Assembly (NCBI GenBank): GCA_963924555.1 | Contig: OZ004594.1 | Span: 682,001 to 746,000 of the forward strand | DNA length: 64,000 nt | Direction of reading: 5' to 3' | Origin: Crambe crambe | Taxonomy: Eukaryota; Porifera; Demospongiae; Poecilosclerida; Crambeidae | Shown: positions 1 to 64,000 of the stretch, in pieces | How the letters are laid out: each line of letters begins with the position of its first letter | Position numbering within the stretch: position 1 is the first letter of the stretch | Program-made: the position numbers and the translations under genes | Notes under the pieces: model-generated | What the model saw: the letters and a program-made list of their open reading frames with translations, nothing else | Databases searched by the model: none | Told to the model about the DNA's origin: nothing

Positions 1-1167
1 GGAGGAGGACTTGGAAGAAGAACAGATGAACAGCGAATCTGCTGTGGAGAAGGCTCGCAGGGCCCATGAGCAAGTGGAGCAGATGTCCTCTGAGATTTCT
101 CAGTTCCAGTCCACCATCTCCAAACTGGAGAAGACCAAGAGTCAGTTGGAGAAACAGGTAAGTCAAGATGTTGATCACATAAAAGAAACCTGGCACTATA
201 TAAGGGTGGGTCAAAAAACTATTAAATTTAGAACAGTACATCTTTCATATTTGTCAGAGACTGTTAGGCATTCCCAATGGACTAATCTTGTGGGAGAACA
301 AATACTAAGTCATGCACAACATGTGATGAGTTGAGTTGTTACGTGCCTTGTTTAGATCAAGGACTTGCGTGAGAGATTGGAAGAGGCAGAGTCTCTTGGT
401 GTGCGAAAGATGAAGGCTCAACTCTCTGCCATGGAAAGCCGAGTCAGCAGTCTTGAGGAACAGTTGGATGTGGCCACTAGGTATGGTATTGATATTGAGG
501 GGGGAAGATGTACCTTTTTATCTTTCATAATTTGCCGTGTTTGACAGGGAACGTGCCACGGCTCACCGAACCATCCGTCGCAGCGAGAAAAAGATCAAAG
601 AGCTTTCCAACGGCATTGAAGATGAGCGAAAGCAAGCAGAGATCCACAAAGCTGATGTGAGTGTATTGGAGGTAGTTTTGCCTTCTTATTTAATCCGGTT
701 GTACACCATGTGCAGGCTGAGAAAGCTTCCACACGGGTGAGGACCATGAAGAGGAACATGGATGAGGCTGTAAGTGGGTTATTGTTGTTGTTGTTGTTGT
801 TTTGCAGCTGCAATACATCAATAACTGTACTATTGTAGGAAGAGGAGAATGCTCGCCTTGCTACTGCCAAACGTCGTTTGCAGCGAGAGATTGATGAGCT
901 TACTGAACAGAACGAGACCCTAACAAGGGACCTTACTGCGGCCAGGAAGAGGTGAACTATAAGCACTTCTTTTGTTTAAAGCATTTTTTTCACTATTTGT
1001 ACGTTAATTTTTATAGCAGCAGTGGAAGGCGTGGCACTGGTCTGTCCTCTGGGATTGGTCGCTCCGGACGTTCCAACCGCCGTGCAACTGCTACCTCAGG
1101 GGCAGGGCATTCTGGTCAATCTGCCAACAGTGGAGAGTCCCTTGGGGATGACGATGATGACATATGA
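1..1167 (+). pseudogene. 3' end of a second non-muscle myosin II heavy chain copy (truncated by window edge)
   Basis: Six exons can be read: 1-157, 356-480, 548-656, 716-769, 839-951 and 1017-1167, with the stop at 1165-1167. They encode the last part of the coiled-coil rod and the non-helical tail ending in an Asp-rich stretch. Exons and introns match 13833-15011 at about 98-99%, including the intron positions. The main length difference is a TTG repeat in one intron, 12 bp shorter here. Coding changes are few, for example Arg for Gln (GVRKMK against GVQKMK) and His for Tyr (AEIHKAD against AEIYKAD). The left edge of the window cuts the copy, so a full gene upstream cannot be excluded. Downstream the duplication ends abruptly at about 1743 inside ZNF207, so I read it as a segmental duplicate or an unmerged haplotype. 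Typed as pseudogene with reservation, since no break is seen in the visible exons. Confidence 0.75.
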
Positions 1168-1593
1168 TCTAATCAAAATCGAATCATAAAACTGTTCATA
1201 AAGTATTTTAGATAATGGAATTTATTATTTGTTTGAACTTTTTTAAAATATGAACTATATAATTATGTTCTAGGTGATTACTAGTGATCTGGTAGAAGTT
1301 CAATCTAGTTTCTTTAAATTTGATTAGTTTGTACAACTGGTTATATCAATTTTTGTGAATAAAAAATACATAAGCATAATGCTGTACTGCTGGTGCATGA
1401 CAATTATCACTATTGCCATATGCACTTTAAATTTGTTTCCTTTCATACTGATCCCTACAGTGGCCTACATGCACAATATGCACTTAGATCCCCGGCCCTC
1501 CCCTTTTTATGTACATACAGAATAACATTAATAGCAAATGGCAAACTGAAAATTTTAAAATTATAAATGGGATGATGTTACAAATTGTGGAGA

Positions 1594-1743
1594 TTATGCA
1601 GGAGGTCCTTGAGGCCGAGGGGGTCCACCAAACTGCCCATTGCTGGGCATTCCCATTGGGGGGCCAGGGGGCTGAGAAGGGGGAGGTCCCATTCCTGGCC
1701 GGATCATCCCTGGCATCATCATGGGTGGCATTCCAGGTCTGAG
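1594..1743 (-). pseudogene. Truncated last-exon fragment of ZNF207
   Basis: The minus strand carries the final ~50 codons of ZNF207, a Pro/Gly/Met-rich tail with the stop at 1594-1596. It matches 15438-15587 almost exactly. Homology stops at about 1743, inside the last exon, where the sequence passes into a tandem repeat. The Zn-finger and GLEBS parts are absent here, so this is a broken piece carried along by the duplication that includes the myosin tail. Confidence 0.8.
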
Positions 1744-1855
1744 ATCTGATCCTATGCACCCTATGCACCCTATTATGAGATCCGATCCTATGCACCCTAT
1801 GCACCCTATTATGAGATCCGATCCTATGCACCCTATTATGAGATCCTATGCATAT
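1741..1855. repeat. Short tandem repeat at a duplication junction
   Basis: About three imperfect units of roughly 25-37 bp, built on 'ccctatgcaccctattatga' with 'gatccgatcctatg' linkers. The array lies exactly between the end of the ZNF207 homology and the BTAF1 exon, so it marks the breakpoint. Confidence 0.8.
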
Positions 1856-1905
1856 TTTTCCATATATGAGACCCACCCTATCATGTTAACTATTTGTAAT
1901 ATCAG

Positions 1906-2269
1906 CTTGCAGAAATTCAAATTGAACATCGCCAACACTGTGATTTGTCAGGACAACTCCAGCCTTCGATCCATGAACACGTCCGACCTGCTTGACTTGT
2001 TTCAAGTCAGTGGCTCCCAGCAGCAGCGAAAGGAAAAGAATAAGGTTTATCTTTGTATAGTTCTCATTGTTCCTCTCCATGAAAACTTGTTTCCATTTTG
2101 TGCACAGGATGGAGCAGGAAGTACTCGAGGGAGTGGGGCAGAGGGAGGGGGAAGTGGAGGAATGAAGAAAGTGCTGGAGAACTTACCGGAGCTGTGGGAT
2201 GACCAGCAATACAGTAATGAATATGACTTATCGGGCTTTATGAAATCACTCACTGCAGTAGAGAAATGA
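1906..2269 (+). pseudogene. BTAF1: Orphan 3' end of BTAF1 (TBP-associated factor 172 / Mot1)
   Basis: Two exons, 1906-2044 and 2108-2269, are joined by a GT-AG intron and keep one frame to a stop at 2267-2269. They encode about 99 residues that fit the extreme C-terminus of BTAF1: 'LQKFKLNIANTVI', 'LLDLF', then 'LENLPELWDDQQY' and a short acidic end. BTAF1 is a Swi2/Snf2 ATPase that removes TBP from DNA; its ATPase and HEAT repeats should lie thousands of bases upstream, but that space is occupied by the myosin/ZNF207 duplicate. Either the gene is a relic cut off by the rearrangement, or the assembly joins two pieces here. No frame damage is visible in the two exons, so the family call is strong and the pseudogene status is inference. 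Confidence 0.75.
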
Positions 2270-2411
2270 TATATTCAATAATAATTATTTTATTATAGTA
2301 ATAAAAAATTGATGCACGTGATTATATTCATTGTGCACGTGCACCGCACCGTGACTATAATGCCAGCATTTTTTGGTCAACCTGTCATTATTACTCCGCC
2401 TAGCCTGGCTG

Positions 2412-2732
2412 CAGGGGCGGATTCAGAGAAGGTTCGACTTAGTTCGTCCGAACCCCCCTTTTTAGGGCAATAATCTATATTTTATCGACTAAGAATGCCG
2501 ACAGCTAGACTCAGACTCTGCCTACTTGCATATTTATAACTGTTGCTCGATCGGTCGGACCGTACTATTCTAATTAACGCACGCTCTTAGGTACGTCCGT
2601 CAGTGCATACTTACCGATAAAGGGGCGGGCGTGGTTACGTAAAGGTGGGCGTGGTTTCCAAAAATTTCCGCTCGCGCGCTACGCGCGCGGTAGAAAAGAA
2701 CCCCCCTTTTCATTTTTCTAGATCCGCCCCTG
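2412..2732. mobile_element. Small non-autonomous DNA transposon (MITE), hAT-like termini
   Basis: Inverted ends CAGGGGCGGAT(T)C and GATCCGCCCCTG face each other across 321 bp. The flanks carry the 5-bp direct repeat GGCTG on both sides (2407-2411 and 2733-2737), as expected for a target-site duplication. There is no coding capacity. It ends about 140 bp upstream of the myosin start codon, so it lies in or near that promoter. The hAT affinity rests on the CAGGGGCGG-type ends alone; a hAT duplication would normally be 8 bp. Confidence 0.7.
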
Positions 2733-2874
2733 GGCTGATCGCCGAAGAGACTTGTGATTGCTAGCTGCTGGAAATCTGATCTGAGAGTGAATTGATTGTA
2801 CGGCTTACCTCTGATTTCCAAAGAGAAGCTCTTGTACTGGTTGAAAATTAGCCTCAACTCTTTTCGGTGAAAAG

Positions 2875-15011
<12,137 letters not shown>

Positions 15012-15201
15012 TCTAATCAAAGTCGAATCATAAAACTGTTCATAAAGTATTTTAGAGAATGGAATTTATTATTTGTTTGAACTTTTTTAAAATATGAACT
15101 ATATAATTATGTTCTAGGTGATTACTAGTGATCTGGTAGAAGTTCAATCTAGTTTCTTTAAATTTGATTAGTTTGTACAACTGGTTATATCAATTTTTGT
15201 G

Positions 15202-15207
15202 AATAAA
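15202..15207 (+). promoter_or_regulatory. Poly(A) signal of the myosin gene
   Basis: AATAAA 190 bp after the myosin stop. The same site is at 1359-1364 in the duplicate copy. It lies about 230 bp short of the converging ZNF207 stop codon. Confidence 0.6.
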
Positions 15208-15437
15208 AAATACATAAGCATAATGCTGTACTGCTGGTGCATGACAATTATCACTATTGCCATATGCATTTTAAATTTGTTTCCTTTCATACTGATCCCT
15301 ACAGTGGCCTACATGCACAATATGCACTTAGATCCCTGGCCCTCCCCTTTTTATGTACATACAGAATAACATTAATAGCAAATGGCAAACTGAAAATTTT
15401 AAAATTATAAATGGGATGATGTTACAAGTTGTGGAGA

Positions 15438-17529
15438 TTATGCAGGAGGTCCTTGAGGCCGAGGGGGTCCACCAAACTGCCCATTGCTGGGCATTCCCAT
15501 TGGGGGGCCAGGGGGCTGAGAAGGGGGAGGTCCCATTCCTGGCCGGATCATCCCTGGCATCATCATGGGTGGCATTCCAGGTCTGATGATGGGCCTATCA
15601 CTGCCCCCCATGAAGGGAGAAGCAGTGGATGCCGAGGGTTGGGGAGGACCACTGTCCCGCGCTGCTCTGTATTTGGGCAACTCGCTTCTAATTTCCTCCT
15701 GAAATCAACAAAAATAATAATTCTAAACAATGGACCCTTGGAAGGATAGTGGCATCTCACCAGGGAAAGGTCATCATCAGGGTGAATGAGTTTACAGCCT
15801 TCACCAACAGGAGGAACCTTGTTGGCCTGCCGGACTGGGGTCTCAGGGAGACTCATGGCTTGTTCTGTGTTCTGGTACGCTGGGAAAGTGGGTTTTGGGG
15901 GACCTTCCAAAGGCATACCCTCTGGCGGAGGAACCTGATTCATTGGTGGCTAAGATGATAAAACAATAGCATTTCTTTGCATTGTGTTTTAGCAGAGTTG
16001 TGTTTGACTCACTGGTGCTCCACCAGGAAAGAGGGGCTGAGGAGGACCAGTGGGACCAGAGGCAGAGGAAGGTATCATCCCACTGAATATGAAAGAGATG
16101 ACCCCAATTAAAGAGCACTAAGTTCCAATTAGAGAGCACTCTGTGTATATGGCATTCCGAATGGTCCCATACCTTTGAGGAGGATGCATCATCATGGGGG
16201 GAGGGCCAGGGACCATTCCTGGCATGACTGGGGGCATCCCAGGCATCATTGGGGGTGGCCCCATTCCCGGCATTACCGGGTACATCATTCCTGGAGGGCC
16301 AATCATCCCCATCAACTTTGGCCGCTTGGAGTCGGGTTCACCCATATCTGCTTTCCCTACAGGAAAGAAGAATGCATAGTAAGCTGAATATCATAATCCT
16401 GAGCTCTATAAACTTATTCAGAAAATGAACACACCAGAGATGGGCAAACCCACACTAATGACGACCCTTTACCACAATGTGTAGGGATACTAGGGAACCA
16501 TAGATCAAAAATGACTCACTCTTTACATGCTACCGACAAATCAAGCATGCATGTGGCCATGACATGGAACAGCTGTAAAGAAGAGAGTACACTTACATTT
16601 GCAGTTGCAATATAATTATGACGTGGTGTGTATTATTTAGAATTTGCTGACCTGACTTCTAGGGTGACTTATGCAGATCCACTCCACTTATTTCAGCACG
16701 TTAAAAGTGCAAACCTTTTTGAGCTCATTAAGTAAAATACAAGAAGGCCTACCTGCTAGTGAGCTCTCTATATACATTACACAAATGCTAATTATTAATG
16801 GCCCTATTCGTCCCACCTTTCTCCCTTGAAACTTGGAAATGGTTATGTGGCATTTAGACCACTCTTTATTCAAGGACTTTGTCCTACCTAGGGTTCAGTC
16901 CCTCCCCTTCAGAATTAAGTTTACCTTGGCATACAAAGTGCATGATGCTGTTAAAGCCACTTCAGCCAATATCACGCATAAACCGTGATGCTAAAATTGA
17001 ACGATTATTATTGTACACGCAGTGCAGTGCGAAATATTCTATCTAGTGATGATAGGCACTCGAATTCTATAGGAAGCTCCTTTAAGTGGGAGAAAATCAT
17101 AAGTGCATTAACTCACCTGTTTTATGGAGCTCATGAGCTATTCTGTCAGCTTCTGGAATACCTTCCATGCCAAATATTTCCACTTCAATGTTGTTTCGGC
17201 CTGGAACTGCATTTGGAACTTGGGAAACAGTTTCCTTATGGACCTGTGAAAAATGATGTGTTTTGGTGTGCTTTATTTGGAATTTAGTGTCTTTCTCTTC
17301 TACCTGCGAGCAGTGTATGGCTAATCCTGGAGCAGAAAACAGCTTCTTGTGGCATATGTGGCACTTGAAATGCTTAGCTTTTTGGTGAAATGTAAGGACT
17401 TTGTCATCATCAAACTCTCTGTTACAGTACCTGCATAACATAGTAAGCTATTTAGGTTGTAAAAAGTATGGTGTATACTAAAGATTACCAGCACCATGGC
17501 TTTACTGTCTTCTTCTTTTTCCTACCCAT
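15438..17529 (-). CDS. ZNF207: ZNF207/BuGZ, BUB3-interacting zinc-finger protein
   Basis: Seven exons on the minus strand: 17529-17489, 17430-17304, 17243-17117, 16356-16173, 16082-16013, 15949-15761 and 15698-15438, giving 332 aa in one frame. The N-terminus [16 protein letters not shown] and the two C2H2-like fingers (about residues 13-60, '[17 protein letters not shown]') are diagnostic. '[20 protein letters not shown]' follows, then a Pro/Met/Gly-rich low-complexity part, the GLEBS-type BUB3-binding segment ('[10 protein letters not shown]' to '[20 protein letters not shown]') and a second Pro/Gly/Met-rich tail. In animals BuGZ binds BUB3, supports kinetochore loading and can phase-separate on microtubules. 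The Arg-rich helix usually found after the fingers is not seen and might sit in a missed exon between 16360 and 17115. The gene is tail-to-tail with myosin and head-to-head with CENPX. Confidence 0.92.
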
Positions 17530-17645
17530 TGGCTACTGAAGCTCTTGCTTGACCAATACAAGAAATCAACTATACAAGCATGCAGTTGCACTAATAATGC
17601 GCGGGAAAAAAAGAGTAAAAATCCTATTTAGAGCACACCATAATA
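17530..17645. promoter_or_regulatory. Bidirectional promoter between ZNF207 and CENPX
   Basis: Only 116 bp separate the two start codons on opposite strands, so both promoters must share or overlap here. 'Aatgcgcggg' lies in the middle. No TATA box is evident in either direction. Confidence 0.65.
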
Positions 17646-18151
17646 ATGGAGAATCCAATTAAATTAGTAAGAATCAGATATTTATGATCATTCCTTTCAG
17701 TTTTATTCCATTTTTAGGAAACTCTATCACAGCTTTTGAAGATGAATTTCAAGGATAAAAAGACTAAAAGTAAGAAGTCTGCTTTTTTTCCTTGTATCAA
17801 TTTTGATATGTATAATAAAGTACAGTCAGCAATGATGCTTTAAGATTGTCAGCAGACTTTCTCCATGTCTTCATTCTCGGTAACTAAAGCCAATGATGCT
17901 GGGTTGCCGTCTTTCTATGCCTTCTTTTTTTCTTTCAGAAGGAGCATATAGAGCAGCTGCACAGGCCGAGGTGAGACCGGTACTTCATTTATTAGTGATT
18001 TATAGATATGCTTTACTATTGAAAAAGGCTGAAGGGGCATCAGAAGTTGATGTACAACACTTTGAGAAAATTCTCCCTAAACTTGTATGTCAATATGAAT
18101 TATGTATTTTGTTTTATATTCCATTATTAATTACAGTTGTTGGATTTTTGA
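17646..18151 (+). CDS. CENPX: CENP-X / MHF2 histone-fold protein
   Basis: Six tiny exons, 17646-17666, 17718-17769, 17826-17879, 17939-17970, 18028-18084 and 18137-18151, chain in one frame to a 76-aa protein; human CENP-X is 81 aa. Family signatures are 'LLKMNFKDKKTKIS' at the start, 'NDALRLSADFLHVFI', 'VDVQHFEKILPKL' and the terminal LLLDF-stop. CENP-X pairs with CENP-S in the CENP-T-W-S-X kinetochore complex and in the FANCM-MHF DNA repair complex. The first exon is 21 bp of coding and the last only 15 bp (four residues plus stop), which automatic callers would likely miss. The acceptor before 18028 has a weak pyrimidine tract. The gene converges on CBY1 with 78 bp between stops. Confidence 0.88.
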
Positions 18152-18229
18152 TTCTTCATTCTTCATCAAATTTCATTTTTGTTAATGAGTGTAATGGTGA
18201 AACAGAAGTATTAAGCTGTTCGCACAATA

Positions 18230-18719
18230 CTATCTCTTCGTCTGTGTTTTCTTCAAGGCATCCAGTTCCTTCTGCATGACAATGCAATCTGCATTGCTGG
18301 CTGCCAGCATATCCAGTAACACTTCAAGCTTGTACTTCAGCAAGTTATTCTCCTCTTGAATCTTCAAGCTTTGTTTCTGCAATCTATTGTATTCCCTTGA
18401 CCCAGCTCCTTTTCCTGCGCCAACTGCATAATTATAACAGATATTGAATAATACAGCTCTACCACCAGTGCAGTGTATGCTACAGCTTTGTTTCACTATT
18501 TTTACCTAAAACCCACTGGCCATCTTCAAAGGAAAGAGTAGAGTCTCCCAGTCTCATCACCAGCGAAGATTGTGAAGCAGTTTCTTCTGCTCCATCAAGT
18601 TTGATACTTTCAGCGGTGAAATTGAGGGAGTCGTCCAACTGGGATATATTAGGCAGAGACTTGTTCCTTCTTGGAGGCTTTTTAGGTGTCCTGAAGGAAG
18701 ATCTTGAGAATAACGGCAT
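18230..18719 (-). CDS. CBY1: Chibby homologue (CBY1)
   Basis: Two exons, 18719-18506 and 18423-18230, give a 135-aa protein; human CBY1 is 126 aa. Seen in order: MPLFSRSSFRTPKKPPRR (14-3-3-like basic N-terminus with 'KSLPNISQLDDS'), 'STLSFEDGQWVL' (Chibby core), and a C-terminal coiled coil 'LKIQEENNLLKYKLEVLLDM' ending in a basic 'KKTQTKR'. In other animals Chibby acts at the basal body in ciliogenesis and can antagonise beta-catenin. An in-frame Met upstream (near 18770) is less likely as the start because MPxF is the family N-terminus. The gene is divergent from SCPEP1 (202 bp between starts). Confidence 0.9.
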
Positions 18720-18921
18720 GCTTCTGATATCTGAGATTAATCTTCCCACAACCTGTAGAACTGACAGCATTGGTAATCAGTGTAACTTGTTAACTCGGAT
18801 CAGAGAGCCTGGCGCGAGGCTAGAGGTACCGCACCGAGCTATTATTAGCTAGCTTGTGTTGTCATGACAACTAAATTTTCTCTCTAATTATAGGATACCC
18901 CCAAATTTTGGAATAGAGAAA

Positions 18922-20974
18922 ATGGCCTTTGAGCTCTGCTCCATCTTCTCTATCTTTTTGGTCGCCGGCTGCCTTGTAGGCTGTTGCAGCGCGGTTAATA
19001 GTAGTATCCCTGACGAAAGCTGGGGTTATGTGGATGTCAGGGAATCCGCTCACATGTTTTGGTGGCTCTACGGCTGCACAGATACCAGCAAACAACGAGA
19101 GTATACTCCTCTGGTGATGTGGCTGCAGGGTGGACCAGGGGGATCATCCACTGGTTTTGGAAACTTTGGAGAGATAGGACCCATGGATGTCAAGCTGAAT
19201 CCACGACCAACGACATGGGTACAAGCGGCAAATGTCTTATTTGTGGACAATCCAGTGGGATCGGGCTATAGCTATGTTGATAATGACACTGCTCTTACAA
19301 CTGATGTGGAAGAAATCACTAAAGATCTCATGACACTCTTTAAAGCATTTCTCCAAAAATATCCAGTGTTTTCGGTAAGAGATTGTTGTTTCAAATGCAT
19401 GCTATGTTTATTTTGACCACTTTATCTTCAGACTATTCCTTTCTACATATTCTCCGAGTCCTATGGTGGAAAGATGTCGGCAGCTTTCTCTTTAGCCTTG
19501 CAAACGGTTTGATTGAAATTTTATCACATCTCCCATTGCTATAATTATGCATCATTATAGGCTATTAACAACGGTGAGGTGCATTGCCTCTTTAAAGGAG
19601 TGGCTTTGGGTGACTCCTGGATATCTCCTATTGGTAAATAGTATTGCTCATCTCATGTTAGCTCTCTCAGTGTATTATATTGTGGCAACTCTGTCTGATT
19701 GTTTCGAAATAGACTACCTCAAGACCTGGGGACCATACCTCCTTGCTACAGTGAGTATAACTTACAGTACTAAAGAGGAGCTTCCTGTAAGTAGTGGTAT
19801 CTTCCACTCCAGTCTCTGGTAAATGAGGCTGAGAATGAGCAGATAAATGCTGTGGCAAAAGAGGCTGACCTTTCCATCAGCATTGGCAACTTCTCAAAGG
19901 CCACAGACCTTTTTGATAGATCACAGAACATCATTGATGGGGTACGTTTATGGCGACAATAGAGAAGTTTTTTGTTTTTTTTAGCCACTTTTATGTACAT
20001 TTGTAGTTCACAGATTTTGTGGATGTGTACAATATCTTGCAACACAATGTTCCTGGTGATAACAGTGGCTCTTCTGGTTCTACTTCCCACAAGATCTTGG
20101 CCAAGTTGCGCTCCGATAGCCTCTCTGATCTCATGAATGGTCCTATACGACAGAAGCTCAAAATTATACCAAAGAATGTCAAATGGGGAGGTGCAGGAAT
20201 TAGTGTAGCATATTCTAGAGGTATGATAATAGTTATTTCATTTACTTTCTGATGACAGCTCAATCTGGGAAAGTGTTTGAAGCGCAAAAGAATGATTTCA
20301 TGAAGGATGTCATAGGAACAGGTTAATACAACAGCTGAAATCGAGTATTTTAGTTGAACTTTTCACGATATGCAGTGGACTCTCTCCTGACTATGGGTGT
20401 CAATGTGACCGTCTATAATGGTCAACTGGATCTCATATGTGATACCTTAGGTATGATATCTGCATCCCGCTCCCTCCCCCCATTTACTCCATTCCCTCTC
20501 CAGAGTCCTCCAGTTACCGTCCCATTGTAGTACTCAAACCTATCCCTTTTAGTGATGGATTAGAACTGTAATCCCTTTAGGCACAATCATGTGGATGAAT
20601 AAACTGAAGTGGTCTGGAATGACACAATTCAATTCTGCCAAACGCATCCCCCTCTATCCGCCCTCGGGTAAAGCCACTGGGCAAACAGGAGCTTTCTTGC
20701 AAAGTTATCAAAACCTCCGGTTTTTCTACATCCTGAAAGCTGGACACATGGTTAGTTATGTCAGTGTCCACCCTGGCCCCTCCGAGAGGCACTTCCTAGA
20801 GAGGAATGTGGTGTCAATCACCATACAAAGGGGTGTGGTTTATAAGGAAGGGTTGGTCCGACATTGATGTAGCTGTTTTACAATGGTCCAGCTATTAATG
20901 ATGTTTTATTATTGCAGATACCTGCTGATGCTGGAGAAATGGCACTTACCATGCTGGAAATGGTCATTACATGA
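18922..20974 (+). CDS. SCPEP1: Retinoid-inducible serine carboxypeptidase-like, peptidase family S10
   Basis: Ten exons: 18922-19374, 19432-19506, 19561-19633, 19713-19750, 19813-19941, 20007-20220, 20259-20321, 20376-20450, 20581-20750, 20918-20974, for 448 aa (human SCPEP1 is 452). A hydrophobic signal peptide opens the protein ('FSIFLVAGCLVGCCSA'), so it is secreted or lysosomal. The catalytic triad is present: Ser161 in ESYGG, Asp367 in 'NGQLDLI' and His429 in 'KAGHM'. The oxyanion segment 'WLQGGPGGSS' is intact. Similarity to SCPEP1 extends over the whole length, including 'LGDSWISPI' and 'LMNGPIRQKLKIIP'. Its role in animals is proteolysis in lysosomes; the substrate cannot be told from sequence. 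Confidence 0.92.
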
Positions 20975-21099
20975 AACAGCAATATTAAATAATTGGATTT
21001 ATATGCACTGTCATCAATCATTTATTTCCCGTTTTATGTTACTCAGCTTCAGTCATGCCAGAAGTTAGTTAAATTAAAGGCGAGTCGAGTTCCGCGAAG

Positions 21100-21385
21100 A
21101 TGTGCCATTGCCTGAGCATGAGGCGGCTATTGCTGATCGCAGTTGTGGTGCAGGTGCTAATAGAGTCGACAGCTGCCACTTTCGAAGGTGAGAGAAATCA
21201 CGGCCACTCTATCACTACCACCGTACATAGTACCTACTAACCTAGTTACTACTGATTTACATACTGAAACCGTTGTACAGCGGTAAAATCATAAATATGG
21301 ATGTGCATTATTTAGGAATTCAAAACCACACACACACAAAGCCGCTATCAATCAAAGCACAGAAAGAACCCTGAAAATCACCATT

Positions 21386-21425
<40 letters not shown>

Positions 21426-23373
21426 CAAATATTTAGGCCACAGTAACTGTTTCTCAGGCCCTCCCTCAGATGCCCCCAAGAAATATTAGGGTCAAAGTTC
21501 AAATTAGCTCTCCTATTATCTCTTCAAAAATGGCTACACCCTTTTAATTAAATCTCCAGCTCCCTCCTCAATTTTTATCTGAGAACAAGGAATTAGAACA
21601 CTCCTTTAATTAAATAAATATTTTTAATTGCCTCAAATTTTTGACAGTTTTTGCCTGAGAAACAAGTAACATGGCCTTAGGTATTGTCTAATTCAGTTTT
21701 AGATGTGGTATTACATGATATTTATTATGTTGTGGCTCATTTATTATAATGGAGTTTTATTTGTTAACTTTAAAGATACCTGCTATCGTCCGACCACCAT
21801 TACTTTTCTGGCTGTCAATACCTCTAATGGCACGGCACTTAAATACAAGATTTCCTCTTCCGATACTACTGGCACTATTTTGTTTGAAGATGCCTATCTT
21901 CCCTCCCCCAGTGCATGTGGAGATGATTCGCAGAGATGCCAAAACCTCACGGTTATTACCCACGAGGACGTAATTGTGGTTGCAATACCGCTGAGGAAGA
22001 ACTTCGGGATTGCCACTTTTGAGAACAATGGCAGCTTTCGGGAAAAACGCCTCTTCAACTTCACCCAGGAGTGCGAGCTCGTCTCGATATTCCCACATGC
22101 TCTTCAGCGGAATATGTTACCATTACAGGGAGTGTGCCTGCATGGTAACCAGAATGGTTTCTTATTGAATCAAATATACATCTCAATAAATGCCACTCAC
22201 TTGACAGAATCACTGGGTACGCAGCGTGAACGAGGTACTAGACAGCTACCGATGTGCCAAGTTGTGAATCCTTCAGCATTTATATATTCAAATTCACCTG
22301 CAATCTCAAGTTCGTTAGGTGCAACTATTTTTGTGGATGTAAGAACAGTTTTTGTCCAGATAACTAATCAGAGATGTGACCCACAAAATGATCCAATGGA
22401 ATGTTCTGTGTTGCAAAGGTTCGTGAGTATCACTCCAAATGTCCATGCAATATATTGCAACATGCAGACGTATCTCTTCCGTTTGGATAGAAATTCTTTG
22501 ATGGAATTTGCAAAAAGTGTAGAGGGATTGCCTTTCTTCTGTTCCAGTACAATGTATTACGCCTTCAAGGAAGGGAACCTCACTCTTCATCATGTTGGGA
22601 ATCGGAGTGCTTCGGGAGTTGCAGTGCCATTCTATTTTCAGAATATCACTCGAGGTGATTGTGCTGTTTTGAACCATTCACAGATAGTTTTAGTCCAGTT
22701 GAGTGATGGTACTGTGGTATCTATGAACTTCAGCCATCCACATAACACCTTGGGATTTAGCTCTTCTCCTCCTCGACGGTTTGATCGTTTTGTGCTCCTA
22801 AGTAATGCCACTCATGCGTTGGTGCACGATCTTCTCAGTGGAGGTCTAGTAGACACTCTGGAAGAAAGTTCTCCGTTCATGGGATATGTACTTGGAATTA
22901 GTTCTGAAGCTGTGCCATGTTTTGTAACTCCTACAACGAGCTCAAGACCTCCCAAAGAAACTACTACTCCTGCAGTTATAGGAGTTTCAGCTGCAGTGAG
23001 GCTAGGGCTAGGGCTAGGGCTAGGGTTGATCACTGTGCTGATCATTGTGATTGTTGTGGTCATTATTGGAATCAAGATGTGAGTAAAATGAATGATAGCG
23101 AGCAACCCCATGATAATTATGTTTCCTTTCACTAGCCATACCAAAAGGAGGAACAACCAACTACAAAGTTTTATACTTCCAGAAACAGGAGATCAAAAGG
23201 AATCTGAAGTGATTTGTCCCACTGAAGAAACTAATCCATCTGGATGTAGACATCAGCAGCAGCTAATACCAGGAGGTACAGTTAATCCACCTCCAGCCGA
23301 TCCACTTCCACCTCCACCTCCAGCTAATCCGCCCCGTGATAACAATCATATGACTCAGAACAACAATCAGTAG
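21100..23373 (+). CDS. Cluster member 1: type I membrane protein, unrecognised family
   Basis: Three exons, 21100-21187, 21776-23078 and 23136-23373 (542 aa). Exon 1 is a signal peptide ('LLLIAVVVQVLIESTA') ending in phase 1. Exon 2 holds the whole ectodomain and the membrane helix ('LITVLIIVIVVVIIGI') and ends in phase 2. Exon 3 is a cytoplasmic tail with a poly-Pro run (PPPPPPANPP), a possible SH3/WW/EVH1 ligand. The ectodomain has many N-x-S/T sites and the four shared blocks: CGDDSQRCQNLTV, VVAIPLRKN, LPFFCSSTMYY and RGDCAVL. Repeated short hydrophobic strands suggest a beta-propeller-like fold, but I cannot match a domain. A GGGCTA hexamer repeat encodes LGLGLGLGL at the start of the membrane segment. 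A Met at about 21703 opens the long frame but precedes the exon and would lack the signal peptide. Confidence 0.8.
21390..21424. repeat. Poly(C) tract of about 35 bases
   Basis: Uninterrupted C run in the first intron of cluster member 1. Its length is likely unstable in cloning and sequencing. Confidence 0.95.
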
Positions 23374-23487
23374 CACTAATCCCACCACTAAGTGCTAGAA
23401 TGTGGGATGTAAAGACAGAAATACAACCAAAAAAATATATTTTTTTAAAAATTACCTGATAAATATTGCTATTTTAATTGGTTACTA

Positions 23488-23541
23488 CTAATTGGGGACA
23501 TCACCAACTACATTATTACTGCTAGTGTGTTCTGGTTTTGT
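23488..23541 (-). pseudogene. Relic last exon of a cluster-family gene
   Basis: Read on the minus strand this gives KPEHTSSNNVVGDVPN followed by a stop. It lines up with KPEPTSSNSVVGDN in the last exon of member 2 at about 25590-25640. No remaining ectodomain is found beside it, so it is the tail end of a lost or rearranged copy. Confidence 0.6.
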
Positions 23542-23761
23542 ACTGGCCAATGTTGGTCAATACCATTATCATATTATCACTGAATACCACAGTCATTGAG
23601 TACCTTCTTCAATCATTGCTAAGTATAAAGTGACCTCTTAGACCTCTTAGCATAGTAAACAGCTGTACATGAACTATAACCAGCACATTCCAACTTGGAT
23701 TTTCAATGCAACCTCCACTTAATAATTATCCCCTTAAGTACCAAACCAACAATTATTTTGG

Positions 23762-25120
23762 ATGGCTGAGCCTGCTAGTCATATAAAGCCTGCAAGAGCA
23801 GGCACATGCCAGCAAAAGGTGTCATTTACAATACATAGAAGAGAAATGGCTGAGAAGATTCCTTCCCTTCAAGACAGTTTTATGTCTGCTGTGACTTCTA
23901 ATCTTGGAAAACTAGCTGCAAGTGTTCAGTGTCTTTTCTCCTGCGGAGGCATTATACCTGAAGCTGAGAACATTGTCCTAACCTACAAGAAAGGGACTGG
24001 AGACTGGTCTTCTTCTCTTGAGTTACCTGCAGGGTTGAGGGATGGAAATGTTCAAGAATTCCTAGATTCCTGCTCTACTGCTAGTTTTGGAATTGGTAAA
24101 GAAGCTGTCATTGACAAGAAATATCGTAATGCTTTGAAGCTAGAGCCAAACCGGTTTTTTTTTTTGCTAACTTTGAGATAAACACTTCTGTCTTAGACCA
24201 CGTTACTAGGATCATGTCTATAGGTTCTTCCATCCATGCAGAACTGTATATGCTCAATGTCTATTCCAAAGGTGGTCTCTTAAGTCCCATCGTGATACTC
24301 CTCGATCCAAGGACATGTTTGGTAGCCTCATGGTGTGTCTTCCACTTCATGGGAGGGGCACTGGTCACCCGACATCAAGGACATCAAGTCGTATTTGATT
24401 GGTCCTCTTCCACTGACACTCACTGGGCTGCATTCTACAGTGACGTGGAGCACGAGATCCTTCCTGTGACCAGTGGGTATTGAATCACCCTCACCTACGA
24501 CCTCTACTACAAGTCAGCAGTATCATCACTGAATGTTACCATTAACCCTCTTTACCAGGAGTTGTTGGAAGCTCTACGCTCACTTCATGAGGGAGGGCGG
24601 CACCCTTGGGTTCTTTTGTCAGCATCAGTACACTGGAATCTCTACTGATCTCAACAGTTTCTCTCCTTTTCTCAAAGGAGAAGATGCTCTTATTTATGAG
24701 ATAGCAAAGTCCCTGGAACTACCAATATCAGTAAGGCCAATTACCAAATGTCCTGACATTATAGTGATGGAAAATTCACAATCGCCAGCTCCAAATACAT
24801 CCTTCTGGCATTTTTAAAGAAGGATAGATGTACTAATGAAGATCATATTATGTGGGATGATGATATGGATGATGATAGCACAATAAAAGATAATACGGAT
24901 GACGATAGCACGATGAAAGTCTTAAAAGATCATTTTGGTAAGTCTGTCAGGCATGATGATGGCATTGTGTGGTGTCAAGATCCTGAGGTAATGGAGAATA
25001 TAGTGGAGATGACCGAGTATGGAAATGACCCTTGTGGTTGTGAAATTTATCAAGCTGCAGCTTTCCTTGTTGAAGTGCCAAAATTTACAAGTAACCGTGG
25101 ATTCACAGGAGGAGGGGAGA
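23762..25120 (+). pseudogene. Broken 2OG-Fe(II) dioxygenase (prolyl-4-hydroxylase-like) gene
   Basis: Pieces of one protein appear in successive frames: an N-terminal part at 23762-24150, 'LYMLNVYSKGG' at about 24240, 'HRDTPRSKDMFGSLMVCLP' in another frame (24275-24340), 'GGALVTRHQGHQVVFDW' back in the first, 'SDVEHEILPVTSGYRITLTY' to about 24500, a further shift at about 24595, and 'YGNDPCGCEIYQAAAFLVEV' near 25020-25075. This order fits the Fe2OG dioxygenase family common in fungi and some invertebrates; the iron ligand motif H-x-D is in HRDTP. At least four frame changes, one at a T-run near 24155, separate the pieces and no introns explain them. So the gene is dead, or this stretch carries sequencing errors, which is less likely because the neighbours are clean. 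Confidence 0.75.
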
Positions 25121-25559
25121 AATCGAAGAAGAAAAGAAGAATTAGTAACCATGGATTCACAGGAGAAGAAGAAGAGGGGGAAAAAATTGGAGAGATAAAA
25201 AATAAATAAATAAATAAAAAAACCCAAGAAGAAAAAAAGGCACCCAAGAAGAGAATCACTAAAGAGGAATGAAAAACATTGATTGACTTCTGCTGTGACC
25301 CAGTGCATATATATATATTTATTAGCAATTGATCAACAGTGCTGCCAGCATTTTTTTTTTTTTTTTTTTTTTTTTTTTGCATATGGGAATAGATAGCAAT
25401 CTACTTTATCTGCATATTCAAAATTAATTAGGAAGGCTTGAAATCCAAGACGAGGCTAGACCTCAAATCACCATGGGAAACTAATACTGTGCACCACTAA
25501 GTTCTGTAATGATACAGTGATACCATAAAAACTTTTTTTTGTGTTAATGAATATTAGTA

Positions 25560-27586
25560 TTAGTTACTACTAATTATTAGGGGGAAATTGTCACCTACTA
25601 CACTATTACTGCTAGTGGGTTCTGGTTTGTTTGCATTCTCTTCTGTGGTTCTACTTAATGGCACCATTTCAATCAAGTCCTTATTTCCTGCACGCTGAAA
25701 TGTCTTGCATCTGCCTGCACGACTTTCCTGTTCGGCTGTTTGAGTAATGCTCCCACCACCTAGTCATTGAACACCAACCACATCAGTCATTGAATACCAC
25801 ATGCTTGAATACCACACCACATCCTTAAATACCTTCTTCAGTCCTTAATCTCATTAACTAAATACACATAGTTAAGTAAGTGGCCATTATGTCACTTAGC
25901 ATAGTTAATGGACTGAAAAATAAACTAACAAGCTTGTTTCTAATAACCGTACCTGTGGGAAGGACATTGGATCCCTGTATGCTGACACATTTTGTCTGAC
26001 CGTCTTCTTGTACTTCTTCTTGCACAGGTTTGCTCAGCCTGAAAGATGACAAAGCTAGAATAGAAACACTGGCAGTTAGTTAGTTCATGACCCACCTTGA
26101 TTTTTTCCACTGCACTGCTATCAGCACCACTGCCAGTAGTATGGCCAAGAGAACAACTATTGGCACCACTGCACCAGGCAATATTTTTCCCAAGTCGTTT
26201 CTAGTGTCAGCAATATCATCTCTTGGAACTTGATTAATGATGTCGGGAGGTAGAACATCAGGAGGAGACTGTGGGCATTCCATGGATAGTAAAGTAACTA
26301 ATGGTGCTGTCACATGAAGAGCTTCTATTAAAACTAATTGTTCTCCAAACAGGTCTAAAACGGTTACTCTTCTACTCGTATCATCTCTGTAAATCAAGTA
26401 TCGATCTTCTTTAACGATGAGTGGCAGACAGCCTTGACATGTGGATGACGGCAAGATGGCAGTCAAATTAGAGGTTTCTAGATCCAGCACAAATGTACCA
26501 TTATTTCCCACAAATGCAAAGTATCTTTGTGTTGAGTTACCAAAGCAAATTCCACTATTATGTTCTCCTTCCAAGATTTCCACGTTCTCATGTAAATTAT
26601 TGCGAATGTTGTACTGAATGTAGCTAGAGAAGACACTGAGATTAGTTCCAGACCTGGGACATGAATAAGGGACTCCTTTTCTCGTGAAAGTGTCTCCATC
26701 CAGCCAATCTCCTTCCCCGATGTCGTAACGGATGTAACTCTCTGAACAGAAGGCTCGAAACTGAGCTCCATGGAGTGGGACTACAGTGTGCACTCTGTCA
26801 CAGTACATACTTGGAATGTCACCAAGGCGACGCTCTATGTAAAGGAATGGTCTGAAGGTATAGATTGCAGTCCCCACTGCAAACGCAATGTATTCATGGT
26901 TTTCGTCAATCTCCACATGTATGAAGTTGGAGGAATTGGAGATATTCCCAACGCTGCTTGGTATTGTAATGTGATTGGTCAGATATGCAATCCGGCTGCT
27001 CTGTAAAGAGGTTTTGTTCAACAGAACTTCAAAAACGGACACAAAATTAGTAGTTTTATTAGTGCACACAACATGATATGCTGTAAGGATCTTAAATGAA
27101 GTACTTGGACTGCAATCAAAGGCAGGTGATTCGCCATAAGTCCTGAGAAAGATAGAGTCCATGTGATATAGCAAGTTGGCATCTCGTTTGACTTCAACTA
27201 ATGCAAGCTCCCTATGAAGCGGTATGAAGATGAAGCTGTGCTGTGATTCATTGGTGAAAAATGTCTCCACGAGGAGGTTTTGGCATCGGGAGAAATCATG
27301 ACTGCATTCCTGAGAGAGATGGTGTCCACGAAGGAGGAGTTGTTGGGAGGCTTGCGATGATCCAGGAGAGACGGAAGTCCTCTCCTTCATGGATCCAGCG
27401 GGGAAAATGGAAATAGTGACACCATCAGAGCCATCTTCAATTGTACACAAGATCTCTTTCTTGCATGCTGAAGACAAAGCTGTTAAAATATTTTAATAAT
27501 TAATTTATAGAAAGCTAACTTAACACACCTTGACTAATGGAGCTGGAGATGACCAACAGGAACAAAAAAAATATTGCAGTGCTCAT
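25560..27586 (-). CDS. Cluster member 2: type I membrane protein, unrecognised family
   Basis: Four exons on the minus strand: 27586-27529 (signal peptide 'IFFLFLLVISSSIS', phase 1), 27467-26096 (ectodomain and membrane helix 'VVPIVVLLAILLAVVLIAV', phase 2), 26038-25953 and 25687-25560, giving 547 aa. The last two exons are inferred from splice signals and frame and are less certain. Shared blocks: CSHDFSRCQNLLV, FIFIPLHRE, VPYSCPRSGTN, SGICFGN, plus paired cysteines 'STCQGCLPLIV' before the stalk. It is the closest relative of member 4, sharing for example 'GNISNSSNFIHVEI' against 'GNITNSSNFLHVEV'. N-glycosylation sites are frequent. Members 3 and 2 are head-to-tail with only 188 bp between them. 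No known domain is recognised. Confidence 0.8.
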
Positions 27587-27774
27587 GATTGCTGCGACTA
27601 ACTATTAACTCTGAGCGTATGTATGCATGCGCATTGCAAGCCATTATAAGTCCCTGGGGAAATCCCTGGGAAAATACAACTGCATCAGCTGAGTCAGCGC
27701 TCCCGCCACGCCAATAACCAACTACAATGATGCAATAAACACCATCAATGAATTATAGGTCAAGGGTTATGTGG

Positions 27775-29644
27775 CTAATTATTTCTATGCATAGGAATGC
27801 TATTGTTGTCATAGTCCAGTGCATTTGGTTGCTCCTCTTCATGTTGTGGTTGTGGATCATGTCTACCTAATAATACTAAATCATCTTGTTCACCACCTCT
27901 GCTGTTATTCGTTTCTTCCCTACTATGTACAGGAATTGGAGTTGAAGGAGTAGATGTGTCCACACCATAATTGAGGTATTCCTTCTCCTTATCTGCACAC
28001 TGCAACAGCATCCTTTGAATTTTCCAACGCCATCTACAGGTAGCAGAAAACATGCAATCATCAATTTCCACTACTTGTTCAATATTCATCCTCCCCTCCC
28101 TCGTTCTTTATCATCTTATAAAATCCCTCTTTGACCACAATATTATATTCACAGTCATGGATGGACTTTGGTAACAATACATGTAATCATAGGTAACATG
28201 CACTTACCTAATTAAACAAGCAGTGGTAATGCCAACAATCAGGATAATAAAGAATATGATGCCAAAGACTGCTCCAACTATGACTGGAGTTGTGGAAGGA
28301 GTTGTGGGTGGACTTGTGGGTGGAGTTATTGTAGGATTGACGGAGGGTGAACCTGTGCTAGTAGGTTCAATGGGTGGACCTGTGCTAGTAGGTGGAGCTG
28401 CTGACTTGTGAGGAATAACTGTGACCAATGATGTGGGGACGTCATCAATCTGGATGATTTTCGTGTCATGAACAGAATCAATAACCGTGAAACTATGATT
28501 ATTACGAATAAGAATGTAGCGATCCAAAAAAACCGAAATGACATCACAAAAGCTTCTTATGCATCCTGATGTGTTCAGGCTAACCACTTCCAGACGATCG
28601 TAATTTTGGGATATAGAGACCACATAAGCACCACTGACTCTGTCATTGTACACAAACTTCTCCTCACCAAAACAGATTCCTGAGTCGTAATCGGATGTAG
28701 ATAACCTAACTGATAGGTTTCTGTAGGAAAGGCATTCTTTATTGTGATCAAGGACGTAATGTTCTTCAGAGCAAGGATAGTATAGACCCCCCTCACCAAG
28801 TAATGAGTTCGATCCTGTAAGCTGATTAAAACTGTACACACGATCATTGTCACAGTACAATATATATTCAGATGAACTTTCACCCTGCAGCATGTAATCT
28901 ATATAGTCACATTCTTCCAGTTGAATCATAGATGGTCGCATAACAATTTTTCTTCTGACTCGAACTCCATAGAATAGTTTCCCGATGAAGAAGCGTAAGT
29001 GAATTAGATCGATGTTGTCACCTACAACTACGACATTTGAAATATGAAGAATTCTGGGTGTTGAAGTGTAAGTACACTGCGGAAAAGAAGCAGTTAAGTT
29101 ATCTTCTAGTATCTGCATACTGCAAACACCCAACATGTGTGCATCTCGGATGCATAATGCATAGATAACACCTTGAATATTGAAGACATCAAGTGTTTGA
29201 CAAGCCGGAGTTCCATTATTAAGACTATAGAGAGTAGTGTGCATAGCACTGTAAGATATTTCAGATCCATTGTATCTCAAATCGATTATCCATATTCCAT
29301 TCTCCAATGGTACAAAAACTAGATACCTTATCGTGGAATTTGGAAAAGTATGGTTCATGACTAGCAAATTCCTACAGCCATGGCCAGCACAATATTCCGA
29401 CACACTTCGGTTGCTTGGCTCACTGATAGTGAATACCTTGGTGGAGCCGGAGGGGTCTCTCTGAATCACACTGAGGGTTGCTATTCCATCGAAATTGCCC
29501 ACGGCAATGACATGTACATTCTCTGCGCAAAACAAAGACAAAATGAGCCCCACCCATTTGATACAATAGACTAGTCTTACCTGTCGGAAGGGTAGTGGTT
29601 GTGCAGACAGAGCCCACGAAAATAAGTATAAGCAGACTCTTCAT
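27775..29644 (-). CDS. Cluster member 3: type I membrane protein, unrecognised family
   Basis: Three exons: 29644-29581 (signal peptide 'LLILIFVGSVCTTT', phase 1), 29522-28208 (ectodomain and membrane helix, phase 2) and 28033-27775 (tail), 545 aa. Shared blocks: CAGHGCRNLLV, LVFVPLENG, LYYPCSEEHY, SGICFGE. A Pro/Thr-rich stalk of about 45 residues with repeated 'PPTSTG' units stands between ectodomain and membrane helix and is probably O-glycosylated. The helix is 'VFGIIFFIILIVGITTACLI'. The cytoplasmic tail has 'KEYLNYGVDT', which contains a Y-x-N pattern of the Grb2-SH2 ligand type, but this is weak evidence. The gene is divergent from member 4 with 356 bp between the starts. Confidence 0.8.
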
Positions 29645-30000
29645 ACTGTCGTTCAAGGCGAAGGCTCTTCAAATGTCAAATCATGAGCCTTATTTAAAAC
29701 ACGAATGCGCCAGCTCATTTCATTTTGGGTGATTTACCTAATTTTTTATGCATCGATAAGATCCGGTAAATTCATTCCGTCAGCAAGGTCCAAGCTAGTT
29801 AGTATTTACTAACTAACTTAGTAACTAGTTCAATCTTAAGACTCCATAATACTCAGCCACTACTGGTGTAGATAGACATTGCTGCCATTCCAACCTCTTA
29901 CCACCAGAATAGCTAATGGGATTTCCCCCTGTGCAGGCTGTGGGGTTTCCCCCGGGTAATACCCAGGTAAATTCCTGAGGACATGTAAACAGAAGAAGAT

Positions 30001-31925
30001 GAGAGTTCTTTTACTGCTGCTCTTATTTACCAAGATAGTCTGCGATCAAAGTAATATTTGATTTTTTCGTTTACAATGTTGTCTATAATGTTGTTTATGT
30101 AGATGATTGCAGTAAATATCTGTTAACTGTGAATCAAGATTCTGAAGGAGTCACACTCTCTTTAGCATCCAATCACAGCTCCGGCCACCCTAACGCTCAA
30201 TCCCTCCCTCAGTACAAGATATCTACTCACCAATTATCGAAAGAATGCGGTCTCAACTTGGTCCACTGCCAGCACCTTATTGTGGATTCAACCCATCTTT
30301 CCAGCAATCAAGTCCAACACTTGATTTTTATTCCACTTATTAGAACCCTAGCAATAGTCGAGCTACTCCAAGACTCTGGTGGCATCCACTTCAACACTCA
30401 TTCTTTGATCCCAACCTCGAGCTCTACTATTAATTGTAGCCCAAGCACCCTCTTCAACATTTCCAATGGATACTATCTCGTGTGTAGTAATTCTTCAACA
30501 AATAGAGTAATGATGCTTGAAGTACTATTGAACAGAACGTCTCTTTCTAGTACTACGATTGTCCAATCAAACTCTCTACAGATTCCAACTTCGGCAGGAA
30601 ACATCACGAACTCTTCCAACTTCCTTCATGTTGAGGTGCAGAGTTATGAGTATGTTGTTTTTGCTTTAGGAACAGCTGTCTATTCCATGAGACCCATTGT
30701 ATATATATCTGATCGTCTTGGCAATGTGGCTGGGTCATGTGACCATGTTCGTACTTTAGTTCATATCGACAGTGATACGATAATGGCTTACTGTTCCGAT
30801 CACTGGGTGACCTACAGCATAGGAGAACGTGATTGGTTGCTGCAGAACAGTTACGAGCAAAGTGGAAGACCGTTCCCTTGTCCTAATGCAAACATGGAAC
30901 TAAAGGTCTTTCCTAACTTCATCCAGTACCAAATCAACAATGTAGCAAAGACCTTGGAAATCAACGGCTCGCATTTCGTGAGTGGTATCTGTTTTGGTGA
31001 TTTTGGTCGCAATCATTTTGCATTCCGGGACGCAAATCGTGGTGTATTTGTGGCAAATTTGGAATCCTCTGAACTGTTCCGAGTGTCTTCGAGTGCTTGT
31101 GGTGGTATTGCCAATTGTTCTCCTCTAGTGGTAGTGGGAAACAGATACCTCGTTATCCGAGATAACGAAAGGGGTAGTGGGGGAGTCCATGTGGTGGATT
31201 GTGTGAGCAATGTGTCTGAAATCATCACCACCCTTCATTTCGTTCCTGACATGGCAGCTGTCCTGGGTTCTCATGAGGAGCTCTGTGATAGTAACGCTAC
31301 CACACAATATCTACCAACTCTCTTTCCCCACGCAAAGGACGACAAAAGGATAATCAAAATTATTTTACCAGTAATTGGAGTGCTTTTACTGCTCTTGCTC
31401 TTGGGAGTGCTTTTCATCTTTTTAATATTAAGGTATGATGATGTAATGGTAATTGTATAATGGTATGTATTTATTAACAATTTGCATAGATACTCCAAAC
31501 ACCTTCGCCGTCCTTACACTACACTGACAAAAACGATATTCACGTAAGTCTAAGTCTACATAGTCTACAATATATAGTCTTTGGAATTCCTCCTGGCCAG
31601 GCACTAAGTGATCTCATGTTATGTATACAGTGAAACTGATCGTACTCACATTACAACCAAGGACCCTGATCTAGTGTCCATTCACCAGGAATCCAACTTG
31701 ATTAGGCCAGTGCCAGCTGCCGATGTGATGACCCCAGTCGAGGCTGCTGATATAAGAGCTCCTATTCAAGCTGTGAATGTCATGCCACCACCACCCGTAC
31801 CAGTGGCACAAGGTATTAAATACATCCTAATTTAATTAATTAATTATTTCTCTCCTCTCCCATTTTCAGATCAAAGTTTGTATTCCTATGACAACCATAA
31901 AGACACTGAACCCTTACTTAACTAG
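30001..31925 (+). CDS. Cluster member 4: type I membrane protein, unrecognised family
   Basis: Five exons: 30001-30052 (signal peptide MRVLLLLLLFTKIVCD, phase 1), 30103-31432 (ectodomain and membrane helix, phase 2), 31490-31543, 31631-31812 and 31870-31925, 557 aa. Shared blocks: CGLNLVHCQHLIV, LIFIPLIRT, RPFPCPNANM, SGICFGD. The membrane helix is very leucine-rich ('ILPVIGVLLLLLLLGVLF'). The tail starts with a basic stop-transfer patch (RYSKHLRRPY), continues with Pro/Ala repeats, and ends in two closely spaced tyrosines (SLYSYDNHKDTEPLLN). It is the closest relative of member 2 though on the opposite strand, suggesting an inverted duplication. Confidence 0.82.
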
Positions 31926-32168
31926 TCCAGATAATTCCTTAAGCACATAATACTAATGACTTGATTTTATGTGACGTTATTAATCGGCTGGCGCTGATGA
32001 AATCCTGCGGTTTTTAGAGGGAAAGTTTTGGGTGTCGTCCCCCCCGCATGCTCATAACCTTTGAACCTTTGATCTATAACTTCCGTTCCTATTAAAAGGT
32101 GCCTTCTCCTCGGCAGTTATGCATAAGGATAAGGTTTGGCGAAATCACTTTTCTTCTCAGCAGGTATC

Positions 32169-34660
32169 ATGGTTATTAGCAGGAGGTGGCGCGCTGCAGC
32201 TCTCTTCAACGTCGTCATGATCTGCAGCCATCTGTGTGGTAAGCCCATTAGGCTTTGAATCTCGTTTCTAGTCAGCTAGGCCTGGCGACTTTGAATCTCG
32301 TTTCCACACCCTTTTAGCCAGCTAGGCCTAGGTTTTTAGCGAGAAGCTGCTTCCTCTCGGCAATGATTATCACAGGGCTGCATGTAGCAAGAAAATTAAT
32401 ATTTATTAAGTGGAGTTTAGCTAAGTGTCTCCTATTATTCTGTGTTTGTATATTGTAGCTATAGCCATGGCTGACAAATTGTGCTCCGACGTTATTCGTT
32501 CATGCAATAAGTCAACTTGGGCACTGGTGAGTAATGCCACACAAGGCATTGAAGTCACAGTATTCTCTGCTGATGATGGGAACGATACCTTCATCACAAC
32601 AGAAGTAACCAACCATTTTCTCCCTTCCGAATGTGGTGTTAATTACCAGCTTTGTAATTTGCTCGTTGTTGGACAGTTTCTCATCATACCTGCCAACAGA
32701 AGCCTGATCATCTATCCCCTCCAAACCAATACTGCTTCACACTCCACAATGATACAGAACATTCCAATCGACTGCAATCCTACTGGTATCTCCACACCAT
32801 TTCAAGACTCTTCACTAGTAGTAGAGTGTCGAAACACCGCTGACCATTCTCTGACATATCTCTTTCTCTCCATCTCAGAGACAGGCATCAGTTTTCACCG
32901 TCCCAGAGCTCCTTACCACGCAAGAAAATTCTCAAGATCACACCCCACTTCCCACGCATGTCACGCATCTGGTAGCTCTATTTATGTGGTTGCTGACAAT
33001 GGTATCGTGAGCTATGGTGGTTCGGGGTTCCAGGAACTCCAGGAGATTGTGAACTGTCAGGATGTATCCCACACTGAGTATATCGAGGAAAAAGGGAGTT
33101 TGGCCATATATTGTACAAACGATGTGGCAGTGACATACTCGATCTGCTCCGATGACCTTAGGTACTACAATCTCACGGGAGGCATTCCGTACTTCTGCTC
33201 ATCAAAAACGGTGTTTTTCATGAACGAATCGATACGAGTTGAGGGTAAGGATGGGAACATAGTCCTAGCGAGAGTGAATCACACGTTAAAAGACATTGCT
33301 TATGGCAAGTGTCAAGATGATAAGTACTTTGTGATGACCACAAAGAATGGCTCACTCTATTCACTCCAGTTTACATCTCCTCTATCCCTCATTTCCAATG
33401 CTACATGCCAAAATGGCTCGTGTGTTATACCAGCCTTCAGTCCGACCAGCTCTGAATTCTTGGCATTTAATTTCAAAAATAAGTCTGTTGTATCTGTGAA
33501 TCTGCTTGGAGGTTGCACAGAACCAATCAGAGAATTCTTCAGAACCAACTCAACTGTGTCTCTAATGACTGCGATTAGTTCCACTGACACAATGTGTAGT
33601 TGTGAGTATTGCAATCCTCCCACCACTGAAGAAGTCACACCTGCTGAGACCAATAATATGCCAACAGAAATGACAGAGAACGCACAAACTATGGCCGATA
33701 CCACTGACAGTGACTCTGTTACTACTGACGATTCTAATTTAGATGTCAATTCACCCCCAAGATTTCGGACTAGTCAAGTCTCCATTGTGGTATCAGTTGT
33801 TGTGGCAGTGATTTTAGGCTTAGTAATATTCATTACTACTGTGTGTGTCTTCAGGTGAGTATTGTGTGTAATGATTGTTATGACAAACTGTTTTAATTAA
33901 TAATCCCTTCTTAGTGTTGTGAAGATTGTAAGGAAAAGAAGAAAGTAAGAGATACTATTAGTCTAATCAGCTCTACCTTAAATTTATGTTTGATTTTCTC
34001 ATAGATTTGGTTCACTTGGTGACATTTCTTCAACTATTGGGACTGATATAGAAGCTGGCAGGTAAGACTTAGATGTAGTTATATTGTGCAATCCATATTA
34101 GACACACATAATGTGCATGGTCAGCATTCTAATAAGGGAAGTGAATGCACCTTGACCTTTCTACAACTTGCAATGATACTAGAAAGGTCAAGGTGCATTT
34201 ACTTCCTGCTGAGTTATTTTCGGGGAGGCACTTATGTCAATGCCTGTTAATTAGTGAACTGTCTTGTGTAGTGAGTAAGAGAAGGGGCAATCCCTTATTC
34301 AACTCTTGTGTGGCGAATAAGAGAAGGGGCAATCCCTGTAATCAATGTTCAATTCTTAGACTGGACGATTTCAAAGATGCAGACGAGGATGTGCCCACTG
34401 TGCAAAATGGACAACCTGAGACTGGATCAGATAATCAGATTACTCTTCAAGATGTGCAAGCCGAGACTGTAATGGCTCATACTGTGCAAGATACACAAGG
34501 TGGGATTCACGGAGGCTTAGTATCAGGAAATGTCACACTCTCCTCACCCAGTGGCTTTGACTCCAATGCAATCAATCAGTGTTATCTTAGCAAAACTAAC
34601 ACAGAACAGAAAACAAATGAACTATCACATAAAATACAAAATTTACCACCAGAGCCATAA
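32169..34660 (+). CDS. Cluster member 5: type I membrane protein, unrecognised family
   Basis: Five exons: 32169-32238 (signal peptide, phase 1), 32459-33854 (ectodomain and membrane helix, phase 2), 33915-33944, 34005-34061 and 34360-34660, 617 aa. Shared blocks: CGVNYQLCNLLVV, LIIYPLQTN, IPYFCSSKTVFF, YGKCQDD. The juxtamembrane stalk is rich in Thr, Glu and Asp, followed by the helix 'VSVVVAVILGLVIFITTVC' and a strongly basic stop-transfer stretch (KIVRKRRK). The tail is long, Gln/Asp-rich and without a domain I know. Signal-peptide choice: the Met at 32169 precedes 'AAALFNVVMICSHLC'. The gene converges on member 6 with a 54-bp gap between stop codons. Confidence 0.8.
34139..34347. repeat. 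Hairpin plus tandem duplication in intron 4 of cluster member 5
   Basis: 'Agtgaatgcaccttgacctt' (34140 on) and its near complement 'aaggtcaaggtgcatttact' (34183 on) form a stem of about 25 bp. Just after, a unit of about 50 bp with 'aagagaaggggcaatccc' occurs twice in tandem (about 34270 and 34318). Confidence 0.75.
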
Positions 34661-34714
34661 TTTTGATCACCATCTCTTTATGGATAATGAATATTATTTA
34701 TTATAGAGCATTCT

Positions 34715-36708
34715 TTATACCACCACATGGGGGCTATTATCATGTCTGTCATTTGAAGTTTGAATTGGGGGTGGATCAGATTCAGATTCAGGGATGCTTG
34801 CACCATCCATTTCTTGATCTTCCCGTTCCAGAAGATCAGCAGATGTAGATCGGGATATATCTGTACTGTTCTCTCCGCTGTTCTCAATGCCAGGTATACT
34901 CGGTCTTGAAGTGGTCCTATGAAAAAGTCAAGGATAAAGAAAGGAGCTGGGGGATTTAGGGGGTCAGACTTTGGAATTATGACTGTGATTAGATAGGCCC
35001 AATAGAGAGTTAGTCTTGCACATAGTGAGTCATGCTTTACCTGACCATGGTACTGGGTGATGGAGGACCAGTACTATTTGTTATCTTCTGTTTCCTGCAT
35101 CTTTTCTTCACACAACTACAGCAAATAAGCACAAATAAATAAAGTCAGTGTATGAAGATTCAACTCACATTGTAATTGGAACTATTATGGTCACGAGAGA
35201 AAGGATAATAATAATTATACCAAAAATGGATGTGGACAACACTATGGCAATCGTAAGACCACGAGTATTCCTTTGCACAATAGACATCATATTAGAGGCA
35301 GTAGTTGGAGGCATAATGGAGCTAGGAGATGTCAGTATCACAGAAGAAGTTGCCGGTAGTTGAATTACTGAAGATGGCACTATTAATCTTGTCCTTAAGT
35401 TTGTCAAGAGTGCCAGAGCACCTGCTGCAACTCTTGGTCTTTGAATGATCGGTAGAAATGAACTGTTGAAGACGATAACTTCATTGGCTTTTTGGACAAC
35501 AAAATATAAACCTTCAAAGACCATTAGATCTTCACAATGACTCTCCCTGCTGCAAAGACTGCTGCTGATCGGATCAAGCAGACGCCTTGATGTTGCATTG
35601 AAGACACTAACACCCTGAACAGCATCAAGAAAGACAAAGAAACGGACCGAGTCCTTCATAAGACACTCTCCGTACAGAAAGTCTGTCCCGGTGCTATGAA
35701 AGCGAAATGAATTCGAAGCAATTGCATCAGAGTGTGTTATCTGAATATCATGGGTGCTTTGTTGCACTTTAAAATGATGCTCAGACGTGGGGCAGGCATA
35801 TTGAATTCCGGACCCGTTCAGCGAAAGACTTCGACTCACTCTCTCGTCTATATTATACCGCACAGCCTTCCCCGAGCTGCAATAAGCATAAAGGATGTGA
35901 TCTCCACCATACACTATCCGGTCACACTCAGAGTTATCCACGCCAGAATACACTTGCACATTTCCACGATCCAATCTAATACCAAATATGTGGCCTTGAG
36001 CTAAAAATAATACTTGGTTCCTGACATCGGGTGTATACATGAAATTTGATACGAACTGGTAGTCATTGTCTGTAAAACTCCTAGGGAAGGTATACAGCCT
36101 TACGGGACTCCGAAGGTAGGACCTAGAGACTGAAGTATACTTTAGTCTTACTTCACGCGAGTAAAGTGTTCGCAAGCCCGTGCAGAATAAAACCAGAACT
36201 CCACCTATGTTGATGATTTCCAGTGGAACACAGTCATCGGTAGTCAATACTGCAGTGGAGCCTTGCAGCAAACTAGCACCATTATACACCAGCTCCATAA
36301 GCCCAATTGCATTTTGTAAAGGGGCCACTACTATGAACTTTTCTTGGGTAGAAACAGTTGTAGAGTTGATAATCATCAGTCTATGACACCTGTAGGCAAA
36401 AAAATTGTTCTCTCTGCCTCTGCAGCCTCTGGAAAGCCTTTGATTGCCAGGGAAGTCGTGTATGGTGACTCCACGCTCATTTCTAGGTGTCACAAGAACT
36501 GCAGCTGACTGAATATTAGTATCAGGATTGCTAGAAACCGCAAGGGTGATCAAATGCTCATTAGAAACTGCATAGGGGAAAAAAGTGATTTACTAGCTAC
36601 TAGCAGTGAGTGATCTACTGTACCTTGCTGAAGGCAATGGTTGCTATCCTGGTGTAATAATCCAATAGTGAAGACGACTCTTACAAAAGAACCAAGCTTT
36701 ATGTCCAT
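34715..36708 (-). CDS. Cluster member 6: type I membrane protein, unrecognised family
   Basis: Four exons: 36708-36624 (signal-like 'SFVRVVFTIGLL', phase 1), 36567-35169 (ectodomain and membrane helix 'IAIVLSTSIFGIIIIILSLV', phase 2), 35115-35041 and 34916-34715, 586 aa. Shared blocks: a widened first pair C-x10-C (CRGRENNFFAYRCHRLMI), IVVAPLQNA, IQYACPTSEHHF and YGECLMK. The signal peptide is less hydrophobic than in the other members. After the membrane comes a basic Cys-containing stretch (ICVKKRCRKQK) and a Ser/Asp/Pro-rich tail. It is the most diverged member. Its start lies 155 bp beyond the DJ-1 stop codon on the same strand. Confidence 0.78.
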
Positions 36709-36863
36709 CTCTCTTGTAGCGAAGGAGGCGTTCCTTGGCTAAGTTTATTAAATTAAATAAAGAGGGGATTTTTTTTTAATGGCGCCGATTGGGACTAACC
36801 CGCGATGATAATTATGCGATATAATGAATTGAATCATGATTGCATCATCCAGTCTAGATCTAC

Positions 36864-37513
36864 TTATTTAGGAGGCAGCATCATTGGTCCAGATATGTCC
36901 TTGGCCACCTGCTCTCCCATCAGGGCTGTGACGATGGCCAGGGCGAACTCAAAGGAGGAACCAGGACCTCGACTCGTAATGGTAGTCCCGTCACGGCAAA
37001 CACGTGCCTCTGTGTAGGAGTACTGTCCACTCTTAACCAACTGCTCTTGAATACAGGGATGAGAAGTCACCTGCTTCCCCTACAGGAATATTAATTACAG
37101 GGAAGGGGGTGTAATTAGCACAAAGTATTTGGGAGCCACACTTGTTCACTTACCTTGGCAATATCATGTGCCAAAAGTGCACTTGGTGCTGCGCACACTG
37201 CTGCCACAAATCTCCCTGCATTTTCTTGTGCTTGCAACACTTCCTTCACCTTCGAGGACTCTGCTAGCCTCTTGGAACCACCCAACCCCCCAGGAAGAAC
37301 CACCACATCATAAGGCCCCTTAGTAGCTGCGTCATCTAGAGACATATCTGGGAGAATTCGGACTTCTCTGCTACATGTAACTGGATCTGCAGAGTCTATT
37401 CCTGCGACTGTGACAGAGATTTTTGCCCGTCTCATAATATCCACGGATATCACTGTTTCCATCTCCTCAGCCCCAGGAGACAAAATCACCAAAGCCTTTT
37501 TCCCTTCAGCCAT
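36864..37513 (-). CDS. PARK7: DJ-1/PARK7 family protein
   Basis: Two exons, 37513-37154 and 37079-36864, encode 191 aa; human DJ-1 is 189 aa. Similarity covers the whole chain: '[17 protein letters not shown]', '[10 protein letters not shown]', the nucleophile elbow '[13 protein letters not shown]' with the redox-active Cys at about residue 107, Glu19 matching human Glu18, 'VTSHP' with the partner His, and '[16 protein letters not shown]'. DJ-1 proteins act in oxidative stress defence and as glyoxalase/deglycase-like enzymes; which activity applies here cannot be read from sequence. A more upstream frame extension lacks an ATG. The gene is divergent from the next one, with 118 bp between starts. 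Confidence 0.95.
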
Positions 37514-37631
37514 ACCTATTTTCAATTAAAGCGCACCAACTCTAGTCACACCCCCTTTTTGGCCCTTAACTGTGCTTTTATATCCGGATGAGGAAGGATT
37601 TGCAAGCAAAGGTTGTGTGGATATTTGAAAG

Positions 37632-39785
37632 ATGAAGTTCCTAGCAGCTACATCAACTCTCCTGGTGCTCTTACTGATGCCTGCATGTTTGCAGGGAGCG
37701 AGCGAGACATGTGAGGAAGCAGCTGGTGGCCCAAGAGGATGCGCCGTGTCAAATCAGCGGCTGTATACTATCTTCGATGAACTGCTGGATCAGTACCAGG
37801 AAGGGCTGACTCTTTATGTCAACTGTCTCTCCTTTAGCATGACTGGGTCGCTAGAATCCGGTGTAATATCGGGCATGAACGAAACCGGAGGTGGAATTAG
37901 GCTTAATATCAGTTGTGTGGATGAGGTCTTGTCAAGCAAACCTTTAAACTTGGCTCCAGTTGCACAGAACATGACAGCTTGCGTGGCGTGTCGGTCAAAC
38001 GAAACGACAAATATCTGTGTTGAGCGTAAGTTTGTTTGAAAAGTGGGTATGATTCCACCACTATGAGCAGTCATTAATGGAATGCTAAGAATCGCCCATC
38101 ACTCCTCATCGTGTGACAAAAACTAATGTGCAATGATATTAGGGAATTGAATTCATAAAGTTTTAACTTGCAGGTCTTCATCTTGGCAAGTCCATTTCTC
38201 TTTACGAGGAAAAGTGGTCATAGTAGTTGGCCTCTGGACCAATAAAATTTTCTTGTTTGCCCACTTTTGGCAATTCTCTCTTCTTTTTATTCCCTCCCCT
38301 CCCCTTTTCCCGCTCCACTGTCCTTTCAAACATACAGCATGTAGAAGTCCCTGTGAACGTTGCTATGATGAACCCTCACAGTGTTCCCGCTGCATAGCCT
38401 GCACTGCGAGAGAATCAGAACTCTGCCACCTCTCCGTGACATCCACTAACTCTTTGCAGTGTGCACCCAGGTGCAGTGGTCTCTCTGAAATTCAGCCAGA
38501 ACTCTTCAACTTTTGTGGTATGTGTTTATTAGTATATTCTGTATACTAAGACTTGCTATTCAGTATACTAAGACTTAGCTTGAATATTCGGCATGAAAGG
38601 TGGGTGTGTTGAGTATCATAATGCTTCCAACAATGCAGAATGTGACAGAAGTCATTTGAGAGAACTGAGAAGCTATGCTCTTGCAGAGAAAGAAGGTAAA
38701 TAATATTATGTCACATAATATATAAAGCAATGGCCTGCAAAATGCAATCTTTTCCCCAGTGGTGCTATAATGTATTTTCGAATTATTTCATCTCAGAACT
38801 GAAGGAGGGGGAGCCTATCCCCCCATGTGAATCTCCTGAAGTGGAAGATTTCATGTGTGTGAACAGTTGTGAAAATGGTCGCCAACCCAATAATGACTCT
38901 TTCCCAAACATCTGCTTTGGTGAGTTTTGTTTTGTGATCATCATTCAGCAAAATTTTCTTTCTGAAGTTGAGTTGAGCATTAAATGTGAATTGCCTCAGA
39001 TAGTGAATGGACCATGGTTGTCATAGGGAGATGCTGTAACACCTGCATACATAAACATGAAAATGTAAACAAACAAATAATAAAAACAAACAAGTTGGAG
39101 TGGCTTGTTCAAAGTCCAAACGTTATTTTATTTTGAGATTCTTCTGTGTAGCTTGTGGCTTTCCCTACTGTGTGGTTTGTGACAGTAGGATCGGCCAGTG
39201 TCTCACGTGCTTGGAACACACTGTTCTCTTCCATGGAGTGTGCTATGCTTGTCCCCTCTCCAACACTGCCTTGGTGGCAATTTTACAAGAAGAGGAACTA
39301 GAGGAAGAAGAGGAAAAGCAGAGGAAGCATCAATTAGTATGTGAGTGGGTAGAGCCAGATGATTAGCAATACTCCCGTCTCATTCTCTCTCCCCCTTCTC
39401 TTCTTTCTATTTTCCTCTCCTCTCTCTCCCTCCAGTGGCCATAGTCCTTCCCGTCTTGAGCGTGTTGATCATCGTCTTCTTTGTTGGCATGTCTATTTAT
39501 GCACACTTCCGCTACCCCCACATCCACCCTGCAGGGCACAAGCGACACAGAACCAAGCCTGAGGAGTACGTCCAATCACCTCTCCTGCATTATCTTGAGA
39601 AAAGGGGTCTTAGCTCTTTACATTTTGTTCACCACAAAAAGACCTCTTTTCTCAAGGTACTGTCACATTATTTCAAGGAGTTTTATCTCTATTTTAGGAT
39701 TGCTGACCCAATTGTGTCAGACAATGAGGGGGAAGAAGGAACTGAGAGTGTTTGGCGGGCAAGACCAACCGTCCGACTCCGATAA
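37632..39785 (+). CDS. Cysteine-rich type I membrane protein, unknown function
   Basis: Six exons: 37632-38025, 38338-38517, 38639-38695, 38797-38919, 39152-39340 and 39436-39785, in one frame for about 430 aa. A signal peptide (MKFLAATSTLLVLLLMPA) leads into an ectodomain with N-glycosylation sites and about 30 cysteines, many as C-x2-C pairs ('CRSPCERCYDEPSQCSRC', 'YCVVCDSRIGQCLTC', 'CYACP'), like EGF/furin/TNFR-type cysteine modules but not matching one clearly. An acidic stretch precedes a membrane helix ('IVLPVLSVLIIVFFVGMSIY'), then a basic tail. An optional intron near 39657-39700 cannot be excluded, so the C-terminus is tentative. No family is recognised. Confidence 0.7.
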
Positions 39786-39998
39786 TCACACTCAGAGAAG
39801 ACTGCTTCTCACTCTGTTAATTAATAAGCTCTCCAAATTTTTTTAATGACTGCCTTACCATTTGCTATATAAAACTTCAGATTTTTTCTTAACAATTTTT
39901 TTTTATTATCGCCAGAATGACACTGAAACTTTATGTAGTTGATTGGCTGTTTTTTAAATCAACTGGGAATTTGTACTTTCTTTCTGCAATGACTTGTT

Positions 39999-40914
39999 CT
40001 AACTTCTTTTGGTGTTGCTGTATGTATAGTTAAAAGCCGCAAGTACACAGTGGGTGTGTAATACATGACTTAAATGTACCATTTTCTGTTCTTCAAGATA
40101 AAGCTTTCTCCTATAATATTTCATGCGTTCCAGCAGTTTCCGGTCCTGATCCAGTTCCTCTTGTCTCTCTTTACTGGCAGGGGCCACCTTGCTAAAAATA
40201 GATCAGAGAGGATGACACGAGTCCAATTTCTATTAATAGGACACCAACTCGCCTGATGGTTATTTTCTTGACGTTAAAGAGTCGAGCAAGAGTTGTGACA
40301 GTCCACAGAGATGGGTCTTCTGATCTCAGTTTTTTCACAAAATTTATCTAAAAAGGGAAAAATAGATCTCAGATGTATGTATGTATGTATGTATGTATGT
40401 ATGTATGTATGTATGTATGTATGTATGTATGCATGCAAGTCATTTTAACTCACTTCTTCAGGTGATAACTGTGTTCTTTTCTTATGAATCTCCGGTTTGT
40501 AAGGACGAAGTGGCTATCAAATAAACAACAAACAAACATGAGGAAGGAGGAGAGAGCCTCAAGGTAGATACAGGATACATCCATATTTTTCACCTTGGTG
40601 TGATTGAATTTTGTCTGCAGAGCAGGATGGACGCACACTATCGTCCCTCCATCAGATGTCAGGAATTGTCTCGGCTTCTCCCCTTGTAAAGGGTGATAGG
40701 GTCTAGGTGCCAACTCGTCAGCACTGGTGGTCTTCTGTGTACTAAGGATTGAGTGGGTGTGGTCACTGCTGGGAGATATTGTTTCTGTCTTTAGTCCTCT
40801 TCTTAGCTGCTGGACAGACCATCTCAGTGGAGAATTTGAGCCTGAATATTACATTGCTGAATTTTTGTAGTATAGAACTGCAGTAATCAACATACCCCAA
40901 GTTTTACGTAGCAT
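39999..40914 (-). CDS. Mitochondrial ribosomal protein, MRP-L20/mL58-like
   Basis: Five exons: 40914-40896, 40841-40594, 40513-40454, 40347-40253 and 40191-39999, 204 aa. The N-terminus (MLRKTWGGSNSPLRWSVQQL) is basic and lacks acids, as in mitochondrial presequences. The core 'LRPYKPEIHKKRTQLSPEE', 'KKLRSEDPSLWTVTTLARLF' and 'VAPASKERQEELDQDRKLLE' resembles the MRP-L20 family of mitoribosomal proteins (winged-helix-like 'RxEDPxxWTxxxLAxxF' segment). The intron after 40253 uses a GC donor (AG|GCGAGT). The family call is from memory of the motif and is moderate; a neugrin-like protein is the alternative. The gene is divergent from the GGT gene (113 bp between starts). Confidence 0.6.
40373..40432. 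repeat. (ATGT)n microsatellite
   Basis: About 15 tetranucleotide units in an intron of the mitoribosomal protein gene. Confidence 0.95.
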
Positions 40915-41027
40915 GATGATTCTTCTTCAGCCACGTTGGTCACGGTTGGCACGGTATCGTTAAATTCATCGGTACATTAGGGTAAGCAGGTAAAGTATCG
41001 TCATTTTCACAAGTACGCAATCGAATT

Positions 41028-43832
41028 ATGGAGAGACCGTTTTCTACCAAGCGATCTGCAGTGATCTGCCGAAATGGCTGCGTGTCTTGTAGCCAGCCAC
41101 TAGCAGCAGAGGTGGGACTACAAATCCTGCGTAAGGGCGGGAACGCAGCTGACGCGGCTGTAGCAGTTGCAGCGGCCCTGAATGTGACTGAACCCTGCAG
41201 TACTGGTATTGGTGGCGACTGTTTCTGCCTGTTCTATGAGGCATCTTCTAAAACAGTTCGAGGCATCAATGGCAGGTAAAGATCGACTAGAGTAATCATT
41301 AGAAGTGATATCAATGTTTTAAACACTTTCTAGTGGGCGTTGCTCCTCCAGTTTGACCTTAGACCTTTTGGGATCTCGAGGGTACACACCCACTAATCCA
41401 ATTCCAGCTAGACATGCCCACAATGTCACTGTACCAGGAGCAGCTGCTGGTTGGGTAGACACAGTTAATGAATTTGGTTCCGGAAAAGTGAGTTTTTTTC
41501 TGATGATAATTCAGCCATTCCAGAAAATGCTTTCGTAACTGTTAATAGTTGTCTCTTCTTCAACTGCTTCAACCTGCAATAGATTTGGCTGAGGGTGGGT
41601 TTCCTGTTGCTCCAATTACAGCTCACCATTGGGAGGCAGGCTCACAGTATCTGTCTAACACCAGCAACAAGCATGGACATGATTTACTACTGGACGGGAG
41701 AGCCCCCAGGGCTGGAGAGATCATGAGGATGCCCCTGCTCGCTAGCACATTTAAGGTGAAGGGTAGATAGACTTTCATAAGACTTGTAGCCAAGCTAGAA
41801 TACAAGAGGTGATAGATGCCTATTATGCTCCCTCCTGAAAAGGGGTGGTACTTATCTGAGTTCGTACTGGTTAATATGATTTTGTAAACCAGAGGACATC
41901 AAATGCCTTCAGTGTAAAGTAAACAGGAAAAGGCCAATGCTTGTGATAAATCACCTTTGCACATAGCAATCAACTCCATGGGAGAGAAAATTATCACAGG
42001 AGCTAAAAGAATTCGATAAAAAGAGTGGAGAGAAGCAGATTATGACTTTACTTCTCCAAATAGTGTGGCTGTCGATACTATCAGGAGCGTACTATTGATG
42101 TGTATTCATTGCTGATCAAGCATTAGACTGAAACTCAGAATGATAGTCACTGAGCGCTTACTTAATTACTATTTTTAGAACAGTCATAGAGTATTTATAC
42201 TTGGAGATGAGTATTGTTGTACTTGGAGATGAGTATTGTTGTACTTGGAGATGAGTATTGTTGTACTTGGAGATGAGTATTGTTGTACTTGGAGATGAGT
42301 ATTGTTGTACTTGGAGATGAGTATTGTTGTACTTGGAGATGAGTATTGTTGTGCATTGACGGAAGTTTTATATATTTGTTTCTTTATATGTTTTTTTTTA
42401 TAGACTCTAGGGAAAGAGGGCAAAGGTGGTTTCTACGAGGGGAGAATAGCAGAGGCCATTGTGGAGTGTGTGAGAGTTCACGGTGGCGTCATAACAACAG
42501 AGGACCTGCGGGACCACTGCAGCACTGTAGTCACACCCATTAAGACGGAGTATAGGGGGGTCAACGTGTGGGAGATTCCCCCTAATGGTCAGGGTATCAC
42601 AGCACTCATGGCCCTCAACATATTGGAAGGATTTGATTTTTCAGGTAAGTGGCAAAGTGCCTAGTATCTTTAAATTTGAAATTTGTGTTCATAAATCTCA
42701 AGTCTCACTTTCTCCTTTTCAGGACTGGAGCATAACAGCTCGGCCTACCTCCACCTCCTCATTGAGGCCTTGCAGTTAAGTTTTGCTGACTCATGGTGGT
42801 ACTGTGCCGATCCCAGCAAGGTCAAAGTTCCTGTCGAGGGAATGCTGTCCAAGACCTATGCCAAACAGAGGAGGGAGTTGATAAAACCTGATCGTTGTCT
42901 GCCCGAGTATTTGAAAGGAGAACCATTCACTTCCAGTGATACCGTCTACTTCTCTGTGGTGGATTGCCATGGCAATGCTTGTTCTTTCATCAACAGTAAC
43001 TACATGGGATTTGGAACAGGCCTTGTCCCTGAGGGGTGTGGCTTTACTCTTCATGTGGGTGTGGCTTCATCAAATAATAAACATTACCTTTTTTAAAAAA
43101 TCCCTTTAGAATCGGGGTGCCAATTTTTCCCTGGACCCCTCTCATCCTAATGTGCTTGCTCCCGGGAAGAGGTCCTACCACACGATCATCCCGGGTATGG
43201 CAACCCACGCAGACTCGGGGGAACTACTGGCAAATTTTGGGGTCATGGGAGGATTCATGCAACCTCAAGGTCACGTGCAGGTAAGAGCACGCTCCTTGTT
43301 AAATTATGCTACTGTAGTCTTTTTTTTTTAGCAGTAAAAGCAAATACTGTACGTGGTTAACATGTGGTTGTTTCAAGTGCTTTGTGTATGCACATGTAAA
43401 CTGATGGGCCACTAATGCATGAAGAAATAGCCCTGTTGAATGCTTTTCTCTGGGTCATAGACATTGATGACCATTTTACCAATGTGTTATATGTGATGTT
43501 GAATGCAACTCTAGGTTCTCTTGAACATGCTTGACTTTGAGATGAACCCCCAAGAAGCTTTGGACGCCCCTCGATTCTGCATTGTCCCCTCACCTCAAAG
43601 GGTGTCGGGGGTGGAGCAGGAAAAGGGTTGCATAGCACTGGAGGAGGGCATCTCTGATACGGTGATGGAGGAATTGAGAGCTCTGGGACATGATGTCGCT
43701 GGACCTGTCCTTGGACATAGTAGGAGTGTGTTTGGAAGGGGACAGATCATTTGCTCTCGGCCAGTGAATGAGGAGAGGGTGTGGTGGGCAGGGTCAGATG
43801 GCAGAGCAGATGGTCTGGCTATTGGATACTGA
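41028..43832 (+). CDS. Gamma-glutamyltransferase family protein, YwrD-type (Ntn hydrolase)
   Basis: Seven exons: 41028-41275, 41334-41487, 41549-41755, 42404-42644, 42723-43054, 43110-43280 and 43515-43832, 556 aa. Typical sequence: '[19 protein letters not shown]', '[11 protein letters not shown]', '[14 protein letters not shown]', and the autoprocessing/nucleophile site in '[19 protein letters not shown]', where Thr becomes the new N-terminus of the small subunit. The C-terminal '[20 protein letters not shown]' is also canonical. There is no signal anchor, unlike membrane GGT1, and similarity is to the bacterial YwrD-like branch ('glutathione hydrolase-like'). It probably acts in the cytosol on gamma-glutamyl compounds; the substrate is unknown. 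Introns and clean animal neighbours argue it is a resident gene. Confidence 0.88.
42196..42352. repeat. 22-bp minisatellite in GGT intron 3
   Basis: Seven to eight nearly identical units of 'gtacttggagatgagtattg' plus 'tt'. Translated in the other direction it gives a repeated meaningless peptide. Confidence 0.95.
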
Positions 43833-43934
43833 AAACATTAACAAATAACTCAATAATTGTACAGATTATTATTATTGTGGCAGTGCAATAAAAATTTAAT
43901 TTTGAAAAATCACAATAATTAATATTATGTCACA

Positions 43935-46900
43935 CTAAAAAGTTATGATCTTTTTTCTGTTATCACTAACATGAATATAACCATTATCATCAATGGCTAT
44001 ACATTCGGGAAGACTCATGGTGCCTTCGCCAAATGTTGTAACAAATTCACCTGTTAGTTTGAACACTGCAATACGTCTGTTGATTCTGTCCGTAATATAG
44101 ATCACGTCTTTCCATATTGCAGCTGAACAAGGATGTTGTAATTCTCCTTGATTTCGGCCATGTCTTCCAATGTTTCGAATATGCTCACCTTGTGGAGTCA
44201 GCACTTGGATGCGATGGTTACCGTTATCGACAACATAGAGGTTTCCAGCATCATCGAAGTCCAAATCATTATTTGTGTCAAAATAGCCATTTTCTTTACC
44301 AGGGCCTCCGATCACTCGAATAAAATTTAGGTCTTTGTTGAATACTTGTATTCTGTTAGCACTGGAGTCACACACATATATTTGGTTATCTTTGCTGAGT
44401 CGAATGCCATTAGGGCAGAGAAACTGTCCTGGATTGATCCCCCGTGATCCAACAGATTTCACTATTATAGGTTCATCCATGTCCATCTTGATCAGTAGTA
44501 CCCTTTGGTTTGCTATATCTGAGGCATAGATATGGTCACCATCTGTATGAACTTCAAATACTCCAGGGATTTTAATCGTCTTCAAAAGAGATTTAGTTGA
44601 AGAGTCAAAAATGAGGATGCCATGATTCATACATGATGCATATAATTTGCCATTATGATATTTCAGTCATAGATAGTATATTACCGCCCCGGGATTGGAA
44701 ACGGTAGCATAGGCTAATTGAAAATTCCGCGGGCACTCCGTGTTATGGTTTGCGACCAAGAAACTTACCTAGTTATATACGTGGGTAGCAACGGGCTGCA
44801 GCGGTCCGCTAGGAGGCGTGTGGCTGCTCTTTCACAGGGAAACTGCAAGCGGCGGTTAGTATTTATAATTTGCATCCACAATTTCAATTATTCCTACTAG
44901 TATAATGGCTAAATTCCACACTTTAGCGATATAGAAAACTAGAAGAAAATTTGTCGGGGGAATGGTAGTCTTCATAACTTAGGTTTGTGCTTATTATCTA
45001 GTTTTGTGAGTAGAGTCATCCTTCTTTTATAGAATGAGTGGCATTAGATGCATGTTACTGCATTAATGGTGAAAATATAAACCAATTATTTAGAGCACTC
45101 ATGGGAGGAAGGAAGCATCGGCTATGTACAAGAAAGTAATGGTCATGTAACCTCCACTGCTGCACTCCATTCCAGATATCCTGGTCACTCCACAGTTCAT
45201 GCCAGTATTAAATGATCAATAGTGTCAATATCATTTATAGATTGCAACATGACCCTAAAAATTGTTCCGGCATTGCAGCTCCTGTGTCTCTCTAGTAACT
45301 GTGCCGGATTGATTCCAGCAAAATTGTGTTGGTAACTCTGATGACTGCATCTTGGCATTGAAGTTCATTGACAATTTTGATGGTATAATATTATACTATT
45401 AGCAACTCTGCATCAATTTTTGTGATCACTTACTTGTGCATGCAAATCTATCTGAGCCAGAAAGTAATTATTATATTGTGTAGTATAATTATTGTGTAGT
45501 AGCCTCCTCGACTGATGAATAAGGAGAGGAAAAAGAGTCCATCACATCACTAGTAGAATGCACTGTATGTATTGCACATTATCACTGTATGTTCTGTAAT
45601 AATTATTAGATTTAAGCGCGCGCGCGTTGACTTCATAACACGGATTGCCCGTGGAAATTGTTCCGTTTCCAATCCCGGGGCGGTAATATACTATCTATGT
45701 TTCAGTCCAGCAACACCATCCACTTTTTTTGATTTAAAACTCATCCTTGATAGTCTCTTCAGCTCTTCAGGTCGTATATCGACACATATTGGGATGGGAC
45801 TTCCATATATGTGCATGCCGTTATACTTTATATGAAGCAGGTGTTTCCCCCTTTCAAGTGGAGTGAAAGACAGTGAATACTTCTCAGGACTTAGCTCTCT
45901 GACTATGACTATTCTTATTAAACCACTTTGTGAGCAGTGAAGTTGTGCTTCTATGTTTACTCGGCCAAAAAGACTTCTTTTGACACCCTGAGGGTCTAGA
46001 TATAGAGCGAAATTGGATGTTTTATTAACTTGCACATTGTCAAGAGACCTCTCCATATGACTCTTTGATACATCGTTTCTTTCATACATGAAGTTCTTCA
46101 TTTGGAAAAAATCTTTGAATTCCTTTGAGTCACACAATTGTACTTCTGTTGTTGGTGGCTTCACAGAGGACGATTCATCTTCTGTTTTCTTAGCATGTTC
46201 AATATTACGCTTTTTGTCAGCCATACTAGCTAGAAACACTTGATTCGACTCATTTTGAGAAGCATTTTCAATGGACTGAATCAGCAACTCTAACTTTGTC
46301 ATTCTTTCAGAGATCTTGCTCTTTTTAGCAGCTACGATGTTTTCTTGCTCTTGAAATGATTTATCAATGGACTCAGCAAAGAACCTTCTTTCTTCTGCAA
46401 GTATTTCTGACAGAGTATCAAAAGTAGAATGCACCTTTTGTTTCTTTTCTTCTTTTAGTGTTTGAAGCTCCTTTTCTCCAGCTGATACTGCCTTCAGAAC
46501 ACCAGATATTTGCTGATGAAGCATCCTGATGGGTTGAAGCTCACCATCTAGCTCTGATCGGTATTTCTCCACCATTTCATCAATGAAAGCAAATTTGTGG
46601 TTCCCCTTTGAGCAGTAGAGAAGGGCGCAGTCACGGCAGACTAATCTCTCGCATGTCTCACAGTATAAATCCAGAGGCTGTGCACCATGGACTTTGCAAG
46701 AGGCAGCTATAGGCTGTGGTGCAGATGTTTCAGTTTCAGCTGACTGCAGATACTCTCGATACATATCCACAAGCCTGACAATTGCAAGAGATGCAGGGAA
46801 ATTGGCGATGTTATAGTTAGGAACTATTGCATCTTTACGACACTCAGGACAACATATACTTCCAGTTGTGCTTCTTACAGCCATGCCTCGAAGACACTCT

Positions 46901-47022
46901 CGGCAGTAGACATGATCACAAGGTAGTCTCCTTGGATCTGTAAAGACCTCCAGACAAAGTGGACAGGAGACTTCAGCTTCCAGTCTTCTTAACATCCCTT
47001 GGTGGTTGCCATCAGCTGCCAT
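43935..47022 (-). pseudogene. TRIM-NHL (RING-B-box-coiled coil-NHL) gene split by a transposon
   Basis: Read on the minus strand from 47022: RING finger ('CPLCLEVF' to 'CCPECRKD', about residues 20-62), B-box ('CKVHGAQPLDLYCETCERLV', about 108-150), coiled coil (about 150-290), a filamin/Ig-like segment (about 340-420), then the start of the NHL propeller. The frame runs into a 1031-bp insertion at 45699 and stops. The remaining NHL repeats continue from 44660 to the stop at 43935 ('GQFLCPNGIRLSKDNQIYVC', 'NHRIQVLTPQGEHIRNIG'). The two parts are in the same frame if the insertion and one 8-bp duplicate are ignored, so the gene was intact until recently. TRIM-NHL proteins are E3 ligases and RNA-binding regulators. 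This allele would make a RING/B-box protein lacking the propeller. Confidence 0.88.
44669..45699. mobile_element. Non-autonomous DNA transposon inserted in the TRIM-NHL coding frame
   Basis: Long inverted ends of about 37 bp: 'atagatagtatattaccgcc' then 'ccgggattggaaacgg' on the left, mirrored on the right ending at 45699. The 8-bp direct repeat TTTCAGTC flanks it (44661-44668 and 45700-45707), fitting a hAT- or P-like target duplication. Internal sequence has no ORF of note, so it needs a transposase from elsewhere. Good end preservation and an unbroken host frame on both sides suggest recent insertion. Confidence 0.88.
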
Positions 47023-47442
47023 GATGATGCTATTGTGAATACAAAAGCTTTAGATACACTTACAGCAAGAAAACCTATCAAAAACCACATCTCCTAATCT
47101 GGTAGAAAAATATATATGATAAAAACAATATTTTTCCAACCCTAAGTTAGGTATAACTATTGATGAAGCTGGAAGTATTTAGATTGTATACAGTAGTACA
47201 GTACCGTACTCACAATCATGGTGCGATTCAAAGTTAAAGTTCATTATCACTGACTGACCCAAAAGGATATGCAGTATAGTATACAACAAAAAAGAGTATA
47301 ATATCACTAAAGGGATGACATCCTGAGAGCGGCAAATACTGAGATATAAAGACCTCAGACCAGCAGTATTAAACGACCACTACCCTGGAACTGTAAGCTC
47401 CATTGGCCACTCTTCTTGGTCAGGGGAGGGATGGGAGATACA

Positions 47443-47547
<105 letters not shown>

Positions 47548-47871
47548 CATCAACATTCTCGTATCACTTGAGCAGAAATTGACCATGATTTTCAGGTTGG
47601 AGGGATCCCAAAGGTCACACCAGATATCGACCTGAAGAACTCAGAATGGGAGAGGTCCAGTCGTTATATATGGCAGCCCACAGAAGGTAAGCCATAACTA
47701 TTTGCAACCTCGTTTTCACCCACAGCAGGTTTGTGGATAATATTCTACAGAGATGGTATAGCCTTGACCCCTTGACCACTCTCTGGATAACTCCACACCT
47801 CAACCAATAGGTCTAAACTGCTTGCCTATACGGTGGACCTCAGCAACTGATTATACTGTAACTATATTTAT

Positions 47872-47883
47872 TGCGCATGCGCA
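47872..47883. promoter_or_regulatory. NRF-1-like palindrome TGCGCATGCGCA
   Basis: Lies about 55 bp upstream of the TRIM-NHL start at 47936, with a second half site GGCATGCGCAA at about 47892-47902. The same core appears upstream of the next gene at 50122. The match is to the NRF-1 consensus; function is inferred from position only. Confidence 0.5.
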
Positions 47884-47935
47884 TATGTGTGGGCATGCGC
47901 AATCGTGGCGTGCATTAGCTAGCTATTAATTAATT

Positions 47936-50101
47936 ATGGCTGAGAATAAGAAGAAGGAAGAGATTACGTGTCCCATCTGTCATAAGTACTACACTGACGC
48001 CAAAGTTCTTCCTTGCTGCCATTACTTTTGCAAGGAATGTATTCATAGATTGGCGTGGAAGACTGGTTTCAATGAACCGTTCTCTTGCCCCAGGTGTTGC
48101 AAAGAAACATCGCTCCCTCAGGGTGGTGTGGACAACCTCCCAGCAGCTTTCTTCACCAATCGCTTGATGGAACTGAACAGCAAACTGGAGCGAGTGCATA
48201 CTGGTAAAGACATAAGATGTGAGTTATGTACCCGACTGAATAAAGCCAAAGCCTTTTGCAGACAGTGTTCGGAGTTAATCTGTGAAAAATGTGTTGAGGC
48301 ACATAGGAGGATGAAAAAATCATTTAATGGACATAAGATTGTCAGTTTCGATGAGCTTAGAAGATTTTGCCGTGAAGACATTCTCATGAATGCAATGTTT
48401 CCTTATAGGAGCTGCAAGAAGCACCAACAGCTGATGAAGATATATTGCTTTGATTGTGACTCTCTTGTTTGCAATGAGTGTGCCATCGAGACTCACTTTG
48501 GACACAAGTATGAGTATATCAAGGAGGCCGGTCCTAATGCAAGACATATGCTCTCCCAGAAGTTGTCACTCCTGAAAGAGGTCAAGGCTAACCTCTCTCG
48601 TACTGTGGATGAGATACAAATCATCAAATCCGATATACGAGCACAGGGGACATTTGTGGTCAGAGATATTGAGAATTCTTTAGAAAAATTGATACTATTT
48701 ATCAAGGAATACAAAAGGACACTTTTAGAGCAAGTTTATGCAGTGACAGCTGAAAAGATGGTAAATCTCAGTAACCAGGAAACACACTTCACTGCCGACA
48801 TTTTAGCTATTCAGAACATGATCAAGCACTCTGAGCAATCGATAGAACAGTTGACTGATAATGATATCATACATATTCAAGCTGAGATGCAGGATAGAAT
48901 GAATAAACAACTTGAACAATGTCATACTATGTATCCAGTGGAGGAAGTGGACTTGGGTTTAGAGGTTTGTCTTGAGGACATCTTGGAATTCTTGCAGGCT
49001 AAAGCCAAGATCATTAAACTCCCTGTCGATCCCTCTAAATGTGTCATATCAGGTAAGAGGGAGGAGAGAGTTGAGGTCAACAAGATGGCTGAATCGAAAT
49101 TCTTTTTGAAAAATAAGATGCCCAATGGAAAAGAAACGAGGCAGAAGTGTGCCATCACTTGCTTCCTGAAGTCACTCGTTGATGGCTGCATTGTTAAGTG
49201 CGACTTTGATCACATTCAAGGGAATGAATATCGTATCCAGTACGAACTCACTCTCCGAGGACCCCATAAGGTTATTATTACGGTGAATGGACATGAAGTT
49301 AGCAATATTTTATCTATTTTTGCCACCATTTCTTTGGTTAACCTTGGCAATAATCCTGTCAAGACAATCAAAACTGAGAGTGAGAATCCTTTTTTTATCA
49401 CGGTTAATTCTATCGGAGAGATTCTTGCTACTGGATCGAGCACACTAAACAAGTATCACCAGAAAGGAGTCCTAATGAACAGGATCAAACTTTTTACTTA
49501 TGGTATCACTGCACCCGGTGGTGTGGCTGTTGGAAGCAGCGACTGTATCTATATTGCAGACTCTGAAAGAAGAAAGATTATAAAGCTGAATAAAGAAATG
49601 GAGTTACTGAACGCATTTAGCAACAATGACAACTCAAAATTACTAGGCATGACTGTAGCTGGAGAAGAAGTCATGGTGTGTGATACAGAGTCTATGAGTA
49701 TACAAGTGTACTCAACAGAACTAAGGTATAGAAGGAAGATTGGCTCTAAAGGTAAAGGCCCTTTAGAGTTCAGAGGTATTCGTGATATGTGTTCGGATGG
49801 AGAGGGTAAAATTTACGTCAGTGACAGTGGGAACTCTCGTATCCAAGTCCTCACTAGTGGTGGTGAATTCCTGCGTTCATTTTCCTGTAATGGTGGCAGT
49901 CCATGGGGCATATGCGTGGTTGGTCGCCATTTGCTTGTGGCAGATTATGATGACTCCAATGTACATGTGTACAGCACTGAAGGGCAGCTGCTTTCCGTCT
50001 TTGGAAAGAGTTTTTTAACTTCTCCAACTGGAGTGTGTGTAGATAGAGACGTTTTTGTGTATGTCTGTGATCGTTGGAATCGAAGGATTCAAGTATTCTA
50101 G
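47936..50101 (+). CDS. TRIM-NHL protein, intact single-exon gene
   Basis: Uninterrupted frame of 721 codons. Order: RING ('CPICHKYYTDAKVLPCCHYF' to 'CPRCCKE', about residues 12-58), B-box 1 ('CELCTRLNKAKAFCRQC', about 93-140), B-box 2 ('CKKHQQLMKIYCFDCDSLVC', about 160-200), coiled coil (about 205-340), a filamin/Ig-like linker (about 370-460), and NHL repeats (about 480-721: 'PGGVAVGSSDCIYIADSERR', 'SDGEGKIYVSDSGNSRIQVL', 'PTGVCVDRDVFVYVCDRWNR'). It resembles the TRIM2/3/71 architecture and is a presumed E3 ubiquitin ligase with a substrate- or RNA-binding propeller. No introns, unlike most neighbours, which fits either retroduplication or the single-exon habit of expanded invertebrate TRIMs. 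Divergent paralogue of the broken gene at 43935-47022. Confidence 0.92.
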   Translation: MAENKKKEEITCPICHKYYTDAKVLPCCHYFCKECIHRLAWKTGFNEPFSCPRCCKETSLPQGGVDNLPAAFFTNRLMELNSKLERVHTGKDIRCELCTRLNKAKAFCRQCSELICEKCVEAHRRMKKSFNGHKIVSFDELRRFCREDILMNAMFPYRSCKKHQQLMKIYCFDCDSLVCNECAIETHFGHKYEYIKEAGPNARHMLSQKLSLLKEVKANLSRTVDEIQIIKSDIRAQGTFVVRDIENSLEKLILFIKEYKRTLLEQVYAVTAEKMVNLSNQETHFTADILAIQNMIKHSEQSIEQLTDNDIIHIQAEMQDRMNKQLEQCHTMYPVEEVDLGLEVCLEDILEFLQAKAKIIKLPVDPSKCVISGKREERVEVNKMAESKFFLKNKMPNGKETRQKCAITCFLKSLVDGCIVKCDFDHIQGNEYRIQYELTLRGPHKVIITVNGHEVSNILSIFATISLVNLGNNPVKTIKTESENPFFITVNSIGEILATGSSTLNKYHQKGVLMNRIKLFTYGITAPGGVAVGSSDCIYIADSERRKIIKLNKEMELLNAFSNNDNSKLLGMTVAGEEVMVCDTESMSIQVYSTELRYRRKIGSKGKGPLEFRGIRDMCSDGEGKIYVSDSGNSRIQVLTSGGEFLRSFSCNGGSPWGICVVGRHLLVADYDDSNVHVYSTEGQLLSVFGKSFLTSPTGVCVDRDVFVYVCDRWNRRIQVF

Positions 50102-50121
50102 CATGAATATTATTTATCTAT

Positions 50122-50132
50122 TGCGCATGCGC
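50122..50132. promoter_or_regulatory. NRF-1-like palindrome TGCGCATGCGC
   Basis: 54 bp upstream of the start of the peroxidase/glycyl-radical gene and 21 bp after the TRIM-NHL stop. The local context 'ctattgcgcatgcgc' resembles the site at 47872, so a shared promoter element is likely in this 84-bp intergenic gap. Confidence 0.5.
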
Positions 50133-50185
50133 TGTCTTCCTATAAAATCTCCGGCTTTATAACAGCCCTCAGTTTACGAATAGTA

Positions 50186-53100
50186 ATGGAGCAAGCTGGG
50201 CTATCTTCACCATTCCAAAAGGCGCTGCCTTACTTTCCAGACTTCGGCTACCAAGCCACCATTCATTTCAAGGATGGTGTCGAAAAAATGGACAAGGAAA
50301 CGCAAGAAATGATTGTGGCTCTCATCAAGAGACTAAATGGTAAGTTCTGCTTGTTGGCTATTTCTATACTTACTCATTAAGTAATTTAATAGATGAATGT
50401 GCGAAAATCGACAGCCGCTTTCCTCCTAGCAGTGAAGGCAAGAAAGTTGCTCACTCTGGCTTTAACATGGGGTTTGAGTTGAACTTGTGGCAAAAATGGT
50501 GCAGACTATTGGGCCGTAAGCCATCTGCCCCTGTTGTAGAGGCAACCAACTTGATGAACTCTGAGGATAACTTCATGAAGAAGCACTCCAAGCTGAGGTA
50601 CACTGAGAGGGGGCACATTTGGTTCTACTTGAAAGCAGAAACACAGGAGGATAGTGAAGTCCTGTTGAAGGCAAGGAACACTGTATTGTGTATGCATAAA
50701 TGTAATATTATTGAGGAGAAGCAAGAGCTATAGGGCTCATGCAAGCATCTGCATGCTTGGTGTGGTGGATTGGTCACTGAAACCACAGGTTATCAGTTTA
50801 CATGCGGACCTTGATTATCATATCCATTGCCAAGGGAAACAAGAACCCCATGTACCATCCTTAATTGAAGATTGGTTTATGATTGATGCACAGGTTGTGC
50901 GTAAATGTGTGAAGCCACTCCCCCCACATAGATTGCTTGTTACTACTGCCTACAAGAAGCACGAAGGAAGAGTATTGGGAGGGCAGTTTCTGGATGGGAT
51001 CTCCAATGCTTTGGATGCTATATCACTGAAGAGGCAATTATATAATATAATAACTAATTAAGTAATATATTGCATGGGAAACACTGGAGTAAACTTGGGC
51101 CGGGCATCCAGAAGATGGCCATGCATGCAGACTAGCTCAAATTGTAGACAGAAGATTGTAGCTACAGTGCTGGTGGCCACAGCTGTTGATCTGCAGATAG
51201 TATTTGTGTGGTGATCGGCGCACAATAAGTATTTGGCCAGCCTTTAATATCAATGAAAGACTCATAAAATCACTTGTGTAAACTGTACTGATATGGGGCT
51301 ATGGCCACTTCAATATGTTCTGCAGACAGTTCTTTTTCTTGTATAGTCAGAAAGATATTTATGTGGCTATAACAAACTCATGCATTCATTATTTAATGGT
51401 GCAGGAAAGTGCTTTTATTGCCTACATCATCTGTGGACCAAGGAGAGGTCAGTCCAGAAGGAGGCACATTTGCTTTCATGCAGTTCTTTCAGCTTGACAA
51501 GACATTGTTTAGTGATGCTACGCACCCTCAATTGGAGAATATGATAGGACGGGATGTCATTAACAGTGAATCACTAGCTAGACCTGATGAACACTGCCAC
51601 ATCAAAAGAGCCCGACTCATCGATCCGAAAGATGGCAGCAACACTGAGCTGCTCCGTCAGTCCCTACCATTCAACACCCCAAAAGGACCTCCTGATTTGG
51701 ATCGTGGACCAATGAATGATGGTGTGTTCTTTGTTGCATTTGGTCAAAGTGCTAAAGTATTCTCTGACATCTTGGGAAATATATTTGGTGACAAGAAGGC
51801 CTTTATCCAGGACTTGCTGATCAAAAATGTCCAAGGACGGTGAGAACATAAAGTCAAATGGCTCTTAGATACTTGGGAGATAAAATTTCTTTGGACTAAG
51901 CAAAATAGCTAAGCCTTCCATTTCAATATTTCAATTTTTTTAAACTCCAGTTTTGGGAAGTTTTTTTATTGTCCCAACACTAATGAAGTCCAAGAGCTCC
52001 CAAGCTTTACAGAAAAGGACCTCTACCCTCCAATCCCATTCTGGTCCACGAACAAGAGCAAGAATGAGGCTTATTTCTACAACCATATCCAGTATCTCCA
52101 TGCCATGGCCACTGACTACAAGTTTGGAGATCCTCCTTCAGAAAGAATCTTGTACTTGATGAGTGAAGTCTTTGCTCGCTGGCACTCAACTTGGTAAGAG
52201 CACAAGTGGTTGCTATGGCAGGTTTTTACTTAGCTAACTAGAGCACGAGTGGTTACTATGGCAGGTTTTTTATGGTCTCACGCTAGCTAGTGGCTAGAGT
52301 TAATAATATGAATTCACTGATTGATCTCAGGATCCACAAATTTGATGTACCTCGTCTCCCTCACTTGGAGGAGTTTCTTGGTAAGAAAGAGAAATTCATC
52401 ATGGACAGGCCCATTCAAGAGAGGAAGGGCTATAGCTACATGAAGATGCTTGGAGAAGTCTTTACTACTGATAAGTGAGTCTTTGATCAATGCAAGCTGC
52501 AGATCAAGTTGGGTGAACTTTCTGTCATAATAATTTTAGACCATTTCCTGATGAATCTGGTAAAGTTTATTCCTACTCTGAGAACTTTGATACCTACCGC
52601 CTTGATCCAAAGGTGAGGCTCATGCGCTGTTGTTGTTGTTGTTGTTGTTGTTGTTGTCGTCGTTGTCATTGTTGTTGTTGAGGCTAATGCATTACTCCTG
52701 ATTTTAGGAGCTGATAGTGGGGGTGAATGAAAGATTGTCTTCTGGTAGTGGCAAGGAGATTATGCCATATTTGAAGGAGAATGGGGAACGAAGTCTTTCT
52801 TATGCGCTTGGTCTTGCCGAGGACGGGAACATGGGACACATTGTGCCTGGACACAACTACATTCTTGAACTGGCAAGCTAACAAGCTAATGTATTGGTAG
52901 CTATTATAATTAATTTCCCAATGCCCATTGAAATTAAATAAAAAACAAAACAAAAAACAAACAAACAAAAACAAACAAACAAAAACAAACAAACAAAAAC
53001 AAACAAACAAACAAACAAACTATAGGTTCACGTTATCTTAATATTCATTATGCAACTGTTTTCCCAACAATATAACTATAGGGTGTGGCTGGCATGCTAA

Positions 53101-53535
53101 AGAAGCTCAACAAGTTGAAGAAGGAAAAACTAGACAGTGGACTCTCAGACACTTCTGATCAGGTCGTGTTCTACCAGAGTGCGATATATGCCATTGAGGT
53201 AAGTATAAAAGTCAAGACCTAACGAGTCGGAGTTTTAGAAATTGGCATACTAATCCGTGACAGGGTGTGCAGCTCTATTTGGAGCATTATGCTGGCCTTG
53301 CAAAGAAACTCAAAAAGGAAGCCACTGACAAAAAGTGAGTAGTAGAATGCTGTCAGTTGTGGACTGATTCCATCGGTGAGTTTTAACACCCTTGATGCAT
53401 GCCATCAACTATTCATACAGTGATAAAGTGAATTTGAAGAGTATCAAACAGAGGATGCGTCGTCTTGCAAAGGGTGCTCCTGAAGACTTCACATTCCAGT
53501 GAGTTACAAGAAGGAAAATCACAACCACAACCAGG

Positions 53536-53572
<37 letters not shown>

Positions 53573-56500
53573 TCTGCTCTGCTCTGCAACATGAAGTGAT
53601 GCGGCTCAGATGGTCTTCACTATGCACTGCTGCCTCCATCTTTGTGGTCAGGCTGTAGCTGTGGGGAGGCTGGACCAGCTTCTCATCCCATATTACAACA
53701 GGGACATCGAGAATAAAGTTTTGAATCCTGATCAAGTAAGATTTACAAGCAAGTATATCTTTGTAGTAGATATAGCTAAGCAAGTTGGCCATCATTGATT
53801 CCATCCCCTAGCTGACACTCATGTTGCATACAGGCACAGGACATCATTGATGCTTTCTTCATTAAATTTGATGAGCATGCTGTCCTGAATCGCTACAATA
53901 TTCCTTATGGTCACACCACCTATGGCTCAACTGCAGTCACTGGCCGAGGAGGTCCTTTCGCAACTGGAGACTCCCTGAATCAATGGATACAACAGGTAAT
54001 GTAGAGAGTGTAGCTCTCATGTAATGATTGCTTTACGATCAATGTATCAGATGACTATCGGTGGTTGTGATGAAGATGGTAATGACGCCTGCAATCCGGT
54101 GACCCTGATGTGCCTCAAGGCCTGTCGGAGGCTTCCCCTCAATGCCCCGTGCATCTCTCTGCGCCTGTCAAAGTCCACTCCCCTGGAGGTGAAGAAGGAA
54201 GCTGTCAATGCCCTTCTCAGTGGAGGAGCACACCCCATTCTGTTCAATGACAGGAAGATGGTTGCAGGTAAGTAATTTCAAATGGTGGGGGGTGACTCAG
54301 AATGCTTCAATATTTCTTTTTTCAGGGTTGTATGACGTCCTCCATCAGTCGTATGTACGTTCCTGCATCAAGGAAGAACGGGATTCGATGAAAGTAGCTC
54401 GAGACTATTCCTGTGACGGATGCTACGAACCGATGTTCACTGGCAAGAGCGAGTTCAAATTCGCCTACATCTTCCTCCTCAAGGTTTGAACCATCATAAT
54501 TAAGAGAGTTTGTGAAAATTATTTTTAAAATGTCCAGGCTGTGATCTTCACCATAAATAGTGGTGCTGATTATCAACTTGCCGATTCTCTCCATCTTGCC
54601 GGAGGTGTGTCATCATACAGAACAGCTCTTCCTGAAGAAATTAATAACTTTGACAAATTCAAGGTAGGTGTGATCTTATCGTGTTGCATATTTTTTGTGA
54701 TAGTCTGGCTATTTCAGGAGATATTTCTGACCCACTTGAGGTTGATGGTGCAAGGGTTGTATAATAAAATCCTTGGTTCCTATGGCAATCCTTGGAAGAT
54801 CTGCCCCTCTCCCCTGTTGTCTTGCCTCTTGGAAGGGTGTCTCGAGAGTGGCAAAGACTTGACAAATGGTGGCTCAAGGTTAATCAATAGCATTACGATC
54901 CTTTTGAACAAGTCTGATGCAAACTGGCTGTAATAATCTCTCTTTGCATTTTAGCTTTCATATTCTCACTCCGATGTATGTTGGATTTGCCAACACTGTG
55001 AATTCCTTGTACAACATAAAGCAAATGGTTTATGGTCGTGAAGATGTCACTACTCTGCAAGACTTGAAGATGGCTCTGTTCAACAATTGGGGAGAAAAGT
55101 GAGAGAGAATCAGATACAGTTGCAATTACCATGCCAACTATGGACAGCGTACAGTACAGGTGGTCTGCTAAAGTGAGGCTGGAGCGTATCGTTATAGTGG
55201 GTGGTTTGCTGTGGACAGCCACCCACTGGTCATTTCTGCAATGTGACACATACTATTGACATTTTGTAGTCAACTGAATTACCTGTGCTGTCTGCAATTT
55301 TTATTAATGTAGCATGGTCGAGCCTTTCTATGATGCCACTAAAGATGGAGCAGTCCACACTCAAGGTTTTTCCCAGAAATTCAAAGCTCTTCGCAAGTAT
55401 GCTCTTATGCTACCTAAATTTGGAACTGACACAGCCAATGATGAAGTACGCAGCTGATGTGTGCATGTCTGGCTGAAGAAATTTTAAATGTGTACGTTTT
55501 TAGATTAATGATTTGGCAAAATGGCTGGCCTCTAAGATGGATGATATTGCATACAAGACTCTTTATGACGCTGGTCCCATCAACGACCTCTATGAAGCAC
55601 TCAAGAAGAAGCATAGCACTCCTGAAAATCCATTCCTTTTCCAGGTATACAATGCAGCGCTAGCATACATAATGTCTTGTGGATATTCAAGACTTGAGAT
55701 TTTTCAGTTCTTTGAGGGTCTCCTTCATTTGTCTACTTAACAGGTTATGACTGGCAGTGGAACGTTTGAGAGTTATGTGAGTGTTGGAAACGGGTGTGCT
55801 GCCACTCCCGACGGCAGACTTAATGGCCAGCCAACCGCCTCAGACTTCAGCCCACAACCATATGCACAGGTGCACATTGATGAATCCTATTGTATTGTAT
55901 TACTGTTAAGCTATGTACCAGCTAAGATCACTCAGGACATAACACCATCAAGCTTGTTAGCTTGAGTTCATTAGATGCTACTGTACTACTAATGTTATAG
56001 CATATTATAGACTATTGTATCACTGCAGGATCATCCCGTGCCAAATGGGAGTCCACTGGATATCGTGGAGACCTTGAAACCATACCACACCTTGGACTTT
56101 GACAAGTGAGTCATCTAGCTTATGAGCTATGCAATGTGCAGTCTAAGAGCTATGGACTTTATATTACTTAGTTAATAATAGGGGGTGGCTGTGCTAACAA
56201 TTATTGTTGACTTTAGTTAATGCATTTGTGATGTTCAGGTATGTTCCAAATGGATGCGAAGTGGACCTCAACATTCCTGAAGATTTCCCACCTGAATCTC
56301 TAATGGAGTTCATTGATGCTTTTATCAATGTATATCAGGATATTAGATATTATAGCTAGCTACATGAGACAGCATTAGGTGGTCCTGTAACCATGACAGT
56401 GATGTAGCCACATGGGATCTATAGGAGACTAGCTATACCTCCCAGTATGTACAGTGGGAACTTCTGATAAAGGTAATAACCTCCAAAAGAGGATGACCTC

Positions 56501-56810
56501 TACAAAGAATGACAGGGTCCCAAATGTGTCCATTATTTGGAGGTTCCAGACATCGAGGGATATAACTTGTACACCTAGAGATATTTCCAGCTACATTCCT
56601 TCTTCTTTGTGTATGCAGGAGGAGACAGGCTCCAACCTTGTCACTGTGACCTGCATAAATCGTGAGACCATGGAGAAAGCAAGAGTACAGCCGCAGAAGT
56701 TCAACCTTGTTCGCAACAGGATGGGAGGGTGGACAAATTTCTTTGTTTCGATGTTCGAGCAACACCAGATGCAGCACTTACGGAGGCCCATGTTTAAGCC
56801 TCATAAGTGA
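50186..56810 (+). CDS. Fusion of a DyP-type peroxidase-like domain and a glycyl radical enzyme (PFL superfamily)
   Basis: 24 exons: 50186-50339, 50393-50670, 50894-51033, 51405-51839, 51951-52193, 52331-52474, 52540-52612, 52708-52872, 53082-53198, 53264-53334, 53421-53498, 53597-53735, 53834-53995, 54051-54267, 54326-54483, 54538-54663, 54718-54878, 54955-55098, 55313-55445, 55504-55644, 55744-55869, 56029-56105, 56239-56329, 56619-56810; one frame, 1254 aa. Residues 1-345 look DyP-like: GGQFLDGISN (Asp178) and HIKRA (His256, candidate haem ligand). Residues ~350-1254 are a glycyl radical enzyme: 'YNIPYGHTTYGS', 'GGCDEDGNDA', catalytic Cys838 in 'ARDYSCDGCYEP' (family GCVEP), and the radical loop RMGGWTNFF with Gly about 1228, 26 residues from the end. 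Substrate unknown. No activating radical-SAM gene is seen in the window. Introns after 50670, 51033 and 52872 use GC donors. Cytosolic by lack of signal peptide. Confidence 0.85.
56450..56570. mobile_element. CAGTG-type repeat copy in the last intron of the fusion gene
   Basis: 'Cagtgggaacttctgataaa', then 'ggtaataacctccaaaagag' and 'ccattatttggaggttcc' match the copies at 57320, 61863 and 10560. The ends are imperfect inverted repeats. Confidence 0.6.
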
Positions 56811-57029
56811 ATCGATGTCTGCTTTGTTGAACCTTGACTTGAGTATTTGTAATGGTAGTTAGAAAGATATTAGAGATAAAGTTATTGAAATCATTGAGTA
56901 GCAAGAACAGAATGGATGGGTGGGTGGGAGACTGAATTTGTAATGATAAAGAGATTAAGGATACCAAAAGATTGTAATGATAATGATAGCTAATATAGTT
57001 TGAAGTACAGTAGTTTTCCCATGACTGAC

Positions 57030-64000
<6,971 letters not shown>

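Follow-up and report, generated by a model that had tools for sequence, protein, structure and literature searches.

Results

Structure and setting of the fusion gene

A gene in which a DyP-like peroxidase is joined to a glycyl radical enzyme (GRE) lies at positions 50186..56810 of the window, the whole 64,000-nucleotide stretch of DNA analysed, on the forward strand, as do all features described below. Its 24 exons form an open spliced frame encoding a 1258-aa protein. The model was built by hand from genomic DNA alone, the exon 2/3 junction being picked by fit to bacterial relatives, and gave the same coordinates and exon number as the first-pass annotation. Each of the 23 introns closes with AG; GT opens 21 of them and GC the other two, intron 3 (51034..51404) and intron 8 (52873..53081), both of the GC-AG type. 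The DyP half (50186..51996, residues 1-355), which holds the Dyp_perox_C match, is encoded by exons 1-4 plus the first part of exon 5 (50186-50339, 50393-50682, 50894-51033, 51405-51839 and 51951-51996). The GRE half (51997..56807, residues 356-1258), which holds the PFL-like match, is encoded by the remainder of exon 5 and exons 6-24, with parts 1-7 at 51997-52193, 52331-52474, 52540-52612, 52708-52872, 53082-53198, 53264-53334 and 53421-53498, parts 8-14 at 53597-53735, 53834-53995, 54051-54267, 54326-54483, 54538-54663, 54718-54878 and 54955-55098, and parts 15-20 at 55313-55445, 55504-55644, 55744-55869, 56029-56105, 56239-56329 and 56619-56807.

The window sits within a 6.8-Mb contig of a 143-Mb animal genome, probably that of a sponge, and animal-type genes, DNA-PKcs, myosin II and TRIM-filamin-NHL among them, surround the fusion gene. 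Foreign DNA or contamination is ruled out because the gene has 24 exons, lies in a contig of this size and has animal neighbours, and the animal setting described at first pass stands. Two separate genes were rejected as the simplest reading, since bacterial fusions align through both halves in a single frame (residues 72-1252 of 1258). No second GRE gene was found in the animal genome, all three matches being exons of the fusion gene.

Relatives and occurrence

Four intact bacterial fusions were found (Asticcacaulis, Pseudomonas and the genomes G248 and G912), with 32.6-37.0% identity to the animal fusion, the bacterial relatives being 1209 to 1342 residues long. Identity between the animal and Pseudomonas fusions is 29.2% in the DyP half and 36.5% in the GRE half. 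Further relatives are one decayed fragment (G384) and one unfused GRE-DyP neighbour pair (Hymenobacter). The architecture was published for ascomycetes and bacteria in 2016 or earlier, with no known function (PMC5041501); with the four bacterial fusions found here, the animal protein is no isolated invention.

The family looks rare. Viral contigs searched held no relative, and among phages (7 records) no match extended over 80% of the fusion. Among 72,556 plasmid records there are at least two family loci, as counted among 30 of 49 and 20 of 122 matching records listed, and genome contigs gave one locus in a low-sensitivity search with two short peptide patterns. One genome search found the family in 3 of 398 genomes (its starting genome, one intact fusion and one decayed fragment), a second in 1 of 385 (its own starting genome) and a third, begun from the genome with the decayed copy, in 2 of 369 (that genome and one intact fusion). 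In a tree, the six DyP-linked rows (the animal, Asticcacaulis, Pseudomonas, G248 and G912 fusions and Hymenobacter) group together, apart from six canonical GREs, with a support of 100/100.

Domains and catalytic residues

Both domains of the animal protein score above their Pfam cut-offs, the PFL-like domain (PF02901) with 330.8 bits over residues 526-1062 (cut-off 24.3) and Dyp_perox_C with 48.5 bits over residues 180-350 (cut-off 20), bearing out the fusion recognised at first pass. NCBIfam Dyp_perox_fam gave 70.4 bits, under its cut-off of 100.5, which both bacterial fusions scanned pass (Pseudomonas 168.7, Asticcacaulis 162.9). Gly_radical (Pfam) is under its cut-off of 22.2 in the animal (12.6 bits) and Pseudomonas (16.0 bits) fusions and has no listed match in Asticcacaulis, G248 or G912; the Hymenobacter piece is over the cut-off (22.7 vs 22.2).

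In the DyP half, the sequence combines the Dyp_perox_C profile with Asp, His and Arg at the positions that these residues hold in solved DyPs. Asp182 (50993..50995) occupies the distal Asp position of the DyP GxxDG motif, here QFLDG, His260 (51598..51600) the proximal haem-ligand position and Arg279 (51655..51657) the distal Arg position, and we take these to be their roles; the His and Asp noted at first pass are thus present. His260 and Arg279 are kept in 5/5 fusions, and the Asp182 position is D in the animal, G248 and G912 fusions and E in Asticcacaulis and Pseudomonas.

In the GRE half, the PFL-like profile is accompanied by a Cys in GC-x-E and a radical Gly in a C-terminal loop, and the first-pass claim that the thiyl Cys of GCYEP and the radical Gly of RMGGW are intact is upheld by their alignment with the Cys and Gly of canonical GREs. 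Cys842-Tyr843-Glu844 (54421..54429) comprises the thiyl Cys, which is Cys in every aligned row (six DyP-linked, six canonical), a Tyr specific to the family (6/6 DyP-linked rows; V or L in 6/6 canonical rows) and a conserved Glu (6/6 DyP-linked and 5/6 canonical rows). The radical loop, Met1230-Gly1231-Gly1232-Trp1233 (56721..56732), reads R[MQ]GGW in 6/6 DyP-linked rows vs RVAGY in 6/6 canonical rows, with Gly1232 aligned to the radical Gly of all six. Cys842, Glu844 and Gly1232 are invariant in 5/5 fusions and Hymenobacter. Trp734 (53984..53986) lies in an extra loop ending NQW[IMV]QQ that is present in 5/5 fusions and Hymenobacter and in 0/6 canonical GREs. Judged from these alignments, the DyP-linked proteins stand apart from canonical GREs as a subfamily marked by the R[MQ]GGW radical loop and a GCYE motif.

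A Cys-Cys pair is the mark of pyruvate formate-lyase (PFL) proper. The animal fusion has a single Cys in GCYEP and scores 23.6 bits with the PFL equivalog TIGR01255 (cut-off 994.2), and PFL proper was rejected on both counts. The assignment to the PFL superfamily made at first pass holds, with the correction that the animal GRE half, by its sequence, resembles the glycerol/diol dehydratase and PFL2 branch rather than PFL itself. His537 (52837..52839) aligns with His166 of diol dehydratase 5i2a, presumably a substrate-site residue, and is present in 5/5 fusions and Hymenobacter and in 5/6 canonical GREs. His283/Ser284 of 5i2a, which follow this first His and which we take to be substrate-pocket residues, are replaced by Q655/A656 in the animal fusion and by E/P in the four bacterial fusions. 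The fusion lacks this His/Ser mark of the glycerol/1,2-diol dehydratases and, as had been noted at first pass, the pocket does not name the reaction.

Radical-SAM activases

GREs are taught as anaerobic enzymes requiring a radical-SAM activase and, in canonical GRE loci picked by hand, an activase adjoins in 6/6. The activase profile TIGR02494 was over its cut-off in 0/5 genomes (G000, G001, G248, G384 and G912, of which G384 holds the decayed fusion copy only) and TIGR02493 in 0/4; among control genomes each was passed in 3/14. Five hosts carry an intact fusion, and a GRE activase is over cut-off in 0/4 of the searchable genomes among them, profile absence not being proof. The Asticcacaulis chromosome lay outside this search and the G912 assembly is fragmented; no completeness figure comes with G001, G248 or G912.

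The search for an activase elsewhere in the animal genome that the first-pass annotation had proposed recognised none; it was made exon by exon and is not proof, as whole-protein cut-offs mean little with many introns. Six, perhaps seven, of the eight radical-SAM families expected from human were recovered in this genome and TYW1 was missed, the eight, TYW1 included, being assumed to be the human set. Within 10 kb of the Asticcacaulis and Hymenobacter loci no activase is annotated and no open frame of at least 120 codons contains CX3CX2C. The entire DNA block common to the Asticcacaulis plasmid and Pseudomonas consists of DUF2278, SUMF1 and the fusion, with no activase inside. An AmmeMemoRadiSam enzyme of G248 scored 57.9-59.1 bits to PFLA, and a similar frame is present in G384. 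PF13353 (Fer4_12) proved useless as an activase test, passing in 14/14 controls; in G001 its passing matches fall on PqqE-like and MoaA-like loci, and its sole match in the animal is a MOCS1A-like exon, below cut-off. The missing activase over cut-off in searchable intact-fusion genomes, against 6/6 canonical neighbours, is new here.

Discussion

The alignments identify the gene as an animal member of a DyP-GRE fusion family of bacteria and, per the literature, ascomycetes, in which the DyP half retains its haem motif and the GRE half its radical motifs. We infer that it came long ago from bacteria and then gained introns. The fungal fusions are described as derived from bacterial ones in PMC5041501. 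The fusion, its motifs and its animal setting stand as first annotated, whereas the idea of a plain anaerobic GRE under protection is weakened because no activase was recognised, which opens a reading in which the peroxidase makes the radical.

Tentatively, and at somewhat less than an even chance, we favour the interpretation that the halves are one oxygen-tolerant radical enzyme in which the DyP half serves the GRE half in cis, perhaps replacing the SAM activase. By reacting with H2O2 at the haem, the DyP half would form or restore a protein radical, which would end on Gly1232/Cys842, and would thus do the work of a radical-SAM activase; the GRE half, with its GC-x-E motif, would then catalyse a reaction of the dehydratase or lyase type. 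The radical path would include two features confined to the family, Tyr843 next to Cys842 and the Gly-Trp of the radical loop. We know of no DyP that activates a GRE. A radical made by the DyP half is supported because both halves are constrained, their motifs are kept, the clade has full support and no activase was recognised; because canonical GREs adjoin an activase while the DUF2278-SUMF1-fusion block has none; and because the Tyr and Gly-Trp are family-only and the fungal fused gene is peroxide-induced, its expression in culture being raised 3-fold by H2O2 and 18.5-fold by peroxyacetic acid (PMC5041501). It is weakened because profile absence carries little weight in an intron-rich genome, G001, G248 and G912 are of unstated completeness and G912 is fragmented, because G248 and G384 hold the AmmeMemoRadiSam-type PFLA matches, because the distal Asp is Glu in 2/5 fusions and the animal DyP half is under the NCBIfam cut-off, and because a putative PFL activase is reported in the fungus C. 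cochliodes (PMC5041501). The fuller proposal is a peroxide-driven GRE: with a fused haem peroxidase standing in for the radical-SAM activase, thiyl-radical chemistry in the presence of air would be open both to an animal that breathes oxygen and to aerobic bacteria, much as class I ribonucleotide reductase makes possible what its anaerobic cousin does without air. This is less likely than not.

Ordinary GRE chemistry with a shield, in which an unrecognised radical-SAM enzyme makes the radical and the DyP half removes nearby peroxide, is rather unlikely. Glycyl radicals are cleaved by O2, and a peroxidase leaves O2 in place; the 0/4 activase count and the activase-free DNA block also argue against it. 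It is consistent with the conserved Gly and Cys, with the DyP gene adjoining an unfused GRE in Hymenobacter and with both the putative activase and the peroxide induction of the fungal gene (PMC5041501).

It is improbable that the GRE fold here carries no radical and serves only to bind a substrate or partner for the peroxidase. The low or unlisted Gly_radical scores of the fusions, a radical loop unlike the canonical one, the lack of a recognised activase and hosts that we take to be aerobic would fit this, but a dead site would hardly keep Cys, Glu and Gly invariant at such low identity, and the Hymenobacter piece passes Gly_radical. Two enzymes in sequence, each with its own cofactor, the DyP half oxidising a compound whose product the GRE half splits, are very improbable: the halves are fused, or neighbours in Hymenobacter, and phosphoesterase, DUF2608, PLD-like and weakly HAD-like genes near some fusion loci may indicate a pathway, but the genes around the loci vary among sub-clades so that no common pathway shows, and the GRE half would need activation all the same.

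What was already known is the fusion architecture; what counts as new is a distinct GRE subfamily in which the radical loop differs and no activase was recognised. A fused family with intact motifs and no recognisable activase in the searched genomes allows a direct test of peroxide-started glycyl/thiyl radical catalysis in air, and the size of the bacterial relatives makes a spectroscopic test simple. Even if the peroxide reading is wrong, there remain a GRE-like enzyme from an animal and a sequence signature that defines the subfamily.

Comparison with known systems

Among the literature matches listed, a DyP-GRE fusion is treated only in PMC5041501 and none deals with one in an animal; the search terms for the fusion were not found in the main text of PMC4784904 (prokaryotic genes in Amphimedon) or of PMC9524095 (ROS enzymes in sponges), and the passages of PMC4232752 do not mention it. 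The DyP B-PFL fusions (dyprx) of Chaetomium and other ascomycetes, as described in PMC5041501, likewise have an N-terminal DyP and a C-terminal PFL-like domain, whereas the host here is an animal, and the likeness is one of domain architecture.

The B12-independent glycerol/1,2-diol dehydratases, choline TMA-lyase and PFL2 share with the fusion the PFL-like profile, GC-x-E and the radical Gly, and diol dehydratase shares the aligned His. The fusion differs from them in R[MQ]GGW in place of RVAGY, the Tyr after the Cys, the NQW loop, the replaced diol-pocket His/Ser, the fused DyP and the absence of a recognised activase. DypB and encapsulin-associated DyPs, presumably B type, have the Asp, His and Arg positions in common with the fusions and count among the top PDB hits for the G912 fusion, whereas the animal DyP half is divergent (best PDB match 34.8 bits) and fused to a GRE. 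By analogy, in class I ribonucleotide reductase a metal/oxygen-derived radical in one part feeds a thiyl Cys in another, and its anaerobic cousin, class III, uses a glycyl radical; the enzyme here, which is not homologous, would employ a haem peroxidase in place of the diiron/tyrosyl protein.

The fusion gene and its genomic setting

The fusion gene was assembled by hand from three reading frames and then checked by script, giving 24 exons on the + strand of the window (50186-56810) and 1258 codons without a stop. All 23 introns (median 98 bases) end in AG, with GT starts in 21 and GC starts in two (introns 3 and 8); the exon 2/3 junction, chosen by best fit to bacterial relatives, is the least sure part of the model. 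The window corresponds to positions 682001-746000 on a 6.8-Mb contig; the assembly totals 143.1 Mb in 119 contigs. The fusion ATG lies 84 bases past the stop codon of a TRIM-filamin-NHL gene, and the genes around the fusion match DNA-PKcs, myosin II, DJ-1, gamma-glutamyltranspeptidase and TRIM-filamin-NHL proteins. The host of the fusion is an animal, and the 24-exon gene among ordinary animal genes proposed in the first-pass annotation is borne out by the open spliced frame and the animal-type neighbours. Its gene density and its TRIM-NHL genes tentatively suggest that this animal may be a sponge. A PFL-like search of the whole animal genome gave three matches, all exons of the fusion gene, and thus no second glycyl radical enzyme (GRE) gene.

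Six open frames without introns, of 459-478 codons, are also observed in the window at 21703-36589 (21703-23079 (+), 26083-27492 (-), 28207-29640 (-), 30039-31457 (+), 32425-33855 (+) and 35168-36589 (-)), with a membrane-like stretch near the C-terminus as judged by eye. In BLAST comparison five are weakly related to another, with 40% for one pair, and 21703-23079 to none; the two scanned with Pfam gave no match. A tyrosine-recombinase-like frame at 5171-5647 (-), with a Pfam Phage_integrase score of 18.6 bits, below cut-off, is perhaps a mobile-element remnant. A long (GAGT)n/(GA)n simple repeat at ~58051-58498 adjoins DNA-PKcs-like exons.

Domains and catalytic residues

The two joined domains and their motifs, also claimed in the first-pass annotation, are present: Pfam reports a PFL-like domain of 330.8 bits spanning residues 526-1062 and a Dyp_perox_C domain of 48.5 bits spanning 180-350, with Cys842 within GCYEP and Gly1232 within RMGGW. 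PDB sequence matches of the GRE half are PFL2, diol dehydratase, choline lyase and glycerol dehydratase, and those of the DyP half are DyPs. Scores fall below cut-off for the short Pfam model Gly_radical (12.6 against 22.2 bits), the NCBIfam DyP family (70.4 against 100.5) and PFL proper (23.6 against 994.2). Asp182, His260 and Arg279 align with residues of the solved DyP 7yzt, and the same three positions in the bacterial relative G912 align with DypB; in DyPs these positions hold the distal Asp, the proximal haem-ligand His and the distal Arg.

Bacterial relatives and their neighbouring genes

Among the matches listed from a tblastn search of 72,556 plasmid records, one record, from Asticcacaulis sp. 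AND118, encodes a fusion that aligned across most of the protein (31.9% identity across 94%). A genome scan detected a fusion in Pseudomonas sp. SDI, and genome sampling detected intact fusions in bacterial genomes G248 (3 of 398 genomes matched) and G912 (2 of 369), both counts including the decayed G384 fragment. In a single alignment, identity to the animal protein is 32.6% for Asticcacaulis, 32.6% for Pseudomonas, 37.0% for G248 and 36.2% for G912. In Hymenobacter cellulosilyticus (locus L002, 10079-13418) the GRE is unfused and in two frames, directly followed by a DyP gene of whose C-terminal half the first third is left; this split GRE and short DyP may reflect decay or an assembly error. 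The G384 copy (locus L040, 9216-9767) is a broken piece of the fusion gene with internal stops.

A DUF2278 gene, a SUMF1/FGE-like gene and the fusion are common to the alphaproteobacterial Asticcacaulis plasmid (locus L001, 7622-13723) and the Pseudomonas genome (locus L003, 7585-13738), their DNA being 71-74% identical. Beyond these three genes no match was obtained at E 1e-5 in ~23.7 kb of sequence from each; the flanks are unrelated, and the trio is a moving block. In place of DUF2278/SUMF1, G248 and G912 carry a DUF2608 gene directly 3' of the fusion (locus L039, 12973-13926, and locus L053, 2042-3034, respectively), whose product looks to be secreted, judged from the gene start, and which in G912 is followed by a phosphoesterase gene. 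Near the Hymenobacter genes lie one PLD-like gene and a frame with weak resemblance to HAD (19.1 bits, short of the cut-off). Partner genes therefore differ between sub-clades, and no activase was seen among those at the examined DyP-linked loci.

Search for an activase

An activating enzyme adjoins all six hand-picked canonical GRE loci. None is annotated within 10 kb of the DyP-linked genes in Asticcacaulis and Hymenobacter, where the gene table is incomplete. Scanning open frames of at least 120 codons for CX3CX2C at the Asticcacaulis, Hymenobacter, Pseudomonas, G248 and G912 loci gave one match, in a Pseudomonas frame without the look of a gene.

Genome-wide searches covered four of the five intact-fusion hosts, the Asticcacaulis chromosome being left out. 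TIGR02494 (cut-off 174.35 bits) was passed in none of five genomes, best scores being 24.7 in the animal, 19.1 in Pseudomonas, 37.2 in G248, 37.6 in G384 and 21.3 in G912. TIGR02493 (cut-off 231.75 bits) was passed in none of four, with no match in the animal and best scores of 43 in Pseudomonas, 59.1 in G248 and 41.2 in G912. Among 14 control genomes, each profile passes in three, which the outputs do not name, and PF02901 likewise in three: E. coli, Bacteroides ihuae and Lactococcus lactis. Querying with a clostridial activase found nothing in the animal or Pseudomonas and, in G248, no more than short weak pieces. Thus the radical-SAM activase that the first-pass annotation proposed seeking elsewhere in the animal genome did not emerge above cut-off, a result weakened there because exons match singly and cut-offs mean little.

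The weak matches have other identities. The two animal TIGR02494 matches are ferredoxin-type exons, in our reading complex I TYKY and dihydropyrimidine dehydrogenase. Nine animal radical-SAM matches lie at eight places, profiled as HemN-like, RlmN, ELP3, MiaB-like (two), LipA and viperin, RlmN alone exceeding its whole-protein cut-off; one place we read as MOCS1A, and piece L038 was assigned to the LipA gene from its position. TYW1, an expected gene, was not found in this search, which is therefore incomplete. Top PFLA-like places are QueE and PqqE in Pseudomonas and, in our reading, a QueE-like frame in G912. G248 has an AmmeMemoRadiSam enzyme (640.9 bits to its own family against 57.9 to PFLA), and G384 a similar frame. 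Separately, an intronless RlmN gene (L032, C21:5667028-5667507, 366.1 bits) and a HemN-like gene (L030, C22:1877-2392) in the animal assembly look bacterial, via transfer or contamination.

Proposed mechanism

PMC5041501 describes a DyP-PFL fusion in Chaetomium cochliodes and its detection in further prokaryotes and eukaryotes, infers transfer between proteobacteria and ascomycetes, and names a putative PFL activase in the fungus. In that paper, expression of the fungal gene increased 3-fold under H2O2 and 18.5-fold under peroxyacetic acid; molluscs and deuterostomes appear in its DyP tree legend, which carries no statement of fusion. No publication on a fused animal DyP-GRE protein was among the matches listed in literature searches.

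The DyP half could provide a peroxide-dependent radical for the GRE half, which would fit the fusion or adjacency of both halves, the residues kept in both, the absence of a recognisable activase and the peroxide induction in the fungus. That the DyP half so serves the GRE half as one radical enzyme is put forward tentatively, as somewhat short of probable. The putative fungal activase, the limits of the profile search, the divergence of the animal DyP half and the replacement of Asp by Glu in two bacterial fusions argue against a DyP-made radical. An ordinary GRE shielded by the DyP half is a rather unlikely alternative, and a GRE fold without a radical, to be set against the retained residues, is improbable. 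Two enzymes acting in sequence are a very improbable explanation of the joined halves.

A separate GRE subfamily

A tree was built from the GRE half, without the second Hymenobacter piece and with three rows of unusual residue composition; in it a branch supported at 100/100 separates the six DyP-linked rows from six canonical GREs, hand-chosen among plasmid matches. Within the DyP-linked side the animal protein groups with G248 and G912, with weaker support (80/88). The radical loop is R[MQ]GGW in DyP-linked rows and RVAGY in all six canonical rows, and the residue after the catalytic Cys is Tyr in the former and Val or Leu in the latter. An additional loop, terminating in NQW[IMV]QQ, is common to the DyP-linked rows. 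His537 of the animal fusion corresponds to the first substrate-site His of diol dehydratase, whereas the His/Ser pair that follows in that enzyme is replaced by Q/A in the animal and by E/P in the bacterial fusions; neither glycerol nor propanediol is therefore a likely substrate.
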